Assembly: GCF_003443675.1 (NCBI RefSeq)
Contig: NZ_CP031963.1
Location: forward strand, 2,751,501 to 2,815,500
Direction of reading: 5' to 3'
Origin: Aquimarina sp. BL5
GTDB taxonomy: Bacteria > Bacteroidota > Bacteroidia > Flavobacteriales > Flavobacteriaceae
Length of the DNA stretch: 64,000 nucleotides
In this document: piece after piece, positions 1 to 64,000 of the stretch
How positions within the stretch are numbered: position 1 is the stretch's first letter
How the letters are laid out: each line of letters starts with the position of its first letter
The notes under the pieces: model-generated
The model's database searches: none
What the model was told of the DNA's origin: nothing
Seen by the model: the letters and a program-made list of their open reading frames with translations, nothing else
Program-made: the position numbers and the translations under genes

Positions 1-29
1 TCCCTCAACTTACTCTAGTTAATTTCTGG

Positions 30-746
30 CTATAGGATATAAAACATCAATCCAATTTTAGCAACATTAAGACCAACTTCTTCCGTGCCAATAAGCGCAT
101 TGTTGTTAAATAAAGGATTTAAACTATAATAAAAGTGAAAATTAAAAGTGTTCCATCCGAAGGTAAAAGTAGCTCCCACTCTCCAACGGTTTAATTCATC
201 AATTTTTGTTTGCCCTACTTGATTCCCAGGTTGTTCAAAATTAGAATTAAAATAATACAAATACCCAACTCTTAATCCCGTGTAGATTCTCCAAAACTTA
301 TGAGTATCTGGCACAGAAGTTCTCCACCTAAATTCTAATGGAGCTTCAACCAGATGTGTTGTAAACCTGTTTCTATCAAAATCTATTCCTTCAAGGCTAC
401 TAAAAATACTCTGTCCAGTTTCCTCATTTTCTCCTATAAATAGATTCTGACCGTAGGTATTAATCGAATAGCCTAAACCTAATCCGATAGCTATATTACG
501 TCTTTTATTAATAGGCATATCTCTAGTATAACCTAAATGAAATCCTCCAGAAAATCCAGATTGACCAACATCAGGTGGCGTATTCCAAAGTAAATTAAAG
601 GTAAGACCAACATAGAATTGATCCTCTCTGTAAAGAGAGTCTAATGCTTTTTTCTTTTGTGGACCTAGATCATCTGAAGCTGTTTCTTGACCAAAACCAT
701 GACAAGCCAAGAGAAAAAGGCTTAAAAACAAAAGCAATCGCTTCAT
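30..746 (-). CDS. PorT-family outer-membrane beta-barrel protein
   Basis: Predicted outer-membrane barrel of the PorT / outer-membrane-protein-beta-barrel type. The first 19 residues from the chosen start (MKRLLLFLSLFLLACHGFGQ) form a signal peptide. The remaining ~220 residues are alternating amphipathic strands rich in Tyr, Phe and Gly, and the last residue region ends in a hydrophobic/aromatic strand (IGLMFYIL), as barrels do. The reading frame stays open up to position 776, but the ATG at 746 puts the signal peptide at the N-terminus and is preferred. It is the last gene of the minus-strand ExbB/ExbD block, ~150 bases after the second ExbD pair. Proteins of this family include the T9SS component PorT, but I cannot assign that role from sequence alone. 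Function unknown beyond the barrel. Confidence 0.75.
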   Translation of the reverse strand: MKRLLLFLSLFLLACHGFGQETASDDLGPQKKKALDSLYREDQFYVGLTFNLLWNTPPDVGQSGFSGGFHLGYTRDMPINKRRNIAIGLGLGYSINTYGQNLFIGENEETGQSIFSSLEGIDFDRNRFTTHLVEAPLEFRWRTSVPDTHKFWRIYTGLRVGYLYYFNSNFEQPGNQVGQTKIDELNRWRVGATFTFGWNTFNFHFYYSLNPLFNNNALIGTEEVGLNVAKIGLMFYIL

Positions 747-848
747 TTGGCTAACATTTCTTAACATCCATTCCATAGAGGTTACTAAAATAAATCTATT
801 TATTTAGAAAACAGAAGTACTTTCTAAAAAACAACAAGAATTAAGAAC

Positions 849-866
849 CCCGTGAAAGATCACGGG
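849..866 (-). terminator. Hairpin after the second ExbD pair
   Basis: A perfect 7-bp stem (cccgtga / tcacggg) with a 4-base loop lies 28 bases after the stop of the minus-strand ExbD gene at 894. Read on the minus strand it is followed by a moderately T-rich stretch (GTTCTTAATTCTTG). It may end the second ExbD unit or reduce read-through into the barrel gene. The T tract is weaker than in the other terminators here. Confidence 0.45.
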
Positions 867-893
867 ATTATACGGAGGTAACTTAAAAACAAA

Positions 894-1376
894 TTATTGT
901 AGATTATTTGATGCTTGCCCCCTTTTTGTGATATAATTAATCTTAAGCATATGTACAGCTCTCAATTCCTTTTTTACATCTCCTACAAGCCCCATTTTCG
1001 TATCCTTATCCACCTTTATTGCCGTTGTTAAAAACGGTCGCAGTTCTTCAGGCTTAGATTTTATCTCTTCCAAAACAAAAGATCTAACCTCATGAATTGA
1101 TGCAAACTTATCGTTAAGCTGAATTTTTGCTTCTGTTCCTACATTTTTATATCTCGAACTAGGTTTACCAGCATAAATATGTATCACCATATTTTTTCTC
1201 TCTAACTTTTCAATCTGATCCGCATATGGTAATTCATTTTTAACAATGAGCGTATCATTTCGCATTACTGTAGCAACCATAAAGAAAAACAGTAGCATAA
1301 AAACAATATCTGGTAAAGATGCTGTTGAAATTGCAGGTAACTCAGTTTTTGGCTTTTTTTTAAATATTGACATCAC
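894..1376 (-). CDS. exbD: ExbD/TolR biopolymer transport protein (second copy, short type)
   Basis: ExbD-family subunit of the proton-motive-force-driven ExbB-ExbD motor that energises TonB-dependent transport. Residues ~20-40 hold the single transmembrane helix, SLPDIVFMLLFFFMVATVMR; its Asp is the conserved proton-carrying residue of the family. The rest is a ~120-residue periplasmic domain. It is 160 aa long and closely resembles the 160-aa protein encoded at 2481-2963: the membrane segment is identical, and both share SSRYK/A and IQLNDKFA motifs. With the next gene upstream (1394) it forms a duplicated ExbD pair placed beyond the terminator of the main exbB operon. Confidence 0.9.
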   Translation of the reverse strand: MMSIFKKKPKTELPAISTASLPDIVFMLLFFFMVATVMRNDTLIVKNELPYADQIEKLERKNMVIHIYAGKPSSRYKNVGTEAKIQLNDKFASIHEVRSFVLEEIKSKPEELRPFLTTAIKVDKDTKMGLVGDVKKELRAVHMLKINYITKRGQASNNLQ

Positions 1377-1393
1377 GAATAGTTTTTAAGTTA

Positions 1394-2011
1394 TTATAAT
1401 TCTGCAGTTACAGGTTCTGCTTCTGAAAGTTTCTCTGGGTACATAGATTGAATTTCTTTTATCCGTTCCCGAAGTTTCGTTTTATCACCAGAGTGATTAA
1501 CATCTTTAAGCTGAGCTTTCATTTCTGTAAAAGACACACCATATATCCTGACAGCCTCTCTATTTCGTAATTCATTATAAGCGCTTATAAGCTCATTCTG
1601 AACAGCGATATATGCCTCATAATTTGTTTCTCGACTATTAATCAGTGATATTATCGCCTTATTGGGATTGTCCGAAGATTTTGGATCCCGTGTGCCTTTG
1701 CAATAACCACAGTATTCTGTTGCTACTCCTCCTCCATTATCTAAAAAAGCGATAGCAGCCGCTTTTAACTGTTCCAATCGTAAAGGTTTCTTCTCAACAA
1801 ACAATTCATTGACTTGATTTAACTCTACCCTAAATAGGTTCTTTTCTTTAACAAATGCATCAGGTTTGATTTCTTCTGGAAGCGGAGGTAATCTCCTACT
1901 TATTCCATAGTCTGTTTCAATGGTAGTGCTTACTAAAAAAAAGATGAGTAATAAAAAAGCGATATCCGCCATGGATCCCGCATTCACTTCTGGTGCTAAT
2001 CTTCTAGCCAT
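1394..2011 (-). CDS. exbD: ExbD/TolR biopolymer transport protein (second copy, long type)
   Basis: Second ExbD-type protein of the duplicated pair, 205 aa. The N-terminus MARRLAPEVNAGSMADIAFLL leads into the single transmembrane helix with the conserved Asp (ADIAFLLLIFFLVSTT). The periplasmic part is longer than in classical ExbD and carries a CxxC motif (EYCGYCKG, about residues 98-105) and a C-terminal region with a conserved PEKLSEAEP string. It is a clear paralogue of the protein at 2985-3593. The gene is 17 bases upstream of its partner at 894, so the two are likely co-transcribed. The family role in TonB energisation is known; why a second pair exists is not. Confidence 0.9.
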   Translation of the reverse strand: MARRLAPEVNAGSMADIAFLLLIFFLVSTTIETDYGISRRLPPLPEEIKPDAFVKEKNLFRVELNQVNELFVEKKPLRLEQLKAAAIAFLDNGGGVATEYCGYCKGTRDPKSSDNPNKAIISLINSRETNYEAYIAVQNELISAYNELRNREAVRIYGVSFTEMKAQLKDVNHSGDKTKLRERIKEIQSMYPEKLSEAEPVTAEL

Positions 2012-2480
2012 AATAATACATATTTAGTTAATAATTACTTACTAAATCACACACTGTGAACCTAAAGTGATATTATTTGGAAGAATAAAGGAATTCTAAT
2101 TCACCTACTATTTTATAGAAGTTTTGATTTATACAACTTAGAGCAGCTATTATCAAAACTAGGTTATCATAGAATTACAACTGTATTATTTCTATTATTC
2201 AATATCACTGGCTTGGAAGGTTAGATATTGATCGGATTAACAGATCACAGTTACAAAAAGTAGCAACAATTGTTATGCCAGTATAACACTTATGTGAAAA
2301 TGAAGATTAAATACTTAAAAAAAATAACATTGCTGAATCTATTATAGCTCTTGTAACTATTATTATTTAATCTAAGACTATTACCTAAAAGATCATTCAT
2401 ATAAAATAATTCAACAATTTATGGCATAAAAAAATCCCGCTTATCAGCGGGATTTTTCAATATATTAAAATCTTTAACTT
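2012..2480 (-). promoter_or_regulatory. Gene-free 469-base gap with candidate promoter for the second ExbD pair
   Basis: No coding frame is convincing here. Its upper end holds the terminator of the exbB operon (2430-2457). On the minus strand a TAGTTTTG box (2154-2161), matching the Bacteroidota -7 consensus TAnnTTTG, follows a TTG (2178-2180) with a 16-base spacer, slightly shorter than usual. This could start transcription of the duplicated ExbD pair. The -33 assignment is weak. Confidence 0.35.
2430..2457 (-). terminator. Intrinsic terminator of the exbB operon
   Basis: A perfect inverted repeat, aaaaatcccgc / gcgggattttt, with a 6-base loop lies 23 bases after the stop of the ExbD gene at 2481. 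The arms give an A/T-rich flank with a T run on either strand. It separates the exbB-exbD-exbD operon from the duplicated ExbD pair. Confidence 0.9.
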
Positions 2481-2963
2481 TTACTGAATATTACCAGTAG
2501 CATCACCTTGTCTTGTGGTGTAGTTAATTTTTAGCGCTTGAACTTCTCTCAATTCTTTTTTAATATCGCCAACAAGACCCATATTGGTATCAGTATCAAC
2601 CTTTAGGGCGGTAATAAGAAATGGTACTTCTTCCTCTCTCTTAGCAGCTCTTTCTGCTAATACAAAAGGTTTAATATCACTTACCTCAGCAAACTTATCA
2701 TTTAACTGAATTCTCGCTTGTGTACCTGCACTTGCTGCATATCTAGAACTAGGTTTTCCAGCATAAATATACATTACCAAGTTTTTCTTATCAAGCTTTT
2801 CCGTCTGATCAGCTTGAGGAAGTCTATTCTCTATCTTTAAGTTATTCTCCCTCATCACTGTTGCAACCATAAAGAAAAACAGTAACATAAATACGATATC
2901 AGGTAAAGACGCTGTTGAAATAGCGGGTAATTCACCACCCTTTTTCTTTTTAAACTTAGACAT
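2481..2963 (-). CDS. exbD: ExbD/TolR biopolymer transport protein (operon copy, short type)
   Basis: ExbD-family motor subunit, 160 aa, last gene of the exbB operon. Basic N-terminus (MSKFKKKKGG), then the membrane helix LPDIVFMLLFFFMVATVMR with its conserved Asp, then a periplasmic domain. The upstream long-type ExbD ends 21 bases before it and the operon terminator follows the stop. The two-ExbD arrangement behind ExbB is typical of flavobacteria. Confidence 0.93.
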   Translation of the reverse strand: MSKFKKKKGGELPAISTASLPDIVFMLLFFFMVATVMRENNLKIENRLPQADQTEKLDKKNLVMYIYAGKPSSRYAASAGTQARIQLNDKFAEVSDIKPFVLAERAAKREEEVPFLITALKVDTDTNMGLVGDIKKELREVQALKINYTTRQGDATGNIQ

Positions 2964-2984
2964 AATTACGTTTTTATGTTATAC

Positions 2985-3593
2985 TTATTTCTTTGGTTCT
3001 GCTTCAGAAAGTTTTTCTGGATACATTAACTGTATTTGTTTTATCTGATCCTTAAGTCGATCCTTACTACCAGAGTAGTTTACATCCTTAAGCTCAGTTT
3101 CCATTTGAGTAAATGTCTTTCCGTAAAGCCTTTGTGATTCTCGATCTCGTAATTCATTATAAGCAGCAACTAATTCGTTTTGTACCGCTATATAGGTACC
3201 ATAACTAGTCTCTCTATTGTTACGTAGAGATATTACCGCTTTTTCTGGATTATCCGAAGAAGTAGGATCTTTAGCTCCCTTGCAATAACTACAAGCTTCA
3301 TCACCATTTCCTCCTCCATTATCTAAGAAAGCAACAGCTGCAGCACGTAAATCCTTTAACTCCATAGGAGCTTCTTCTACTAAAAGGTCATTATTTTTGT
3401 TCAATTCTACTACAAAAATATTTTTTTGTTTTAGAATTGGAGGCTCTACTGTTTCATCCAAAGGCGGTGGTAACTTACGACTAATACCTCTATCTGTATC
3501 AATGGTTGTAGTAACCAGAAAGAATATAAGAAGTAAAAATGCAATGTCCGCCATAGATCCTGCGTTCACCTCAGGTGCTGATCTTCTTGCCAT
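2985..3593 (-). CDS. exbD: ExbD/TolR biopolymer transport protein (operon copy, long type)
   Basis: ExbD-family protein of 202 aa with N-terminus MARRSAPEVNAGSMADIAFLL, one transmembrane helix carrying the family Asp, and a long periplasmic region containing a CxxC motif (EACSYCKG). It lies only 2 bases from the stop of the upstream small membrane protein gene, so translational coupling is likely. It is the counterpart of the duplicated gene at 1394. The CxxC is kept in both paralogues, which suggests it matters. Confidence 0.93.
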   Translation of the reverse strand: MARRSAPEVNAGSMADIAFLLLIFFLVTTTIDTDRGISRKLPPPLDETVEPPILKQKNIFVVELNKNNDLLVEEAPMELKDLRAAAVAFLDNGGGNGDEACSYCKGAKDPTSSDNPEKAVISLRNNRETSYGTYIAVQNELVAAYNELRDRESQRLYGKTFTQMETELKDVNYSGSKDRLKDQIKQIQLMYPEKLSEAEPKK

Positions 3594-3595
3594 AA

Positions 3596-4090
3596 TTATT
3601 TACCTATTAATTTTTTAACACCTGATAATCCCATCAGGCCAACAGCAATAGCTGCCAAAAAGTAGAAAGCATAAATACCAGCTCCTACCAATTTAGATCC
3701 ACTTTCAGAAAGTACTTCTCCATCTTTCATTGGAGTTTCAACACCTTCTGCCATTGCATATCCTATACCGATAACGATTAAGAAAGCAACAATCCCAATA
3801 CCAGCATTTTTTAGACCAGCAGGATTTTTAGCTAAAGCTGAAAAAACAGCAATTAATGTCGCTATTATAATAACAACAAAAATAACCAATGTAAGATTGT
3901 ACATAGGACTCACCAATGAAGTAGCTTCTGCAAAAGCCGATGAAGATGTATCTTTCACCAAATCTTTCGCTTCTGTAATACCATAGTTATCCATAAGTGT
4001 GGTAAAATTACCGTTCATTAAGAACAATAATATCGCACCTATAGCACCTATAGCTAGTACAACGTATGATAAAATTTTTGAAATTTTCAT
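3596..4090 (-). CDS. Small multi-pass membrane protein of the exbB operon
   Basis: 164-aa protein from the ATG at 4090 (MKISKILSYVVLAIGAIGAIL); the frame is open a little further upstream from a TTG, but the ATG places a membrane segment at the N-terminus as expected. Three or four hydrophobic segments are visible: residues ~5-25, ~60-85, ~92-112 and ~135-155. It ends in GLMGLSGVKKLIGK. It sits between exbB and the two exbD genes, a position seen repeatedly in flavobacterial TonB-motor operons, so an accessory role in the ExbB/D complex is a reasonable inference. No catalytic motif recognised. Confidence 0.75.
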   Translation of the reverse strand: MKISKILSYVVLAIGAIGAILLFLMNGNFTTLMDNYGITEAKDLVKDTSSSAFAEATSLVSPMYNLTLVIFVVIIIATLIAVFSALAKNPAGLKNAGIGIVAFLIVIGIGYAMAEGVETPMKDGEVLSESGSKLVGAGIYAFYFLAAIAVGLMGLSGVKKLIGK

Positions 4091-4202
4091 GTGACTAATT
4101 TTTATTGGGCTGTAATAATTCAACAACCCTATTTTTAATAATAAATGTTCTAATATCCTATGAAGATTTTATTATCTTAAATAAAATCTAAACAGTCATT
4201 TA

Positions 4203-4994
4203 TTATTTCTTGTTTTTGTAAGCTACTAACATATCGATTAAAGTAATCGATGCATCTTCCATATCATTTACTATACTATCAATCTTAGCGATAATGTAGT
4301 TATAGAATACTTGTAATATAATTGCAACAATAAGTCCAAATACTGTAGTAAGAAGTGCTACTTTAATACCTCCTGCTACAAGTGATGGTTGCATATCTCC
4401 TGCTGCTTCAATTTTATCAAATGCATCAATCATACCGATTACCGTACCCATAAACCCAAGCATTGGTGCAAGAGCGATAAATAAAGATACCCAAGATACA
4501 TTCTTCTCTAATTGTCCCATTTGAACACCACCGTAAGCAACTACTGCTTTTTCTGCAGCATCAATACTTTCGTCAGCTCTATCAAGACCTTGATAGTATA
4601 TAGATGCAACTGGACCTTTTGTATTTCTACAAACTTCTTTTGCTGCTTCTACTCCACCACTATTAAGAGCATCCTCTACATTTTGTTGTAGTTTCTTACT
4701 GTTTGTAGTGGATAAATTTAAAAAGATAATTCTTTCGATTGCTATCGCAAGACCAAGAATCAAACATAAAAGAACGATTCCCATAAAGCTAGGACCTCCT
4801 TCTATAAAACGTTTTTTAAGGTTTTGGTGAAAGGATTCCTCTGCTGCAGGTTCCTCTTCAGCCTGAATAGTTGTTGTTATTGGAGCAATTAATAATTGCA
4901 CGTTTGCCGTTAACTGGGCTGGAGCAGTGGCTGCTTGCATATTTCCAAAAGCCATTACTGTTGCGATTGCCAGAATAGAAAATAGTCTTTTCAT
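4203..4994 (-). CDS. exbB: MotA/TolQ/ExbB proton channel family protein
   Basis: Channel subunit of the TonB-energising motor in the inner membrane, 263 aa. There is an N-terminal hydrophobic signal-like segment (residues 1-22), a linker, a transmembrane helix at ~70-92, a cytoplasmic loop, then the paired C-terminal helices at ~168-190 and ~208-235 containing the family glycine-rich stretch LAPMLGFMGTVIGMIDAF. It starts the minus-strand operon exbB - membrane protein - exbD - exbD. The N-terminal extension before the first core helix is common in Bacteroidota ExbB. Confidence 0.93.
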   Translation of the reverse strand: MKRLFSILAIATVMAFGNMQAATAPAQLTANVQLLIAPITTTIQAEEEPAAEESFHQNLKKRFIEGGPSFMGIVLLCLILGLAIAIERIIFLNLSTTNSKKLQQNVEDALNSGGVEAAKEVCRNTKGPVASIYYQGLDRADESIDAAEKAVVAYGGVQMGQLEKNVSWVSLFIALAPMLGFMGTVIGMIDAFDKIEAAGDMQPSLVAGGIKVALLTTVFGLIVAIILQVFYNYIIAKIDSIVNDMEDASITLIDMLVAYKNKK

Positions 4995-5076
4995 TGCGCT
5001 GATTCTTAATTTTAATTAGTTAAAGGGTTAAAGATAAAAAAATATTACAAAATCTATTAAAAATTTAATAATAATG

Positions 5077-5164
5077 CAGAGAGGAAGGGATTCGAACCCT
5101 CGATACGCTTTTGACGTATACACACTTTCCAGGCGTGCGCCTTCGACCACTCGGCCACCTCTCT
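5077..5164 (-). tRNA. tRNA-Ser (anticodon GGA)
   Basis: An 88-nt class II tRNA on the minus strand. The acceptor stem AGAGAGG pairs with CCTCTCT, followed by discriminator G. The D-arm is GCCGAGTGGTCGAAGGC, and the anticodon loop CTGGAAA gives anticodon GGA (plus-strand 5128-5130). A long variable arm with a stem is present, and the T-loop is GGGTTCGAATCCC. The long variable arm and G discriminator are serine features. CCA is not fully encoded; the bases after the discriminator are CAT. Confidence 0.97.
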
Positions 5165-5234
5165 AGTAAAAAATTTGCCCAAAAAATGGTTGAGCAAATA
5201 ACAAAAAAAATGTTAACTACTAAAATTTGGGGCG

Positions 5235-6269
5235 TTAATTTTCTGACATTTCACCTCGTAATGAAGTTTCATAAATGGTTTTGAGCACTTTAAGAGGTAA
5301 CTTTTCTCCTAATAAATACATCAATTTAGCCACAGCTGCCTCTGTTGTTATATCTTTTCCTGATATAACACCTGCTTTTTTTAATGCAACACTTGTATCA
5401 TACTTACCCATTTCTACACTTCCTCCTGCACATTGTGTTACATTTATTACAGGTATTCCTTTTTTAATTGCATCAGAAATAATATCCAAAAACCATGATT
5501 TGGTTGTAGTATTTCCTGATCCATAGGTCTCAATAATTATACCTTTTATCGTTTCCGAAGAAAAAATACTCCTTAAAATCATTTCATTTATTCCCGGGAA
5601 CATTTTAATAATTACAATATCATTATCAAAATGCGTATGATATACCATTTTTTTTCTACGATTTGAAACTTGTAAAAAAGAGGTATTTACTTTAAGATGA
5701 ACTCCAGATTCAACCAAAGTTGGATAATTAAGTGATTGAAACGCTTTAAAATGCTCTGCATTTATCTTTGTAGTTCTATTAGCTCTAAGCAGTTTATATT
5801 CAAAATACAACCCAACTTCTGTAATTACTGGCTTTCCTTTTTTTTGTAAAGCTGCAATCTGCACTGCAGTTATCAAATTCTCCTTAGCATCTGTTCTTAG
5901 ATCACCAATTGGCAACTGAGATCCTGTAAAAATAATAGGCTTACCTAAATTTTCGAACATAAAACTGATAGCTGATGCCGTATAAGACATCGTATCACTA
6001 CCATGCAATACTACAAAACCGTCATACTTTTCGTAATTAGAATTAATGACACCTCCTAGTTCTTTCCAGCGTTCGACATCCATATCGGAAGAATCTATGG
6101 GTTCTTTAAAACTTACGGTCTCTATATTGCAGTCCAATTGTTTTAGCTCCGGAATATTGAGCAATAATTCATTAAAATCAAAAGCTATTAAAGCCCCTGT
6201 TTCGAAATTTTTGACCATACCTATCGTACCTCCTGTATAGATCAATAATATATTTGGTGAAGTCTTCAT
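5235..6269 (-). CDS. ansA: Type I L-asparaginase
   Basis: Hydrolyses L-asparagine to aspartate and ammonia in the cytoplasm. The start chosen gives MKTSPNILLIYTGGTIGMVK, where TGGTIG carries the first catalytic Thr. The second family motif is LHGSDTMSYTASA, with the catalytic Thr/Asp pair (HGTDTM in relatives). 344 aa is typical for cytoplasmic type I enzymes, and there is no signal peptide. ATGs at 6278 and a frame open to 6305 are alternatives. It lies 22 bases after the upstream TatD-family gene and could be co-transcribed with it. Confidence 0.93.
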   Translation of the reverse strand: MKTSPNILLIYTGGTIGMVKNFETGALIAFDFNELLLNIPELKQLDCNIETVSFKEPIDSSDMDVERWKELGGVINSNYEKYDGFVVLHGSDTMSYTASAISFMFENLGKPIIFTGSQLPIGDLRTDAKENLITAVQIAALQKKGKPVITEVGLYFEYKLLRANRTTKINAEHFKAFQSLNYPTLVESGVHLKVNTSFLQVSNRRKKMVYHTHFDNDIVIIKMFPGINEMILRSIFSSETIKGIIIETYGSGNTTTKSWFLDIISDAIKKGIPVINVTQCAGGSVEMGKYDTSVALKKAGVISGKDITTEAAVAKLMYLLGEKLPLKVLKTIYETSLRGEMSEN

Positions 6270-6327
6270 CGCAACCATACATTTATTGGTCTCACAAATG
6301 AACAAAATTTATATTAGAATCTGAGAC

Positions 6328-7116
6328 CTATATTCCGAATATATGTTTGGAATTTTCTGTTGTAATTTGGGCAATTTCTTCTGGAGACTTTTCATAAACC
6401 TCTGACAACTTTTCTACTACCTGAATCAAATAAGAACTCTCATTTCTCTTACCGCGATATGGAACGGGCGCTAAATAAGGAGCATCTGTCTCAAGAACAA
6501 TGTTTTCCAAAGAAAACTCATTTAGAAATTTGTCTATCTTACCATTTTTAAACGTAACAACTCCTCCAATACCTAATTTCATGTTATATCCAATAGCTCG
6601 TCGAGCATCGTCAATTGTACCTGTAAAGCAATGAAATATCCCAAACAGATCTTCTCCTTTTTCTGACTCTAATACCTCGAACACTTCTTCAAAAGCATCA
6701 CGACAATGAATTACAATAGGTAGTTTGTATTTTTTAGCTAATTGAATCTGATATCTAAACGATTCTTGTTGTTGTTTTAGAAATGTTTTATCCCAGTATA
6801 AATCCACCCCGATCTCTCCTACTGCATAGAATTTTTTATCGCTATCTTCATTTAATCGTTTTGCCAACTCTTCTTCCACATGCTGGAGCTCTTCTTTGTA
6901 ATTCTCTTTTACATGCGTAGGATGTAGTCCCATCATTAGAAATACATTGTTTGGATATTTGCTTTCAATATCATACATAGATTGCGTATACCCAGAATCA
7001 ATGGCAGGAACAAAAAAACGTTCTACTCCAACAGAAATAGCTCTCTGCATCATTTTATCCTGGTCTTCTTCAAAAGATTCGCTGTATATATGCGTGTGTG
7101 TATCGGTAAGTATCAT
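6328..7116 (-). CDS. TatD-family metal-dependent hydrolase / DNase
   Basis: 262-aa TIM-barrel metallohydrolase starting MILTDTHTHIY, where the HTH motif is the first metal-binding pair. Further conserved elements are MMGLHPTHV, AVGEIGVDLYWD (metal Glu), VIHCRDAF, GIFHCFTG and LETDAPYLAP (metal Asp), all in order. Members act as 3'-5' exonucleases on DNA/RNA or D-aminoacyl-tRNA deacylase-like enzymes; the substrate here is not determinable. The frame is open to 7179, but the ATG at 7116 gives the canonical N-terminus. Confidence 0.92.
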   Translation of the reverse strand: MILTDTHTHIYSESFEEDQDKMMQRAISVGVERFFVPAIDSGYTQSMYDIESKYPNNVFLMMGLHPTHVKENYKEELQHVEEELAKRLNEDSDKKFYAVGEIGVDLYWDKTFLKQQQESFRYQIQLAKKYKLPIVIHCRDAFEEVFEVLESEKGEDLFGIFHCFTGTIDDARRAIGYNMKLGIGGVVTFKNGKIDKFLNEFSLENIVLETDAPYLAPVPYRGKRNESSYLIQVVEKLSEVYEKSPEEIAQITTENSKHIFGI

Positions 7117-7405
7117 GCCACAAAAATAACCAAATTTAACTTTCGCCAATGCCTCTTTTAATATAATAAACAACAACATTTTAATTCAATTTTCAGTCTG
7201 TTATTAATAACTTTTGTTAGAGTTCAAAATAAATCAGGGTAACATTTTATTCAGTTAAGACATTAACTAATACTGTCTATTTGATGCAATGACTAATAGT
7301 AAAACTGAAAAGCAAACTTTATTATCATATAATATCAATTTTAAAGGAGAAAGTCGAAAATCCTAATTAACAATAGAGTAGACATATTCTTAAACTATTT
7401 TAAAA

Positions 7406-7600
7406 ATGAAAAATTTATTAAACCTAAATGGGACCAAAGTAATCAGCAGAGATCAGCAAAAAAGTATAACAGGCGGAATGCCACCTCAGAACTGCAGTAC
7501 AGATAGCGATTGCGCTAGTTTTGGTAGTTGTTTTGTTTGCTTACCTATTGGTAGCTGTTTTATGTTTTTCAACAGTCCTTGTGGTGATTCCAACCCATAA
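7406..7600 (+). CDS. Orphan double-glycine-leader peptide precursor, 6 cysteines
   Basis: 64-aa precursor. The leader MKNLLNLNGTKVISRDQQ plus KSITGG matches the pattern of the five precursors at 30.5-32 kb: a hydrophobic N-terminus, Lys-x-Leu/Ile, Gln two to six residues before, and a terminal GG cleavage site. The core after GG is 40 residues with six Cys in the spacing NCSTDSDC - GSCFVC - GSC - SPC. It has its own terminator and no transporter or modification gene beside it. Peptides of this leader type are exported by C39-peptidase ABC transporters, which would have to be encoded elsewhere in the genome. The product could be a bacteriocin or a signal. Confidence 0.8.
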   Translation: MKNLLNLNGTKVISRDQQKSITGGMPPQNCSTDSDCASFGSCFVCLPIGSCFMFFNSPCGDSNP

Positions 7601-7613
7601 TAATATATAACTA

Positions 7614-7639
7614 AAAAACCCTGATTTCTCAGGGTTTTT
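7614..7639 (+). terminator. Intrinsic terminator of the orphan peptide gene
   Basis: Perfect stem aaaaaccctga / tcagggttttt with a 4-base loop, 13 bases after the peptide stop codon and followed by T-rich sequence. It works as a terminator in both directions and may also serve the converging gene at 7673. Confidence 0.9.
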
Positions 7640-7672
7640 ACTTTTATAAATGTATTCTAAATAAAAACACAT

Positions 7673-7960
7673 TCAATTAACACTAATAATTCTCTCTACA
7701 GGAATAATGGTCGATTGCTTTAGAATTACTGATTTATCAGTTATTCCCCAAATAGTTGTTTCTACTTTTTTAGCACCTTCATCATCTGCAAAAACTATTT
7801 TGACCTTTAGATGTTCTAAATTACCCAAACTCAATCCTCTTACCAATTTACGGTATCGATCACGTTTAGATCTCTTATCACTTAGAACTTCCTTATGCGG
7901 AAAATGCAGGTGTTTAATTTGTTCTTTTTCTATCGATTGTATGTGATCATTTATCCCCAT
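7673..7960 (-). CDS. Conserved hypothetical protein, 95 aa
   Basis: Small soluble protein with no signal peptide. The N-terminal half is charged and helical, with a basic stretch (DKRSKRDRYRKL); the C-terminal half has alternating strands ending in VILKQSTIIPVERIISV. The style matches a small family of flavobacterial hypothetical proteins, but I know of no function. It converges with the orphan peptide gene and shares its terminator. Confidence 0.7.
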   Translation of the reverse strand: MGINDHIQSIEKEQIKHLHFPHKEVLSDKRSKRDRYRKLVRGLSLGNLEHLKVKIVFADDEGAKKVETTIWGITDKSVILKQSTIIPVERIISVN

Positions 7961-8085
7961 GACTTATGCTCTTTAAATTATTAAGGAAGTATCATTGTAA
8001 CTCACTAAAAGTTACATAATACAACGCTTTTATTAAAGAAATTATTGTTAATTAACAATTTAAAAATCAGTAGTTTATAGAAAAT

Positions 8086-8823
8086 TTAAAGTTTTTTTAG
8101 CAATTTTTGTGCTTGCTGATAATCCTCAGCTTCTTGTGGCAATAATTTTAATAACTTAGCACATCTACCTATATTTTTCTGCTTCAATTGATTCAGAGCC
8201 TCAAACCAGATAGCTTTGTATTTATAGACAGATGTTCCTTCTTGCAGTTTCTCGAAGATCCCGGACGCCTTATCATATTTATCCTGTTCCACCAAAGTGA
8301 TTCCTAAATAAAAAAGATATTCTGAATTGGAGTTATCATTTTTTAATAACTCGGAAAGATATTTCTCCGCTTCCTGATAGTTTTTCGAATTAAAAGACAC
8401 TTCAGCTTTCTTACCAATTCCATCTTCACTTCCTCTTTCTGTAATGGATAATTCCGGTATCGCAGCAAAATCATTATACGTTGGACCACTTTTAGTAAAT
8501 GTATATACTCCTAAAACAATCGCAACACTTGCTGCAACTGCATATATCCAAGAAGGCATTTTTATTACTTTAGTTTCTTTTTTAGCTGGCTTTTTCTCAA
8601 AAAACGAATCCCCTACTTTTTTCAAATTCTGTTCTAAATCAGACTGATTCTGTTCTAAATTCAGATTAGCATCCAAATAAGAACTCCATTCCTTATAAAC
8701 TCTAAATTCTTCAGCAACTACCTGATCTTCCTCGATTATTCGAGATAACGTCTCTTCTTCCTTATTAGAAAGCTCGTCACTAATTTTTCGCTCAAAAAGT
8801 TCATATTTTTCTTCTGGGGTCAT
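8086..8823 (-). CDS. Membrane TPR protein, putative anti-sigma factor (locus A)
   Basis: 245 aa. Residues 1-~75 form a charged cytoplasmic helical region (MTPEEKYELFERKISDELSN...) of the kind seen in Bacteroidota anti-sigma proteins. Residues 91-110 are one transmembrane helix (SWIYAVAASVAIVLGVYTFT), and residues ~130-245 are periplasmic TPR-like repeats (SFNSKNYQEAEKYLSELLK, YLFYLGITLVEQDKYDKA). The start codon overlaps the stop of the sigma gene (ATGA), implying translational coupling. It aligns along its length with the protein at 32092, sharing a RGS motif after the helix and the repeat pattern. Anti-sigma function is inferred from coupling and topology; no classic zinc (ZAS) motif is seen. 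Confidence 0.75.
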   Translation of the reverse strand: MTPEEKYELFERKISDELSNKEEETLSRIIEEDQVVAEEFRVYKEWSSYLDANLNLEQNQSDLEQNLKKVGDSFFEKKPAKKETKVIKMPSWIYAVAASVAIVLGVYTFTKSGPTYNDFAAIPELSITERGSEDGIGKKAEVSFNSKNYQEAEKYLSELLKNDNSNSEYLFYLGITLVEQDKYDKASGIFEKLQEGTSVYKYKAIWFEALNQLKQKNIGRCAKLLKLLPQEAEDYQQAQKLLKKL

Positions 8824-9407
8824 AACAAATTTTTTATTTTATTATACTTAGGAGCGCTTTGAACCATTTTTGTTAACTGGCCAATACATAGGGACTTCTT
8901 CTTGCGGACATACCCATAGGATTGTCCTAATTTTGATGCTACTTCTTCCATAGACTTTATAGTAAAGGTGGCTTTTAACAACTCTTTACAGGCATTTCCT
9001 AATTGGTCAAATACTTCTTTAAAAAGCTCATTTCTAGCCTCAAAAACTAAGGTTTCGTTAGCAAATTGAACACTCTCATCGTTAATAGATACTACCTCTT
9101 CATTAATTGTTACCTCTTTTGTAGTATTCTTTTTCAACTCATTTAACCACTTCCGTTTACAGAGTAAAAAGAAATAAGCATCAAACGGACAAGTAAGTAT
9201 TAGTCCTTTTTCTATCGTCTGTTTATAAATTGTAATTAAAACTTCCTGAATTATATCCTGAGCCTTGGATTCGTCTCCGCTATTCTTCCTTATGTATCCT
9301 ACAACCTTCGGAGCAAATTTTTCATAGATCTCTTCAATTACTCTACTATCATTATTTAAGAGAGCTTTGATATATTTCTGGTCAGCATGTGCTTTGTTAG
9401 TTCCCAT
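8820..9407 (-). CDS. ECF-type RNA polymerase sigma factor (locus A)
   Basis: 195-aa sigma-70-family regulator with region 2 (ALLNNDSRVIEEIYEKFAPKV, AQDIIQEVLITIYKQ, FDAYFFLLCKRKWLNELKK) and region 4 (LGNACKELLKATFTIKSMEE, followed by an HTH, ASKLGQSYGYVRKKKSLC). It is co-transcribed with the downstream membrane TPR protein and divergent from the lipoprotein gene at 9540. A candidate target promoter, GGGTAA-N12-GTTGTTG, lies in the divergent intergenic region and points to the lipoprotein. Closest relative in the window: the sigma factor at 32889. Confidence 0.9.
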   Translation of the reverse strand: MGTNKAHADQKYIKALLNNDSRVIEEIYEKFAPKVVGYIRKNSGDESKAQDIIQEVLITIYKQTIEKGLILTCPFDAYFFLLCKRKWLNELKKNTTKEVTINEEVVSINDESVQFANETLVFEARNELFKEVFDQLGNACKELLKATFTIKSMEEVASKLGQSYGYVRKKKSLCIGQLTKMVQSAPKYNKIKNLL

Positions 9408-9453
9408 AAATGATTTGTCTGGACATCTAAATTAAAAAAGTTTTTAAGAAAGA

Positions 9454-9478
9454 GGGTAACAAAAAATTAGTGTTGTTG
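9454..9478 (+). promoter_or_regulatory. Candidate ECF promoter upstream of the locus A lipoprotein
   Basis: GGGTAA (9454-9459) followed 12 bases later by GTTGTTG (9472-9478). The same two blocks with the same 18-base offset occur upstream of the locus B lipoprotein (33597-33620). A GGGTAAC-like -35 and GTTG-like -10 would be reasonable for an ECF sigma factor. The start codon at 9540 is 61 bases further on. Confidence 0.55.
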
Positions 9479-9539
9479 ATATGAAGATGTAAACAACAAA
9501 ATTTAGAAAGTCCATATCGGGCAATTAAAACTAAAAAAC

Positions 9540-10580
9540 ATGAAAACAAATAGTACAACAATTACATTGCCGAATGATAGTAAGAATGTAAAACAAAAAA
9601 TGATTAACTTTTTACTTTTAGGTGTAAGTATTCTTTTATTAACAAGCTGTAGTAGCAATGATGACAATGACATTATTGTGGAGCAATTTCTTGATGGATT
9701 AGAATTAGAAACTGAGATTATAGAAAATCGTGAAGAAGCTTTACAAACAACAATTCTAAATGCTGGTGGTTCTGGCGAGGTATATGGAGCAGAAGGTACT
9801 ATCTTATATTTCCCAGTCAACAGCTTTGAAGATCAAAATGGCAATCCTGTTACAGGCGCTGTTACTATAGAATTAATTGAAATCTATGACAAAGCAAAGA
9901 TGCTACTAACAAGAATGCCTACAAACGGAAAACGCCCTAATGGAGATGTAGAAACACTTGTTTCTGGCGGTGAATTTTACATAAATGCCAAACAAAATGG
10001 AGAACAATTACAACTTGTCAATGATTTTATGCTTTTTGCACCTGCAGATGAATTTGATGAGGATATGAGAATCTTTAATGGTCAGAACAATAATTGCGAT
10101 GGAGACGAAATGCAATGTGATATTGTATGGGAAGAAGATGAACAAGGAGGTTTAGAACCAATCCAAAGAGAAGGTCCTAATGGACAAGGAGTTTCGGGAT
10201 ACGGAGGTTTTATTAGCAACTTTGGATGGACAAATTTAGACCGATGGTATAATTTTGAAGGCCCTAAAACAATAGCATATGCAGATGTACCACAAGGTTT
10301 TGATAATACTAATAGCAACGTATACATATCTTATGACGGAGAACCTACAGCATTAGCGCTATTAGATATTTACAACCCAGAAACTGGTTTATTCTCTGAA
10401 CATTATGGGTTACTACCTATTGGATTAGAAGTACACTTCATTTTTGTATCTGTACAAGATGATCAATATGTGTATGCGATCCAAGGTGCAACCATAGGAG
10501 AAAATCATACAGAAGTAATTGGAACTACGACTACTGGAACAGAAGCAGAATTAGTTGCATTAATAAACGATCTCCCGTAG
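9540..10580 (+). CDS. Lipoprotein with ZU5-like beta domain (locus A)
   Basis: Predicted exported lipoprotein. From the ATG at 9600 the N-terminus is MINFLLLGVSILLLTSCSSND, with the lipobox LTSC; the ATG at 9540 adds 20 hydrophilic residues and has an equally A-rich leader, so the true start is unsettled. The following ~110 residues (ILYFPVNSFEDQNGNPVTGA, then VTIELIEIYDKAKMLL) resemble beta-rich ZU5-like modules found in Bacteroidota surface proteins. An acidic, Cys-containing segment (NNCDGDEMQCD) follows, then a beta-rich tail. It is the first gene downstream of the candidate ECF promoter and ends at its own strong terminator. Function unknown. Confidence 0.8.
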   Translation: MKTNSTTITLPNDSKNVKQKMINFLLLGVSILLLTSCSSNDDNDIIVEQFLDGLELETEIIENREEALQTTILNAGGSGEVYGAEGTILYFPVNSFEDQNGNPVTGAVTIELIEIYDKAKMLLTRMPTNGKRPNGDVETLVSGGEFYINAKQNGEQLQLVNDFMLFAPADEFDEDMRIFNGQNNNCDGDEMQCDIVWEEDEQGGLEPIQREGPNGQGVSGYGGFISNFGWTNLDRWYNFEGPKTIAYADVPQGFDNTNSNVYISYDGEPTALALLDIYNPETGLFSEHYGLLPIGLEVHFIFVSVQDDQYVYAIQGATIGENHTEVIGTTTTGTEAELVALINDLP

Positions 10581-10637
10581 ACAAACTTCACACTGGAATA
10601 TGCATATTAGGTGATGGGGGTTACAGTAAATTTCAGA

Positions 10638-10668
10638 AAAATTCCGGAAGTTGACCTTCCGGAATTTT
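10638..10668 (+). terminator. Intrinsic terminator after the locus A lipoprotein
   Basis: Perfect 13-bp stem aaaattccggaag / cttccggaatttt with a 5-base loop, 57 bases after the lipoprotein stop. It separates the lipoprotein from the PKD-CHAT-protease operon, which therefore probably has its own promoter; a TATCTTTA box at 10711-10718 is a possible -7 element, without a convincing -33. Confidence 0.88.
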
Positions 10669-10737
10669 AATTCACTAAAGATTGTAATATCTGCGATTTA
10701 ACTTTTTGTTTATCTTTATTAACACTAACAACAAATC

Positions 10738-12720
10738 ATGAATAGATTTTCGGCTTTATTTACAACCTTATTGTTTCCTTTTCTCTGTATTGGACAAATA
10801 TTAACTAACGACACCATACCCAGAATAGCACCAATATCCTATGAAATCCAAGGAAATCAAGTAAATTACAAGGCCAAAATGCCTACTCTTAATCAAATTG
10901 CTGGTGCTCCTAAGGCTTTCTACACTTATTATTGGGAATTTGGAGATGGTAATTATAGTTTTAAATCAACCCCAACACATACCTATAAAAAAAATGGCAA
11001 ATATGATGCTAAATTATGGGCAACAAATAACTATGACAACGGAAAACCTCCCGCAAGCAGACCAAAATCTGTAAACGTCGATAACGTACAAGACGAAGCA
11101 TCTATTGAAGATAATTTTCCTTTCACTGAAGATGATGATTTGATTTTAAAAAGAAATCGCGAACCCATTCCTGATCAAGAAATGGTGTTTATTACTAGCT
11201 ACAAGAATAATAATAACTATGTCTCCAGTGGGAAATTATATCTGTTTTATAATGACAGACAATTTAAGAATGATAATTTTATTATAGAAGATACTCGATT
11301 ACATTATGGAGAACGAATCGTTCCTTTGGATGCTGTTACCACCATACTTCCGGAAAATGATGATCGCTCTTTATTAGTTTCAAACAGTACTTCTTCATTA
11401 TATAATCAAACGCTTTTCGTACAAGACACTACCAAACGAAAAAACTTTCCGCTTACGCTAGAAGAATCAAAAGCCTTATACCGAAGTTATCAGATCATAG
11501 AATTTGAGGATATGAAACCAGGAGAAGAGCGCAATATCTTTAGAACATTGAAAACTACTCCAGAGATGATCAAAGATACCAGTGCCATTGTAACGCTAAG
11601 AAGTGTATATGTCCCTGACAATAATTTTGATAATCATACCGTAAAGGATACTGAGATGGAAATTGTTACTTCTCATGATCCCAATAAAATGTCCTCTAAT
11701 GGTTTTTTAATGAATTACCGTTTAGTGAGATTTAAACGATTAAAATTCAAAGTACGATTTCAGAATAACGGAGAAGGTCCTGCTAACACCATAAAACTAC
11801 AGGTGGATACTCCAGAAATGTTTGACAAATCCTCACTTAGAATTGAAGGCATGTATCCAGAATGCCCAATTTGTCCAAAAGAACGAGAAGTAAATTACAG
11901 TTGTCTAGATACTATTTTACAAAAAGATAAAATCATATTTCAATTCAATAGAATTTACCTTCCTGGAAGCGAACAGAAAAATGTAGCCGAAATTGATTCT
12001 ACTAAAGGTTTTGTAAAATACTCGATGAAATTTGGCAAAAACTTTCATAAGAAAAAGACCCGAAGCAGAACTGCTATTTATTTTGACAAAAACGAACCTA
12101 TTATTACCAATTATGCCACTACCCGATTCTTACCTGGAGTTTCGATTGGTGTAAAAGCAGGGTATATTACAGTTCCCGAATTAAATAATCAAAGAGAATA
12201 TTTTGTAGGAGCCACGCTTTCTCCATTCAAATCGTATAGAGGATATTATCAGGCAGAACTGCTATTGTCTGCATCTTCATTTGATGAAATAAGAAATTTT
12301 GAAACCAGATCTACGCAAGCTAATGGAATAGAAAATCTTATAGAATTCTCTGAAGCGAACAAATACAATAGTATCTCTGTATATGCTGTACCAGCTTCTT
12401 ACCGATATAACTTTACCAATTTTTTGGCTATGGGTGCGGGAATTCAATTAAAACTAGATATCACAAGCACAAATGATCAAGAAACAACAGGCACAGGATT
12501 TATTATCGAAGAACAAGGACAAATAATCACTCCTGATCGAGATTTAGACTCTTTTGTCGCGCAAGAAATAGATGATAGTTTTACCAATTTTCAAACCGGA
12601 GTTTTTGTTGGAATGAATCTAGGAACTATTCGGATCGGACCTAGTCTGGGTGTTAGATACGTATACAATTTCGATACTCCGAATTCTCAAATTCAGTTTT
12701 ATGGGATTTGGAAATTTTAA
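10738..12720 (+). CDS. Secreted PKD-domain protein with C-terminal barrel-like region (locus A)
   Basis: 660 aa with a signal peptide at residues 1-20 (MNRFSALFTTLLFPFLCIGQ). A PKD fold at ~60-110 is marked by YYWEFGDGNYSF and HTYKKNGKYDAKLWAT. The middle region (~300-450) begins SHDPNKMSSNG and resembles the DUF11-like beta modules that follow PKD domains in Bacteroidota, including a C-P-x-CP cluster (PECPICPKE). The last ~190 residues (GVSIGVKAGYITVPEL to FYGIWKF) have alternating aromatic strands ending in Phe, like an outer-membrane barrel. The CHAT gene begins inside its 3' end, so the two are coupled. Likely an outer-membrane or surface component of the locus; ligand unknown. Confidence 0.8.
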   Translation: MNRFSALFTTLLFPFLCIGQILTNDTIPRIAPISYEIQGNQVNYKAKMPTLNQIAGAPKAFYTYYWEFGDGNYSFKSTPTHTYKKNGKYDAKLWATNNYDNGKPPASRPKSVNVDNVQDEASIEDNFPFTEDDDLILKRNREPIPDQEMVFITSYKNNNNYVSSGKLYLFYNDRQFKNDNFIIEDTRLHYGERIVPLDAVTTILPENDDRSLLVSNSTSSLYNQTLFVQDTTKRKNFPLTLEESKALYRSYQIIEFEDMKPGEERNIFRTLKTTPEMIKDTSAIVTLRSVYVPDNNFDNHTVKDTEMEIVTSHDPNKMSSNGFLMNYRLVRFKRLKFKVRFQNNGEGPANTIKLQVDTPEMFDKSSLRIEGMYPECPICPKEREVNYSCLDTILQKDKIIFQFNRIYLPGSEQKNVAEIDSTKGFVKYSMKFGKNFHKKKTRSRTAIYFDKNEPIITNYATTRFLPGVSIGVKAGYITVPELNNQREYFVGATLSPFKSYRGYYQAELLLSASSFDEIRNFETRSTQANGIENLIEFSEANKYNSISVYAVPASYRYNFTNFLAMGAGIQLKLDITSTNDQETTGTGFIIEEQGQIITPDRDLDSFVAQEIDDSFTNFQTGVFVGMNLGTIRIGPSLGVRYVYNFDTPNSQIQFYGIWKF

Positions 12721-15301
12721 ATCATTGCTATGGGTTCTTATGTTCCTATGCCTAGAAACTCAAGTACTCCACAGTCAACAAAAAACGCAAACTTCAAAAT
12801 TCCTGTATGATCAGTTAGATTATTTTTTACAAAATCCATCTACACCTGGATTACTTAGGTTGAGTAAAATAACGCTATCCAAAGAAAATCAACTTATAAC
12901 CGAAGAAGATAAATTAGCCTGGGTCATCCTTCATGCCAACATGGGATATTACCACAATCAATTTGGAAACATCCCAACAGCTATTGTCTATTACGAAAAA
13001 GCATGGAAAACATTCAACAACAATAAGCTCGCAGATTATGATATTATAGAAAATTGTTTGCAACTATTAGGAAACTTATATATCAAAATTGGAGATTTAC
13101 AAAAAGCAGAAAATACGATTACTAATTATTTATATCTGGCTGAGCAATCTCAAAATACTCCTAAAATAATTTCAGCCATCACGAACCTATCTGTTGCTTA
13201 TAACAATAAAAGTAATTATCAGAAAGCGATTACAATACTTCTAAAAGGTGAAGAAATAGCTCCAAAAAACGTAAATATCTTAACAAATTTAGCCACTAAC
13301 TATCTGAATTCCGGATCAATAGAAGAAGCTCGAAAATACGCATCAAAAGCAATCTCGATCGATGTTACCCAGGTAAATGCTTACCAAATCTTAGCAGCAA
13401 TCGCACTAGAAAACAAGGAACTACAAAATGCAAAAAACTATATCCACAAGGCAAAACTTCAGTTATTAAAAAAACCAAATACATCAGCACGAGATATTGC
13501 AAAATGGCAATTAGCTTATATAGATATTCTACTTTCTAAATCAGCATATACAGAAGCATTAAAAAATCTTAAAGAAATCTATGCGTACCTACTTCCTGAA
13601 TATTCTTCGGATATGGATTTTCCGAAAAAGGAAATTCTTATAGCAGACAGAATCTTAATGAAAGCATTAGATGTACAGGCATATATCCATCAGCAATTAG
13701 AAGATCCTATTTTAACCATTAATGCGCTTGAGGCAGCTTTTGAGGTAAACTCAAAATTAAATACCACGTATCCATTACAAAACACAAAAATTATTCAGCA
13801 TAGTCAAAACCGAAATCGTACCGAAACCTACATTGATCTTTTATACTCTTTACACACTAGCACAAAAGATGCGAAATATGTTGTAAAAGCATTTGAAGCG
13901 GCAGAAAATTCTAAAGCACCTTTTGTTAATGAAGCTTTACTATCTAAGCAACTATTAATACAATATAAAAACGATTCGTTAGTAAAGAGAAACAATGAAC
14001 TTACTAACGAACTAGCAGCATATGACACCTACATCTTAAAGGAAAAACAAAAAGAAGACAAAGCCGATATCTCACAAATTCAAAAATGGACATCGGCATA
14101 TGAAATGACATCTATCGACCTTAAGGAGGTAACTCAAAGGCTTCAGAAAAAATATCCCAATCTTCTTTTAAAACAAGAAAAAGTTTCACTTTCAGCGCTT
14201 CAGGAAAAACTAAAACAAGATGATCTTACTTTAATTGAATACTTTTTTGGCAAAAAAACTGTGTATCAGTTCAAAATTGATGCAAATTCAATTGAAATAA
14301 CAAAAACTAAAGATATTGAGCATTTTAGAATCATCATCCAAGACTATATCGGTTATTTCAACAAAGCCGCTACTATCACCAATAATGTAAAGGGTTTTGC
14401 AGAAAGCAGTTTTGAATTATATAACATATTAAAGGTTCCAAACACTAAAAAAATAGTAATTATTCCTGATGGGTTACTCAATTTTATCCCTTTTGAAACA
14501 TTATTGACTAAAAAAACTAATGTTCTGAGTTTCGAGAAAATGCCATTTTTACTCAAATCCAGTATTATCAGTTATGAAATTTCTGCAAATAAGTATTTGA
14601 GATCAAATAGTAATAATATAAAACCAAAAATTTTAGGAGTCTTCCCGGTTTTTGAAAACACCAATATAGAACTTCCTTTCTCTCTTGAAGAACAAAGCTA
14701 CATGCAACAAAAATTTGATGGTGTGTTTCTAAAAAAAGAAGAAGCAACCTATGCACGTTTTCTGGATGAGGCAAAAAAACATTCAATTTTACATCTATCT
14801 ACCCACGCAGAAGCAGGAAGTTTTTCAAGACCAGCCTCTATACAATTCAGAGATCAGAACATCCTAGTAAATCAGTTATACGGATTACAATTAGAAGCTG
14901 ATTTGGTAGTACTAAGTGCTTGCGAAACTGGTATTGGCACTTTAGCCAAAGGAGAAGGCCCTCTTAGCATTGGCAGAGGATTTCAATATGCCGGAGTACC
15001 AAATGTATTGTTTTCGTTATGGAAAGTAAATGACAAAACTACTTCTCAATTAATGCACTATTTTTATCAAAATCTACATCTTTCTAACTCCTATGTCCAC
15101 GGATTACATAAAGCAAAATTAGATTTCCTTGAAGCAAAAGAAATCTCTAACACCCAAAAATCACCATATTACTGGGCTTCATTTGTATATTATGGAAACT
15201 ATCAATCTCTGACTGAAGAGAAATCAAATTGGATATTTATAATCGGAGGATTCTTATTAATTATACTATTTTTGTTCGTGATTCGACAAAAATTAAAATG
15301 A
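12701..15301 (+). CDS. TPR-CHAT caspase-like protein (locus A)
   Basis: 866 aa from the ATG at 12701, which overlaps the upstream gene by 20 bases; a signal peptide follows (MGFGNFKSLLWVLMFLCLETQ). Residues ~70-350 are tetratricopeptide repeats (YYHNQFGNIPTAIVYYEKA and similar), ~430-520 a coiled-coil-like linker, and ~560-830 the CHAT domain. The catalytic dyad is visible: His702 in HLSTHAEAG and Cys741 in LSACETGIG, followed by the conserved GEGPLSIGRGFQYAG and LFSLWKVND motifs. A transmembrane helix sits at the very C-terminus (IFIIGGFLLIILFLFVI), so the protein is probably held in the inner membrane with the protease in the periplasm. CHAT proteins are caspase/separase relatives. Substrate unknown. 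Confidence 0.9.
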   Translation: MGFGNFKSLLWVLMFLCLETQVLHSQQKTQTSKFLYDQLDYFLQNPSTPGLLRLSKITLSKENQLITEEDKLAWVILHANMGYYHNQFGNIPTAIVYYEKAWKTFNNNKLADYDIIENCLQLLGNLYIKIGDLQKAENTITNYLYLAEQSQNTPKIISAITNLSVAYNNKSNYQKAITILLKGEEIAPKNVNILTNLATNYLNSGSIEEARKYASKAISIDVTQVNAYQILAAIALENKELQNAKNYIHKAKLQLLKKPNTSARDIAKWQLAYIDILLSKSAYTEALKNLKEIYAYLLPEYSSDMDFPKKEILIADRILMKALDVQAYIHQQLEDPILTINALEAAFEVNSKLNTTYPLQNTKIIQHSQNRNRTETYIDLLYSLHTSTKDAKYVVKAFEAAENSKAPFVNEALLSKQLLIQYKNDSLVKRNNELTNELAAYDTYILKEKQKEDKADISQIQKWTSAYEMTSIDLKEVTQRLQKKYPNLLLKQEKVSLSALQEKLKQDDLTLIEYFFGKKTVYQFKIDANSIEITKTKDIEHFRIIIQDYIGYFNKAATITNNVKGFAESSFELYNILKVPNTKKIVIIPDGLLNFIPFETLLTKKTNVLSFEKMPFLLKSSIISYEISANKYLRSNSNNIKPKILGVFPVFENTNIELPFSLEEQSYMQQKFDGVFLKKEEATYARFLDEAKKHSILHLSTHAEAGSFSRPASIQFRDQNILVNQLYGLQLEADLVVLSACETGIGTLAKGEGPLSIGRGFQYAGVPNVLFSLWKVNDKTTSQLMHYFYQNLHLSNSYVHGLHKAKLDFLEAKEISNTQKSPYYWASFVYYGNYQSLTEEKSNWIFIIGGFLLIILFLFVIRQKLK

Positions 15302-15735
15302 CAACACTCCGCCAGTTTCTAATTGAAAAAGAATATCATCGTATTAAACTTGTGTATACCAAAACCAATCATTTTGAGGTAAAAGCAATGCTTAATGGCA
15401 TAGCGGGTAATTTTATTGTAGATACTGGAGCGTCTAACTCGTGTGTTGGTTTTGATGCGGTAGAAAAATTTAATCTTTTCGCGCAGGACAGTGATGTAAA
15501 GGCTGCTGGCGCTGGTGCTACAGACATGCTTACACAGCTTTCTAAAAAAAATACGCTACAGCTTGGCAAATGGTCAAAAAAAAGTATTTCACTCATTTTA
15601 TTTGACCTTACTCACGTAAATACTGCACTTATCGCACATCAAGCGGAACCAGTAGACGGTATAATCGGTGCGGATGTTTTAAAAAGAGGAAAAGCCGTTA
15701 TAGATTATGAACGAAAGTGTCTTTACCTTAAATAA
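15298..15735 (+). CDS. Retropepsin-like aspartyl protease (locus A)
   Basis: 145 aa. Single-domain clan AA aspartyl protease: catalytic Asp42 in FIVDTGASNSC, with the hydrophobic flap-like region and the C-terminal IIGADVLKRGKAVIDYERK motif that retropepsin-like bacterial proteins share. It would be active as a dimer. The ATG overlaps the stop of the CHAT gene (ATGA), so it belongs to the same operon. No signal peptide, so a cytoplasmic location is likely. A protease-protease pairing with CHAT is notable. Confidence 0.85.
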   Translation: MTTLRQFLIEKEYHRIKLVYTKTNHFEVKAMLNGIAGNFIVDTGASNSCVGFDAVEKFNLFAQDSDVKAAGAGATDMLTQLSKKNTLQLGKWSKKSISLILFDLTHVNTALIAHQAEPVDGIIGADVLKRGKAVIDYERKCLYLK

Positions 15736-15780
15736 CTATTTTTTTTTACACTTCTTCTTCGCAACACATCTATTATTCCA

Positions 15781-15958
15781 CAGAATTCGATGTAAAAATT
15801 TAGTTCTAAAAAGCCGTAAGATTGAGTGATTTTTCATAGTGAAACGGAGAAAAATTGTATCGAAATTAGGCTTTTTCTAGAAAATTTATTTGTCTTCGAT
15901 ACAATCCGCCTCGGGCGGATCACTCTGACTGACATAAATTTTCTTACATCGAACTCAG
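15781..15958. repeat. 178-base imperfect palindrome with terminal inverted repeats (MITE/REP-like)
   Basis: This lies in the 394-base gene-free stretch 15736-16129. The left end cagaattcgatgtaaaa (15781 on) and the right end 15935-15958, read on the minus strand as ctgagttcgatgtaagaaaa, match with one small gap. Inside is a second inverted pair, attgtatcgaa (15854-15864) / ttcgatacaat (15895-15905), plus a short hairpin ccgcc-tcg-ggcgg near 15906. The whole element can fold on itself. Intergenic palindromes of this style are dispersed in many flavobacterial genomes. No coding capacity. Confidence 0.75.
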
Positions 15959-16091
15959 GTTAAATAACTACGCTTTACACTTCACACTATTTACCCAAAT
16001 TAAGCAAAAAAAACCGCTACAAATGATATGCTAAAAAACCGGTGGCTCTCATTAGTTAATATCATCCTTAAAATTCAGGTAATTATACGTA

Positions 16092-16122
16092 TTGATCAAT
16101 TTTAATACTCTGTTTAGTTTTG
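16092..16122 (+). promoter_or_regulatory. Promoter of the formyltransferase / tail-collar cluster
   Basis: TTG (16092-16094), a 20-base spacer and TAGTTTTG (16115-16122) match the Bacteroidota -33 / -7 consensus TTG...TAnnTTTG. Transcription would begin near 16128, which makes a start codon as early as 16130 unlikely and supports the ATG at 16208 (or 16148) for the next gene. Confidence 0.65.
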
Positions 16123-16207
16123 GTAAACAGTGATATCAAAAAATCACATGAACAATTCAATCAATACAACTGGATACATATCTGGTAGATTGCAAAACCT
16201 TGATTTC

Positions 16208-17167
16208 ATGAAAATAATACTTATTGGAAGCTTTCCCGTCTGCCTTTCTATATATAACAACCTATCTAAAGACAATCATTTGGAAGCGGTATGTTTTCAG
16301 GAATCCGAAGTATCCAATCCTAAGAAGAATTTTTGGCTGACATCAATCCAGAAAGAAGGTTTTGATACATATCTCATTAATAAACAAAATATTAATACAA
16401 CATTCAAAGCTTGGTTAGAAAATAAAGCTCCTGATTTGGTATTGGTTTGTGGTTTTTCTATCAAGATTCCTAAAGAAGTATTAGAAATACCAAAATATGG
16501 CTTCTTGAATGTTCATTTTGGAAAATTACCTGAAAACAGGGGTCCTGACCCACTATTTTGGTCTATAAAACAAGGAAAAAAACAAACTGCAATTACTATT
16601 CATCAGATGGATGAAGATTGGGATACTGGTAAAATTCTAGTAGAACAACCTGTCCCTATAATTCCTGGGGAAACCTTGGGAATGGCTAATTCCAAAATGA
16701 GTTATATGCTTGATGGGGTTATTCAAAAAACAATTCGGCTGGTAACTGACATTAAAAACTTTACACCTCAGCCAACAAAAGAAATTACATATTACAATAG
16801 ACCTACAGAAAAAGACACTACGATTTCCTGGGAAACACAATCAGCGGATGAAATAGAAAATTTAGTAAATGCTTGCAATCCCAAATATGGTGGAGCAACC
16901 ACATATTACCAAGGATCTCCTTTAAGAATTCTAGAAGTTTCTCCTGTAGACAGTCAGCCCTTACTTGGTAAAACCGCTGGTGAGATTATCCACGCACATC
17001 CTCAGGAAGGATTATATGTGTATTGTAAATACGGAAAAATACTACGAATAAATGCTATTAGTTCTGATGCAGGCATTCTATCAGGAACAAAATTTGTCCA
17101 TCTAGGAATACGACAAGGGCATTGTTTTACAACAAGCATAAAAATAAAAAAAGAAGTTTTTATATAA
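16208..17167 (+). CDS. Formyltransferase-family protein (Fmt/ArnA-like fold)
   Basis: 319 aa. The start MKIILIGSFPVC places the Rossmann strand at the N-terminus; upstream in-frame ATGs at 16130 and 16148 exist. Family features are LVLVCGFSIKIPKEVL, the N-x-H motif of the formyl-transfer site (FLNVHFGKLPENRGPDPLFW) and the conserved Asp in HQMDEDWDTGKIL. The canonical NxHPSLLP is here NVHFGKLP, with the Pro/Ser lost. A C-terminal domain like the OB-type Fmt C-domain follows (ITYYNRPTEKD onward). It likely transfers a formyl group from 10-formyl-THF to an amine; the substrate is unknown. It is too divergent for the housekeeping methionyl-tRNA formyltransferase. Next downstream are two tail-collar proteins. 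Confidence 0.8.
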   Translation: MKIILIGSFPVCLSIYNNLSKDNHLEAVCFQESEVSNPKKNFWLTSIQKEGFDTYLINKQNINTTFKAWLENKAPDLVLVCGFSIKIPKEVLEIPKYGFLNVHFGKLPENRGPDPLFWSIKQGKKQTAITIHQMDEDWDTGKILVEQPVPIIPGETLGMANSKMSYMLDGVIQKTIRLVTDIKNFTPQPTKEITYYNRPTEKDTTISWETQSADEIENLVNACNPKYGGATTYYQGSPLRILEVSPVDSQPLLGKTAGEIIHAHPQEGLYVYCKYGKILRINAISSDAGILSGTKFVHLGIRQGHCFTTSIKIKKEVFI

Positions 17168-17213
17168 AAGCTTTACTAAACAACTAAATTATTAATCTTT
17201 AAATCAAATTATC

Positions 17214-17804
17214 ATGGAAGGATATATTGGAGAAGTACGCATGTTTGGTGGCAGTTTTGCACCAAGAGCTTGGGCATTTTGCGAAGGACAGTTACTGGCA
17301 ATATCGCAAAACGATGCATTATTTTCAATTCTAGGAACTACATATGGAGGTGATGGAAGAACCTCTTTTGCCTTACCAGATCTAAGAGGGCGTGTGCCAA
17401 TTGGAGCTGGGCACGGGCCTGGGTTATCAGATCATCGAATAGGACAAAAAAGTGGAGCTGAAAACAATACATTAAATATTCTACAAATGCCTTCTCATAA
17501 CCATATCGGTATTATTAATTCAACATCGGTTGCCAATATATCCATACCTGTATTGGCGGATGCGGCTGATCTTGCTGATCCATCTAATGCCACTTTAGCT
17601 ACTTCAGAAGATACCAATGGTTCAGAAGTCAAGACCTATAGCAACCAAGCCGCAGATGCAAATCTTGCTCCGTTTACTGCTCCATTAGCAGGAGGTGTCG
17701 ATATTGGCCAAACTGGAGGAAATCGACCTGTAAATAATATGCAACCCTGGTTAAGTACTTATTATATTATTTGTTTGCAAGGGATTTATCCTTCTAGAAG
17801 TTAA
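17214..17804 (+). CDS. Phage-tail-collar domain protein (MdpB-like), copy 1
   Basis: 196 aa. The N-terminal phage tail collar domain is unmistakable: MEGYIGEVRMFGGSFAPRAW, FCEGQLLAISQNDALFSILG, TYGGDGRTSFALPDLRGRVP, then MPSHNHIG. The C-terminal half ends NNMQPWLSTYYIICLQGIYP-SRS. These are features of the microcystin-dependent-protein family, found in chromosomal tandem arrays as well as phage tail fibres. No other phage genes are present. It follows the formyltransferase by 46 bases and precedes a near-copy by 34 bases. Confidence 0.9.
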   Translation: MEGYIGEVRMFGGSFAPRAWAFCEGQLLAISQNDALFSILGTTYGGDGRTSFALPDLRGRVPIGAGHGPGLSDHRIGQKSGAENNTLNILQMPSHNHIGIINSTSVANISIPVLADAADLADPSNATLATSEDTNGSEVKTYSNQAADANLAPFTAPLAGGVDIGQTGGNRPVNNMQPWLSTYYIICLQGIYPSRS

Positions 17805-17838
17805 AAAAATTAAAATCAACTATTAAAAACACAAGATT

Positions 17839-18429
17839 ATGGAAGGAACAATGGCAGAAATCAGAATATTTGGTGGGAGTTTTGCACCGAGAAATTGGGC
17901 ATTTTGTGCAGGACAATTAATGCCAATCAGTCAAAATCAAGCTTTATTTTCATTGTTAGGCACTATCTATGGCGGAGATGGGAGAACTACATTCGCACTA
18001 CCAGACCTAAGAGGTCGCGTCCCAATAGGCCCTGGAACTGGACCAGGCCTAACTAATCGTAGAGAAGGGCAAAGAGGAGGTGCGGAGTATAATATTCTAA
18101 ATGCTAATCAATTACCATCTCACAACCATACCGCTACTTTTAATGCGAATGCTGTTGCCAATATATCAGTCCCTGTATTAGCAGATGCAGCAGATCTAGC
18201 TGATCCATCTAATGCTACTTTAGCTACTTCAGAAGATACTGGCGGCTCGGAAGTAAAAACTTATAGTAATCAACCTTCCGATGCTACATTAAAACCATTC
18301 ACAGCTCCATTGGCTGGAAATATTGATGTAGGCTTAACTGGTAATAATCAACCAATAAACAATATGCAGCCTTGGCTGTCAACATATTACATCATATGTC
18401 TTCAAGGAGTTTTTCCTTCAAGAAGTTAA
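17839..18429 (+). CDS. Phage-tail-collar domain protein (MdpB-like), copy 2
   Basis: 196 aa and the same length as copy 1, with matching motifs throughout: MAEIRIFGGSFAPRNW, GGDGRTTFALPDLRGRVPIG, QLPSHNHTA and NNMQPWLSTYYIICLQGVFP. Residues ~108-140 are almost identical to copy 1 (PVLADAADLADPSNATLATS), so this is a fairly recent tandem duplication. Probably a structural or adhesive trimer-forming protein; no signal peptide is visible. Confidence 0.9.
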   Translation: MEGTMAEIRIFGGSFAPRNWAFCAGQLMPISQNQALFSLLGTIYGGDGRTTFALPDLRGRVPIGPGTGPGLTNRREGQRGGAEYNILNANQLPSHNHTATFNANAVANISVPVLADAADLADPSNATLATSEDTGGSEVKTYSNQPSDATLKPFTAPLAGNIDVGLTGNNQPINNMQPWLSTYYIICLQGVFPSRS

Positions 18430-18452
18430 ATTATTATAATTCCATTTTTGTT

Positions 18453-18488
18453 AATATCAGTAAGGGTTCTAACATCTTTACTGATATT
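18453..18488. terminator. Hairpin after the tail-collar pair
   Basis: 11-bp perfect inverted repeat aatatcagtaa / ttactgatatt with a 14-base loop, 24 bases after the stop of copy 2. No clear T run follows, so it is either a weak terminator or an mRNA 3'-stabilising stem. Confidence 0.5.
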
Positions 18489-18586
18489 ACAACTACAACA
18501 TTAATAAACTTTCCAACTATTAAGATTAAATAATATTTTAAGAATTACAACAGTTTTTTCATCAAAAAACGGATGGAATCAAACGA

Positions 18587-18832
18587 ATGGAAATTGGAAA
18601 AACATCTAAGAATGGAATATTAATTGAACATGCACAGCTACAGCTACCCTTGACGGGGTATTCTAAAAGTCAAATTACAACTACAAAAACTACTCCTTTT
18701 GAAACTCCTAATAACTTTACGTGTTCTGGAGATTATTTCAATTTAATATTTAAAAAATTATGGATTAACAGACAGTTATCAAATGATTTTTATGTAATAG
18801 TAAAAAGATCTGATAAGGACACTTTATTATAA
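18587..18832 (+). CDS. Hypothetical protein, 81 aa (uncertain)
   Basis: Open frame MEIGKTSKNGILIEHAQLQL to VKRSDKDTLL following the tail-collar pair on the same strand. No signal peptide, membrane segment or family motif recognised; a single Cys. Upstream A-rich sequence could serve as a ribosome-binding region. It may be a real accessory gene of the collar cluster or a chance frame in an otherwise empty stretch. Confidence 0.35.
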   Translation: MEIGKTSKNGILIEHAQLQLPLTGYSKSQITTTKTTPFETPNNFTCSGDYFNLIFKKLWINRQLSNDFYVIVKRSDKDTLL

Positions 18833-18884
18833 ACGAGTATTTCTACCTATTTCCTTAAGCTCTGATTCATAGTATCTTTGAACT

Positions 18885-19013
18885 ATGACAATAGTTATAA
18901 TGACCCCAAACAAAAAAAGAAATATTATGATGAAAGTAATTCCGATTGCCGTGTTGGTAATCATATTGATCGCTTTAGGTATGAATATTTACCTATTATC
19001 AAGATTTGTTTAA
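18885..19013 (+). CDS. Small single-pass membrane protein, 42 aa (putative)
   Basis: MTIVIMTPNKKRNIMM followed by a strongly hydrophobic helix (VIPIAVLVIILIALGMNIYL) and a short tail. Basic residues before the helix fit an inside-positive topology. The internal ATGs at residues 15-16 are alternative starts. It converges with the FtsX-type permease gene, whose stop is 22 bases away. Small membrane proteins of this kind are common; function unknown. Confidence 0.45.
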   Translation: MTIVIMTPNKKRNIMMKVIPIAVLVIILIALGMNIYLLSRFV

Positions 19014-19034
19014 AATTCAAGGGAATCGTGTACT

Positions 19035-20288
19035 TTACATTCCAGTTCTGATGGCCTCTACAGGATCTAATCTTGCAGCCATCCAAGCTGGAAAAATACC
19101 TGCGATCAAGCCTATTAAGGTTGACCAAAACATTCCCCAAAACATATTTGACGTAGAAAGTATAAATTCGAAATCGCCAGTCATACTAGAAGCTCCTTTT
19201 GAGATTAACCAAACCAAAATTAATCCTATCAAACCTCCAAAAACTGCAAGTATTACAGCTTCAAATAAAAATTGAAGTAAAATAAATTTTCTTTTAGCTC
19301 CCAATGCTTTTTGGATTCCTATAAGATTGGTTCGTTCTTTTACACTAACGAACATAATATTGGCAATACCAAAACCACCAACCAACAGAGAAAACATACC
19401 GATAAAAGCACCTATTCGAGACATGGTTCCTGTTATATTATCTATAAAATCGGTAAACCCCTGTAATTGATTTATGAAAAAATCATCAATTTCATCGGGT
19501 TTTAAACCTCTATAAGAACGAACTTTTTGGGTTAAGGAAGCCACAAATTCCGGAACATCAATTCCCGTTTCGGGTTTAATAATGATCATAGGAAACGTAA
19601 ACTTATTATTATCTCCATAAATTCTTCTCACCAAATTTACAGGCAATATTGCTGAAGTATCTTTGGATTCTCCAAAAAGACCACTCCCCTCTTTCTTTAA
19701 AACACCTATTACTGTAAACTTTCTTCCGTATACGCGAATTTTCTTACCAATGGGAACACTCGTTCCGAATAAACTATTGGCAATCTCATCTCCAATTACA
19801 ATAACAGGAGCGCCACCATTGGACTCTTGCTCATTAAAAAATCTACCTTTAACTACCTGTAATTCTTCTATATCATAATAATCATGAGTAACAGGAGCCA
19901 TACTCACATTACTGATGCTTTTATCATTGTATTTTATAACCTCCTGACCAACATTTAATAAAAAACTCGCCGCCTTAAGCTTGGGCATAGTTCTTTTAAC
20001 AAGTTGATATTCTTCAAAAGTAACATCTGGAAATTGTTCTCTTTTCCAATCAGGCACATCCGTAGGACCGAACGAAACTCTGGTAAGATATATAGTACTA
20101 TTATCTAAAGAACTGATACTTCCCTTTATTTCTTTTTCCAAAGAATCAACAGCGGCAAGAACTCCAATGATAGAGAAAATACCAATCGTCACCCCTAACA
20201 AAGAAAGAAAAGTTCTTAATTTATTGTTTCTAAGAGCATTAATCGCAAAATTAAAACTCTCTTTTAACACTCTAAGATAGATAAGCAT
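19035..20288 (-). CDS. MacB/FtsX-type ABC transporter permease
   Basis: 417 aa with the standard MacB layout: an N-terminal cytoplasmic/first membrane helix (ALRNNKLRTFLSLLGVTIGI, FSIIGVLAAVDS), a large periplasmic MacB-PCD-like domain (~45-270) and a C-terminal FtsX domain with three helices, starting near residue 290 (MSRIGAFIGMFSLLVGGFGI, AKR-rich coupling loop RTNLIGIQKALGAKRKFILL, then FPAWMAARLDPVEAIRTG). Works with an ATPase of the LolD/MacB type to move lipoproteins, peptides or drugs, or as a mechanotransmitter. The ATPase is not in the neighbourhood. Confidence 0.92.
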   Translation of the reverse strand: MLIYLRVLKESFNFAINALRNNKLRTFLSLLGVTIGIFSIIGVLAAVDSLEKEIKGSISSLDNSTIYLTRVSFGPTDVPDWKREQFPDVTFEEYQLVKRTMPKLKAASFLLNVGQEVIKYNDKSISNVSMAPVTHDYYDIEELQVVKGRFFNEQESNGGAPVIVIGDEIANSLFGTSVPIGKKIRVYGRKFTVIGVLKKEGSGLFGESKDTSAILPVNLVRRIYGDNNKFTFPMIIIKPETGIDVPEFVASLTQKVRSYRGLKPDEIDDFFINQLQGFTDFIDNITGTMSRIGAFIGMFSLLVGGFGIANIMFVSVKERTNLIGIQKALGAKRKFILLQFLFEAVILAVFGGLIGLILVWLISKGASSMTGDFEFILSTSNMFWGMFWSTLIGLIAGIFPAWMAARLDPVEAIRTGM

Positions 20289-20372
20289 GTACTATTTTTT
20301 GAACAATATAAAGATAGGACGTTTTCCTTATAGTTTTGTTACAAAATATCTAAAACAATTACTGATAATGGG

Positions 20373-20404
20373 TTGTCTAATTGGTAACTAAATTGCTACT
20401 TTTG
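20373..20404 (+). promoter_or_regulatory. Promoter of purH
   Basis: TTG (20373-20375), 21-base spacer, TACTTTTG (20397-20404): a full match to the Bacteroidota TAnnTTTG -7 element with a plausible -33. The purH ATG is 23 bases downstream, giving a short leader. Confidence 0.7.
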
Positions 20405-20427
20405 CGTTTTACTAACTAAAAACTGTC

Positions 20428-21960
20428 ATGAGCAACACAAAAACCGCTAAATCCGCATTAATTTCTGTATTCAGTAAAGATGGATTGGCACCTATCGTAA
20501 AAAAATTAGATGAACTTGGTATTACTATTTATTCTACAGGTGGTACTGAAAAATTCATAAAAGATCAAGGAGTTGAAGTCATCCCTGTGGAAGATGTTAC
20601 TTCATATCCTTCAATTCTTGGTGGTAGAGTAAAAACTTTGCACCCTAAGGTCTTTGGTGGAATTCTGAATCGCCAAAATAACGATAGTGATGTTGCAGAA
20701 CTTGAACAGTATGAAATTCCACAGATTGATATCGTCATTGTTGATTTATATCCTTTTGAAAAAACAGTTGCTTCTGGAGCATCGGAGCAAGATATTATTG
20801 AAAAAATAGATATCGGAGGGATTTCTTTAATTAGAGCTGCTGCTAAAAATTTTGCTGATGTAACCTGTGTAGCTTCGGTTGATGACTATGCTGAATTTTT
20901 AGAAACTATTTCTGAAGGTAATGGTAGTATTTCTCAGGAAGATCGTAAACGTTTTGCTGCTAAAGCTTTTAATGTTTCTTCACATTATGACAGTGCTATT
21001 TTCAATTACTTCAACAGTGATCACGAAATTGCTTCGCTTAAAATAAGTGAAACCAAAGGAAAAGTGTTACGCTATGGAGAAAACCCTCACCAAAAAGGAT
21101 TTTTCTTTGGGGACTTTGATGCAATGTTTGACAAACTACATGGTAAAGAATTATCATATAACAACCTTCTTGATGTAGACGCCGCTGTAAACTTGATGAA
21201 TGAATTTAAAGGAGAAGCACCTACTTTTGCAATACTTAAACACAACAATGCATGTGGTTTAGCACAGCGACCAACTATACATCAGGCATATGTAGATGCA
21301 TTAGCAGGTGATCCTGTTTCTGCTTTTGGCGGTGTACTGGTTAGTAATTCTGAAATTGATACTGCTACGGCAGAAGAAATTCATAAATTATTCTGTGAAG
21401 TAGTAATTGCTCCTTCTTATAGTGCTGAAGCTTTAGAAATTTTAAAAGGAAAGAAAAACAGAATCATTCTGATCCAAAAAGATATTGAGTTACCAAAAAC
21501 ACAAGTTCGTTCTTGTCTTAATGGAGCTTTAGTGCAGGATAAAGATTTAAAAACTGATGCTACGGAAGATTTAAAAACTGTTACTAAAGTTGCTCCAACA
21601 AATGCACAAGTAGAAGATTTATTATTTGCTTCAAAAATCTGTAAGCATACTAAATCCAACACTATTGTATTTACTAAAGGAAAGCAATTGTTAGCAAGTG
21701 GAACAGGTCAAACATCTAGAGTTGATGCTTTAACGCACTCTATAGAAAAGGCAAAATCATTCAATTTTGATCTTAACGGAGCTGTAATGGCGAGTGATGC
21801 TTTCTTCCCATTTCCTGATTGTGTGGAACTTGCAGACAATGCAGGAATCAAAGCTGTCATACAACCAGGTGGTTCTATAAAAGATCAATTAAGTATAGAT
21901 TACTGTGATGCAAACGGAATTGCAATGGTAATGACCGGAACACGTCATTTTAAACATTAA
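20428..21960 (+). CDS. purH: Bifunctional AICAR transformylase / IMP cyclohydrolase
   Basis: Catalyses the last two steps of IMP synthesis: formylation of AICAR using 10-formyl-THF, then ring closure. 510 aa, the usual length. The N-terminal IMP cyclohydrolase (MGS-like) domain shows ALISVFSKDGL, STGGTEKFI, GRVKTLHPKVFGGIL and KIDIGGISLIRAAAKN. The C-terminal transformylase domain shows LRYGENPHQKG, AILKHNNACGLA, GDPVSAFGGVL and the end VMTGTRHFKH. Followed within 43 bases by mreB on the same strand. Confidence 0.98.
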   Translation: MSNTKTAKSALISVFSKDGLAPIVKKLDELGITIYSTGGTEKFIKDQGVEVIPVEDVTSYPSILGGRVKTLHPKVFGGILNRQNNDSDVAELEQYEIPQIDIVIVDLYPFEKTVASGASEQDIIEKIDIGGISLIRAAAKNFADVTCVASVDDYAEFLETISEGNGSISQEDRKRFAAKAFNVSSHYDSAIFNYFNSDHEIASLKISETKGKVLRYGENPHQKGFFFGDFDAMFDKLHGKELSYNNLLDVDAAVNLMNEFKGEAPTFAILKHNNACGLAQRPTIHQAYVDALAGDPVSAFGGVLVSNSEIDTATAEEIHKLFCEVVIAPSYSAEALEILKGKKNRIILIQKDIELPKTQVRSCLNGALVQDKDLKTDATEDLKTVTKVAPTNAQVEDLLFASKICKHTKSNTIVFTKGKQLLASGTGQTSRVDALTHSIEKAKSFNFDLNGAVMASDAFFPFPDCVELADNAGIKAVIQPGGSIKDQLSIDYCDANGIAMVMTGTRHFKH

Positions 21961-22003
21961 TTTTAGTACATTTACTCAATTCTAACCCTTTTTATTGTTT
22001 TAT

Positions 22004-23032
22004 ATGGGATTTTTCGACTTCTTTACTGAAGAAATTGCTATAGATTTAGGTACTGCGAATACCTTAGTTATTCATAACGATAAAGTGGTGGTCGATAGTC
22101 CATCTATTGTTGCTCGTGATATTGTTACTGGGAAAATAATTGCCGCTGGTAAAGAAGCAGCAATGATGCAAGGAAAAACACACGAAAATATAAAAACCAT
22201 TAGACCGCTTAAGGATGGAGTAATTGCGGATTTTGATGCTAGTGAGAAAATGATAAGTATGTTTATCAAAGATATTCCGGCATTGAAGAAAAAAATATTT
22301 ACTCCTGCACTACGCATGGTGATCTGTATTCCATCTGGAATTACAGAAGTAGAGATGCGAGCAGTAAAAGAAAGTGCTGAGCGTGTTAATGGTAAAGAAG
22401 TATATCTTATTCACGAACCTATGGCAGCAGCTATTGGTATTGGTGTTGATATAATGCAGCCTAAAGGAAATATGATTGTAGATATCGGTGGAGGAACAAC
22501 TGAAATTGCTGTAATCGCCTTAGGAGGAATTGTTTGTGATAAATCCGTAAAGATTGCGGGTGATGTTTTTACTAACGACATCATATATTACATGCGTACA
22601 CAACATAATTTATATGTAGGTGAACGTACAGCAGAAAAAATAAAAATACAGATAGGTGCAGCAACAGAAGATCTGGAGTTACCACCAGAAGAGATGAATG
22701 TACAAGGACGAGATTTACTAACAGGGAAACCAAAACAAGTACAAATTTCGTTTCGTGAGATTGCAAAAGCTTTGGACAAATCAATTCTTAGAATTGAGGA
22801 TGCAGTTATGGAAACACTATCGCAAACTCCTCCTGAACTTGCTGCAGATATATATAATACCGGGATTTATTTAGCAGGTGGAGGATCTATGTTAAGAGGA
22901 CTCGACAAAAGATTGTCTCAGAAAACCGATTTACCGGTTTACATTGCCGAGGATCCATTAAGAGCGGTAGTTAGAGGAACAGGAATTACTCTGAAAAATA
23001 TTAATCGCTATAAGAGCGTATTGATTAAATAA
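22004..23032 (+). CDS. mreB: Rod-shape-determining actin homologue MreB
   Basis: Bacterial actin that positions the elongasome. 342 aa from the ATG at 22004 (MGFFDFFTEEIAIDLGTANT). Nucleotide-binding motifs are in order: phosphate 1 DLGTANTLVI, connect 1 PSGITEVEMRAVKESAE, phosphate 2 MIVDIGGGTTEIAVI and the adenosine motif GIYLAGGGSMLRGLD. First gene of the mreB-mreC-mreD-mrdA-rodA cluster. Confidence 0.97.
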   Translation: MGFFDFFTEEIAIDLGTANTLVIHNDKVVVDSPSIVARDIVTGKIIAAGKEAAMMQGKTHENIKTIRPLKDGVIADFDASEKMISMFIKDIPALKKKIFTPALRMVICIPSGITEVEMRAVKESAERVNGKEVYLIHEPMAAAIGIGVDIMQPKGNMIVDIGGGTTEIAVIALGGIVCDKSVKIAGDVFTNDIIYYMRTQHNLYVGERTAEKIKIQIGAATEDLELPPEEMNVQGRDLLTGKPKQVQISFREIAKALDKSILRIEDAVMETLSQTPPELAADIYNTGIYLAGGGSMLRGLDKRLSQKTDLPVYIAEDPLRAVVRGTGITLKNINRYKSVLIK

Positions 23033-23171
23033 TAGTTTTCAGAAAATTATAATTAGAATATACCTAAAATCTATTTTTTACGTTATTCTCCTTTGATTGT
23101 TTTTAATGTATGTAAAAACACTATTAAAAATAACGAAATCATTATTTTTAGAATTTAGTACCTCATAACCC

Positions 23172-23999
23172 ATGCAGCAGATTATTAATTTTTTAATACG
23201 GAATAAAAACTTCCTATTATTTCTGCTTCTATTATTCTTATCCCTTATTCTAACCATACAATCGCATAGTTATCATAAGAGTAAATTTATAAGTTCTACA
23301 AATTTCCTTACAGGTGGAGTTTATGGATGGAGGTATTCTATAAACAATTATTTTGGACTTAAAAGTGAAAATGAACGTTTGCTAGAAGAAAATGAACAAC
23401 TCCGAAATCAAATAAGTTGGCTAACTGCAGACACCATTGCTACAAAGTTTATAGACACTACATCATTTAATAAACCTTTTACTTTCATAAAAGGAAACGT
23501 ATTTAGAAATGATTACAGTAAAACGGACAATTACATTTTAATCAATAAAGGAGAAAAAGATGGAATTGAGGAGGATATGGGAGTCATTACTGATAAAGGT
23601 ATTATTGGTATTGTAGAAAACACTTCAAAAAACTACAGTAGAGTTCTTTCTATTTTAAATAGTAACTCTAAAATTAATGCTGGTTTAAAAAATTCAAATC
23701 AATATGGATCATTAGTCTGGAATGGTAAAGATCCTAACATTGTGCAATTAGAGACTGTACCTAGGCAAGCAATTTTACAAAAAGGAGATACTATCATTAC
23801 CAATGGTCGCTCAACGATTTTTCCTCGTGGCATAGGAATTGGTACCATCCTAAATTATAAGCTAGATCAAAATCAGAGTTATTTTTTAATTGACGTACAG
23901 CTATTTAATGATATGACTGATATTGGTTTCTTATACGCCATAAAAAGCAATGATGTTTTAGAAATTAAGTCTTTAGAAAACCCCAAAATAGATGAATAA
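23172..23999 (+). CDS. mreC: Rod-shape-determining protein MreC
   Basis: 275 aa, bitopic elongasome scaffold: N-terminal membrane helix (FLLFLLLLFLSLILTI), a periplasmic coiled coil (~55-80, SENERLLEENEQLRNQISWL) and the two-domain MreC beta-barrel core (YILINKGEKDGIEEDMGVIT, GIIGIVENTSKNYSRVLSIL, GDTIITNGRSTIFPRGIGIG). It is separated from mreB by 139 bases and overlaps mreD by 8 bases. Confidence 0.95.
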   Translation: MQQIINFLIRNKNFLLFLLLLFLSLILTIQSHSYHKSKFISSTNFLTGGVYGWRYSINNYFGLKSENERLLEENEQLRNQISWLTADTIATKFIDTTSFNKPFTFIKGNVFRNDYSKTDNYILINKGEKDGIEEDMGVITDKGIIGIVENTSKNYSRVLSILNSNSKINAGLKNSNQYGSLVWNGKDPNIVQLETVPRQAILQKGDTIITNGRSTIFPRGIGIGTILNYKLDQNQSYFLIDVQLFNDMTDIGFLYAIKSNDVLEIKSLENPKIDE

Positions 24000-24498
24000 T
24001 AACGTTCTTTTATATATTGGCAGATTCTTCAGCTTGGTTTTGGTTCAGGTTTTTATTCTCAATCATATTAATTTTCTAGGATACCTTAATCCATACATAT
24101 ACATTATTTTTATACTATTAGCTCCAATTAATATAAACAAAAGCTTGTTCCTTTTTCTAAGCTTTATTCTGGGACTTACGATAGATATGTTTGGTGACTC
24201 TGGAGGTGTTCATGCTACCGCATGTATTGTTATAACCTATATACGTCCGGTAGTTCTAAGATCGGTTTTTGGTTTAAGCTATGAATTTCAAACGGTCAAG
24301 CTCAGTAAAGTTGGTTTTGGGCAACGATTGGCGTATGTCACTTTAATGGTTTTCATGCACCATATTATACTTTTTTCATTAGAAATATTTAACTATTCTC
24401 ATACACTAATAATAGCAAAAAAAACGTTATTTTCTAGTCTATTCTCCATCATCGTAATTATGTTGGTTTTGGTATTGTTTAGAAGAAAAGATTCATGA
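23992..24498 (+). CDS. mreD: Rod-shape-determining protein MreD
   Basis: 168-aa polytopic inner-membrane protein with five to six helices and the MreD-type stretch FLSFILGLTIDMFGDSGGVH. Assigned by position between mreC and mrdA as well as by hydrophobicity pattern. Overlaps mreC (8 bases) and mrdA (ATGA). Confidence 0.93.
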   Translation: MNNNVLLYIGRFFSLVLVQVFILNHINFLGYLNPYIYIIFILLAPININKSLFLFLSFILGLTIDMFGDSGGVHATACIVITYIRPVVLRSVFGLSYEFQTVKLSKVGFGQRLAYVTLMVFMHHIILFSLEIFNYSHTLIIAKKTLFSSLFSIIVIMLVLVLFRRKDS

Positions 24499-26363
24499 GA
24501 AAATTATTACTTTATCTTATTATAATGAGCACTGGTATTGTTTTTATTGCCAGACTCTTTTATCTACAAATTTACAACACTTCTTTTGCTGCTCTCTCAG
24601 ATGACAATGCTATCAAAGTATTATACGATTATCCACAACGTGGAGCAATTTATGATAGGAATGGTAAACTTTTAGTTACCAATCAACCATCGTATGATGT
24701 TATGGTAATACCAAGAGAATTAAAGCCTTTTGATACTCTAGAATTTTGTTCTATCCTTAAAATAACAAAAGAGAAACTTGTAAAACAATTGAATAAAGCC
24801 AGAGTATATTCTCCTCGTGTTCCTTCTGTAGTTATTCCTCAGTTAACAAAAGATGAGTATGCTTATTTACAGGAAAAGATGAGGAAGTTTGATGGGTTTT
24901 ATATCCAGAAACGTTCTCTTAGAGATTATCACACAGTAAATGCGTCTAATGTACTTGGATATATTGCAGAAGTAAATGATGGGTTGATAAAAAAGGATCC
25001 TTACTATCTTTCTGGCGATCTGATTGGAATGCAAGGAGTAGAAAAACAATATGAAAACGAACTTAGAGGAATAAAAGGAATAAAAAGGATTCAAAAAGAT
25101 AGATTTAACCGAGATATTGGTCCCTATAAAAATCGCAAATATGATACACTACCTGTTAATGGAAAAGATCTAACCATTACTATTGATGAGGAACTACAGG
25201 CATATGGACAAAAACTAATGGAAAATAAACGTGGTGGTATTGTAGCACTAGATCCTGCTACCGGAGAAATTCTCACTTTAATTACCGCTCCAAGTTATAA
25301 ACCAGAATTATTAGTAGGCCGAAAAAGATCTCCTAATTACACAAGGCTGCACTATGATTCTATTTCCAGACCATTATTTGATCGAGGTGTAAAAGGTGAA
25401 TATCCTCCAGGATCTCCATTCAAAGCTATTACCGCACTGATTGGGTTACAAGAAGGCGTTGTAGACACCAGAGAAAGTTTTTCTTGTAATCATGGATTTC
25501 GATATGGAAAAAAAGCTAAACTTGGTTGTCATTCTCACAGAAGCCCATTAAGTATGATTCCCGGTATTGCGCAATCTTGTAATGCATATTTTGCGAATGT
25601 ATATCTAAGAAGTATTAACAAATATGACACTCCGCAAGAGGGTATCGACAATTGGAAAAAACATGCGGAAAGCTTTGGATTAGGAAACTATTTAGGTAAT
25701 GATCTATCCAGTGGTAGTAAAGGATTAATTCCTGATTCTAAATTATACAACAAGCAATATAAATATCCAAAATACAAATGGTATGCTACCGCTACCATAT
25801 CTAATGCTATTGGTCAGGGAGCAGTATTAGCAACACCTATACAATTGGCTAATATGACTGCCGCTATAGCCAATAGAGGCTATTTCTATACTCCTCATAT
25901 AATCAAAGCCATTGACGGTCAACCTATAGAAATAGAAAACTTTACAAAACCAAAATACACCACCATAGACAAAGAACATTTTGAACCTGTAATTGAAGGG
26001 ATGCATCAAGTATACACTCAGGGTACTGCTAAGTCTTTGCAAATAGAGGATATAGAAATTTGCGGAAAAACAGGTACCGCAGAAAATTACACGAAGGTTA
26101 ATGGACAAAGAATGCAATTAACAGATCATTCCGTATTTATTGCTTTTGCACCTAAAAAAAACCCTAAAATAGCTATCGCAGTTTTTATAGAAAATGGATA
26201 TTGGGGATCTAGATACGCTGGTAAAATTGCCAGTTTAATGATAGAAAAACACATAAAAAGGTCCATATCCAGGACCGATCTTGAAGACTGGGTACTAACC
26301 CACAGTCTTGAAGAAGAATATGCAAAGCCATATAGCGGAGAACCTTTTAAAATTAACCAATAA
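24495..26363 (+). CDS. mrdA: Penicillin-binding protein 2 (elongasome transpeptidase)
   Basis: 622 aa. N-terminal membrane anchor (LLYLIIMSTGIVFIARLFYL), pedestal/dimerisation domain beginning YPQRGAIYDRNGKLL, then the transpeptidase domain. All three active-site motifs are visible: SxxK as SPFK in YPPGSPFKAITALIG, SxN as SCN in IAQSCNAYFANVY, and KTG in CGKTGTAENY. Cross-links peptidoglycan during elongation with RodA, encoded next and overlapping by one base. Confidence 0.97.
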   Translation: MRKLLLYLIIMSTGIVFIARLFYLQIYNTSFAALSDDNAIKVLYDYPQRGAIYDRNGKLLVTNQPSYDVMVIPRELKPFDTLEFCSILKITKEKLVKQLNKARVYSPRVPSVVIPQLTKDEYAYLQEKMRKFDGFYIQKRSLRDYHTVNASNVLGYIAEVNDGLIKKDPYYLSGDLIGMQGVEKQYENELRGIKGIKRIQKDRFNRDIGPYKNRKYDTLPVNGKDLTITIDEELQAYGQKLMENKRGGIVALDPATGEILTLITAPSYKPELLVGRKRSPNYTRLHYDSISRPLFDRGVKGEYPPGSPFKAITALIGLQEGVVDTRESFSCNHGFRYGKKAKLGCHSHRSPLSMIPGIAQSCNAYFANVYLRSINKYDTPQEGIDNWKKHAESFGLGNYLGNDLSSGSKGLIPDSKLYNKQYKYPKYKWYATATISNAIGQGAVLATPIQLANMTAAIANRGYFYTPHIIKAIDGQPIEIENFTKPKYTTIDKEHFEPVIEGMHQVYTQGTAKSLQIEDIEICGKTGTAENYTKVNGQRMQLTDHSVFIAFAPKKNPKIAIAVFIENGYWGSRYAGKIASLMIEKHIKRSISRTDLEDWVLTHSLEEEYAKPYSGEPFKINQ

Positions 26364-27616
26364 TGGCTAAATCGACTATTGTAGCCATAGACTGGTTAAC
26401 TGTGTTTCTATTTTTATCATTAATCGGTTTTGGATGGGTAAATATATATTCTGCATCTTATGATGATGAAGTTTTCTCTTTGACCGATTTTTCCAGACCA
26501 TATGTAAAACAATTATACTGGATCGTCTTAAGTGTTATAATTGTAATTATCACTCAAGCAATCGAAACCAAATTTTATGAACGATTTGCAGGCCTAATTT
26601 TTGTAGTATCCTTGGTATCACTTTTAGGACTTTTTATTTTCGGAAAAAATGTAAATGGAGCAACATCTTGGTATGCTTTTGGCCCTGTCGGGCTGCAACC
26701 ATCGGAATTTGCAAAAGCAGCTACTGCGTTAGCACTAGCGAAGTTCTTAAGTGATATGCAAACAAATATTAATTTGATTAACCATCAGCTAAGAGCATTC
26801 TTAATTATAGCATTACCAGCGTTGATTATTATACCTCAGCCAGATCCTGGAAGTGCGTTAGTATATGCTGCATTTTTCTTTCCATTATACAGAGAAGGTC
26901 TTGCAGCTACCTATCTAATTATTGGAGCCTCTGCTGCTGCCCTATTCATACTAACTTTATTATTTACACCTTTATGGGTAGTTCTTGGTATTGGAGCCGT
27001 TATGCTACTAATTTTAATTAAAAACAGAAAACAAAAACCAAGATACTCCAGATATTTACTAACTATTGTGGTGATTACGGGATTTTGCTTTTCCGTAAAC
27101 TATATTTTTAATAATGTTTTCGAACAAAGACATCGAGATCGTTTCAACATTGTTCTCGGAAAAGAAGTAGACTCTAAAGGTATTGGTTATAATACAAATC
27201 AAAGTCAAATTGCTATTGGTAGTGGAGGATGGACTGGAAAAGGATGGAAAGAAGGTACACAGACTAAAGGTGGCTTTGTACCAGAACAACATACAGATTA
27301 TATTTTTAGTACTGTTGGAGAAGAGTGGGGTTTCCTTGGTGCAGCTACCGTGGTTATACTGTTTATTGGCTTACTCATAAGACTTCTGTATTTAGCCGAA
27401 CGACAGAAATCCCAATTTAGTAGGGTTTATGGATATAGCGTAGTAGGTATTCTATTTGTACATTTTGCCGTAAATGTAGGAATGGTTACAGGTTTGCTTC
27501 CGACAGTAGGAATTCCTCTTCCGTTTTTTAGTTATGGTGGTTCAGGATTGTGGGGGTTTACACTTCTACTTTTTATCTTTGTAAAATTAGATGCGAATCG
27601 GGTTAACGAATGGTAG
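26363..27616 (+). CDS. rodA: Peptidoglycan glycosyltransferase RodA
   Basis: SEDS-family polymerase, 417 aa with about ten membrane helices. Signature regions: FGPVGLQPSEFAKAATALAL, IIPQPDPGSALVY, GSGGWTGKGWKEGTQTKGGF-VPEQHTDYIFS, and the C-terminal LLPTVGIPLPFFSYGGSGLW. Partner of the PBP2 encoded immediately upstream. Its stop lies 3 bases from the stop of the converging nuclease gene. Confidence 0.97.
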   Translation: MAKSTIVAIDWLTVFLFLSLIGFGWVNIYSASYDDEVFSLTDFSRPYVKQLYWIVLSVIIVIITQAIETKFYERFAGLIFVVSLVSLLGLFIFGKNVNGATSWYAFGPVGLQPSEFAKAATALALAKFLSDMQTNINLINHQLRAFLIIALPALIIIPQPDPGSALVYAAFFFPLYREGLAATYLIIGASAAALFILTLLFTPLWVVLGIGAVMLLILIKNRKQKPRYSRYLLTIVVITGFCFSVNYIFNNVFEQRHRDRFNIVLGKEVDSKGIGYNTNQSQIAIGSGGWTGKGWKEGTQTKGGFVPEQHTDYIFSTVGEEWGFLGAATVVILFIGLLIRLLYLAERQKSQFSRVYGYSVVGILFVHFAVNVGMVTGLLPTVGIPLPFFSYGGSGLWGFTLLLFIFVKLDANRVNEW

Positions 27617-27619
27617 TCA

Positions 27620-28447
27620 TCAGAATTTCCAGCCGTTTTTATTAGAAGACGCTTCTAGTTTATTTTCTATAGTATCTGGTAACTCCTGGAAAAAGTCAAT
27701 CCCGGTTAGTTTTTCGATGCTATCGGTAGTAACAACAAAATCTTCTAAAGGCCTATCTGAATCCTCATGAGGAATCAAAAATGCTATCATTTTTGAGTTT
27801 TTAGAGTTCTTATTAAGAATTACTTTATAAAAATATTTCGGCACAGAAACCGCTTCATAACCAATTGTCTTAAGATCATCCGTTAAAACTCCCCCTGTGA
27901 TCACATAAACACCATCATACTTACTTGCCCAATACCGGACTTTTTGCTCTAAATAATTCCAAACACCAGCATTAAACTCATGATTCTGAGGAGAAACATT
28001 AGAAGTAAGAAAAGTTTCCTCAAAAGCATCATACGAAAACCCTCTATCCCCAGCAGGGCATAAATGGCCTCTATCATATCCTGAGTTCTTATAGTTTCTC
28101 CAATCTGCCGAAGACGACCTTACCTTATTATCAACTTCAAAAAAAGGTCTCTTGAATTCATTTTTGACTAGATGTTCTTTTTTTAATTCATAAGCTACCC
28201 ACTCTGGTTGCTCATGTTTTTCGGAATAGGATAAAGAGTAGTTATCATGCGATACCACAATACCTGTTGTGGATGTTGGAAGATAAAAAAAACTAAGTTC
28301 TTTATTTTTAACTATCTGCTCCGTTGCATCTTTCGTATTAGTTACATCTATTTTTTTTTCTATATAATAGAAGCCAACGGTAACAATAATAACCAACAAC
28401 GGATATATAAACTTTCTTTTCAAATTTCGATTTTTAATGATTATCAC
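27620..28447 (-). CDS. DNA/RNA non-specific endonuclease (NucA family), membrane-anchored
   Basis: 275 aa. An N-terminal hydrophobic anchor at residues ~12-27 (FIYPLLVIIVTVGFYYI) indicates an exported or periplasmic enzyme. The nuclease core has the family motif DRGHLCPAGDRG, with the catalytic His, and the metal-site Asn in SPQNHEFNAGVWNYLEQKVR. Beta-beta-alpha-metal nucleases degrade DNA and RNA without sequence preference. No immunity protein (NuiA type) is seen alongside. It is convergent to rodA and divergent from the peptide cluster at 28891. Confidence 0.92.
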   Translation of the reverse strand: MIIIKNRNLKRKFIYPLLVIIVTVGFYYIEKKIDVTNTKDATEQIVKNKELSFFYLPTSTTGIVVSHDNYSLSYSEKHEQPEWVAYELKKEHLVKNEFKRPFFEVDNKVRSSSADWRNYKNSGYDRGHLCPAGDRGFSYDAFEETFLTSNVSPQNHEFNAGVWNYLEQKVRYWASKYDGVYVITGGVLTDDLKTIGYEAVSVPKYFYKVILNKNSKNSKMIAFLIPHEDSDRPLEDFVVTTDSIEKLTGIDFFQELPDTIENKLEASSNKNGWKF

Positions 28448-28890
28448 TAGTCAATTCACAAAAGTATCAAAATCAACCTACATTCAGATAAGGTTTGTTT
28501 TTTTAGATTATAATTAATCAAGAAAGTTACTATCTATTATTGTCTGAAGCGCAAAGTGTCGAATAAAACCAAACTTTAACACAAATCAAGCACTACGTTT
28601 TTGGAGTGTTTTAAAAAACTATAAACATTTGAATAACAGTATCTTAATACTGTAAATTAACATAAATAAATTATAAAATTACGGTTATTCCATTCCTATT
28701 TTATGTAGTATCCTCGTCGAGTATACGTTTTAAAATTTCTAATTTAGAAGGCTTTTAATTTTGAAAATTATTTTTTCGAAATATCTGATATCAAGAGAAA
28801 TCAGCCTATAAGTTGACATGGGGCGATCAACTTTTATAGTATCTTTATCAGAAGTGAAGCACACGAAAACAAAATCATCTTAAAGGATAC
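28448..28890 (+). promoter_or_regulatory. 443-base gap with the promoter and operator-like palindrome of the peptide cluster
   Basis: No gene. Near its end TTGACA (28813-28818), a 16-base spacer and TATAGT (28835-28840) form a classic sigma-70-like promoter, unusual for this phylum; an overlapping TATCTTTA (28840-28847) fits the Bacteroidota -7 style instead. The perfect inverted repeat AGTTGA (28811-28816) / TCAACT (28827-28832), 10 bases apart, covers the -35 box and is a candidate operator. The cluster's first ATG is 50 bases downstream. Confidence 0.5.
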
Positions 28891-30486
28891 ATGAAAAACA
28901 ACATTGAAAATATAGTTGAAACTGTTTTAATTCAGAACAGGATCAGCAACTACGACAAAAAGGATTTAGAACTACAATTACAAATACATCCCAATTATCC
29001 AAGTTTTCAATCTATTACAGATACACTGGATTATTTTAATATCGATAATATTGCTGTAGAAGTTCCTATAGACGCTTTGGACCAACTCCCTAAAAGTTTT
29101 GTTTCATTAGTACAAAAGGATAACACAGAAGAGATTGTTTCTGTTATTAATAAGAATGGAAGCATTCAATTGAAACATACAGATCTTGAGAATACAAAAT
29201 TCACCTATGAAGAATTTAAGAAAATATGGGTTCCTAAGGTAATAGCCGTAGAGCATAACACAGGAAAAAGTGCTATTTTCTCAAAAGAATCTCTTATTCA
29301 GAACGTTCTGTTTGGAGCTTTGTTAGTGAGTTCAATTATCGCTTTAGTTTTTAAACCGTTTGATCTTTACCAAATACTATTTTTATTATTATCTATTTCT
29401 GGAGTTGTTTTTAGTCTTTTTGCTGTTAGAGAAAGTTTAGGTATACAGTCTAATACTATGCATCAGTTTTGTACATCTGTAGGGAACTCTAATTGTGGGG
29501 ATGTAATTAATAACAATACAGGGAAACTGTTTAAGAACTTTTCATTAGCAGACGCAAGTATTGTATTTTTTGGCATTCTAACCATATACCAACTATTTTA
29601 TGGCTTTGATAGTACCTTACTATTGCCAACCCTTATCGGAATCCCCTTCATTGTATATTCCCTATATTCTCAAGCATTTATTATAAAAAAATGGTGTGCA
29701 ATATGTATAGCTATTAGTACCATATCTACTGGTTTAATTGTAGTTGCTTTACTTGGTCTTTCTTTTAACTTCACCTTAGTATCCATTGCTGCTTTTGTCA
29801 TGGTTTCTGCACTGGCTACTTTAGGTTATATTCATGTGAAAGAGAATATGGTCGAGAACAAAGATTATAAAGGCGATAATATAAAGCTTAATCACTTTAA
29901 GCGTGATAGACAGATATTTGATTACTTATTAAGTATATCTGATAAAATAGAAGACAATACTTCAATTGCTAATGAAATTGTCTTAGGTAACCCTAATGCT
30001 AAATTTAAGATTGTAAGTCTAACCAATCCTATGTGTGGTTACTGCAAAGGTGCTTTTGAAGCATACACTCGCGTATTAAGGACGATGAGCGAACAATTAC
30101 AAATCGTTATACGATTGAAAGTATCATTAGATGATCTTGATAATCAAGCGACTCAGATAAGTTTACGATTAATGGAGCTATATCATGATAACGGATCTGA
30201 TAGTTTTATTAATGCATATAGTGAATGGTTTAATGATAGAACTTTTAGTACCTGGATAAAAAAGTATGGAACTCCAAAAAATAATGAACACCATATTGGA
30301 GTTCTTAAAAATCAATCCGAATGGGCAGAAAAGAATAATTTATTCTATACTCCTGCTTCTCTTATAAACACCTCGATATACCCTAAAAAGTATAGCTATG
30401 ATGAGTTTTTTCACTTTACTAGTATGATGATTGAAAATCAAAATGAACACGATTATGAAATTGAAGAAAAATCAGTAGGTGTTTGA
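28891..30486 (+). CDS. Degenerate C39-like / VKOR / thioredoxin fusion protein
   Basis: 531 aa. Residues ~1-120 look like a C39-peptidase domain (HPNYPSFQSITDTLDYFNI), but the N-terminal region lacks any catalytic Cys, so it is probably a leader-binding domain rather than a protease. Residues ~135-325 are a polytopic VKOR domain with loop cysteines C194/C202 (FCTSVGNSNCGDV) and the active pair C269/C272 (WCAIC). Residues ~365-510 are a thioredoxin/DsbA-like domain with C382-G-Y-C385. Established chemistry of VKOR-Trx fusions is quinone-linked disulfide formation. Five Cys-rich precursors follow, so it most likely installs their disulfides. No C39 ABC transporter or membrane fusion protein is encoded nearby. 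Confidence 0.88.
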   Translation: MKNNIENIVETVLIQNRISNYDKKDLELQLQIHPNYPSFQSITDTLDYFNIDNIAVEVPIDALDQLPKSFVSLVQKDNTEEIVSVINKNGSIQLKHTDLENTKFTYEEFKKIWVPKVIAVEHNTGKSAIFSKESLIQNVLFGALLVSSIIALVFKPFDLYQILFLLLSISGVVFSLFAVRESLGIQSNTMHQFCTSVGNSNCGDVINNNTGKLFKNFSLADASIVFFGILTIYQLFYGFDSTLLLPTLIGIPFIVYSLYSQAFIIKKWCAICIAISTISTGLIVVALLGLSFNFTLVSIAAFVMVSALATLGYIHVKENMVENKDYKGDNIKLNHFKRDRQIFDYLLSISDKIEDNTSIANEIVLGNPNAKFKIVSLTNPMCGYCKGAFEAYTRVLRTMSEQLQIVIRLKVSLDDLDNQATQISLRLMELYHDNGSDSFINAYSEWFNDRTFSTWIKKYGTPKNNEHHIGVLKNQSEWAEKNNLFYTPASLINTSIYPKKYSYDEFFHFTSMMIENQNEHDYEIEEKSVGV

Positions 30487-30517
30487 TTAAAATACAATCC
30501 AACTTAAATCGAATTAT

Positions 30518-30724
30518 ATGTTATCAAAAATTTTAGCAGTAAAAGGTGTTCAGGAATTGAACAAAAAACAACAAAGATCGGTCAAAGGAGGTATTACATT
30601 TCCTGTATCAGATGATTGTGGATGTATCGTTATGGGACGTAATGGATATCTTGAAATTATCGCAGTATCCTGCAGCAGCACATGTCCTGATGGTACTGAT
30701 CCAATTGGCGGCTTAGGATTTTAA
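30518..30724 (+). CDS. Double-glycine-leader peptide precursor 1 of the cluster, 4 core Cys
   Basis: 68 aa. The leader MLSKILAVKGVQELNKKQQR-SVKGG ends in GG; the core of 43 residues has Cys in DDCGC and VSCSSTC, no membrane helix and a glycine-rich end (PIGGLGF). It starts 31 bases after the VKOR fusion gene and is followed by a terminator-like hairpin. Precursor of a secreted, probably disulfide-stabilised peptide; activity unknown. Confidence 0.85.
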   Translation: MLSKILAVKGVQELNKKQQRSVKGGITFPVSDDCGCIVMGRNGYLEIIAVSCSSTCPDGTDPIGGLGF

Positions 30725-30831
30725 ACAATTAAAAATTTCCTATAAACCAGAAAAGAAACTTTTCTTTTTAGAAAAGCTAAATTACGAAAAGAAGTATTAT
30801 ATACTCTTTTTCTTCACACACTCACTCAGAT

Positions 30832-30874
30832 ATTTCCCCGAATGTCTTTAAACTTTTGGGGAATATTTTTTTTT
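30832..30874 (+). terminator. Terminator between peptide precursors 1 and 2
   Basis: TTCCCC (30834-30839) pairs with GGGGAA (30858-30863) across an 18-base loop, extended by flanking A/T pairs, and is followed by a run of nine T. It probably ends most transcripts of the VKOR-precursor 1 unit, leaving later precursors to read-through or their own promoters. Confidence 0.7.
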
Positions 30875-30893
30875 AACTCTTAAACCTATAATT

Positions 30894-31088
30894 ATGTTAC
30901 AATCAATTTTAAATCTTACCGAGGTTAAAACATTAAACAAGACACAACAAAAATTAATTTCTGGAGGCTATATACCTACCTTAGAACAATTCTGTTGTGG
31001 ACCACGTTCTCAAGGGTGGTGGATTCAGCAATATCCCTTTCTAGGAAATGATCCTTATTACACTTGCACTTACGACGTGTGTAATTAA
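30894..31088 (+). CDS. Double-glycine-leader peptide precursor 2, 4 core Cys
   Basis: 64 aa. The leader MLQSILNLTEVKTLNKTQQK-LISGG has the same layout as its neighbours. The core of 39 residues is aromatic (GWWIQQYPF, DPYYTCTY) with a vicinal CC pair (QFCCGPRS) and two further Cys near the C-terminus. A 223-base stretch without a gene follows. Confidence 0.85.
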   Translation: MLQSILNLTEVKTLNKTQQKLISGGYIPTLEQFCCGPRSQGWWIQQYPFLGNDPYYTCTYDVCN

Positions 31089-31278
31089 TAAATGAGCTTG
31101 ATAAGTTTTCATTTCTAAACAGAAAATAATCTCGAAGCCTTTAAATCAGGAAATAGTTTAACCCCAATACCAATTAATTAAATAAAACGTAAACTGTTTT
31201 GTCTTCTCAATAATCCATTCGATTATAGTGAAGAATGTCAGTGTGGTTTTTTATTGCCATACTTATTGGATTTTATCC

Positions 31279-31295
31279 TTTTCAATATCAAAACT
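31279..31295 (+). repeat. Repeated 5'-UTR element, copy 1
   Basis: The 17-base string ttttcaatatcaaaact lies 16 bases before the ATG of precursor 3. An identical string occurs 19 bases before precursor 5 (31767-31783), and both run on into a similar A-rich ribosome-binding region. Upstream of precursor 4 only a diffuse similarity is seen. Points to cassette duplication or a shared translational signal. Confidence 0.7.
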
Positions 31296-31311
31296 TTAAA
31301 ACAAATTAATT

Positions 31312-31485
31312 ATGTTAAACGATTTTTCAAAATTAAACGGAATCAAGCTTCTTAAAAAAGAAGATCAAAAATCAATTAATGGAAGTAGTTCAGGATGTCC
31401 TACAGAGTGTATTACTGATAGCAATTGTTGTCCTGGAAAAATCTGTGTTGGTTGTATTTGCACATATCCAGGTGGGCCTTATTAA
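31312..31485 (+). CDS. Gly-Ser-leader peptide precursor 3, knottin-like, 7 core Cys
   Basis: 57 aa, short enough to be missed by length-filtered gene calling. The leader MLNDFSKLNGIKLLKKEDQK-SING-S fits the family, but the GG site has become GS. The 32-residue core has seven Cys with pattern C-x3-C-x5-CC-x4-C-x2-C-x-C; the CxxxC...CC...C...C order resembles inhibitor-cystine-knot peptides. An A-rich ribosome-binding region and the repeated UTR element precede it. Confidence 0.8.
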   Translation: MLNDFSKLNGIKLLKKEDQKSINGSSSGCPTECITDSNCCPGKICVGCICTYPGGPY

Positions 31486-31540
31486 CCCAATAAATAAGAA
31501 ATCAATATTATCATATAAAAACTTTTCAAACTTAAAAATC

Positions 31541-31720
31541 ATGAATCAAATTCTAAAAATTAAAAAAGCGAAAAGACTAAGTAAAAAAGAACAACACTCT
31601 GTAAATGGTGGTTTTGGGAACATCATTATATGCACTATGGAGACTGACGGACAAACTTGTTTCGATACTCCTTCAGGAAATCCTGGTATTTGTATGGACG
31701 GCGTTTGTTATGATTGCTAA
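31541..31720 (+). CDS. Double-glycine-leader peptide precursor 4, 5 core Cys
   Basis: 59 aa from the ATG at 31541 (MNQILKIKKAKRLSKKEQHS-VNGG). The frame is open further upstream, but that part overlaps precursor 3 and lacks the leader pattern. The core of 35 residues has Cys in IICTMETDGQTC and GICMDGVCYDC, an odd number, so one may stay free or link between chains. Confidence 0.85.
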   Translation: MNQILKIKKAKRLSKKEQHSVNGGFGNIIICTMETDGQTCFDTPSGNPGICMDGVCYDC

Positions 31721-31766
31721 CATTATAGAAGTAAATACATTTACTTCGCATGTTAGAATGCAATAT

Positions 31767-31783
31767 TTTTCAATATCAAAACT
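31767..31783 (+). repeat. Repeated 5'-UTR element, copy 2
   Basis: Identical 17-base match to 31279-31295, placed 19 bases upstream of the ATG of precursor 5. Confidence 0.7.
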
Positions 31784-31802
31784 CTAAAAAAACCTAGAAA
31801 TT

Positions 31803-31982
31803 ATGAAACAAATCAAAAAGTTAGAAGGAGCTAAAACACTTTCTAAAAAACAACAACAGGATGTAACTGGCGGCGTATATGTTCTTGCTAAAAATCAAAA
31901 CAGAAGACGACGTTGTGATCCAGCACTAAGTTGTTGCTATCATAATGGATATACATGGGTACAAGGACCTCCTTGTTTCTAA
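31803..31982 (+). CDS. Double-glycine-leader peptide precursor 5, basic, 4 core Cys
   Basis: 59 aa, again below common length cut-offs. The leader MKQIKKLEGAKTLSKKQQQD-VTGG is followed by a 35-residue core with a strongly basic patch (NQNRRRRC), a vicinal CC pair (LSCCYHNGY) and a C-terminal PPCF. The basic patch would suit membrane or nucleic-acid contact but could equally be a processing site. Last gene of the cluster, closed by a strong terminator. Confidence 0.85.
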   Translation: MKQIKKLEGAKTLSKKQQQDVTGGVYVLAKNQNRRRRCDPALSCCYHNGYTWVQGPPCF

Positions 31983-32024
31983 GAAATTTCCGTTTTGTTA
32001 AAGAGCAAGACGTAAGATTTTATG

Positions 32025-32055
32025 AAAGGATTAAATCAATGATTTAATCCTTTTT
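32025..32055 (+). terminator. Terminator closing the peptide cluster
   Basis: Stem aaaggattaaatc / gatttaatccttt with a 3-base loop, then further T residues. It lies 42 bases after precursor 5 and also faces the 3' end of the converging TPR gene at 32092. Confidence 0.88.
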
Positions 32056-32091
32056 CTTCTTTGATATAATTAATTCGTGATTATATCGCTA

Positions 32092-32886
32092 TTAGTCTAT
32101 AACCAATAACAACTCTTTTGCTTTATTATAATTAAAATTAGTGGAATCACTAATTATACTAGAAAGTGTTTTCTTTAATTCTACCTTATCATTCATCCTT
32201 AAATATATCAAGCTTTTATACCATAAAGCCTTAGATTTATCTAAAGAAACAGAATGCAATAGCTTATCAAAACTACTTAGCGCATCTTTTGTCTTATCTA
32301 ATTCGAGATATGAAATTCCTATATAACTATATATTAACGGATCATTATTTTCTTTTAAATAATCTTCGAAAAAAGTGATCGCTTTTTCATACTTCTTAGC
32401 TTTGAAGGCTATAATCCCATTATTCAAAAATTCATTTTGAGATCCTCTTTTAACTATAGAAGGAAGATCATTTTCTGTATAATATTTTGAGTACAAATCA
32501 GTGGTAGATGAATTTTGATTTAAAAAAATAGCAGATAATAATACAATGGTAAAAATACCAGCAATAGAAGTAATGAATATTCGTCTTCTTAACGAATACT
32601 GTGATTTTTTATACCTTTTTCCTGCAGTACTTATATTGGATTTTATTTCAGTAGCTTCATTACTCTTAATGTAATCTTCTATATCATTTCTTGCCTGTTT
32701 ATTTTTAGTTCCCTTCAAAGAAAGCCAGCTTTCCTTGTTTAAATGATGATTAATTTCATTAGCTAAATTCACCTCCTTTTTCAACTCCATATCCTTTGAC
32801 ATCATTAGCTCAAACTGTTCTTGCTCTTCAGAAGTCATATAACCACACAAATAGGCTTCAATTTTCTTATATATCTCTTCGTCCAT
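32092..32886 (-). CDS. Membrane TPR protein, putative anti-sigma factor (locus B)
   Basis: 264 aa with the layout of the locus A protein at 8086: a charged cytoplasmic helical region (residues 1-~95, MDEEIYKKIEAYLCGYMTSE), one transmembrane helix at 102-122 (IFITSIAGIFTIVLLSAIFL) and a periplasmic TPR-like part (AFKAKKYEKAITFFEDYLKE, YSYIGISYLELDKTKDALSS). The post-helix motif LPSIVKRGS is matched by a similar RGS motif in locus A. It starts 2 bases after the sigma gene stop, so coupling is likely. Anti-sigma role inferred. Confidence 0.75.
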   Translation of the reverse strand: MDEEIYKKIEAYLCGYMTSEEQEQFELMMSKDMELKKEVNLANEINHHLNKESWLSLKGTKNKQARNDIEDYIKSNEATEIKSNISTAGKRYKKSQYSLRRRIFITSIAGIFTIVLLSAIFLNQNSSTTDLYSKYYTENDLPSIVKRGSQNEFLNNGIIAFKAKKYEKAITFFEDYLKENNDPLIYSYIGISYLELDKTKDALSSFDKLLHSVSLDKSKALWYKSLIYLRMNDKVELKKTLSSIISDSTNFNYNKAKELLLVID

Positions 32887-32888
32887 TT

Positions 32889-33452
32889 TTAACTTAAATC
32901 TTGATATTTACTATCTCTTTTAATAAGCTCTGCTAAGCGTTTTTTGCATTTAAAAACCCTTTGGAAAGCTACATTTTCTGATGAATAATTAAACTTCTCT
33001 ACAATTATATCATACGACACTTTATTAAAATAATCCTTTAAAAGTTTGATACAATTATCCGAGAGTTGATTCATCTTTTCCTCAAAAAGTTCCCAACGTT
33101 CTTGTTCCAAAATAAACGAGCTATGTTTATTTTCTTCAATGACTAGTTCTTTTACATCTGTATTTCTTACCCTATTTTTTCGTTTATTTAATTCTTTACG
33201 CCAAAGATTTTTACAAACGGTAAATAAATATCCTTCGAATGTGGATGTGATTTCAAATTTTCTAACTTTTAATCTAACAATTAACTGAAATAAAGCATCT
33301 TGAAAAACCTCTTCTGCATCTTGATAACCTCCTTTATTTTTTCTTACAAAAGATAAAACTGGCTGGAAGTTATTCTTATAAATCTCGTCAATCACAGATT
33401 GATCACCAGATAAAAGACCTTCCAAATAGTTTTTACTTTCTAATTTTTGCAT
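32889..33452 (-). CDS. ECF-type RNA polymerase sigma factor (locus B)
   Basis: 187 aa. Region 2 is visible as GLLSGDQSVIDEIYKNNFQP, DAEEVFQDALFQLIVRL and FEGYLFTVCKNLWRKELNKR; region 4 as QLSDNCIKLLKDYFNKVSYD followed by the HTH, VEKFNYSSENVAFQRVFKCK. It shares the CK-LW-ELNK signature with the locus A sigma (CKRKWLNELKK). Divergent from the lipoprotein at 33668, with the candidate ECF promoter between them. Confidence 0.9.
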   Translation of the reverse strand: MQKLESKNYLEGLLSGDQSVIDEIYKNNFQPVLSFVRKNKGGYQDAEEVFQDALFQLIVRLKVRKFEITSTFEGYLFTVCKNLWRKELNKRKNRVRNTDVKELVIEENKHSSFILEQERWELFEEKMNQLSDNCIKLLKDYFNKVSYDIIVEKFNYSSENVAFQRVFKCKKRLAELIKRDSKYQDLS

Positions 33453-33596
33453 TTTCGTAATCTTCTGAGGATATTTATTATTAATATTATCTATAACCTG
33501 ACTCTAAAGAAAGACTAAACTAATATATTATCAATTCTTTATATAATTCATTTAGCAAAAATCGCTCCTAAGAATGAAAAAAATCATAAACTCTTA

Positions 33597-33620
33597 GGGT
33601 AAGAATTTCAATTTGTTGTA
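33597..33620 (+). promoter_or_regulatory. Candidate ECF promoter upstream of the locus B lipoprotein
   Basis: GGGTAA (33597-33602), 12-base spacer, GTTGTA (33615-33620); the offset between the two blocks is the same 18 bases as in locus A. The start codon at 33668 is 47 bases further on. Confidence 0.55.
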
Positions 33621-33667
33621 ACTATATTATATAAAGAATAGATAATATTTAAACTTTAAAAACTAGT

Positions 33668-34147
33668 ATGAAAACAAAAAAAGTAATTTGGGGATTGTTG
33701 ATTTCATTTATCACTATAAGCTGTTCTACAGATGACTCCCTCATTGAAAATGAAAAAAACACGAAAAACTCACTCAATAAATCTTTCTATTTCGATCCAG
33801 AAGATCTAGGAGAAGAACATGAATACGGCATGCCTTTCGATAATAGTTATGAAGGTGAAGGCTTAATAATAAAATTAGTATATCATACAGAAAACGAAGA
33901 TAAGCGAACAAAAATTCGTAGGGAGTTTTCAAATAAACATTCTGATTTAGTCTTGGTCAAAATAGCAACACCAGAATCTGAAGTAGAACATTGGTTTTTG
34001 ACATACTTGTCTGGAATAGATTATTCTAGAGGCGCACAAGATTTACCAGAAGAAGATGACGATCCAAGTACAATTGATCTTTTATATGAATATAGAAACA
34101 TTATTTCAAAAATTAGATCAAATGACAGAATTAATATATATGAATAA
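33668..34147 (+). CDS. Small acidic lipoprotein (locus B)
   Basis: 159 aa. Signal peptide MKTKKVIWGLLISFITISC with the lipobox ITISC and Cys19 as the lipidation site. The mature part is acidic, with a predicted alpha/beta region (REFSNKHSDLVLVKIATPES) and an acidic patch (LPEEDDDPSTID). It does not resemble the locus A lipoprotein except in position, which suggests a variable client or sensor. First gene after the candidate ECF promoter, 94 bases before the CHAT gene. Function unknown. Confidence 0.8.
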   Translation: MKTKKVIWGLLISFITISCSTDDSLIENEKNTKNSLNKSFYFDPEDLGEEHEYGMPFDNSYEGEGLIIKLVYHTENEDKRTKIRREFSNKHSDLVLVKIATPESEVEHWFLTYLSGIDYSRGAQDLPEEDDDPSTIDLLYEYRNIISKIRSNDRINIYE

Positions 34148-34241
34148 TAAAACTTCATATAAGTTTTAAAAATATATTAAATAAGTGGTATAAGGGTATA
34201 TAATTTTTATCTTGGAGTAGAACTATATACCCTTTTTATTG

Positions 34242-37073
34242 ATGCATTTAAAAAGTTACTATTTACTCCTAACACTTTTTATTCTTTATCTTCACTCTAA
34301 TGCACAAACTGCTACCAATTGGGAGACTATTTTAGCTTCGGATCTAACTATAGTACAAAAGCGTACTAAAATTGATTCTTTAGTTAGCTTTTACAAAAAA
34401 CAAGGAAACGATTCTTTATTGGAGCGCATAACCCATAAATATGCTATATGGCACTATAAAAATACTTCTCTAGACCTTGCAATACGAACAGCAAAGCAAT
34501 CTTTAGAATTAAAGAAAAAAATGACTCCTACCAACCCTTCATTAATTCAGCATGGATTAAAAAATCTTGGGTTTTTCGCTTATAAACAAGGTAATTATTC
34601 TAGAAGTATTGCATATAATGAAGAGATAATTGCTATTAATTCTAAAAACGATTATGCTGCAGATGCATATTCTAAATTAGGTAGATGCTATACTAATATT
34701 TACGATTATCATAATGCTGTAGTTCATTTTGAACTAGCAAATTCTCTATTTTGGGATAATAAAGATTATAGAAGCATTGTGGCCAATGCCATTAATGCTG
34801 GTAAATTATATATAAAAATTGGCACTGTAAATAGTTTGAAAAAAGGAATTAAAAATGCTTTAATAGCAGACTCCTTATCATTACAAATTAAATCAAGAGC
34901 AACAACAAGATACAATCTGAAAATTATTTTAGGAACACTTTATAATCAGGATGATAATCTAAACACGAAAAAAGCTTCTTTCTATTATGATCAAGCTTTG
35001 TCTATAGCTAAAGATCTTAAGGATTCAATCCTAATCGCAAAAACTTATGAACTTAAGGGAAACCTTTACAACACTGTAGATCAGGATCTAGCAATTCAAT
35101 ACCATCAAAAAGCTATTCGAAACTTTACAAAAAATGACTCCGTATCTTTGGCGATTAGCATATCCAATATTGGATTTTGTTTGGTGGAGCAGCAGAAATT
35201 TAAAGAAGGTTTTACTCATTATCAAAAGGCTATTAGTTATTTTACAGGACAAAAACTAAATAACCGGGAAGTTTCCTCGCAAACAAATATATTGTCTGAA
35301 ACATTAGATTCATCGCATCTTTTAACAACTTTAGAGGATCTAGCAGATGCGTATTTAAAACATTATCGATCTACAGATGATCAATTGTCTCTTAATAAAT
35401 CAATTAATACATTTTTACTCGCTGACGAAATGATCGATCTAATTCGTATTGAGAGTCAGGAATTTCAATCCAAACTATATTGGCGTAAACATAGTTCTGC
35501 CTTATATGGACGAGCAATAGAAGCTTGTTTTCTTGCCGAGGATATCGACAATGCCTTTTATTTTATGGAAAAAAATAAGGCGTTAATTTTAACAGAAGAT
35601 ATAACGAACAACAGACTTAAACAGTCAATTTTACTACCAGAAAATATAGTAAACAGAGAAATTAAACTTCAGAAAAATATATACTTACTTAATAAATTAA
35701 AAAATAAGGGTTCCAATAAAAAAGAACTCGATATTATTACCATAAAAATTTTAGATCTTAAAAGAAATTTAAAAAAATTACAGGATAGTATAAAAGATAT
35801 TTTTTCGGATTACTCTAAGTTTAACGTTCAGTCTTCTCCTATTACCAGTCTTAAATCTATCCAAAAAAAACTTGATGATCAAACCGTTCTTGTAGAATAC
35901 AATATATCTAACCACATTGATTTTAAATCTATTGATGATGATAATGGTTATACTCCAATCTACGAAGGAAGTGATTATGGCAAAAGAGAGTATTCTAAAG
36001 GATACCTTGTTTACATTACTAACGACGAGAGCCATCTCATACAATTACCCAATATCGATAACCTAAAAAACACTGTTGATTTATTCATCAAAAAATCCGC
36101 TATTCCTTTTGGCACAGAAAAAGATATTGTATCATACTCTGATATTGGGCATAAAGTTTTTAAGTATCTATTTCCTAACGAAAAGATCAAGGAAATTATA
36201 TCTGGCAAAAAACTAATTATTATTCCTGACAATTATTTAAACTATGTTCCTTTTGAAGCATTAGTAACTACTAGCAATTTAGCTAAAAAGCCTAAATACC
36301 TGATTGAAGATTCGGAGATCAGTTATGGATATTCAAATTTCTTCCTGAAAAATTCATCAGATATTGTTTCTCCTAAAAGTAAAGTTTCGTTTCTAGGTTT
36401 TGCTCCAGGTAATTTTGAAAAATATAACCTACCCCCTATTGAGAACAATAGGAATGAGGTTAATAATATCAGTAGCCTCTTTTCTGGAGAAGTATTGATA
36501 AATGATAATGCTACTAAAGAAAATTTTCTTACTAAACTAAAAGATCAAAACATCATACATCTGGCAACACATGCAGATGCTCTAGATTCTATTTCGCCTT
36601 GGATTGCTTTTAGTAATAATAAATTAGACCTTGAAGAATTATATCTTACTAAAAACCAAGCTGACCTAGTAGTACTAAGTGGTTGCAATACATTACTCGG
36701 CAAACAAGAAACTGGAGAAGGAGTGATGAGTCTAGCCAGAGGTTTTTTTCATTCTGGTGCCAAAAGTGTAGTTTCTTCTTTATGGAATGTTGATGATAGA
36801 TCCACATCCTATATAATGAACGAGTTTTACAAAAACTTAAAAAATCAACAAACTAAATCACAAGCTTTAAGAGAGGCTAAACTAAAATATCTTAGGAATA
36901 GCTCTTTATCAGAAAGCTCTCCACATTTTTGGGCTACGTTTGTTTTATTAGGCGATACTAGTCCGATATCAATCCATTACTATCCATATGCTTATTGGTC
37001 ACTTATCTTATTACCTATTATTCTCTTCATTTGCATAGTATTATATAGAAGATCTAAAAAGAGAGATTCTTAA
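34242..37073 (+). CDS. TPR-CHAT caspase-like protein (locus B)
   Basis: 943 aa from the ATG at 34242; a TTG lies one codon earlier. Signal peptide at ~1-20 (LKSYYLLLTLFILYLHSNAQ), TPR repeats at ~55-380 (FAYKQGNYSRSIAYNEEIIA, KLGRCYTNIYDYHNAVVHFE), a helical linker, then a CHAT domain at ~640-905. The catalytic dyad is His777 (HLATHADAL) and Cys815 (LSGCNTLLG), followed by GEGVMSLARGFFHSGAKSVV and SSLWNVDDRSTS. A C-terminal transmembrane helix (YWSLILLPIILFICIVLYRR) ends in basic residues. Same domain order as the locus A protein; the SGCNT motif replaces SACET. Confidence 0.9.
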   Translation: MHLKSYYLLLTLFILYLHSNAQTATNWETILASDLTIVQKRTKIDSLVSFYKKQGNDSLLERITHKYAIWHYKNTSLDLAIRTAKQSLELKKKMTPTNPSLIQHGLKNLGFFAYKQGNYSRSIAYNEEIIAINSKNDYAADAYSKLGRCYTNIYDYHNAVVHFELANSLFWDNKDYRSIVANAINAGKLYIKIGTVNSLKKGIKNALIADSLSLQIKSRATTRYNLKIILGTLYNQDDNLNTKKASFYYDQALSIAKDLKDSILIAKTYELKGNLYNTVDQDLAIQYHQKAIRNFTKNDSVSLAISISNIGFCLVEQQKFKEGFTHYQKAISYFTGQKLNNREVSSQTNILSETLDSSHLLTTLEDLADAYLKHYRSTDDQLSLNKSINTFLLADEMIDLIRIESQEFQSKLYWRKHSSALYGRAIEACFLAEDIDNAFYFMEKNKALILTEDITNNRLKQSILLPENIVNREIKLQKNIYLLNKLKNKGSNKKELDIITIKILDLKRNLKKLQDSIKDIFSDYSKFNVQSSPITSLKSIQKKLDDQTVLVEYNISNHIDFKSIDDDNGYTPIYEGSDYGKREYSKGYLVYITNDESHLIQLPNIDNLKNTVDLFIKKSAIPFGTEKDIVSYSDIGHKVFKYLFPNEKIKEIISGKKLIIIPDNYLNYVPFEALVTTSNLAKKPKYLIEDSEISYGYSNFFLKNSSDIVSPKSKVSFLGFAPGNFEKYNLPPIENNRNEVNNISSLFSGEVLINDNATKENFLTKLKDQNIIHLATHADALDSISPWIAFSNNKLDLEELYLTKNQADLVVLSGCNTLLGKQETGEGVMSLARGFFHSGAKSVVSSLWNVDDRSTSYIMNEFYKNLKNQQTKSQALREAKLKYLRNSSLSESSPHFWATFVLLGDTSPISIHYYPYAYWSLILLPIILFICIVLYRRSKKRDS

Positions 37074-37257
37074 AAAGAATAAAACCTTACTATCTCCTTT
37101 AAAAGCGTATGGAATCTATTTTCAATGCACTTTTCTCATTTTAACATTTTCTTATGGGTAAGAAATCACAAGATAGATAACTACCACATAGATGGTCATT
37201 TTCAACTACTATAGTTGGAGCCATTATTCATCAATCAAAAAACGTCAAATCTACAGT

Positions 37258-37884
37258 ATGAAAACAATTGCATTAATCGAAAATGGCACTTTTTTAAAGA
37301 CAAATTGTACTCCCGTAATAAATAACTCCAAAAGATTTAAAGTAATTGCCAATTTTAAAAACTATGAATCAGCATTACAAAACATCGAAAAATCACATCC
37401 TGATATTATTCTTATAGATATAGATATACCAGCTATTAATGGCATTGATAACATAAAACATATTAGAAACATATTTCCTGAAATCAAGATAATCATTTTG
37501 ACAAAAAACCAACAACATACATTCGTTTTTGATGTACTATCTTCTGGTGTTCTTGGATATCTTATAAAAAATGAAAACCTACAAATTATTGAAGCTCTAG
37601 AACAATTAGAGCAAGGAGGTGCTCCGATGAGTACAGCTATTTCACGAATGGTTATTGAATCTTTTCAGGATCACGATTTTAAAGAACTCACTAAAAGAGA
37701 AAATGAAATACTTAAATTATTAACTAAAGGTAAAAGTTACTCTACTATTGCAGAAAAACTTTATGTAAGTCGCAATACTGTAAAATATCATATAAGAAAC
37801 ATTTACGAAAAGCTAAATATTTATTGTAAAGATGAAGCTATAAAACTTGTGAATAGTAAAAAAAGATATTTAAAAACTGGATGA
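37258..37884 (+). CDS. LuxR/NarL-type response regulator (locus B)
   Basis: 208 aa from the ATG at 37258 (MKTIALIENGTFLKT). Receiver domain with phospho-acceptor Asp54 in IILIDIDIPAINGI and the Thr/Lys pair near ILTKNQQ. The acidic pocket that normally reads DD/DE after strand 1 is only E8-N9. C-terminal LuxR HTH: LTKRENEILKLLTKGKSYST, then IAEKLYVSRNTVKYHIRNIY. No histidine kinase is adjacent. It follows the CHAT gene by 184 bases on the same strand and may belong to locus B or stand alone. Confidence 0.88.
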   Translation: MKTIALIENGTFLKTNCTPVINNSKRFKVIANFKNYESALQNIEKSHPDIILIDIDIPAINGIDNIKHIRNIFPEIKIIILTKNQQHTFVFDVLSSGVLGYLIKNENLQIIEALEQLEQGGAPMSTAISRMVIESFQDHDFKELTKRENEILKLLTKGKSYSTIAEKLYVSRNTVKYHIRNIYEKLNIYCKDEAIKLVNSKKRYLKTG

Positions 37885-37917
37885 AATGATCTAATGTCTG
37901 AAATCCCTTTAACATTT

Positions 37918-39030
37918 CTACCCCTTAACATCCAATGCATCTCGTAATGCATTACCGATAAGCATAAATGCCATTACAAGACTCATAATACCTAAACCAG
38001 GAATAATCGCCAGGTATGCTTTCCCTAGAATGATATAAGAATAATGATCTTTAATCATAGCTCCCCAACTAGCCATTGGTGGTTGTGCTCCAATACCTAA
38101 GAAACTCAATCCACTTTCTATTAGAATAGCTGCAGCAAAATTGGCCGCAGAAATTACAATTACCGGTGCTAAACTATTAGGTAATATATGTTTTGTGATT
38201 ATCCTAAAATGATTATACCCTAATGCTTTTGCTGCAGTTACATATTGCATTTGCTTTATACTTAGAACTTGCCCTCTAACAACTCTGGCGACCTCTACCC
38301 ACATCGTTAACCCAACGGCTATGAAAACTTGCCAGAAACCCTTTCCTAAGGCTAATGTAATAGCAATAACCAAAAGTAAGGTAGGTATAGACCAGGTTAC
38401 GTTAATCAACCACATGATGAAAACATCTACCTTTCCTCCAAAATAACCTGCTATAGCTCCTAAAGATATCCCTAATAGCAAGGAAATTAATACCGCAATA
38501 AAACCAATCGAAAAAGAAATTCGAATTCCGATAAGCATTCTACTTAATAAATCTCTTCCATATTTATCCGTACCTAAAATGAAGGTTTGGTTTTTAATAA
38601 ATTCTTGTTCTATTTCTTCTTTTTGAAAGTGACCAGAAAAACTTGTGAATTCAATATTTTTAGCAATCCCTGTAAGCTCTCCTTCAGTATATGGGATAAT
38701 TTCTATCGATGTCTCTTTAAAACTATATGATTCAATAGGGATTTCGGTATCCGTGTTTTTTGTACCAAAGAATATTCTATTAACGTAAGATTGATCATTT
38801 CCCGTTCCTGAAGGTATGGTCAACATTGTTACCGAAAAACCAGGTTCTTTGGAATGAATGGATAAATGCATCTGATTTGCATTCATAGAATTATCCGGTG
38901 CTAATACATATGCCATAATAGCCAAGAAAGCACAAATAATAATAAACCAAAAACTCAAAACGCCCCAAAAATTTTTCTTAAATCTTTGGAGCGCTAGCTT
39001 TGATAATGAATTTGATTTTGTCTTTTGCAT
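37918..39030 (-). CDS. OppC/DppC-like ABC transporter permease
   Basis: 370 aa. An N-terminal helix (FWGVLSFWFIIICAFLAIMA) is followed by an unusually long non-membrane insert (~45-150) containing QTFILGTDKYGRDLLSRMLI near its end, then five helices of the BPD_transp_1 domain with the EAA loop AAKALGYNHFRIITKHILPN and the end SLVMAFMLIGNALRDALDVK. Family role: import of peptides or nickel through the inner membrane. The matching OppB, ATPases and binding protein are not adjacent; the gene lies 9 bases downstream of the Prc protease gene. Confidence 0.9.
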   Translation of the reverse strand: MQKTKSNSLSKLALQRFKKNFWGVLSFWFIIICAFLAIMAYVLAPDNSMNANQMHLSIHSKEPGFSVTMLTIPSGTGNDQSYVNRIFFGTKNTDTEIPIESYSFKETSIEIIPYTEGELTGIAKNIEFTSFSGHFQKEEIEQEFIKNQTFILGTDKYGRDLLSRMLIGIRISFSIGFIAVLISLLLGISLGAIAGYFGGKVDVFIMWLINVTWSIPTLLLVIAITLALGKGFWQVFIAVGLTMWVEVARVVRGQVLSIKQMQYVTAAKALGYNHFRIITKHILPNSLAPVIVISAANFAAAILIESGLSFLGIGAQPPMASWGAMIKDHYSYIILGKAYLAIIPGLGIMSLVMAFMLIGNALRDALDVKG

Positions 39031-39039
39031 TAAAGCAAA

Positions 39040-41175
39040 TTAATTCTTTAGTGTAAGTGGATTTTTTGATTTACGTATATTGTTGATTTTCATATCTTCA
39101 AGTACACTCAATGCCTCCTCTACATATACATCCTTACTTAGGCTTTGATGCCATCTATTTCTTTTTTCCTTAAGGATTGAATCTTTTGCCATAAGATCTT
39201 TTTCATATGGTAATGATTCGAAAGTAAGATTAGTTTTATAATCATTTAGGCGTTCAAAACGTTCTGCTTGTTTTTCGTTTAACTCGATATTCGCTTTGTA
39301 TTCATTATAGTTTAGAGAATATTTATTTACATCTCTCTTTTCTCTTACCCACTTTGCATTTTCTTCAATCAGTTTTAATTGCTCATTAGTTGCCATACGA
39401 GCTTTACTATTATTAATAGTTTGATCAAAGTCAATATAACCATCCCATAAATCATAATCTGCAGCTGGTATTTTATCCCAAGGAAGCGGATTTTCTTGAT
39501 CTTTCTCACCAATATCAATGTAGCTATAACGATCCGGAACTACTACGTCACTTTTTACACCTTCCAGTTGTGTAGAACCTCCGTTTACTCGATAGAATTT
39601 CTGAGTTGTTAATTTTAATGCTCCAAGGTCTCCAAAATCATTACTACGCATCCATCGATTAAGATCCATAACGTTCTGTACAGTTCCTTTTCCATACGTC
39701 TGCTTACTTCCGATGATAATTGCTCTTTTATAATCTTGCATTGCAGCAGCCAAAATCTCTGAAGCAGAAGCCGAAAGTTCATTAACTAAAATAACTAATG
39801 GTCCATCCCATAAAATATTTCGATCTTTATCACTTAAAACCTCTGGAGACTCTCCTTTCGTCCTTACCTGAACAATTGGTCCTTTATCAATAAACAAACC
39901 TGCAATATCTACAACGGTCTGTAAAGATCCCCCTCCATTATCTCTAAGATCTATGACAAGACCTTCCATATCTTGTTCTTTAAGACGAATAATTTCTTGC
40001 TTCACATCTTTTGCTGCATTACGTTGGTTGTAATCTTGCATATTAAAATAGAATTTTGGTAAATTGATTATCCCAAAACTCTTATCATTTTTTTTAACTA
40101 AAGAAGACTTCGCATAAGTTTCTTCTAACTCAACAACGTCTCTCACAATCTCCACATTCTCTATTGTTCCGTCAACTTTTTTAACAGTTAAAACAACTTT
40201 AGTTCCTTTAGGACCTTTGATAAGACTTACTGCATCATCTAGTCTCATTCCCACAATACTTACTGGTTCTGTTTCATCCTCTTGTTTTACTTTCATAATG
40301 AGATCACCCACCTCTACTTTATTTCCTCTCCAAGCGGGTCCACCAGAAATAATTTCAACAATTTTCACATTATCATTTTTTTTCTGCAGTCTGGCGCCTA
40401 TTCCTTCTAACTTTCCAGACATCGCAATATCAAAACGATCTTTATCTTGCGGAGCAAAGTAGTACGTATGTGGATCAAATTCTTCTACTATAGAATTTAT
40501 ATAGATAGAAAACCAATCTTTTCTCTCTAAATCATCGGCAAACTCGAAATATTCTTTTAATGAAGTTTTTGTCAATTCACGAGACTCTTCTTCTAACGCA
40601 ACAGCAGACTTCCTTTTAAACTCTTTGTTTTTTGTTATAGAATCTACCTGCTCATCAACTTTGTCATAATAGCTGGATAATGCATTGAACTTAAGCTGTA
40701 ATCTCCAGCGGTTCTTCATTTCATCTTTATTACCAGCATATGCCAACTTTTCATAATCTGTATTTATATCTTCCTGCTTTTCGAAATTAAAAGGACTTTC
40801 TAATATTTCTTTGTACAGAGATCTAGCCTCAGTCATTCTTTGTTGTAGTCTCTCGTAAGTAAGGTTAAAGAAATCGATCTCTTTATCTCTGATTTGATCA
40901 TCGATTAAATCTTCAAACTTCTTAAACTCTTCTATATCGCTTTTATAAAAATAGCGCTTTAAAGGATCTAAGGCATCTATATAATCAACAAAAACATTCT
41001 TGGAGAAATCATCATTAATATCCTTTGCATCATAATGTCCTTTACTTAACACATAACTGATTAAATCAATCAGTATTCGATCTTTATCAGGATCATTGTC
41101 AACTTTTGTTGTAAAGCTGCAGGAAGCAGCTGAAACAATTATGGTAAGCATCAATACCAAAAAACTCTTTTTCAT
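39040..41175 (-). CDS. prc: C-terminal processing (tail-specific) protease
   Basis: 711 aa, S41A family. N-terminal lipoprotein signal (MKKSFLVLMLTIIVSAASC, Cys19), a helical N-terminal region, a PDZ domain at ~235-330 (GKLEGIGARLQKKND, LIKGPKGTKVVLTVKK), then the Ser/Lys protease core with the serine in LSASASEILAAAMQDY and the lysine in KQTYGKGTVQ. A C-terminal DUF3340-like part follows (SKARMATNEQLKLIEENAKW). Cleaves proteins at exposed C-termini in the periplasm. Confidence 0.95.
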   Translation of the reverse strand: MKKSFLVLMLTIIVSAASCSFTTKVDNDPDKDRILIDLISYVLSKGHYDAKDINDDFSKNVFVDYIDALDPLKRYFYKSDIEEFKKFEDLIDDQIRDKEIDFFNLTYERLQQRMTEARSLYKEILESPFNFEKQEDINTDYEKLAYAGNKDEMKNRWRLQLKFNALSSYYDKVDEQVDSITKNKEFKRKSAVALEEESRELTKTSLKEYFEFADDLERKDWFSIYINSIVEEFDPHTYYFAPQDKDRFDIAMSGKLEGIGARLQKKNDNVKIVEIISGGPAWRGNKVEVGDLIMKVKQEDETEPVSIVGMRLDDAVSLIKGPKGTKVVLTVKKVDGTIENVEIVRDVVELEETYAKSSLVKKNDKSFGIINLPKFYFNMQDYNQRNAAKDVKQEIIRLKEQDMEGLVIDLRDNGGGSLQTVVDIAGLFIDKGPIVQVRTKGESPEVLSDKDRNILWDGPLVILVNELSASASEILAAAMQDYKRAIIIGSKQTYGKGTVQNVMDLNRWMRSNDFGDLGALKLTTQKFYRVNGGSTQLEGVKSDVVVPDRYSYIDIGEKDQENPLPWDKIPAADYDLWDGYIDFDQTINNSKARMATNEQLKLIEENAKWVREKRDVNKYSLNYNEYKANIELNEKQAERFERLNDYKTNLTFESLPYEKDLMAKDSILKEKRNRWHQSLSKDVYVEEALSVLEDMKINNIRKSKNPLTLKN

Positions 41176-41346
41176 ACGCTCATTTTTAATTTAGGGGTGT
41201 TCCTGGCAAAATACATTAAAAATCGTGCCATTATCCCGTAATAATACTAAATTTTTCTTAAAAGAACTAATAATCTACACTACTGATTATGAATAATATA
41301 TTTAGAATAAAAAAAATGTATTTTTACCAGTGAAAAAAACATTTCT

Positions 41347-42129
41347 ATGTCGCAAAGAAAACCGTTGATTTTAGTAACGAATGATGATGGTATTACAGCT
41401 CCTGGAATAAGGACTCTGATTAGTATTATGAATGAAATTGGCGATGTATTTGTCGTAGCTCCAGACAGCCCTCAGAGTGCTATGGGTCACGCAATTACAA
41501 TAAACAGCACATTATACTGCGATCCTATTACTATTGACAAAAATGCTCCCCAGAAAGAATATAGTTGTTCTGGAACTCCTGTAGATTGTGTCAAAATGGC
41601 AACCAGAGAAATATTGAAGCGAAAACCTGATTTGTGTGTCAGTGGAATCAATCATGGCTCTAATTCTGCTATTAATGTAATTTATTCCGGTACGATGAGT
41701 GCTGCGGTAGAGGCTGGAATCGAAGGAATTCCTGCCATTGGCTTTTCCTTATTAGATTATAGTATGAATGCCAACTTTGAACCTTCTAAGAAATTTGTAA
41801 AAGCAATCGTAGAAAATGTGCTTAAAAACGGACTGCCAAAAGGTATTGTCCTCAATGTTAATATCCCAAAGTTAGATGAAAAAGATATAAAAGGGATTAA
41901 AATTTGTAGACAAGCGAATGCACATTGGGTAGAAGAATTTGATAAAAGAACCAACCCTATGGGTAGAGACTATTATTGGCTGTCAGGAAAATTTATTAAT
42001 GAAGATAAAGGGGAAGATACAGATGAATGGGCGTTACACAACGGATATGTTTCTATCGTTCCTACACAATTTGATCTTACCGCACATCATTTTATACAAG
42101 AACTAAACAATTGGCCATTACATGATTAA
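41347..42129 (+). CDS. surE: 5'/3'-nucleotidase SurE
   Basis: 260-aa metal-dependent nucleoside monophosphatase: ILVTNDDGITAPGI with the metal-binding DD pair, VVAPDSPQSAMGHAIT, CSGTPVDCVKMA and VSGINHGSNSAINVIYSGTM. First gene of a compact plus-strand run with the small membrane protein, lpxB and an NlpC/P60 hydrolase. Confidence 0.96.
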   Translation: MSQRKPLILVTNDDGITAPGIRTLISIMNEIGDVFVVAPDSPQSAMGHAITINSTLYCDPITIDKNAPQKEYSCSGTPVDCVKMATREILKRKPDLCVSGINHGSNSAINVIYSGTMSAAVEAGIEGIPAIGFSLLDYSMNANFEPSKKFVKAIVENVLKNGLPKGIVLNVNIPKLDEKDIKGIKICRQANAHWVEEFDKRTNPMGRDYYWLSGKFINEDKGEDTDEWALHNGYVSIVPTQFDLTAHHFIQELNNWPLHD

Positions 42130-42403
42130 AAAAGAAATTCTTATTGGTTTTTTTACTGGAATATTTGCAAATAGCATTGGTATCATTTTATATATATTAT
42201 TATTTTCTGAATTGAGTATCACTGAAACATTAAAAGCTGCTCAACAAAATAATTTTTTAGGAAGTTTAATTGCTTTAGGAGCTATTCTTAATTTGATAAT
42301 CTTCTTTTTATTTTTAAAACAAAACAAACCTTATAGAGCACGTGGTGTACTTCTTGCTACACTTATTGCAGCTGTTTGTATAGCAATTAGTAAATTTAGT
42401 TAA
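42122..42403 (+). CDS. Small membrane protein between surE and lpxB
   Basis: 93 aa with three hydrophobic helices at ~7-27, ~45-65 and ~72-90 (LIGFFTGIFANSIGIILYIL and GVLLATLIAAVCIAISKF). Overlaps the end of surE by 8 bases and precedes lpxB by 23. Conserved placement suggests a real gene; function unknown. Confidence 0.8.
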   Translation: MIKKEILIGFFTGIFANSIGIILYILLFSELSITETLKAAQQNNFLGSLIALGAILNLIIFFLFLKQNKPYRARGVLLATLIAAVCIAISKFS

Positions 42404-42426
42404 TATATGAAGAAAGTTTATTGAAG

Positions 42427-43536
42427 ATGAAATATTATCTTATAGCAGGAGAGGCATCCGGTGATTTACATGGTTCCAACCTTATGAAATCTATCCTTAA
42501 AGAAGATCCCGATGCAGAATTCAGGTTTTGGGGAGGAGATTTAATGCAATCAGTGGGTGGTACTATGGTTCTGCACTACAAAGAAAGGGCCTTTATGGGG
42601 TTTTTTGAAGTCATTCTTAATCTATTTAAAATTTTAGGTTTTATAAAGCAATGTAAAAAAGACATTGAACACTATAATCCTGATGCACTTATTTTAATCG
42701 ACAACTCTGGTTTCAATCTTCGTATTGCCGAGTGGGCTAAACCAAAAGGCTATATTACTCATTACTATATTAGTCCTCAAGTATGGGCATCAAGAGCTGG
42801 AAGAGTGAAAACCATCAAGGCCAATGTGGATCATATGTATGTCATACTGCCATTTGTATCAGATTTTTATAAAAAATACAACTATGATGTAAATTTTGTT
42901 GGACATCCACTTATAGATGCTATCGCTGATCATCATCAAGTAATACCAGATGTTTTTAAAAAACAATATCACTTAGATGAGCGACCAATTATTGCAATAT
43001 TACCTGGAAGTAGAAAACAAGAAATAAAAAAAATGCTGGAAGTTATGCTTAGTATAGTCGATGATTTCCCATCTTATCAATTTATAATTGCTGGTGCTCC
43101 AAGCCAAGAAGAAAAATTTTATGAGCCTTTTATAAAAAAAGAAGGAGTACATTTAATTATGAATCGGACATATGATATTTTAAGTTTAAGCAATGTAGCT
43201 TTAGTAACTTCTGGAACGGCAACATTAGAAACTGCATTATTTAAAGTTCCACAGGTAGTCTGCTACAAAGGAAATACCATTTCATATCATATTGCCAAAA
43301 GAATTATCAACCTAGAGTATATTTCTTTAGTAAATTTAATAATGGATAAACCTGTAGTTACGGAGTTAATTCAGGATGATTTCAACACAAAAAAACTAAA
43401 AGAAGAGCTTACAAAAATATTAGATGATTATAACAGAGCTGTTATGTTTTTAGATTATTACGATTTAGAAAAGAAACTTGGTGGAAAAGGAGCTAGTGAT
43501 AAAACTGCTAACTTAATTGTAGAAACCACAAAATAA
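42427..43536 (+). CDS. lpxB: Lipid-A-disaccharide synthase
   Basis: 369 aa from the ATG at 42427; a TTG two codons earlier also fits. Condenses UDP-2,3-diacylglucosamine with lipid X to form the lipid A disaccharide. Motifs in order: YYLIAGEASGDLHGSNLM, GFFEVILNLFKILGF, ALILIDNSGFNLRIA, YYISPQVWASRAGRVKTIKA, FVGHPLIDAI, ILPGSRKQEIKKML and ALVTSGTATLETALFKVPQV. Confidence 0.96.
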   Translation: MKYYLIAGEASGDLHGSNLMKSILKEDPDAEFRFWGGDLMQSVGGTMVLHYKERAFMGFFEVILNLFKILGFIKQCKKDIEHYNPDALILIDNSGFNLRIAEWAKPKGYITHYYISPQVWASRAGRVKTIKANVDHMYVILPFVSDFYKKYNYDVNFVGHPLIDAIADHHQVIPDVFKKQYHLDERPIIAILPGSRKQEIKKMLEVMLSIVDDFPSYQFIIAGAPSQEEKFYEPFIKKEGVHLIMNRTYDILSLSNVALVTSGTATLETALFKVPQVVCYKGNTISYHIAKRIINLEYISLVNLIMDKPVVTELIQDDFNTKKLKEELTKILDDYNRAVMFLDYYDLEKKLGGKGASDKTANLIVETTK

Positions 43537-43547
43537 AGCACCCCAAA

Positions 43548-44063
43548 ATGAATAAGCTATTTTATTTTTTACTTGTAATATGTATAACACTTTCCTCTTG
43601 TGGAGGCTCTAAAAAAAGCTCTTCCGTTACTCAAAGAACTAAAAGCACATCAAGTAAGAAAGCCCGAGTAAACCCTAAAAACAAAAAGATCAAAAGTATT
43701 ATAAACTACGCGAAAACTTTTGAAGGAACTCGATATAAATATGGAGGAACGACTAAAAAAGGAATGGATTGTTCTGGATTGATATATACATCATTTAAGA
43801 AAGGAGAAATCATACTGCCAAGGACTTCCAAAGCTATGGCTAAGCAAGGAAACAAAATTTCTCTAAAAAACGTGAAGATTGGTGATCTTTTATTTTTTAA
43901 GACTAACAAAAATAAAAATGTTGTAAATCACGTAGGATTGGTCGTTACTACTGGAAAGCGTATTGAATTTATACATGCATCTACTTCTAAAGGAGTAACC
44001 ATATCAAGTCTTGAAGAAAAGTATTGGAATAAGTGTTTTGCGGGAGTTAGAAGGATTTTATAA
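43548..44063 (+). CDS. NlpC/P60-family cell-wall hydrolase, lipoprotein
   Basis: 171 aa. Lipoprotein signal with lipobox LSSC (Cys18), a Ser/Lys-rich linker (~20-50), then a C40 peptidase domain: YKYGGTTKKGMDCSGLIYTS with the catalytic Cys, NHVGLVV with the catalytic His, and FIHASTSKGV with the third polar residue. Likely a D,L-endopeptidase acting on peptidoglycan stem peptides. Follows lpxB by 11 bases. Confidence 0.93.
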   Translation: MNKLFYFLLVICITLSSCGGSKKSSSVTQRTKSTSSKKARVNPKNKKIKSIINYAKTFEGTRYKYGGTTKKGMDCSGLIYTSFKKGEIILPRTSKAMAKQGNKISLKNVKIGDLLFFKTNKNKNVVNHVGLVVTTGKRIEFIHASTSKGVTISSLEEKYWNKCFAGVRRIL

Positions 44064-44150
44064 TCAATAAAACTTCTATTTCTTAGTAACTTTTTTGTTT
44101 TTTTCCCCTAAATAATTTTATATTAGTATACTATAAAACTCATTTTTATT

Positions 44151-44705
44151 ATGGAATACTCTTTAGCGCCTTCAGAAGTAAAAAAAATTATCGATGCCAA
44201 AGTAAATGGAGAAGAATATGATGAAGAACAATTCATTTATTACCATCTGAATAGAAATCATTTTAATGTGAAAAAAGAAGTTACCACATTGACCCATTTG
44301 ATGTCTAATAGATTTAGAGATAATAGAGGGTTCATATGGGAGGAAGCTCCAAGATTTAAGAATTGGTTTCATACTCCTAAACCTCAATATTTTGGTAGTC
44401 TTCTAGGATTCCAACCTTATAGTAGAAAATTCTTACGCCCTGATAATGAAACTGGCATTGGTGGTGAGTTTGAAATGATTATCCGTCATGACGGAAAAAG
44501 AATAGATGCACTAACACATGAAGGGTATCAAGAAACCTATAACTTCGGCCCGACATCAAATTCGTCTCTGCATATCCTTTTGGATGTGGATCCACACGGA
44601 CCAAACCCTGATTATACTGTAAAAATAGATGCAGGAAGGGTCACGATTATAAACAGAGAAATGAAATTAACAAGACGAGGTCTAAGACCTGTTAATAGGC
44701 AATAA
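44151..44705 (+). CDS. Unrecognised soluble protein, 184 aa
   Basis: No signal peptide or membrane segment. The N-terminal part is helical and acidic (MEYSLAPSEVKKIIDAKVNG, EEYDEEQFIYYHLNRNHFNV). The C-terminal part is beta-rich with His and Asp clusters (EMIIRHDGKRIDALTHEGYQ and LDVDPHGPNPDY) and ends basic (KLTRRGLRPVNRQ). An A-rich leader and good coding character support the frame. I cannot name a family. It stands alone between the lpxB run and comEC. Confidence 0.7.
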   Translation: MEYSLAPSEVKKIIDAKVNGEEYDEEQFIYYHLNRNHFNVKKEVTTLTHLMSNRFRDNRGFIWEEAPRFKNWFHTPKPQYFGSLLGFQPYSRKFLRPDNETGIGGEFEMIIRHDGKRIDALTHEGYQETYNFGPTSNSSLHILLDVDPHGPNPDYTVKIDAGRVTIINREMKLTRRGLRPVNRQ

Positions 44706-45088
44706 TTAATAAAAATAAATTATCAATTTTATAGTATCTCCTAAAAATATATACAGTGTATAAAACGTTTTAGATACAGCTTACCGTAATTTTCGATTTA
44801 ATTTAATATAGTTGTTGCTATTTAATCAACAAATCTTTTCCTTCTCCAAATCTTACTTTTAAGAAGATGCTCAAAAAATGCTCCCCTTAGGAACAATTTA
44901 TATTGGGTATATCGCGCTATATAATTATCAAAGAAACACGTAAAATTATCTACGCTAATCTACACTAAAAACTTCTTTTATAACTTCTTTATTAAAAAAA
45001 CCAAGATTTTACTGGTAACATATGCCTCTTAGATAACACGATTAATTGTAGGGACTAAAAACCCTCCACAATTAATCCTTTAGACTCT
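44706..45088 (+). promoter_or_regulatory. 383-base gap with a hairpin directly upstream of comEC
   Basis: No gene. GATTAATTGT (45040-45049) pairs perfectly with ACAATTAATC (45068-45077), with an inner GGG/CCC pairing; the hairpin ends 11 bases before the GTG start of comEC, where the ribosome would bind. It lacks a long T run, so it may be a translational control or attenuator rather than a terminator. No TAnnTTTG-type promoter stood out. Confidence 0.4.
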
Positions 45089-47137
45089 GTGCATAAATTA
45101 CTTAATATTCCTTTCCTGATTCTTACTTTTTCATTGATCATTGGAATCGTCTTTGGTTATTATACTTCTGTTAACATTAGGTCAGTGTCCATGTACCTAA
45201 CAATATCATTCATAGGTTTGGCAATTTCTTGGTGGTATGCAAAAAAGCCATTTCATAGTTCTAATGCTTTTAGTGTTTTTGTAATCATCACTTTTATTTT
45301 TTTCGGAATTATCTTAGTACAAATTCACCATCCTAAAAACGACCCAAATCATTACACAAATCTATCTACGAATGAATACCAAGCAACTCCAGTAACGATC
45401 CGTTTTTATATTAAGGAAAGACTAAAACCTACCTCCTACTATGAAAAGTATGTAATTACTCTCCAATCAATCGAAAACAAAAAGGTAATAGGATATCTAC
45501 TGTTACAAATACCTAAAAAGAACCTAGAAACACCTCTTACAACTGGAGAATCCTATCTAACGTATTCTAAAATACAATCTATCTCAAAACCCCTAAATCC
45601 TAATCAATTTGATTATGCACATTATCTATCCCAACAATATATTTTTCACAAAGTCACAATTGGTTTTAACCAGTTAATATGTACGAAAGCTTCAGTAATT
45701 TCTATCTATCGTATAGCCGCTTTCATTAGGAATGATATCAATCAAAAACTTGCTCGTTATCATTTTACCCAAAAACAGTTATCCATTATCAATGCATTAC
45801 TTTTAGGACAAAGACAGAATATTGATAGTGAAACTTTCGCAGATTACAGAGATGCGGGTGCCATTCATATCCTTGCAGTTTCGGGATTACATGTTGGCAT
45901 ACTTCTTATAATACTAAACCTTATTCTTAACCCTCTGAACAGATTTCGGAAAAATGGTAAGATTATCAAAACCTTTATCATCATTTTATTACTTTGGTGT
46001 TTTGCAGTTATCGCAGGTTTATCCCCGTCTGTTCTTAGAGCTGTAACTATGTTTTCTTTTATCGCAATAGGAATGCATATTCGATCCAAAACCAGTATTT
46101 ATAATGCATTGATTGTCTCGATGTTTATATTATTATGCTTACGTCCGTTATTGCTATTTTCTGTCGGATTCCAACTAAGCTATTTAGCTGTATTTGCAAT
46201 TGTATGGATACAGCCATCTATTGCCAAATTATACAGACCTAAATTTTATATTGACAAAGTATTATGGGAAACTTTCACAGTTACTATAGCTGCTCAACTA
46301 GGCCTCTTACCTTTAACATTATTTTATTTCCATCAATTTCCACTTTTGTTTTTTATAGCGAACCTTGTGATCATTCCCGTATTAGGAATCATACTCGGTT
46401 TTGGAATATTAGTAATCATATTAGCAGAAGTTAAGATATTACCTAATTGGATAGCATCCACTTTTGGAAATTGTATAAATGCAATGAATTATGTTGTCCA
46501 TTGGGTATCAAAACAAGAAACTTTTTTAGTAACACATATTTCATTTTCCTGGAGAATGCTCTTAATTGGCTACATTCTTATAATCTCGTTGATATTTGCG
46601 TTTAAAAAGTTTAATCTAAGGAGAATCGTAGTCTTCATAGTAAGTATAATTCTTTTGTTGTTTAATTTGATGTATGAAAAACAACAAAATAATGAAAAGG
46701 AAGAGCTGATTGTTTTTCATAACCAACGTAATACAACTCTAGGCATGCTGCAAAACCAATCTCTCACTATTTACAGCAAAGATTCTATTTCTACTATGTC
46801 TAAAAATTTTTTATTGAATGGTTATCTCATCGAAAACAACTCTCGGTTTACCGCTAATAAAAAGTTAAACAATGTTTATAGTTATAAGGAGAAAACAATG
46901 CTAGTAATAGATAGTATTGGTATTTATAATATCAAAGAACTACATCCTGATGTTGTTATTTTAACCAACTCTCCAAAAATTCATTTAAATAGAGTAATCG
47001 AAACGCTACAACCTAAACAGATTATTGCTGATGGAAGTAACTACAGAAGCTATCTTGATAAATGGGAACTAACATGTAAGCAAAAAAAAATCCCTTTTCA
47101 TCGCACTGATAAAAAGGGAGCATATATTTTTAAATAA
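45089..47137 (+). CDS. comEC: ComEC/Rec2-family DNA-uptake channel
   Basis: 682 aa. N-terminal membrane helices, an OB-like DUF4131 domain (~95-200), the Competence domain with the signature ILAVSGLHVGI and the GLSPSVLRAVTMFSFIAI helix, then a C-terminal domain too short and motif-poor to be the full metallo-beta-lactamase; the histidine cluster HxHxDH is not seen. This shortened form is normal for Bacteroidota. Transports single-stranded DNA across the inner membrane. The start is GTG, chosen because the family N-terminus (HKLLNIPFLILTFSLIIGI) begins there. Confidence 0.9.
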   Translation: MHKLLNIPFLILTFSLIIGIVFGYYTSVNIRSVSMYLTISFIGLAISWWYAKKPFHSSNAFSVFVIITFIFFGIILVQIHHPKNDPNHYTNLSTNEYQATPVTIRFYIKERLKPTSYYEKYVITLQSIENKKVIGYLLLQIPKKNLETPLTTGESYLTYSKIQSISKPLNPNQFDYAHYLSQQYIFHKVTIGFNQLICTKASVISIYRIAAFIRNDINQKLARYHFTQKQLSIINALLLGQRQNIDSETFADYRDAGAIHILAVSGLHVGILLIILNLILNPLNRFRKNGKIIKTFIIILLLWCFAVIAGLSPSVLRAVTMFSFIAIGMHIRSKTSIYNALIVSMFILLCLRPLLLFSVGFQLSYLAVFAIVWIQPSIAKLYRPKFYIDKVLWETFTVTIAAQLGLLPLTLFYFHQFPLLFFIANLVIIPVLGIILGFGILVIILAEVKILPNWIASTFGNCINAMNYVVHWVSKQETFLVTHISFSWRMLLIGYILIISLIFAFKKFNLRRIVVFIVSIILLLFNLMYEKQQNNEKEELIVFHNQRNTTLGMLQNQSLTIYSKDSISTMSKNFLLNGYLIENNSRFTANKKLNNVYSYKEKTMLVIDSIGIYNIKELHPDVVILTNSPKIHLNRVIETLQPKQIIADGSNYRSYLDKWELTCKQKKIPFHRTDKKGAYIFK

Positions 47138-47144
47138 ATATAAT

Positions 47145-48440
47145 TTACAATATAATATCTTTTAGGTCAGATACCTCTGCCAATAATTGTTCTTCTGGCA
47201 TTTCCATAACTTGCTTAACAATTTTATGAAGGTCAGGAATTACTGTTCTTGCTAATTTCGTAGGACTATTAAAAAGGATTGTAATCCCAAGGTCTTCCTG
47301 AGGAAATATAGCAATTTCACTTCTATAACTATTTACGTGACCTCCGTGATGAATCATTCTATTTGATTCTCCTGTTTCTCTATTTTTAAAATCATGAATA
47401 CGCCATCCATGAGCATAGTGTGATCCTTGATGACCGTCCCATCTCTGATAATATTTCCTTTTACCAGGAAGGTTAATCACCGGATTAAAAACATTCTTTA
47501 AGCCATCTGCGCTCATCACATTAGGATTATGGCCTAACAAAAATCGCATCCATTTAGCCATATCTGTTACACTGGCATTCACTCCTCCGGCTGGAATAGC
47601 ATTATAATACTTTTGATTTAGTTTTAAAGACTTCCAACGTCGTCTACCATATTTTCTATGGGGCATTGCTACATTAGTAGATAGTTTTAATGAATTATAA
47701 TCTGTAGAAGCAGTATTCATGTTAAGTGGCTTAAAAATCTTTTCTGCAATTGCATCGCCATATGATTTGCCAGTCACTTTTTCTATCATCTCGCCGCTAA
47801 GCGCAAATACAGCATTTTGATAACTATATATTTTTCCTGGCTTGTCGATTGTTGGAATACTTTTAAACTGACCTGCAATTGTATTTAAGTCTACACCATC
47901 TTCAACTAGATTGGTAAAACTATGATAAGGTAGTCCTGATGAATGAGATAATATATGCGAAAGTGTTACACTATCTGTCCATTTTCTACTCGCCAACTGA
48001 AAGGATGGGACATAATCATGTACTTTATCTTCCCAATTAAGTAATCCTTCTTCCACATACATTCCAGAAAGCACACCTGCAAACCCTTTAGAAACTGATC
48101 CAATTCTAAAAAGAGTTTCTGCATTTATAGTATCATTTAGGGAAGCATTTCTTTTTCCAAAACCGCCTAAATAGATAACCGAATCACATTTCACTATACC
48201 AACACCAGCTCCAACAATCTTATGTTGCTTTAATGCTTGATTAAAATAAGATTCTATGGCTTCCACCAAAAGTTCTTTTTGCATATCCGAAATCGGATTC
48301 TTAAAAAAGTCTGTAGATGATTGAACTTGACTTAGTTCTTTAGAAGGTTTGGGAGGATCTATCTTATTAGCAGAAATAAGAGGAAAAAGCAATCCAATTA
48401 ATAACAGCATTGAAGGGGCAATGATGAAGCGTTTTTTCAT
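47145..48440 (-). CDS. Serine hydrolase of the beta-lactamase (class C / PBP4*) family
   Basis: 431 aa with an N-terminal signal/anchor (IIAPSMLLLIGLLFPLISA). Active-site motifs are SxxK as SVSK in FRIGSVSKGFAG, YxN as YQN in YSYQNAVFALSGEM, and a C-terminal HHGGHVNSYRSE in place of KTG. The group includes DD-peptidases, esterases and some beta-lactamases; the substrate cannot be told from sequence. It converges with comEC (7 bases between stops). Confidence 0.9.
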   Translation of the reverse strand: MKKRFIIAPSMLLLIGLLFPLISANKIDPPKPSKELSQVQSSTDFFKNPISDMQKELLVEAIESYFNQALKQHKIVGAGVGIVKCDSVIYLGGFGKRNASLNDTINAETLFRIGSVSKGFAGVLSGMYVEEGLLNWEDKVHDYVPSFQLASRKWTDSVTLSHILSHSSGLPYHSFTNLVEDGVDLNTIAGQFKSIPTIDKPGKIYSYQNAVFALSGEMIEKVTGKSYGDAIAEKIFKPLNMNTASTDYNSLKLSTNVAMPHRKYGRRRWKSLKLNQKYYNAIPAGGVNASVTDMAKWMRFLLGHNPNVMSADGLKNVFNPVINLPGKRKYYQRWDGHQGSHYAHGWRIHDFKNRETGESNRMIHHGGHVNSYRSEIAIFPQEDLGITILFNSPTKLARTVIPDLHKIVKQVMEMPEEQLLAEVSDLKDIIL

Positions 48441-48768
48441 AATAGGTTAAGCTCAGTTGAATATTTAAAACTTTAAAAAATAGGGAGGGTTTTAAATACT
48501 TTTATTAAACGATTTGGTTTATTATTTATTTCAATTTTGATCAAATATAACGATTATGTGCAAATATCATCGTTGAAATACGTTTTTTTACAAAATTTAA
48601 CATTTATTTATTTAACAATCTACGTTTTTAGCATTTTTTTGTAAGAAAAAACTCTCTTTAATGGAATTATAATTTACATGTTGCACCAATTTAACTCAGG
48701 TTATTTACAAAAAACACAGTAGCCTGTAAGTATGACTTATCTATTTGCGACAATTATTAAAAAATACT
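48441..48768. other. 328-base intergenic region without a visible feature
   Basis: Strongly A/T-rich divergent region between the serine hydrolase (minus) and the MORN protein (plus). It must hold both promoters, but no -33/-7 pair is convincing, and no hairpin or repeat stands out. Confidence 0.5.
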
Positions 48769-49239
48769 ATGAAAAGAGGTCTTTTATTATTGGTACTGAT
48801 TATTGGTGTTATGTTTACTAGTAATGCACAACAAATAAACACAATCCCTACAAAACAGATTCGTCAATTACCAAGTGGGTGGCATAAGTTTATTTCTGAA
48901 GGCGTAACCTTTGATGTAGAAGTACTAAATGGCACTTTAATTAAAGGGAATGTTTTTTGGTTTGACACAGCTACATACTCAGGTACCTTTTATAATAACC
49001 AAGTTTCGGGAAGAGGAACCTATACATGGCCTAATGGCGATCGTTATGAAGGTTCATTTAGAAAAAATCAAATGAACGGCAAAGGAACCTTATACAAAAC
49101 TGATGGGTCTAAACATCAGGGAAAATGGAAACACAACAAGAAAAATGGAAAAGGAAAAGTCTTTGGTAGTAACGGCACTATAGTCAAGCAAGGTCTTTGG
49201 AAAGAGGGTGAGTATATTGATAAAATCATCAAAAAATAA
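48769..49239 (+). CDS. MORN-repeat protein, secreted
   Basis: 156 aa from the ATG at 48769 (MKRGLLLLVLIIGVMFTSNA), which gives a clean signal peptide; the frame is open from a TTG 8 codons earlier. About four MORN repeats follow: ATYSGTFYNNQVSGRGTY, DRYEGSFRKNQMNGKGTL, SKHQGKWKHNKKNGKGKV and a partial last unit. MORN repeats bind lipids or proteins; role here unknown. Confidence 0.85.
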   Translation: MKRGLLLLVLIIGVMFTSNAQQINTIPTKQIRQLPSGWHKFISEGVTFDVEVLNGTLIKGNVFWFDTATYSGTFYNNQVSGRGTYTWPNGDRYEGSFRKNQMNGKGTLYKTDGSKHQGKWKHNKKNGKGKVFGSNGTIVKQGLWKEGEYIDKIIKK

Positions 49240-49278
49240 TATGTACATATATCTCAATAAAAGAAACACATCTTACAC

Positions 49279-49617
49279 TCAAACCAGTTTTATATCTTCT
49301 TTAAACAGAGTATGTATATATTCTGCGTGAATATCAGCATTATGTTTACTCTCAAGACAATGAAATAATAGGTGAATTAACCCGTAATCTCCTAAACAAT
49401 CACGATACTCGTCCTGATCTTTATTTTTTACCCAAAGAATAAAACTACACAAATGTCCTATCTCACCTAATTTCTCAGGTTTCTTTAAACATTTTTTAAA
49501 CTTACTTAAATCCATAAGAGCATATTCATCATACTTTTGCTTACAAAAGTTATAATCGAATGTGTGCTTATAAGATCTAAGCTTCCTGTTCTGTATTTCA
49601 TACTTAATACCGCTCAT
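49279..49617 (-). CDS. Hypothetical protein, 112 aa, under a palindrome-flanked promoter
   Basis: Soluble, helical and Cys/Lys-rich (DLSKFKKCLKKPEKLGEIGH, then LCSFILWVKNKDQDEYRDCL) with no recognised domain. Its likely promoter at 49761-49768 (TATCTTTG on the minus strand) is flanked by two identical palindromes, implying tight regulation. About 140 bases of leader lie between promoter and start; a few very short frames in that leader are not convincing. Function unknown. Confidence 0.65.
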   Translation of the reverse strand: MSGIKYEIQNRKLRSYKHTFDYNFCKQKYDEYALMDLSKFKKCLKKPEKLGEIGHLCSFILWVKNKDQDEYRDCLGDYGLIHLLFHCLESKHNADIHAEYIHTLFKEDIKLV

Positions 49618-49745
49618 AAGGCATATTTCTTCTATTAGGTATTGGTGCTATGCATATACTCTGTTTTACTCTATAATAGCAAAACGCACTCCATAATTGT
49701 GTTTTTAAGATTCTTTTAATGAAGTTTAACGAACCTCTATGATTA

Positions 49746-49787
49746 GGAATAATTCCAAAACAAAGATACAAAATTAGGAATAATTCC
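49746..49787 (-). promoter_or_regulatory. Twin GGAATAATTCC palindromes flanking a -7 box
   Basis: GGAATAATTCC occurs at 49746-49756 and 49777-49787, with centres 31 bases apart (about three helical turns). The second copy extends to a perfect 15-base palindrome (49775-49789). Between them, on the minus strand, lies the -7 consensus TATCTTTG (49761-49768). One palindrome covers the -33 region and the other the expected start site of the gene at 49279, a layout typical of repressor operators. The rest of the 355-base gap 49618-49972 holds only this and the terminator at 49916. Confidence 0.7.
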
Positions 49788-49915
49788 TAGTATGTTTAGC
49801 TATTTTATTTTCTAGAATCAGCTATGAAATAGGATAAAAAAATAGTGGAGTAGCATAGTATCAGAAAAGTAGATTGGGTTACCTTACTTATTAAACCAAT
49901 CAATAAAATTCAAAA

Positions 49916-49955
49916 AAAAAACTTCTTTTACCAATTATGATAAAAGAAGTTTTTT
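49916..49955 (-). terminator. Intrinsic terminator of the thioredoxin gene
   Basis: Perfect 15-bp stem (left arm aaaaaacttctttta, right arm its complement) with a 10-base loop, followed on the minus strand by a long T run. It lies 17 bases after the stop of the gene at 49973. Confidence 0.9.
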
Positions 49956-49972
49956 CTAGTAAAGTATTTTTT

Positions 49973-50512
49973 TTAATTACTAAATGTACTCACAAATGAT
50001 TGTTCATATTGCTGCCAAGCTTCTGCACTAGTCAATTTTTTATATTCATCTGTATGAATCATCTTTAGATAAATCTCTAGCTGTTGTGGTGTCTTATATC
50101 CTACAACAGGTGCTATTAAATTTCCTTTTTCATCAAAAAAGACTATACTTGGATATCCGCTGATTTTTAATGCATTCGCAAAAAAATGTTGGCTGTTTCT
50201 TCCTTTTCTATCTGGATTATGATTAGGATTGGTGTAAGTAAAATCATTATAACGAATTTCCTCGGTTCCTTCGCCATTAAACTTCACAGCATAATAATTG
50301 GAATTCACGTATTCAACCACATCTTTATTATGAAAAGTATTCTTGTCCAATAATTTACAAGGTCCACACCAATTGGTATACACATCCATAAAAATTTTCT
50401 TCGGAGTTTTCTTTTGCGCCTCCAATGCATCGTTCATCGACATCCATTTTATCTCTTGTGCCTGGGTAGGCAAAACAAAAAGAAATCCAATTAGAAAAAG
50501 TAGGTTTTTCAT
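49973..50512 (-). CDS. Periplasmic thioredoxin-family protein
   Basis: 179 aa. Signal peptide MKNLLFLIGFLFVLPTQAQ; thioredoxin fold with the redox motif WCGPCK in DVYTNWCGPCKLLDKNTFHN and the cis-Pro region ISGYPSIVFFDEKGNL. Resembles DsbD-gamma/TlpA-like reductases or oxidases of Bacteroidota. Its partner is not identifiable here. Transcribed alone, with its own terminator. Confidence 0.92.
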   Translation of the reverse strand: MKNLLFLIGFLFVLPTQAQEIKWMSMNDALEAQKKTPKKIFMDVYTNWCGPCKLLDKNTFHNKDVVEYVNSNYYAVKFNGEGTEEIRYNDFTYTNPNHNPDRKGRNSQHFFANALKISGYPSIVFFDEKGNLIAPVVGYKTPQQLEIYLKMIHTDEYKKLTSAEAWQQYEQSFVSTFSN

Positions 50513-50611
50513 GTGCTTAAAATTTGTATTTATACATTAGTCGAAACAAAAACTGTTCCTTATTAAAAACTTTACCCGTTTTGGGTAACGGGTAAAGTAG
50601 TATTTTTAGTA

Positions 50612-52201
50612 TTAACGAATTCCGTGCATCATTCTCAATAATGTTTTATTAAGAATTAACATCACTAATCCAGCTGCAACGGGTATCACTGTGAACATTA
50701 AAAAGAAAATGCTCATTCCATATTCATCTACAATAGGGTCTATAAAACTACCTGTTACTCCCGCAGCTAAATTCGCTATAAAATTAGCGACAAACCAGAT
50801 CCCAAACATTAACCCAACAAACTTAACTGGTGCTAATTTACTAACATATGATAGACCTACTGGCGATATACAAAGTTCACCCAGTGTATGAAATAAATAT
50901 GCTAATATTAAAAAGATCATGCTCACAGACGCTGTTTTTGCTCCTAATGGAATACCCATAGAACCAAAAGCCAATATTCCAAATCCTAAACCTAAAAGCA
51001 TTAATCCGATTGCAAATTTTACAGGTCCAGTTGGATTGTATTTACTTTGCCATATTTTAGAAAAAAGTGGTGCAAATGCTATAATAAAGAACGAGTTTAA
51101 TATCCCAAACCAAGAAGCTGGAACATCAGTAGAATCAGCAACAAACTCTCTTTGTAACATCCATATTACAATACCCCATATAATTGCAAATCCAACTCCT
51201 AACAAAATATTAGACAAAGAATACTTTCCAAATGTTTGTTTAAACAACATGGCTAATACCCAAGTGATTATTAGCATAGGAACCACCGTTAACACCGCAT
51301 TTGATATCTTAAAAATCATTGCTCCATCACCTTCTAGAACTCTATCAGTGTAATCTGAAGCAAATATGGTCATAGAACCACCTGCTTGTTCAAATGCCCA
51401 CCAAAAAAATATTACAAAGAATGAGAAAACTCCAATCACTATTAATCGATCTCTAGTAACTTTTGATTTTTTAGATTCATCAATTACATCTTCAATTGCA
51501 TCCTGGGTATCTTCTATTGAATCTTCTATTACATCATCTAAATCTTCCATTTTTTTAGGCGAAATTCCAATATTAGCAAAAATCCCTTGTGCAAAATAAA
51601 ACTGTAGCATTCCTACAAACATAAAAATTCCAGCTAGCCCAAACCCATAGTGCCATCCTACTTTCTCTCCAATATATCCACAAAGCAAAATTCCAAGAAA
51701 AGCACCTGCATTAATCCCCATATAAAAAATGGTGTACCCTGCGTCTTTTTCTTTTCCTTGAGTTTTATATAACTGACCAACCATTGAAGAAATATTTGGT
51801 TTGAAAAGTCCATTACCAATAATTAGAAGCCCTAATCCAGCATAAAAGAATAAGTCTGCAGTAACCTCTAAAGCCATTGATGCATGACCTAATGTCATTA
51901 ATAGCGCTCCTAAAATAACAGCGTTTCTATACCCCATAATTTTATCAGCTATCAAACCACCTAAAATTGGAGTGATATAAACCAATCCCGTATACCATCC
52001 ATAAAGCAATAATGCACTATCTCTTTCCCAGCCCCAGCCGCCATCTACGATAGAAGCTACAAGAAATAAAACAAGTAAAGCACGCATTCCATAATAAGAA
52101 AAACGTTCCCACATTTCTGTAAAAAAGAGAACAAAAAGCCCTGAAGGATGTCCTAAAACGGTTCTTTGGTTTATCTCTGAACCTCCAAATTTAAATTCCA
52201 T
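50612..52201 (-). CDS. POT/PTR-family proton-dependent peptide transporter
   Basis: 529 aa from the ATG at 52201 (MEFKFGGSEINQRTVLGHPS); a TTG two codons earlier also fits. About 14 helices. Family motifs: the ExxER-type element FTEMWERFSYYGMRALLVLF and the PTR2 signature region FYMGINAGAFLGILLCGYIG. A charged cytoplasmic insert lies at ~220-250 (EDLDDVIEDSIEDTQDAIED). Imports di-/tripeptides with protons. The gene upstream encodes a DPP-IV-like peptidase, so release and uptake of dipeptides are probably linked. Confidence 0.94.
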   Translation of the reverse strand: MEFKFGGSEINQRTVLGHPSGLFVLFFTEMWERFSYYGMRALLVLFLVASIVDGGWGWERDSALLLYGWYTGLVYITPILGGLIADKIMGYRNAVILGALLMTLGHASMALEVTADLFFYAGLGLLIIGNGLFKPNISSMVGQLYKTQGKEKDAGYTIFYMGINAGAFLGILLCGYIGEKVGWHYGFGLAGIFMFVGMLQFYFAQGIFANIGISPKKMEDLDDVIEDSIEDTQDAIEDVIDESKKSKVTRDRLIVIGVFSFFVIFFWWAFEQAGGSMTIFASDYTDRVLEGDGAMIFKISNAVLTVVPMLIITWVLAMLFKQTFGKYSLSNILLGVGFAIIWGIVIWMLQREFVADSTDVPASWFGILNSFFIIAFAPLFSKIWQSKYNPTGPVKFAIGLMLLGLGFGILAFGSMGIPLGAKTASVSMIFLILAYLFHTLGELCISPVGLSYVSKLAPVKFVGLMFGIWFVANFIANLAAGVTGSFIDPIVDEYGMSIFFLMFTVIPVAAGLVMLILNKTLLRMMHGIR

Positions 52202-52244
52202 ATTCAATTATTAAGTTAGTAAAATTTATGAGTTGTTTAATGAT

Positions 52245-54416
52245 TTATAAGTTCGTTTTAATAAAATTAGTCATCTTATTATACAGATGTAATCGAGTGT
52301 TACCTCCGTAAATTCCATGATTTTTATCAGGATATATTGCCCAATCAAAATCTTTGTTTTTCTGCACCAATGCTTCAATTAAACGCATCGTATTCTGTAC
52401 ATGTACATTATCATCTGCACTACCGTGTACTAATAAAAATTTACCTTTTAACCCATCTACAAAATTGATTGGAGAATTATCATCATATCCTTTTGCATTC
52501 TCCTGTGGAGTCATCAAATATCGTTCCGTATAGATAGTATCATAAAACCTCCAACTAGTAACCGGAGCTACTGCTATTGCCATTTTAAAAGTATCTGGAG
52601 CCTTAAATAAACAGTTACTAGACATAAAACCTCCGTAACTCCATCCCCATATTCCAATTCTTGATGCATCGATATAGTCTAGTGCTCCTAATTGCTTTGC
52701 TGCTGCAATCTGATCCTGAACTTCTAAATTCCCTAAATCATTCTGAGTAACTTTCTTAAACTTTGCTCCTTTAAAACCAGTACCTCTTCCATCTATACAA
52801 ACAACAATGTATCCTTGCTGCGCTAACATCATATACCAATAATCGTTGCTTCTGTTCCAAGAATTACTAACCGATTGAGATCCTGGTCCAGAATATTGAT
52901 ACATAAACAATGGGTACTTCTTAGCAGGATCAAAATCCTTTGGTTTAATCGTCCACATATTTAATGTTTCGCCATTAATATCTATAGTAGAAAATTCTTT
53001 TGGTCTTACATCGTATTGTCCAAGCTTATCTAATAACCCTTTGTTGTTTTTAATCTCACGAATTACCGCTCCATCCGCGGCATTATTTAAGGTAAATTCA
53101 AAAGGAGTAGATGCACTTGAGAAATAATTGATGTATTGACTGAAATCTGCACTGAAATCTGCATCATTGGTTCCTTCTTTAGTACTTAATCTCTTTTTGT
53201 TTTTTCCATCTAAACCAATTGAATAAATATCTCTATTGATATTCTTATTTTCTACACTCTGATAAAAAATGCTTTTATTTTTAGCATCGTATCCATAATA
53301 ATCAGTTACTTCCCAAGAACCAACAGTAACCTGATTAATCAATTCTCCTGTTTCTTTATAGTGATAGATATGGTTATATCCGTCCTTTTCACTAGTCCAT
53401 ATAAAACTATTGTCTTCTAGAAAAGTTAGATTATCCGTAATATCGATGTAAGCTTCATCTTTTTCATTTAGAACAACCTTTGGAGTTTTTGTTTTAGCAT
53501 CTACAAAAATTAAATCCAGATTATTTTGGTGTCTATTTAAAACTTGTACACTCAAAATATCTGGATTGGAAGACCATTTTATTCTAGGAATATAGAAGTC
53601 TTTATAATCACCTAGATTTACTTTATCTAAAGACATGCTTCCTAAATCGGCTATATGCAATGAAACTTCTGCATTTTTTTCTCCAGCTTTAGGATATTTA
53701 AAAACATCTTGTTTTTGATATAACTCAGCCCCGTATACATCCATAGAAAATTCTGGAACATCTTTCTCGTCGAATCTTATAAAAGCCACTTTATTGCTAT
53801 CAGCACTCCAATCAAATGCTCTTACAAAAGCAAATTCTTCTTCATATACCCAATCCGTAATACCATTTATAATCTCATTCTTCTTACCGTCATCAGTTAG
53901 CTGGATCTCCTCTCCGCTTACAAAATTCAGCACAAAAATATTATTATCAAATACATATGCCAATTTGTTTCCGTCAGGAGACAAAGCTGGAGACTGTATT
54001 TTCTTATCACTAATTTTGAAACTACTATTAGAAGGAACATCAAAAATATGATAAATCCCTCTTGAAGAACGGCGATAGATTTGTTCTAGTTCGCTAGAAA
54101 GTAAGACTCTTTTTTCATCTTTACTAAATTCGTACCCTTGAATATATTTAAGGTCATCTATATTAGATGATTTTATTAATGTATTTGCTTTTTCTCCAGT
54201 AGCATAGTCATAGACTTCAATGGATGTATCTCCACTAGTATTGTCTCTTTCTAAAACAGAATACTCCTTCCCATTATTCATAGAGTGCAAAGATTGCAAC
54301 CTTTCTGCTCTAAAAGTTCCTCCCCATATTTCTTCTAGAGTAAAAGCTTTGTCCTGTGCAATGGTCACAGTGCTTAATAATATTATAATTCCAAAAAACA
54401 ATCTGGTTATTCTCAT
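52245..54416 (-). CDS. S9 family dipeptidyl peptidase IV-like protein
   Basis: 723 aa. Signal peptide MRITRLFFGIIILLSTVTIA, an eight-bladed propeller with the substrate N-terminus-binding Glu pair (TDWVYEEEFAF), then the alpha/beta-hydrolase domain. Catalytic Ser593 in GIWGWSYGGF, Asp in HGSADDNVH and His700 in YPDKNHGIYGG. Removes X-Pro/X-Ala dipeptides in the periplasm. Together with the POT transporter it forms a peptide-utilisation pair. Confidence 0.95.
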   Translation of the reverse strand: MRITRLFFGIIILLSTVTIAQDKAFTLEEIWGGTFRAERLQSLHSMNNGKEYSVLERDNTSGDTSIEVYDYATGEKANTLIKSSNIDDLKYIQGYEFSKDEKRVLLSSELEQIYRRSSRGIYHIFDVPSNSSFKISDKKIQSPALSPDGNKLAYVFDNNIFVLNFVSGEEIQLTDDGKKNEIINGITDWVYEEEFAFVRAFDWSADSNKVAFIRFDEKDVPEFSMDVYGAELYQKQDVFKYPKAGEKNAEVSLHIADLGSMSLDKVNLGDYKDFYIPRIKWSSNPDILSVQVLNRHQNNLDLIFVDAKTKTPKVVLNEKDEAYIDITDNLTFLEDNSFIWTSEKDGYNHIYHYKETGELINQVTVGSWEVTDYYGYDAKNKSIFYQSVENKNINRDIYSIGLDGKNKKRLSTKEGTNDADFSADFSQYINYFSSASTPFEFTLNNAADGAVIREIKNNKGLLDKLGQYDVRPKEFSTIDINGETLNMWTIKPKDFDPAKKYPLFMYQYSGPGSQSVSNSWNRSNDYWYMMLAQQGYIVVCIDGRGTGFKGAKFKKVTQNDLGNLEVQDQIAAAKQLGALDYIDASRIGIWGWSYGGFMSSNCLFKAPDTFKMAIAVAPVTSWRFYDTIYTERYLMTPQENAKGYDDNSPINFVDGLKGKFLLVHGSADDNVHVQNTMRLIEALVQKNKDFDWAIYPDKNHGIYGGNTRLHLYNKMTNFIKTNL

Positions 54417-54617
54417 ATTGTACTTTTATAAAAAATTGTTAGCGCCAAGAATACTAAAAAATCCGTGAAAAATACAACAATTGACGTTAAATACAATAAA
54501 AAGCTTCCCGAGAAACGAATATTTATTAGCATATCATCAACCAAACCGCTATAATTCATGAGATACTATAATTTGAAAATATGTAAGCAAAAGCATTTTA
54601 AGAATTGGTAAAACTGT

Positions 54618-54644
54618 TTGATAAAAAACAGAATAGTATATTTG
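54618..54644 (+). promoter_or_regulatory. Candidate promoter of the HMG-CoA reductase gene
   Basis: TTG (54618-54620), a 16-base spacer (shorter than usual) and TATATTTG (54637-54644), a full TAnnTTTG match 24 bases before the start codon. Confidence 0.5.
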
Positions 54645-54667
54645 AAGCCTGACAGTAAAAAAATAAT

Positions 54668-55984
54668 ATGGCTCCAGTGGTTTCAGGCTTTTCTAAGCTT
54701 TCTAAATCTGATAAAATTAAGTGGTTGGTTGAACATCATTTTAACAATGACCAAAATACGGTTAGCACCCTAAAAACGTATTGGAATTCTGATCATAAAC
54801 TTCAGCAATTGCATGATGAATTTACAGAAAACACCATTTCTAATTATTATTTACCTTTTTCTGTAGCACCTAATTTTTTGATTAATGGTAAACGCTTTAC
54901 CATCCCAATGGCTATAGAAGAAAGCTCTGTAGTTGCCGCTGCAAGTAAAGCAGCAAAATTTTGGCAGCATAGAGGTGGGTTTAAAGCAGAAGTATTATCA
55001 ACTGTAAAAGTTGGACAAGTACATTTTACATATACAGGAGATCTCCAAAAACTAAAAACATTTTTCGATAGCATTAAAGCTGAGCTTATTTCATCCGCTT
55101 CTCACATCACTAAAAACATGGAGAAACGCGGTGGAGGCATTATAGATATAGAACTTAGGGATAAATCTTCGGAAATTGAAAATTACTATCAGCTGCATTG
55201 CACATTTGGCACAGCTGATGCTATGGGAGCTAATTTCATCAATTCTTGTTTGGAGCAATTTGCTGATTTTTTAACCAAAGCAGCTTCTGAATATAATGAC
55301 TTTTCTGAAGCAGAGAAGAACATAGAAATTATTATGAGTATTCTCTCTAATTATGTTCCGGAATGCTTGGTTAGGACATATGTTTCCTGCCCTGTAAATG
55401 AGCTACCTAAAGTAGGAGAATTATCTCCTCTACAATACGCAGAGAAATTTGTAAGAGCAGTCCAAATTGCAAAAGTAGAACCTTATAGAGCCGTGACACA
55501 TAATAAAGGTATTATGAATGGTATTGATGCGGTTGTATTAGCGACTGGAAATGATTTTAGGGCTATAGAAGCGGGAGCACATGCATTTGCTTCAAAAGAT
55601 GGACAATATACAAGTCTAACAAATGCTAAAATTGAGAATGATGTTTTTCATTTCTCAATAGAAATACCATTGGCTCTTGGTACGGTTGGCGGACTAACCG
55701 CACTACATCCTTTGGTAAAATTAGCTTTACACCTACTTGGAAGTCCGAACGCTAAAAAACTTATGGAGATTACAGCTGTGGCAGGTCTTGCCCAGAATTT
55801 TGGCGCGATTAACTCACTTATTACCACAGGAATCCAGCAAGGGCACATGAAAATGCATCTAATGAATATCCTAAATCAGTTTCAAGCCACCAATGAAGAA
55901 AAGGAACAATTAGTAAACTATTTTAAAACGAATACAGTAACACATAGTGAGGTAGTACAACAAATCGAAAAACTGAGACGTTAA
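54668..55984 (+). CDS. mvaA: Hydroxymethylglutaryl-CoA reductase, class II
   Basis: 438 aa; converts HMG-CoA to mevalonate, or the reverse. Class II features: the catalytic Glu in RFTIPMAIEESSVVAAASKA, the GG-rich segment KRGGGIIDIELRDKS, ENYYQLHCTFGTADAMGANF, the catalytic Lys/Asp region NKGIMNGIDAVVLATGNDFR and the C-terminal catalytic His in QQGHMKMHL. In Bacteroidota this class serves mevalonate synthesis for isoprenoids. The GHMP kinase follows within 7 bases. Confidence 0.94.
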   Translation: MAPVVSGFSKLSKSDKIKWLVEHHFNNDQNTVSTLKTYWNSDHKLQQLHDEFTENTISNYYLPFSVAPNFLINGKRFTIPMAIEESSVVAAASKAAKFWQHRGGFKAEVLSTVKVGQVHFTYTGDLQKLKTFFDSIKAELISSASHITKNMEKRGGGIIDIELRDKSSEIENYYQLHCTFGTADAMGANFINSCLEQFADFLTKAASEYNDFSEAEKNIEIIMSILSNYVPECLVRTYVSCPVNELPKVGELSPLQYAEKFVRAVQIAKVEPYRAVTHNKGIMNGIDAVVLATGNDFRAIEAGAHAFASKDGQYTSLTNAKIENDVFHFSIEIPLALGTVGGLTALHPLVKLALHLLGSPNAKKLMEITAVAGLAQNFGAINSLITTGIQQGHMKMHLMNILNQFQATNEEKEQLVNYFKTNTVTHSEVVQQIEKLRR

Positions 55985-55991
55985 CAAGTTG

Positions 55992-56936
55992 ATGAAAAAA
56001 TCTTTTTATAGCCACGGTAAACTTCTTCTAACTTCAGAATATCTTGTTCTTGATGGTATCAAAGCACTTGCTTTACCAACAAAAAAAGGTCAATGGTTAG
56101 TTGTTGAAGAAAATGATGAAAAAAGCATTATTTGGAAAAGTCTTGATAACGAAGGTAACTATTGGTTTGAAACCAAAATCAAACTGCCTTTACATCTATC
56201 TGAAACCACAAATACATCCGAAAAATCAATTCTAACCGATGAGGAGGGACTAGGTATTTCTGAAACACTTCTGGAAATTCTACAAGCTGCTAAAGAGCTG
56301 AATCCTAATTTCCTTTCTAAAGAAAAAGGATATACCGTCGAAACTCGATTAGAATTTGACCGTAAATGGGGACTAGGCTCCTCTTCTACTCTTATTAACA
56401 ATATTGCTCAATGGGCGGAGGTAGATGCTTTCTTACTCTTAAAGAAAAGCTTTGGGGGAAGTGGTTATGATATTGCAAGTGCGCAGCACAAAACACCTAT
56501 ACTTTATACACGTAAAGAAGATAAACCTTTGGTAGAAGAGGCTAGCTTCAATCCAGCTTTTAAAAACCATCTATTTTTTGTGTATTTAAATCAAAAACAA
56601 GATAGTAAACAATGTATTAAGCATTATCAATCATTACCACTTAAAGATTTTGATAAAGCTGCAGAAATAGTAAAACAAATAACCGATACTATATTAAATT
56701 GCTCTTCACTATCAGAATTCTGCGAGCTTATCGATCAGCACGAAGAAGTAATTTCTAAAATCATTAAAACACCGACTGTAAAATCTACTTTATTCCCTGA
56801 CTATATGGGCAGCATTAAGAGCTTAGGTGGCTGGGGTGGTGATTTTGTATTAGCCACAGGTTCTGTATCTGAAATGGAATATTTCAAAAATAAAGGATAC
56901 AATATAATAATCCCATATACAGAAATGGTTTTATAA
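55992..56936 (+). CDS. GHMP-family kinase, probably of the mevalonate pathway
   Basis: 314 aa from the ATG at 55992; a TTG precedes it. N-terminal GHMP motif 1 FYSHGKLLLTSEYLVLDGIK, the ATP-binding motif 2 WGLGSSSTLINNIAQW, GGSGYDIASAQHKTPILYT and the C-terminal motif 3 SLGGWGGDFVLATG. Coupling to HMG-CoA reductase suggests it phosphorylates mevalonate or a mevalonate phosphate; which one cannot be decided from sequence. Confidence 0.88.
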   Translation: MKKSFYSHGKLLLTSEYLVLDGIKALALPTKKGQWLVVEENDEKSIIWKSLDNEGNYWFETKIKLPLHLSETTNTSEKSILTDEEGLGISETLLEILQAAKELNPNFLSKEKGYTVETRLEFDRKWGLGSSSTLINNIAQWAEVDAFLLLKKSFGGSGYDIASAQHKTPILYTRKEDKPLVEEASFNPAFKNHLFFVYLNQKQDSKQCIKHYQSLPLKDFDKAAEIVKQITDTILNCSSLSEFCELIDQHEEVISKIIKTPTVKSTLFPDYMGSIKSLGGWGGDFVLATGSVSEMEYFKNKGYNIIIPYTEMVL

Positions 56937-57405
56937 TCAACCTATTTCAGATAAAACAACAGTACTTACTCTGGCTTTTTATTATAAAGCACATCTTTTC
57001 TCTATATAAAATATCTTTAATTTAGACATTTTATATATCTCGCATTTTTTCCAGAAACCTTAGAGAAATTAACTAATAGGGGAATTTTCACTACATTGAT
57101 TTAGAAAAAACTTTCTGTACATAAAATGTTAAGATATTAATACAAATATAATACTGTTATTGTTTATAACTTTACCTCTTAACTTAACCACTATATCTAT
57201 TAATTAATGTGTTAAACATATTGCCTGATAGGTTTTTTAAATAAAATGAAAATAAATATTTACTTAAAATCAAGTAGAATCTTTCGTGATTATTTAAATT
57301 TTATTTTATTAATGACCTGATAATAGTCTAATTTAACATATCAATTGTGAGGTATTAAAAATGTTTAATTAAAAAACTTAAAAAATTCACCCTAAAATTG
57401 TCCCA
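56937..57405 (+). other. 469-base AT-rich region upstream of the GH9 gene
   Basis: No gene. It probably carries the control region of the glycoside hydrolase. A/T runs dominate, and no TAnnTTTG box with a well-spaced -33, operator palindrome or riboswitch-like structure could be supported. Confidence 0.5.
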
Positions 57406-59934
57406 ATGAAAAAGAGAATTCTATTCACCATTGCCTTTTTATTATTTGTAGTTCCGTTAATTAAAGGACAAACTACCTACAGTGATGATTTTGATGAAGG
57501 TATACTCACAGCAGAATCAACATCTGCCTATTCTGCTTCTTTATCCAGCAATAACCTATTAATTAATGCCAATGGTACAGCAGGAACCTTTAGTCCTTTT
57601 ATCTATACATTACATAATAACGGTTCTGATACCTCTGTAGATATATCAAATCAAATCAAACTTTTTATTAAGGTAAAAGGCACTTCTAATCCCGATTTAA
57701 GGATTGACATACAAGACCAAGATGGTTTTGTGACCAATCTAAGTCCACTGTCTGTTAGAATAGATAATGGATTTACTATTTACGAATTAGATTATTCTGC
57801 CAATTTACAAGATGGAGGTTTTGGAGGTTCTAATTGCACGCAAGCTACAGCACCCTGTCCTGTTGATCCCTCTAAAGTAGCTTTTGTTCAATTTTTTGTA
57901 AATGCCGCTCAAGGAGGGTATGCTGGAACTATCGAAATCGACTGGATTTCTTTTGGAGAGCCTTTAGAAGCCTTACCTCCGCCTTCTACATTTGATATCC
58001 GTTATAATCAGGTAGCGTATTTGACAGGTAGAAACAAAACGGTTAGTATTGCAGCTCAAAGTAGTTTTAGCAACCAAACATACACCATCCTAGATAGTTC
58101 TGACAATGTTGTATTATCAGGAACAACAGGAGTATCTTCTTTATGGAATGATTCTGGAGAACATATTGCAAACGTAGATATATCTGAAGTAGATGCAGAA
58201 GGAACCTATCGTTTTCAAATCGATCAAGAGGAAATTACTTTCAATGTAAGCGCGGATGGATATGCCGAGCTTAGAGAAGAAGCTTTTAAATATTACTATT
58301 ATAATCGCTCTTCTACTGCATTAGAATCAACTCACGCTGGCATATATGCAAGACCAGCAGGAACTCCTGATAATGTTGTCCGAGTACATTCGTCTGCAGC
58401 TACATCAGCAAGACCTGAGGGAACAATCATTTCCGCTCCAAAAGGTTGGTATGATGCAGGAGACTATAATAAATATATTGTAAATAGTGGAATTAGCACT
58501 TATACCTTATTAGCAGCTTTTGAACACTATAAAACCGAATGGGAAAGTTTACAATATAACATTCCCGAACAAGGCGGAGACCTTCCGGATATTTTGGATG
58601 AAGTTTTATGGAACTTAGATTGGATGTTAGATATGCAAGATCCAAACGATGGTGGAGTGTATCATAAATTAACGGCTAAAAACTTCTCTGGAAGAATCAT
58701 GCCAGCTGCTTATAATCTAGAAAGATTCGTTGTACAGAAATCTACAGCTGCAGCTTTAAATTTTGCTGCAGTAACAGCGGTAGCATCAAGAATATTTTCT
58801 GATTATGAAAGTGTAAAACCTGGATTTAGTGCACAATTAGAACAAGCCGCAAAAGACGCCTATGCTTGGGCAAAAGATAATCCTGCGATTTATTACAGTC
58901 AAGGTAGTGGAACGCCAGTTTCAGATATTACTACAGGAGAATATGGAGATAATAACGTAACAGACGAATTCCAATGGGCAGCTGTCGAATTATTTATTAC
59001 GACCGGAGAAAACACATACCGAGATGATATTGATGTAAATTCTATCGGAGGCGGAACTCCAAGCTGGCCATATAGTGACCCACTAGCATTAATTTCAATC
59101 GCTCAGCATACTACTAGTTTGGAAAGTTCCATTAATGTTACTGCCGCCAATAATACCTTATTGGGTGCAGCTGATCAATTAAGAGACAGAGTTAATTCTT
59201 CTCCTATGAAAATTACTATGGGCTCTAATGACTATGCTTGGGGTAGTAATGGAGCTGTTGGTAATCAATTGATAATACTGATAAGAGCATATGAGCTTAC
59301 TCAGGATGAGTCATATTTAAATGCTGCTTATACATCCATGGATTATATTTTCGGTAGAAATGGAACTGGATACTCTTATGTAACTGGGTTTGGAGACAGA
59401 CAAGTATTCGAACCTCATCATAGAATATCCGATGCGGATGGTATTTCTGCGCCAATTCCCGGAATGATTGTAGGTGGACCACAGAATGAAAACAATCCAG
59501 ACACAGGGGATTGTTCTGGTTCTGGAGTGAGTTTTCCATCGAATCTACCGGCTTCAAAATATGTAGATCACTGGTGTTCATATTCTACAAATGAAATTAC
59601 CATTAACTGGAATGCGCCTTTGGTATATGCTATGCACGCTTTAGATTTTTATCAAAAACAAGCTGCTACTTTATCGGTTGACACTTTTGAAGAAGCTTCA
59701 GAAATATTTGAAATTTTCCCAAATCCAACAAGTCAGGTTTTAAATATAAAATTCCCTGTTTCTAAAGGATCTTCCGATATCAAGATGTATTCAATTCAAG
59801 GTAAAAAAATCTTGTCTAAACAATTGCAAGACTCAAAATCCAGTATAGATCTTAGCAATCTAACTTCTGGGCTCTATTTAGTAAAAATAACGACTCAAGG
59901 TCGCAGTTATACAACGAAAATCATAAAACAGTAA
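57406..59934 (+). CDS. Secreted family 9 glycoside hydrolase (endoglucanase-like) with T9SS tail
   Basis: 842 aa. Signal peptide MKKRILFTIAFLLFVVPLIK; an N-terminal beta-sandwich (~25-185), perhaps carbohydrate-binding; a CelD-N Ig-like domain (~197-285, IRYNQVAYLTGRNKTVSIAA); the GH9 (alpha/alpha)6 catalytic domain (~290-760); and a type A T9SS sorting domain (~770-842, IFPNPTSQVLNI to TTKIIKQ). Catalytic residues visible: Asp350/Asp353 in WYDAGDYNKY, Glu730 in STNEITINWNAPL, and substrate-site EPHHRISDADG. Activity on beta-1,4-glucan is the family norm; exact substrate unproven. Stands alone, ending at a strong terminator. Confidence 0.95.
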   Translation: MKKRILFTIAFLLFVVPLIKGQTTYSDDFDEGILTAESTSAYSASLSSNNLLINANGTAGTFSPFIYTLHNNGSDTSVDISNQIKLFIKVKGTSNPDLRIDIQDQDGFVTNLSPLSVRIDNGFTIYELDYSANLQDGGFGGSNCTQATAPCPVDPSKVAFVQFFVNAAQGGYAGTIEIDWISFGEPLEALPPPSTFDIRYNQVAYLTGRNKTVSIAAQSSFSNQTYTILDSSDNVVLSGTTGVSSLWNDSGEHIANVDISEVDAEGTYRFQIDQEEITFNVSADGYAELREEAFKYYYYNRSSTALESTHAGIYARPAGTPDNVVRVHSSAATSARPEGTIISAPKGWYDAGDYNKYIVNSGISTYTLLAAFEHYKTEWESLQYNIPEQGGDLPDILDEVLWNLDWMLDMQDPNDGGVYHKLTAKNFSGRIMPAAYNLERFVVQKSTAAALNFAAVTAVASRIFSDYESVKPGFSAQLEQAAKDAYAWAKDNPAIYYSQGSGTPVSDITTGEYGDNNVTDEFQWAAVELFITTGENTYRDDIDVNSIGGGTPSWPYSDPLALISIAQHTTSLESSINVTAANNTLLGAADQLRDRVNSSPMKITMGSNDYAWGSNGAVGNQLIILIRAYELTQDESYLNAAYTSMDYIFGRNGTGYSYVTGFGDRQVFEPHHRISDADGISAPIPGMIVGGPQNENNPDTGDCSGSGVSFPSNLPASKYVDHWCSYSTNEITINWNAPLVYAMHALDFYQKQAATLSVDTFEEASEIFEIFPNPTSQVLNIKFPVSKGSSDIKMYSIQGKKILSKQLQDSKSSIDLSNLTSGLYLVKITTQGRSYTTKIIKQ

Positions 59935-59996
59935 AACTTAAATTAGTAATGCAATTCTAATCTATTAGAAAAGTAATACTATCAAAATTCTAACAG

Positions 59997-60030
59997 AAAA
60001 GGCTCAAAACAAGTATGTTTTGAGCCTTTT
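59997..60030. terminator. Bidirectional terminator between the GH9 gene and lpxD
   Basis: Perfect stem ggctcaaaaca / tgttttgagcc with a 4-base loop, flanked by aaaa and tttt so that a T run follows on both strands. It serves the converging GH9 gene (plus) and lpxD (minus). Confidence 0.93.
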
Positions 60031-60049
60031 ATATTTTAAAGCATGATTA

Positions 60050-61039
60050 CTATTTCGAAAGCTTACGTAAAGTAACCCATTGCTTAAGCATTTCTCTTGA
60101 ATCACAAGCAGGATAGCCTAAAACGGTCTTTCCAGCTGGAACATCATTCATAACACCAGAACCTGCAGCCACTGTAGCTCCAGAATGAATTGTAGTATGA
60201 TCTTTTATAGAAGCACTTCCACCGATAACAACTCCATCACCTAATGTAACAGAACCTGCCAAACCACTACTTCCTGCCATAATACAGAAACGTCCTAACA
60301 CACAATTGTGTCCTATTTGTACTAAATTATCAATCTTACAACCATCGCCTAATATAGTAGAACTAAACTTAGCTCGATCTATACAAGAATTAGCACCAAT
60401 CTCAACTCCGTTTCCTATTACCACATTACCAATATGCGGTATTTTCATAAGTCCACGACCATCTGCACAAGGAAGATATCCGAAACCATCCGCACCAATA
60501 CTTACATTATTGTGAAAAATACAGTCACTGCCTATTTTAGAACGCTCTCTAATTACAGTACCAGACCAAATAACGGTATTATTACCTATTACAGAATCAT
60601 CAAAAACCGTAACATTAGGATAAAGTACAACACCATCTCCTAAAACAACATCTTTACCTACATAACAACCCGCTCCAATTTTACTTCCAGCTCCTATAAT
60701 AACAGATTTATCGACCACAGCTGTTGGGTGAATATCAATATCAAAAACAGGATCTTTAAGACGAAATATTTCTAACAACTTAGACATTGCAAAATCTGCA
60801 TTCTTAACCATAATAAATGCTCGATCCGAACCCGGCTCTATATCTAAGCTTTCATTTACTATAGCAGCAGAAGCACTAGAAGTCTCCCACAAACGCGCAA
60901 ATTTTACACTTCTGATAAAGGTGATTTGGTCACTTTTCGCATTCTTTAATTGGTCGACCCCTGTTATTCTTTGCTTTGTATTACCTACTAATTTTCCCTG
61001 TAAAATCGTATTGATCTCCTCTATTGTATATGATATCAT
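60050..61039 (-). CDS. lpxD: UDP-3-O-acylglucosamine N-acyltransferase, LpxD-type
   Basis: 329 aa. N-terminal uridine-binding domain (residues 1-~100: YTIEEINTILQGKLVGNTKQ, ITFIRSVKFARLWETSSASA), then a left-handed beta-helix of hexapeptide repeats (VIIGAGSKIGAGCYVGKDVV and on), with the catalytic His in VQIGHNCVLGRF and the DGFGY substrate motif in SIGADGFGYLP. Adds the N-linked acyl chain in lipid A synthesis. Flavobacteria may carry more than one LpxD; this could be the second copy. Confidence 0.9.
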   Translation of the reverse strand: MISYTIEEINTILQGKLVGNTKQRITGVDQLKNAKSDQITFIRSVKFARLWETSSASAAIVNESLDIEPGSDRAFIMVKNADFAMSKLLEIFRLKDPVFDIDIHPTAVVDKSVIIGAGSKIGAGCYVGKDVVLGDGVVLYPNVTVFDDSVIGNNTVIWSGTVIRERSKIGSDCIFHNNVSIGADGFGYLPCADGRGLMKIPHIGNVVIGNGVEIGANSCIDRAKFSSTILGDGCKIDNLVQIGHNCVLGRFCIMAGSSGLAGSVTLGDGVVIGGSASIKDHTTIHSGATVAAGSGVMNDVPAGKTVLGYPACDSREMLKQWVTLRKLSK

Positions 61040-61382
61040 TATATTTTATTATATGTTATTGAACTCCTTAATTTATCATTTTATGAAATTCACAGAGCCC
61101 TAATAAAAAATAACGCTTTAAAAAAGTAATGAAACACTAAAACAATACAAAAAAATTAATTTAGTTAATTTTTTTAACAAAAATCGTTTAAAAACGAAAA
61201 AAAACATCCTTTAATTTTAATTTTTCTTAATACTTAATTTATTGTAAAAACTAATTATTATTCATATCCAGAATAAACGCTCATTTATGTAATCGTTTCA
61301 TTTTTTAGAATGAACCTTCTATAAATAAAAATACCTCAATTCCTGTAGAGGAACTGAGGTATTCATATTATATTAAACAATA
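61040..61382 (-). terminator. 343-base gap holding the odhB terminator (61330-61363)
   Basis: The hairpin aatacctcaattcc / ggaactgaggtatt (61330-61343 / 61350-61363, one mismatch) with a 6-base loop and a following T-rich minus-strand stretch ends the odhB unit, 20 bases after its stop. A second, pure A/T hairpin lies at 61149-61175 (aaaaaaattaa / ttaattttttt). The rest, upstream of lpxD, has no gene. Confidence 0.75.
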
Positions 61383-62600
61383 TTACATTTCCAATGCCTT
61401 GCTTATATTATTATTCATTAATAATTCTTCTGGGTTTTCTAATGCTTCTTTAACTGCTACTAAAAATCCAACAGATTCCTTACCATCAATAATTCTGTGA
61501 TCATATGATAATGCTACATACATAATAGGAGCTACTACAATTTGCCCATCCCTTACTATTGGTCTTTCTACAATATTATGCATCCCTAAAATAGCACTCT
61601 GAGGTGGATTAATGATTGGAGTAGACAACATACTTCCGAAAACTCCTCCATTGGTAATAGTAAAAGTTCCTCCTGTCATTTCATCCACAGTAATCTGTCC
61701 TTCGCGTGCTCTAATCGCCAATCTTTTCACTTCGGACTCAACACCTCTAAAACTTAGGTTTTCAGCATTTCTTATTACTGGTACCATTAATCCCTTTGGT
61801 CCGGAAACGGCAATACTGATATCCTGAAAATCAAAAGAAAGCATCTCTTTACCATCGATCATAGAATTTACAGACGGATACATTTTTAATGCACGTACAC
61901 AAGCCAATGTAAAGAATGACATAAACCCTAAACTCACGCCATGCTTACTTTTGAAAGCTTCTTTATACTGCTTTCTCAAGTCAAAAATAGGCTGCATATC
62001 CACTTCATTAAAAGTGGTCAACATAGCAGTTTCATTCTTAACTGAAACCAATCTTTCTGCCACCTTACGACGAAGCATTGATAGTTTTTTACGCGATTCT
62101 CCTCTACTTCCAGGTCCTGGTGTTCCCATAGACGGAGTAGCATCTACGGCATCGGCTTTGGTAATACGACCATCACGTCCGGTTCCTTTAACCTGAGAAG
62201 CATCAATACCTTTTTCTGCCAATACTTTCTTTGCAGCTGGAGAAGCAGTACCCGTAGCGTACGTTTCAGTTTTAGCAGGAGTAGCTGGTGCCGCAGCTGG
62301 AGCAGGAGTTTCTTCTTTCTTAACCTCTTTTGCTGGTTCTGAAGTATCTCCATCTGGTTTAGCTGCATCTGTATCAATGAGACATACAACTTCACCTACA
62401 GCTACCGCATCTCCCTCTTCTGCTTTTAGTGTTATAATACCACTAGCTTCTGCGGGAAGTTCCAATGTTGCTTTATCACTATCTACCTCTGCAATTGCCT
62501 GATCTTTCTCTACATAATCACCGTCTTCTACAAGCCATTGCGCTATTTCTACTTCTGTAATGGATTCTCCCGGAGAAGGGACTTTCATTTCTAAAGCCAT
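61383..62600 (-). CDS. odhB: Dihydrolipoyllysine succinyltransferase (E2 of 2-oxoglutarate dehydrogenase)
   Basis: 405 aa. Lipoyl domain (residues 1-~77) with the lipoylated Lys in EVDSDKATLELPAE; an Ala/Pro/Lys-rich linker (~80-115); a peripheral-subunit-binding domain (~118-155, SPAAKKVLAEKGIDASQVKG); and the catalytic domain (~175-405) with the active-site LSYDHRIIDGKESVGFL. TCA-cycle enzyme, with the E1 gene immediately upstream. One lipoyl domain is the normal number for the 2-oxoglutarate complex. Confidence 0.97.
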   Translation of the reverse strand: MALEMKVPSPGESITEVEIAQWLVEDGDYVEKDQAIAEVDSDKATLELPAEASGIITLKAEEGDAVAVGEVVCLIDTDAAKPDGDTSEPAKEVKKEETPAPAAAPATPAKTETYATGTASPAAKKVLAEKGIDASQVKGTGRDGRITKADAVDATPSMGTPGPGSRGESRKKLSMLRRKVAERLVSVKNETAMLTTFNEVDMQPIFDLRKQYKEAFKSKHGVSLGFMSFFTLACVRALKMYPSVNSMIDGKEMLSFDFQDISIAVSGPKGLMVPVIRNAENLSFRGVESEVKRLAIRAREGQITVDEMTGGTFTITNGGVFGSMLSTPIINPPQSAILGMHNIVERPIVRDGQIVVAPIMYVALSYDHRIIDGKESVGFLVAVKEALENPEELLMNNNISKALEM

Positions 62601-62664
62601 AATTCTAAATTTATACTTATATCGCTTTCGCGAAAATATTTCTATTTATAGTTATTTTATCCTA

Positions 62665-64000
62665 TTATTTCTTTTTTCGTCTTTGGTTGTTCTTTGTTTT
62701 ATCAAAAACAAAATCAATCACTTCCTGATGTCTTCTTTTAGATCTTGTTGCACTACCAGCTGCAGGTGCTCCATAGGGTCTTCTGCTAGCAAATCTAAAT
62801 GTATTCGCATCATCATAATGCATTAATATATGACTTAGTGCTCCCATATTTCGAGGTTCTTCCTGAGCCCAAACAATATCATCTGCTTTATATTTTTTGA
62901 TCAAGGCATCCATCTCTTTTACTGGAAGTGGAAATAATTGTTCTAACCTTACAAGGGCTACATCGTCCCTTTTTAATTCTTCTTTAGTTTCTAAAAGGTC
63001 ATAATAAAACTTACCTGTACAGAACACTAAGGTTTTAGTGTCTTTTGCCTTAGCAACTGGATCATCAATTACGGTTTGGAAACTTCCATTAGCAAATTCT
63101 TCTACAGAAGAAACCACTTTAGGATGACGCAATAAACTTTTTGGTGTAAAAATTATCAAAGGCTTACGATAATCAGCTTTCATTTGTCTTCTAAGTAAAT
63201 GAAACATATTTGCTGGTGTTGTTACATCCGCGACAAACATATTATCTTTTGCGCACAACTGAAGATATCGTTCCATTCTAGCAGAAGAATGCTCTGCTCC
63301 TTGTCCTTCGTATCCATGAGGCAATAACATTACCAGTCCATTCTGCAGTTTCCACTTATCCTCTGCTGAAGAAATATATTGGTCAATCATAATTTGAGCT
63401 CCGTTACTAAAGTCTCCAAATTGAGCTTCCCAAATAGCCAAGGTTTTCGGACTAGCCATTGCATACCCATAATCAAACCCTACTACTCCATATTCAGAAA
63501 GTAAAGAGTTATAAATATAAAAATCTCCTTGATCGCCTTTCAAATTATTTAGTAACAATACTTCTTCCTCACTATCTTCAACTTTTATAACGGCATGTCT
63601 ATGTGAAAAAGTTCCTCTCTCTACATCTTGTCCACTCATTCGAACATCATAACCTTCTTTAAGCAATGATCCATAAGCTAACAATTCTCCCATAGCCCAA
63701 TCCAATTGATCTTTCTCGAAAAACATTTTATGTCTTTGATCAATCAATCGTTCTATTTTACGAAGAAACTTTTTATCAGAAGGTAATTTAGTGATCACTT
63801 CTGCAATTTCAGTAAGATCTTCTTTAGCAAAAGTAGTATCAACAACCGCCATCATTTCATCTTCCTGAACTCTAGTAAAACCAGCCCATTCATCTTGCAT
63901 AAATGGAGTGATTACAGTTTTTTCTAACTTTCTGGAATCTTCTAATTCTTCTTCTAAGGATGCTTTATATTCTTTCTCAAGCTCTTTTACATAATCCTTA
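62665..64000 (-). CDS. sucA: 2-oxoglutarate dehydrogenase E1 component, C-terminal part (truncated by the window)
   Basis: The frame stays open to the last base of the window, so the 5' end lies outside; about 444 residues are visible. They cover the transketolase-like pyrimidine-binding region (LLAYGSLLKEGYDVRMSGQD-VERGTFSHRHA), MLLPHGYEGQGAEHSSARME, NMFHLLRRQM, KSLLRHPKVVSS and the C-terminal domain with ASRRPYGAPAAGSATRSKRR. An ATG at 63900 is internal, since coding sequence (KDYVKELEKEYKASLEEEL) continues upstream of it. Forms an operon with odhB, 64 bases downstream. Thiamine-diphosphate enzyme of the TCA cycle. Confidence 0.96.
   Translation of the reverse strand, partial: KDYVKELEKEYKASLEEELEDSRKLEKTVITPFMQDEWAGFTRVQEDEMMAVVDTTFAKEDLTEIAEVITKLPSDKKFLRKIERLIDQRHKMFFEKDQLDWAMGELLAYGSLLKEGYDVRMSGQDVERGTFSHRHAVIKVEDSEEEVLLLNNLKGDQGDFYIYNSLLSEYGVVGFDYGYAMASPKTLAIWEAQFGDFSNGAQIMIDQYISSAEDKWKLQNGLVMLLPHGYEGQGAEHSSARMERYLQLCAKDNMFVADVTTPANMFHLLRRQMKADYRKPLIIFTPKSLLRHPKVVSSVEEFANGSFQTVIDDPVAKAKDTKTLVFCTGKFYYDLLETKEELKRDDVALVRLEQLFPLPVKEMDALIKKYKADDIVWAQEEPRNMGALSHILMHYDDANTFRFASRRPYGAPAAGSATRSKRRHQEVIDFVFDKTKNNQRRKKK

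Follow-up and report, generated by a model that had tools for sequence, protein, structure and literature searches.

A putative CHAT protease-controlled ECF sigma switch with a transmembrane anti-sigma-like partner in Aquimarina sp. BL5

In a window of 64,000 nucleotides from Aquimarina sp. BL5 (the whole stretch of DNA analysed here), we found a six-gene locus, called locus A, that is probably a protease-controlled sigma switch, in which a membrane-anchored TPR-CHAT protein would act as site-1 protease, cut a transmembrane (TM) anti-sigma-like protein at Arg130 (R130) and thereby free an ECF sigma factor. We give this reading a probability of about two in three. A CHAT-controlled sigma switch had been suggested in the first-pass annotation; the non-random linkage of CHAT genes with sigma pairs, a predicted cut site at R130 and a matching pocket change in the protease speak for it, but the accompanying ideas of a lipoprotein substrate and an exported retropepsin were not borne out. 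CHAT genes are common in the phylum (148 of 296 sampled genomes), yet in the literature found, bacterial CHAT proteases are described mostly from CRISPR type III-E.

All six ORFs of locus A were confirmed, and the sigma and TM-TPR genes diverge from the lipoprotein, PKD, TPR-CHAT and retropepsin genes (Table 1). The sigma and TM-TPR genes are coupled on one strand, as annotated earlier, and overlap as ATGA; the retropepsin ATG at 15298 overlaps the CHAT stop codon in the same form. The better start of the TPR-CHAT gene is ATG 12701, which gives 866 aa, and counted from this start the earlier numbering of His702 and Cys741 is correct and both residues are intact.

Table 1 Features of locus A and of the second copy, system B, in positions of the window
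Feature	Position	Strand	Basis
TM anti-sigma-like TPR protein, 245 aa	8086..8823	-	one TM segment, then TPRs
Arg130 codon, predicted P1 residue of site-1 cut, periplasmic linker	8434..8436	-	residue conservation
ECF sigma factor (SIG), 195 aa	8820..9407	-	TIGR02937 E 2.7e-14; Sigma70_r2 over cut-off
Predicted sigma-dependent promoter GGGTAACA-N-TTGATAT of lipoprotein-CHAT operon	9454..9482	+	exact pattern match
Lipoprotein (LIPO), 346 aa	9540..10580	+	ORF; acidic stretch after lipobox Cys, by eye
PKD + DUF7619 + C-terminal DUF7849 protein, 660 aa	10738..12720	+	Pfam matches
TPR-CHAT protease, 866 aa	12701..15301	+	Pfam CHAT E 3.4e-43
Glu599 of PFE motif, second inferred pocket acid	14495..14497	+	conservation
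His702, catalytic	14804..14806	+	conservation
Cys741, catalytic	14921..14923	+	conservation
Asp778, helix start after active site, inferred S1-pocket residue for P1 arginine	15032..15034	+	paired change with R130
Single-domain retropepsin-like aspartyl protease, 145 aa	15298..15735	+	PF13650 E 1.5e-10; ATG 15298
System B: TM-TPR protein 32092-32886, sigma 32889-33452	32092..33452	-	
System B: small lipoprotein 33668-34147, TPR-CHAT 34239-37073	33668..37073	+	

The TM-TPR protein is predicted to have a cytoplasmic four-helix N-domain (residues 1-75), a TM helix (about 86-105), a periplasmic linker and a TPR domain (135-245); in the model of the N-domain, pLDDT drops to 52-68 after residue 50. 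Its gene is paired with that of an ECF sigma factor, and the membrane span follows what appears to be a helical cytoplasmic domain, which is the arrangement of TM anti-sigma factors. The anti-sigma model NF052375 (NCBIfam) matched 14 of 44 members of the family, and the family N-domain had matches in 11 further proteins encoded in this genome, and for 10 of them the start lies 26-112 nt past a same-strand ECF sigma match (this spacing check drew on 31 of the 52 sigma matches). From this family evidence we infer that the TM-TPR protein is an anti-sigma factor. Its own Pfam matches were to TPR or other helical-repeat families, and the Foldseek matches listed for the whole model were mostly TPR folds, which were uninformative on the N-domain. 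As for FecR-type surface signalling, a Pfam scan of eight locus proteins gave no receptor and, for the TM-TPR protein, no FecR domain; nor was FecR among the 25 Pfam families listed, out of 43, for other members of the TM-TPR family.

The TPR-CHAT protein matched the CHAT domain (PF12770) with 148.6 bits against a cut-off of 24, and with H702 and C741 in place it belongs to the CHAT family. It reads as a signal helix (6-24), a TPR array, the CHAT domain and a C-terminal TM segment (844-865), so the exported protein is predicted to be anchored by its C-terminal helix with the protease facing the periplasm. The AlphaFold2 model had a mean pLDDT of 88.5, and its closest structural matches were Csx29/Craspase TPR-CHAT chains, followed by separase and DdvA; the profile search of the PDB was run with the CHAT domain alone because TPR chains dominated the matches to the full CHAT alignment. 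The Cys741 position was Cys in all 109 CHATs surveyed, and the His702 position was His in 65/65 sigma-paired CHATs and in 13/13 extra ones, with one CHAT (L111) in both sets.

The linkage of CHAT with the sigma pair was then assessed in relatives, in this genome and in the reverse direction, and in each case the neighbourhood was non-random, as the earlier reading of the locus needed. The sigma and TM-TPR genes adjoin CHAT in all 20 fetched orthologous loci (the ECF sigma gene was found in each), and the full divergent order is kept in 67 of 80 named loci, with Flavobacterium johnsoniae strain CI04 (L169) among the carriers of the locus. Eight of the 10 CHAT genes of this genome have an ECF sigma gene and a TM partner no more than 5 kb away, which compared with a chance of about 0.1 per CHAT gives P ~6e-7. 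Among non-orthologous CHATs, a sigma gene and a TM-sized partner were present for 40 of 56 with a C-terminal TM segment versus 5 of 33 without it (Fisher 2.4e-7). In the reverse direction, 22/22 full-length TM-TPR matches in four genomes of the genus were at most 5.7 kb from a CHAT domain, each from a different CHAT, and the next match after these was a partial one with 41.6 bits; in 17 other genomes, 33 of 38 TM-TPR matches were within 10 kb of CHAT. This genome has eight copies of the core cassette, which is also found in other families of the class. Outside the class, a CHAT-sigma link was seen for 2 of 23 sampled CHATs, both doubtful, and at three loci (L160, L173, L203) about 8 kb before CHAT is present and holds no sigma/anti-sigma pair. 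All CHAT matches in a plasmid search had less than 60% identity.

The CHAT survey took the best-scoring CHATs listed from the same family and class, and, further out, a single CHAT for each family (21 of 22, with one skipped at the end of a contig), so low-scoring CHATs are absent from the pair survey. Five of its 65 pairs (L102, L105, L111, L130, L134) were dropped by eye from the residue and tree statistics, but they are still counted as pairs in the Fisher test and in the 65/65 for His702. The family match was weaker for L102 (E 2e-9) and L130 (E 5e-8) and missing for L134 and L105, and the L105 partner resembles a methyltransferase; the L111 partner belongs to the TM-TPR family yet lacks R130, and its CHAT keeps Asp778.

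R130, in the linker between the TM helix and the TPR domain, was the most conserved residue of the partners in the first survey (58/59) and was present in 72/72 named orthologues, although the two sets overlap in part, as 8 of the 16 named Aquimarina loci are on contigs surveyed before. It is not universal: when 13 more distant partners (12 and L111) were added, 64 of 72 CHAT-linked partners had it and eight did not. In 73 linked pairs, R130 went with Asp778 in 65/65, and a non-Arg residue (M, K, Q or a gap) went with a non-Asp residue in 7/8 (p 5e-9, or 5e-8 without the locus A orthologues). Residue 778 ranked first among 46 conserved CHAT columns for association with the partner residue, in a column test that was done after the pattern at 778 had been noticed. 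The CHAT tree has about four changes at Asp778 and about five at R130. Residue E664 also differs between the two kinds of system (44/45 of the Arg systems versus 1/8 of the non-Arg ones), so part of the signal at 778 may be general divergence. The alignments were partial (A1, 44/59 partners; A2, 50/60 and A4, 31/60 CHATs; A3, 14/21), and the linker alignment of the distant partners is uncertain.

In a separase model described in PMC4626109, the P1 arginine is bound by Asp1082, where helix alpha4 starts. In the TPR-CHAT model residue 778 starts the helix that matches separase alpha4, which would put Asp778 at the place of the separase residue that binds P1 arginine. The second putative pocket acid, at Glu599, was acidic (E or D) in 59/60 system CHATs and 13/13 extra ones regardless of the partner residue, and was missing in 5 of 80 named CHATs. 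From the conservation and the paired changes of substrate and pocket, we infer that CHAT cuts the anti-sigma protein after R130.

The strongest competing explanation is that the locus holds a regulator and its effector only, which means that the sigma factor controls the CHAT operon, the protease has its target elsewhere (an invader, a surface protein, the PKD protein or the lipoprotein) and R130 has a structural or ligand-binding role. A promoter before the lipoprotein-CHAT operon would by itself explain the linkage; the linker (121-134) was modelled at pLDDT ~86-88, so R130 may be structural; and TM-TPR proteins without a CHAT neighbour kept R130 in 3/5 cases, with K once and V once (in a broken copy). 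An early, smaller count had suggested that loss of R130 tracks loss of CHAT, but with more partners the p value was 0.12 and we dropped it as evidence. However, this genome has 41 ECF sigma factors over cut-off, and still the full-length TM-TPR protein was found only beside CHAT in the four genus genomes; nor would a bystander protein explain why the linker residue changes jointly with residue 778 of CHAT. We therefore consider this explanation unlikely, though it deserves to be kept in view.

It is also conceivable that CHAT is a non-proteolytic sensor, whose TPRs bind the anti-sigma protein and alter sigma binding allosterically, with the cut made by another protease or by none. Both proteins have TPR arrays in the same predicted compartment, and the module trees correlate across 38 systems (L068 was excluded because of a split sigma ORF), which equally speaks for the cutting model. 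Against the cutting model, when only this genome was taken four of the 10 correlations missed significance, and that between the TPR parts of partner and CHAT gave r 0.24 (p 0.20). As for the sensor, every system CHAT examined has the catalytic His and Cys, and the linker residue of the partner goes with the putative pocket residue, which makes a pure sensor improbable. Least probable of all is a defence switch, compatible with the cutting model, that senses attack by phages or rivals and gives immunity as its output as in the Myxococcus xanthus DdvS regulon: DdvA has the same TPR-CHAT fold and, according to a review, DdvS controls an antiphage island, but with PADLOC the ten window proteins scanned gave no more than a weak TPR match, for CHAT, and a match of the retropepsin to the candidate model PDC-M08B.

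For the proposed switch, the family evidence suggests a resting state in which the N-domain of the TM-TPR protein, on the cytoplasmic side, would keep the ECF sigma factor bound at the inner membrane. CHAT may be activated by a signal from the envelope that perhaps reaches it through the lipoprotein and the PKD protein, though this step is speculative. CHAT would then cut the anti-sigma protein after Arg130, and by analogy with RseA the remaining stub would be processed by a site-2 protease, for which the genome has one gene, so that the sigma factor becomes free. The freed sigma factor may transcribe the lipoprotein-PKD-CHAT operon from the GGGTAACA-N-GATAT promoter and produce positive feedback, a step suggested by promoter conservation. 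The promoter match at 9454-9482 is exact, the pattern having been derived from that same site, and in Aquimarina the pattern is conserved 5' of the orthologous operons; in Flavobacterium it is conserved there with drift. A genome-wide regulon from this pattern was rejected (5 sites versus 3 in the reversed control).

The lipoprotein was detected in 19 of 20 orthologous loci; no functional name occurred among the 120 homologues listed, two of which carry domain labels (DUF4382, DUF4367), and no cut-site evidence was found for the suggestion that it is the CHAT substrate. DUF7849 occurs once in the genome, in the PKD protein, which may be an outer-membrane barrel. The retropepsin has the intact DTG motif of aspartyl proteases that was read earlier, but no signal peptide was seen by eye, so it is probably cytoplasmic rather than exported. 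Of the 20 orthologous loci 18 have it, as do 64 of the 80 named loci, although some of the 16 loci without it end at a contig edge. We rejected it as site-1 protease on the missing signal peptide and on its absence from 2/20 orthologous and non-detection in 16/80 named loci; it looks like an accessory, apparently cytoplasmic protein.

If the switch operates as proposed, an outside signal would probably reach gene activity through an envelope-anchored caspase/separase-like enzyme with no CRISPR genes beside it. For many membrane-anchored CHATs the model would supply the substrate, the site of cleavage and the output, separase-type proteolysis would be linked to bacterial envelope signalling, and a possible origin of the CRISPR protease-sigma module would be suggested. 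A wider reading is that separase-like cassettes are present in multiple copies in the class, that each periplasmic, membrane-anchored CHAT cuts its paired TM anti-sigma protein at one linker residue, usually Arg, that pocket and substrate have co-evolved repeatedly into different specificities, and that Craspase is a re-wired and DdvA a fused form of the same switch; for this we regard the case as evenly balanced.

Several known systems resemble parts of locus A. According to PMC8999054, the ECF54 group has CHAT, subtilase or carboxypeptidase genes nearby and proteolytic control has been proposed for it. It shares with locus A an ECF sigma factor with a CHAT gene in the neighbourhood, but ECF54 has no anti-sigma factor whereas locus A has an anti-sigma-like partner. 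In RseA/DegS/RseP and RsiW, as outlined in PMC10028731, a TM anti-sigma factor is cut outside first, as is proposed here, and then by a site-2 protease, but at locus A the site-1 cut would fall to a cysteine protease of the caspase/separase type, whose gene stands beside that of its substrate. Separase itself (clan CD, C50) is eukaryotic and cuts cohesin, unlike the bacterial locus A.

The closest known systems are Csx29/Csx30/CASP-sigma of CRISPR type III-E and DdvA, a one-piece anti-sigma protein with the TPR-CHAT fold that the first-pass annotation did not mention. DdvA reportedly has a zinc anti-sigma domain, and autoproteolysis in trans is said to have been proposed for it. DdvA/DdvS of Myxococcus xanthus (PDB 8rot, 8rw5) is also an ECF sigma system with the TPR-CHAT fold, but DdvA is one polypeptide, whereas the anti-sigma and TPR-CHAT proteins are two proteins from two genes in the pairs examined; unlike DdvA, the locus A anti-sigma protein has its own TPR domain and an N-domain consensus with no conserved Cys or His. 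Type III-E shares with locus A a TPR-CHAT protease with a His-Cys dyad. Its CHAT protease does not cleave a sigma-holding protein, as the first-pass annotation had summarised it: according to PMC10028731, Csx29 is switched on by Cas7-11 with target RNA and cuts Csx30, a sigma inhibitor, at a site where alanine substitution revealed no essential residue but where loop length matters. At locus A, in contrast, CHAT is predicted to be periplasmic and membrane-anchored, the candidate inhibitor is a single-pass TM protein with TPRs, and Pfam found no Cas proteins among the eight proteins in and around the locus. The Craspase TPR-CHAT chains (8d9h and others, which are not the Csx29 of PMC10028731) have Ser at Asp778 and His at Glu599. 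In searches of open-licence literature for this layout, for DdvA and for clan CD proteases, no two-gene system of a TM anti-sigma protein and CHAT was among the papers listed; the DdvA papers and the ECF reclassification paper lie outside it, so prior print is possible. Relative to the one-piece DdvA and the CRISPR-tied Csx29, the two-protein form of anti-sigma protein plus CHAT protease appears to be new.

In the single-contig source genome (6.01 Mb), where the window spans G000:C1:2751501-2815500, all six ORFs that the first-pass annotation had placed at locus A were found. The best start of the CHAT gene was the ATG at 12701, which gave a 20-nt overlap with the end of the PKD gene, and its stop overlapped the aspartyl-protease start as ATGA. 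Topology and folds of the locus A proteins were predicted by modelling. The CHAT model (pLDDT 88.5) combined a signal-like helix at the N-terminus with a TPR array, the CHAT domain and, at the C-terminus, a TM helix (844-865), an arrangement that should put the catalytic domain on the periplasmic side. Loop 743-750, directly behind the catalytic Cys, had a pLDDT below 50 and may be a sign of a switchable state.

The neighbourhood of CHAT was non-random: the sigma pair (ECF sigma gene and TM-TPR partner) was kept, divergent from the CHAT operon, in 20/20 fetched loci with a full-length relative of the locus A CHAT (19 from the same genus, one from another family). These loci also carried PKD (20/20, one split), a detected lipoprotein (19/20) and the aspartyl protease (18/20). 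In genomes G010 and G048, CHAT identity was down to 44 and 36 per cent and the flanks were different, and sigma, TM-TPR, lipoprotein, PKD and CHAT remained together. Among the best 80 of a larger number of loci from named genomes, sigma and the lipoprotein were each found near CHAT in 73, TM-TPR in 71, PKD in 79 and the aspartyl protease in 64. The full divergent order was seen in 67 loci, among them those of Flavobacterium johnsoniae CI04, Dokdonia and Cellulophaga, and Parachryseolinea had the pair on the opposite side of CHAT. Eight named loci were without both sigma and TM-TPR at the threshold used; five of them (L162, L193, L194, L205, L208) had 1.8 to 4.1 kb of DNA ahead of CHAT, and the other three (L160, L173, L203), with approximately 8 kb, look like true absences.

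The sigma/TM-TPR/CHAT pattern extends wider than locus A. The source genome has 10 CHAT genes, and 8 of them, locus A counted, lay no more than 5 kb from both an ECF sigma gene and the gene of a TM protein (chance approximately 6e-7, given 52 sigma-like matches, 41 over the cut-off), in divergent, convergent or tandem orientation. When locus-A orthologues were excluded (89 CHATs), the pair accompanied 40/56 CHATs with a C-terminal TM versus 5/33 without (p 2.4e-7). Among 23 CHATs sampled outside the class, the link was not seen (2/23, both doubtful). The reverse test, from TM-TPR profile A1 to a CHAT neighbour, is sharper than the test from CHAT to pair: in four genus genomes with 31 CHAT domains, each of the 22 full-length matches had a CHAT domain of its own no more than 5.7 kb away, the next match being partial (41.6 bits), and in 17 genomes outside the genus 33/38 matches (E 1e-20 or better) were within 10 kb of CHAT. 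A separate subgroup is formed by membrane-anchored genus CHATs of about 1080-1190 aa with no sigma gene within 8 kb (L040, L070, L071, L073, L074, L077, L078).

Coordinates of features at locus A and elsewhere (L numbers, fetched loci; G000, source genome)
Feature	Location	Strand	Remark
System B	window 32092-37073		Complete cassette of sigma, TM-TPR, small lipoprotein and TPR-CHAT, the second in the window, ~16 kb away from locus A
Small peptides with double-glycine leaders (e.g. MKNLLNLNGTKVISRDQQKSITGG)	window 7406-7600, 30518-30724, 30894-31088, 31803-31982	+	Near locus A and system B
Predicted sigma-dependent promoter GGGTAACA-N-TTGATAT	9454-9482		Between sigma and lipoprotein genes
Closest other genomic match to this promoter	L229 3366-3393; G000:C1:1714865-1714892	-	Precedes the gene of a 53-aa double-glycine-leader peptide by 28 nt (strand as in L229)
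CHAT Glu664	window 14690-14692		
Two tandem paralogous 196-aa proteins	window 17214-18429		After formyltransferase gene, downstream of locus A; presumably resemble phage tail-collar relatives
1767-aa CHAT-type protein	L047 7015-12318	-	No signal peptide or TM; CHAT Cys present, no His aligned
Broken TM-TPR copy	L237 7338-7892	-	No sigma or CHAT nearby; Val at linker Arg position

The TM-TPR protein is read as a putative TM anti-sigma factor. Its residues 1-75 were modelled as four helices, the last at low confidence, and the family profile, in its N-terminal portion, matched 11 other proteins of the source genome. Ten of these begin 26 to 112 nt past a same-strand ECF sigma match, and the eleventh is divergent from a sigma gene. 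An NCBIfam anti-sigma model matched 14/44 family members, and no zinc ligands were prominent in the family consensus.

In the first survey, R130 was the most conserved residue of the entire TM-TPR protein (58/59). Located 20 to 35 residues past the TM segment, this linker residue is followed mostly by G, S or N, and was present in 72/72 named orthologues, whose loci are partly shared with that survey. At this position, 13 more distant linked partners had R (6), M (3), K (2), Q (1) or a gap (1), and the total over linked partners was 64/72, so the linker arginine is not invariant. Partners that lost CHAT kept R in 3/5, no different from linked partners (p 0.12), and this, together with a linker modelled at fair confidence, counts against reading R130 as a cut site. 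We infer that CHAT would cut the anti-sigma at R130, the candidate site.

The linker residue and CHAT residue 778 changed together. In 73 pairs, R was accompanied by Asp778 in 65/65 and non-R by Glu or Asn in 7/8 (p 5e-9; L111 was the exception), and without locus-A orthologues the counts were 45/45 and 7/8 (p 5e-8). Residue 778, the first of the helix after the active site in the model, ranked first among 46 well conserved CHAT columns for association with the linker residue. Glu664 ranked second, kept in 44/45 R-type versus 1/8 non-R systems, so some general divergence is mixed into the 778 signal. On a CHAT tree built without column 778, Asp778 changed about 4 times and the linker Arg about 5 times, with paired changes in L121/L241/L242, L240/L249, L248 and L244; L243 (R and Asp) clustered closely with L248 and L244 (support 0.998). 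Met replaced the linker Arg in a subgroup of partners (L121, L241, L242, L248), and Glu was at 778 in CHATs L250-L252 and L121. Glu599 of the PFE motif was acidic in 59/60 system CHATs and 13/13 extra ones, and therefore does not discriminate R from non-R systems.

The predicted promoter was kept ahead of the operon in Aquimarina relatives and also, though drifted, in Flavobacterium. Of the named loci, 65/73 had a G[GT]TAAC element, counted on both strands, in the 200 nt that precede sigma, and the element was present in 22/39 non-orthologous systems versus 39/277 control upstream regions (p 2.6e-8, for a pattern picked after inspection); the unbiased top hexamer was GTTAAC (p 3.2e-5 of 1564 tested, borderline once corrected). 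Like the genes, their linkage and the conserved and paired residues, these elements are observed at the sequence level. In the natural model, sigma would drive transcription of the CHAT operon as a positive feedback switch; a site-2 protease gene was found in the source genome. The signal, and roles for the lipoprotein, PKD protein and aspartyl protease, would be speculative. The 53-aa double-glycine-leader peptide gene is a possible second sigma target. Peptides similar to the small ones near locus A and system B were close to other sigma-CHAT cassettes (L044, L045, L046, L079-L081, L088).

The same-clan proteases separase, gingipain R and paracaspases cleave after Arg, and metacaspases after Arg or Lys. 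A published separase model has P1-Arg bound by two acids, Glu917 and Asp1082, the latter where helix alpha4 begins behind the active site (PMC4626109). By position and motif, CHAT 778 would correspond to Asp1082 and CHAT Glu599 to Glu917. For the type III-E system, no single Csx30 residue is described as essential for the cut (PMC10028731); cleavage of Csx30 falls between residues 427 and 429, with Met427 in its loop described as required, beside which the Met-type linker subgroup was noted. Craspase TPR-CHAT chains have Ser aligned at 778 and His at 599, whereas the locus A CHAT has Asp778 and Glu599.
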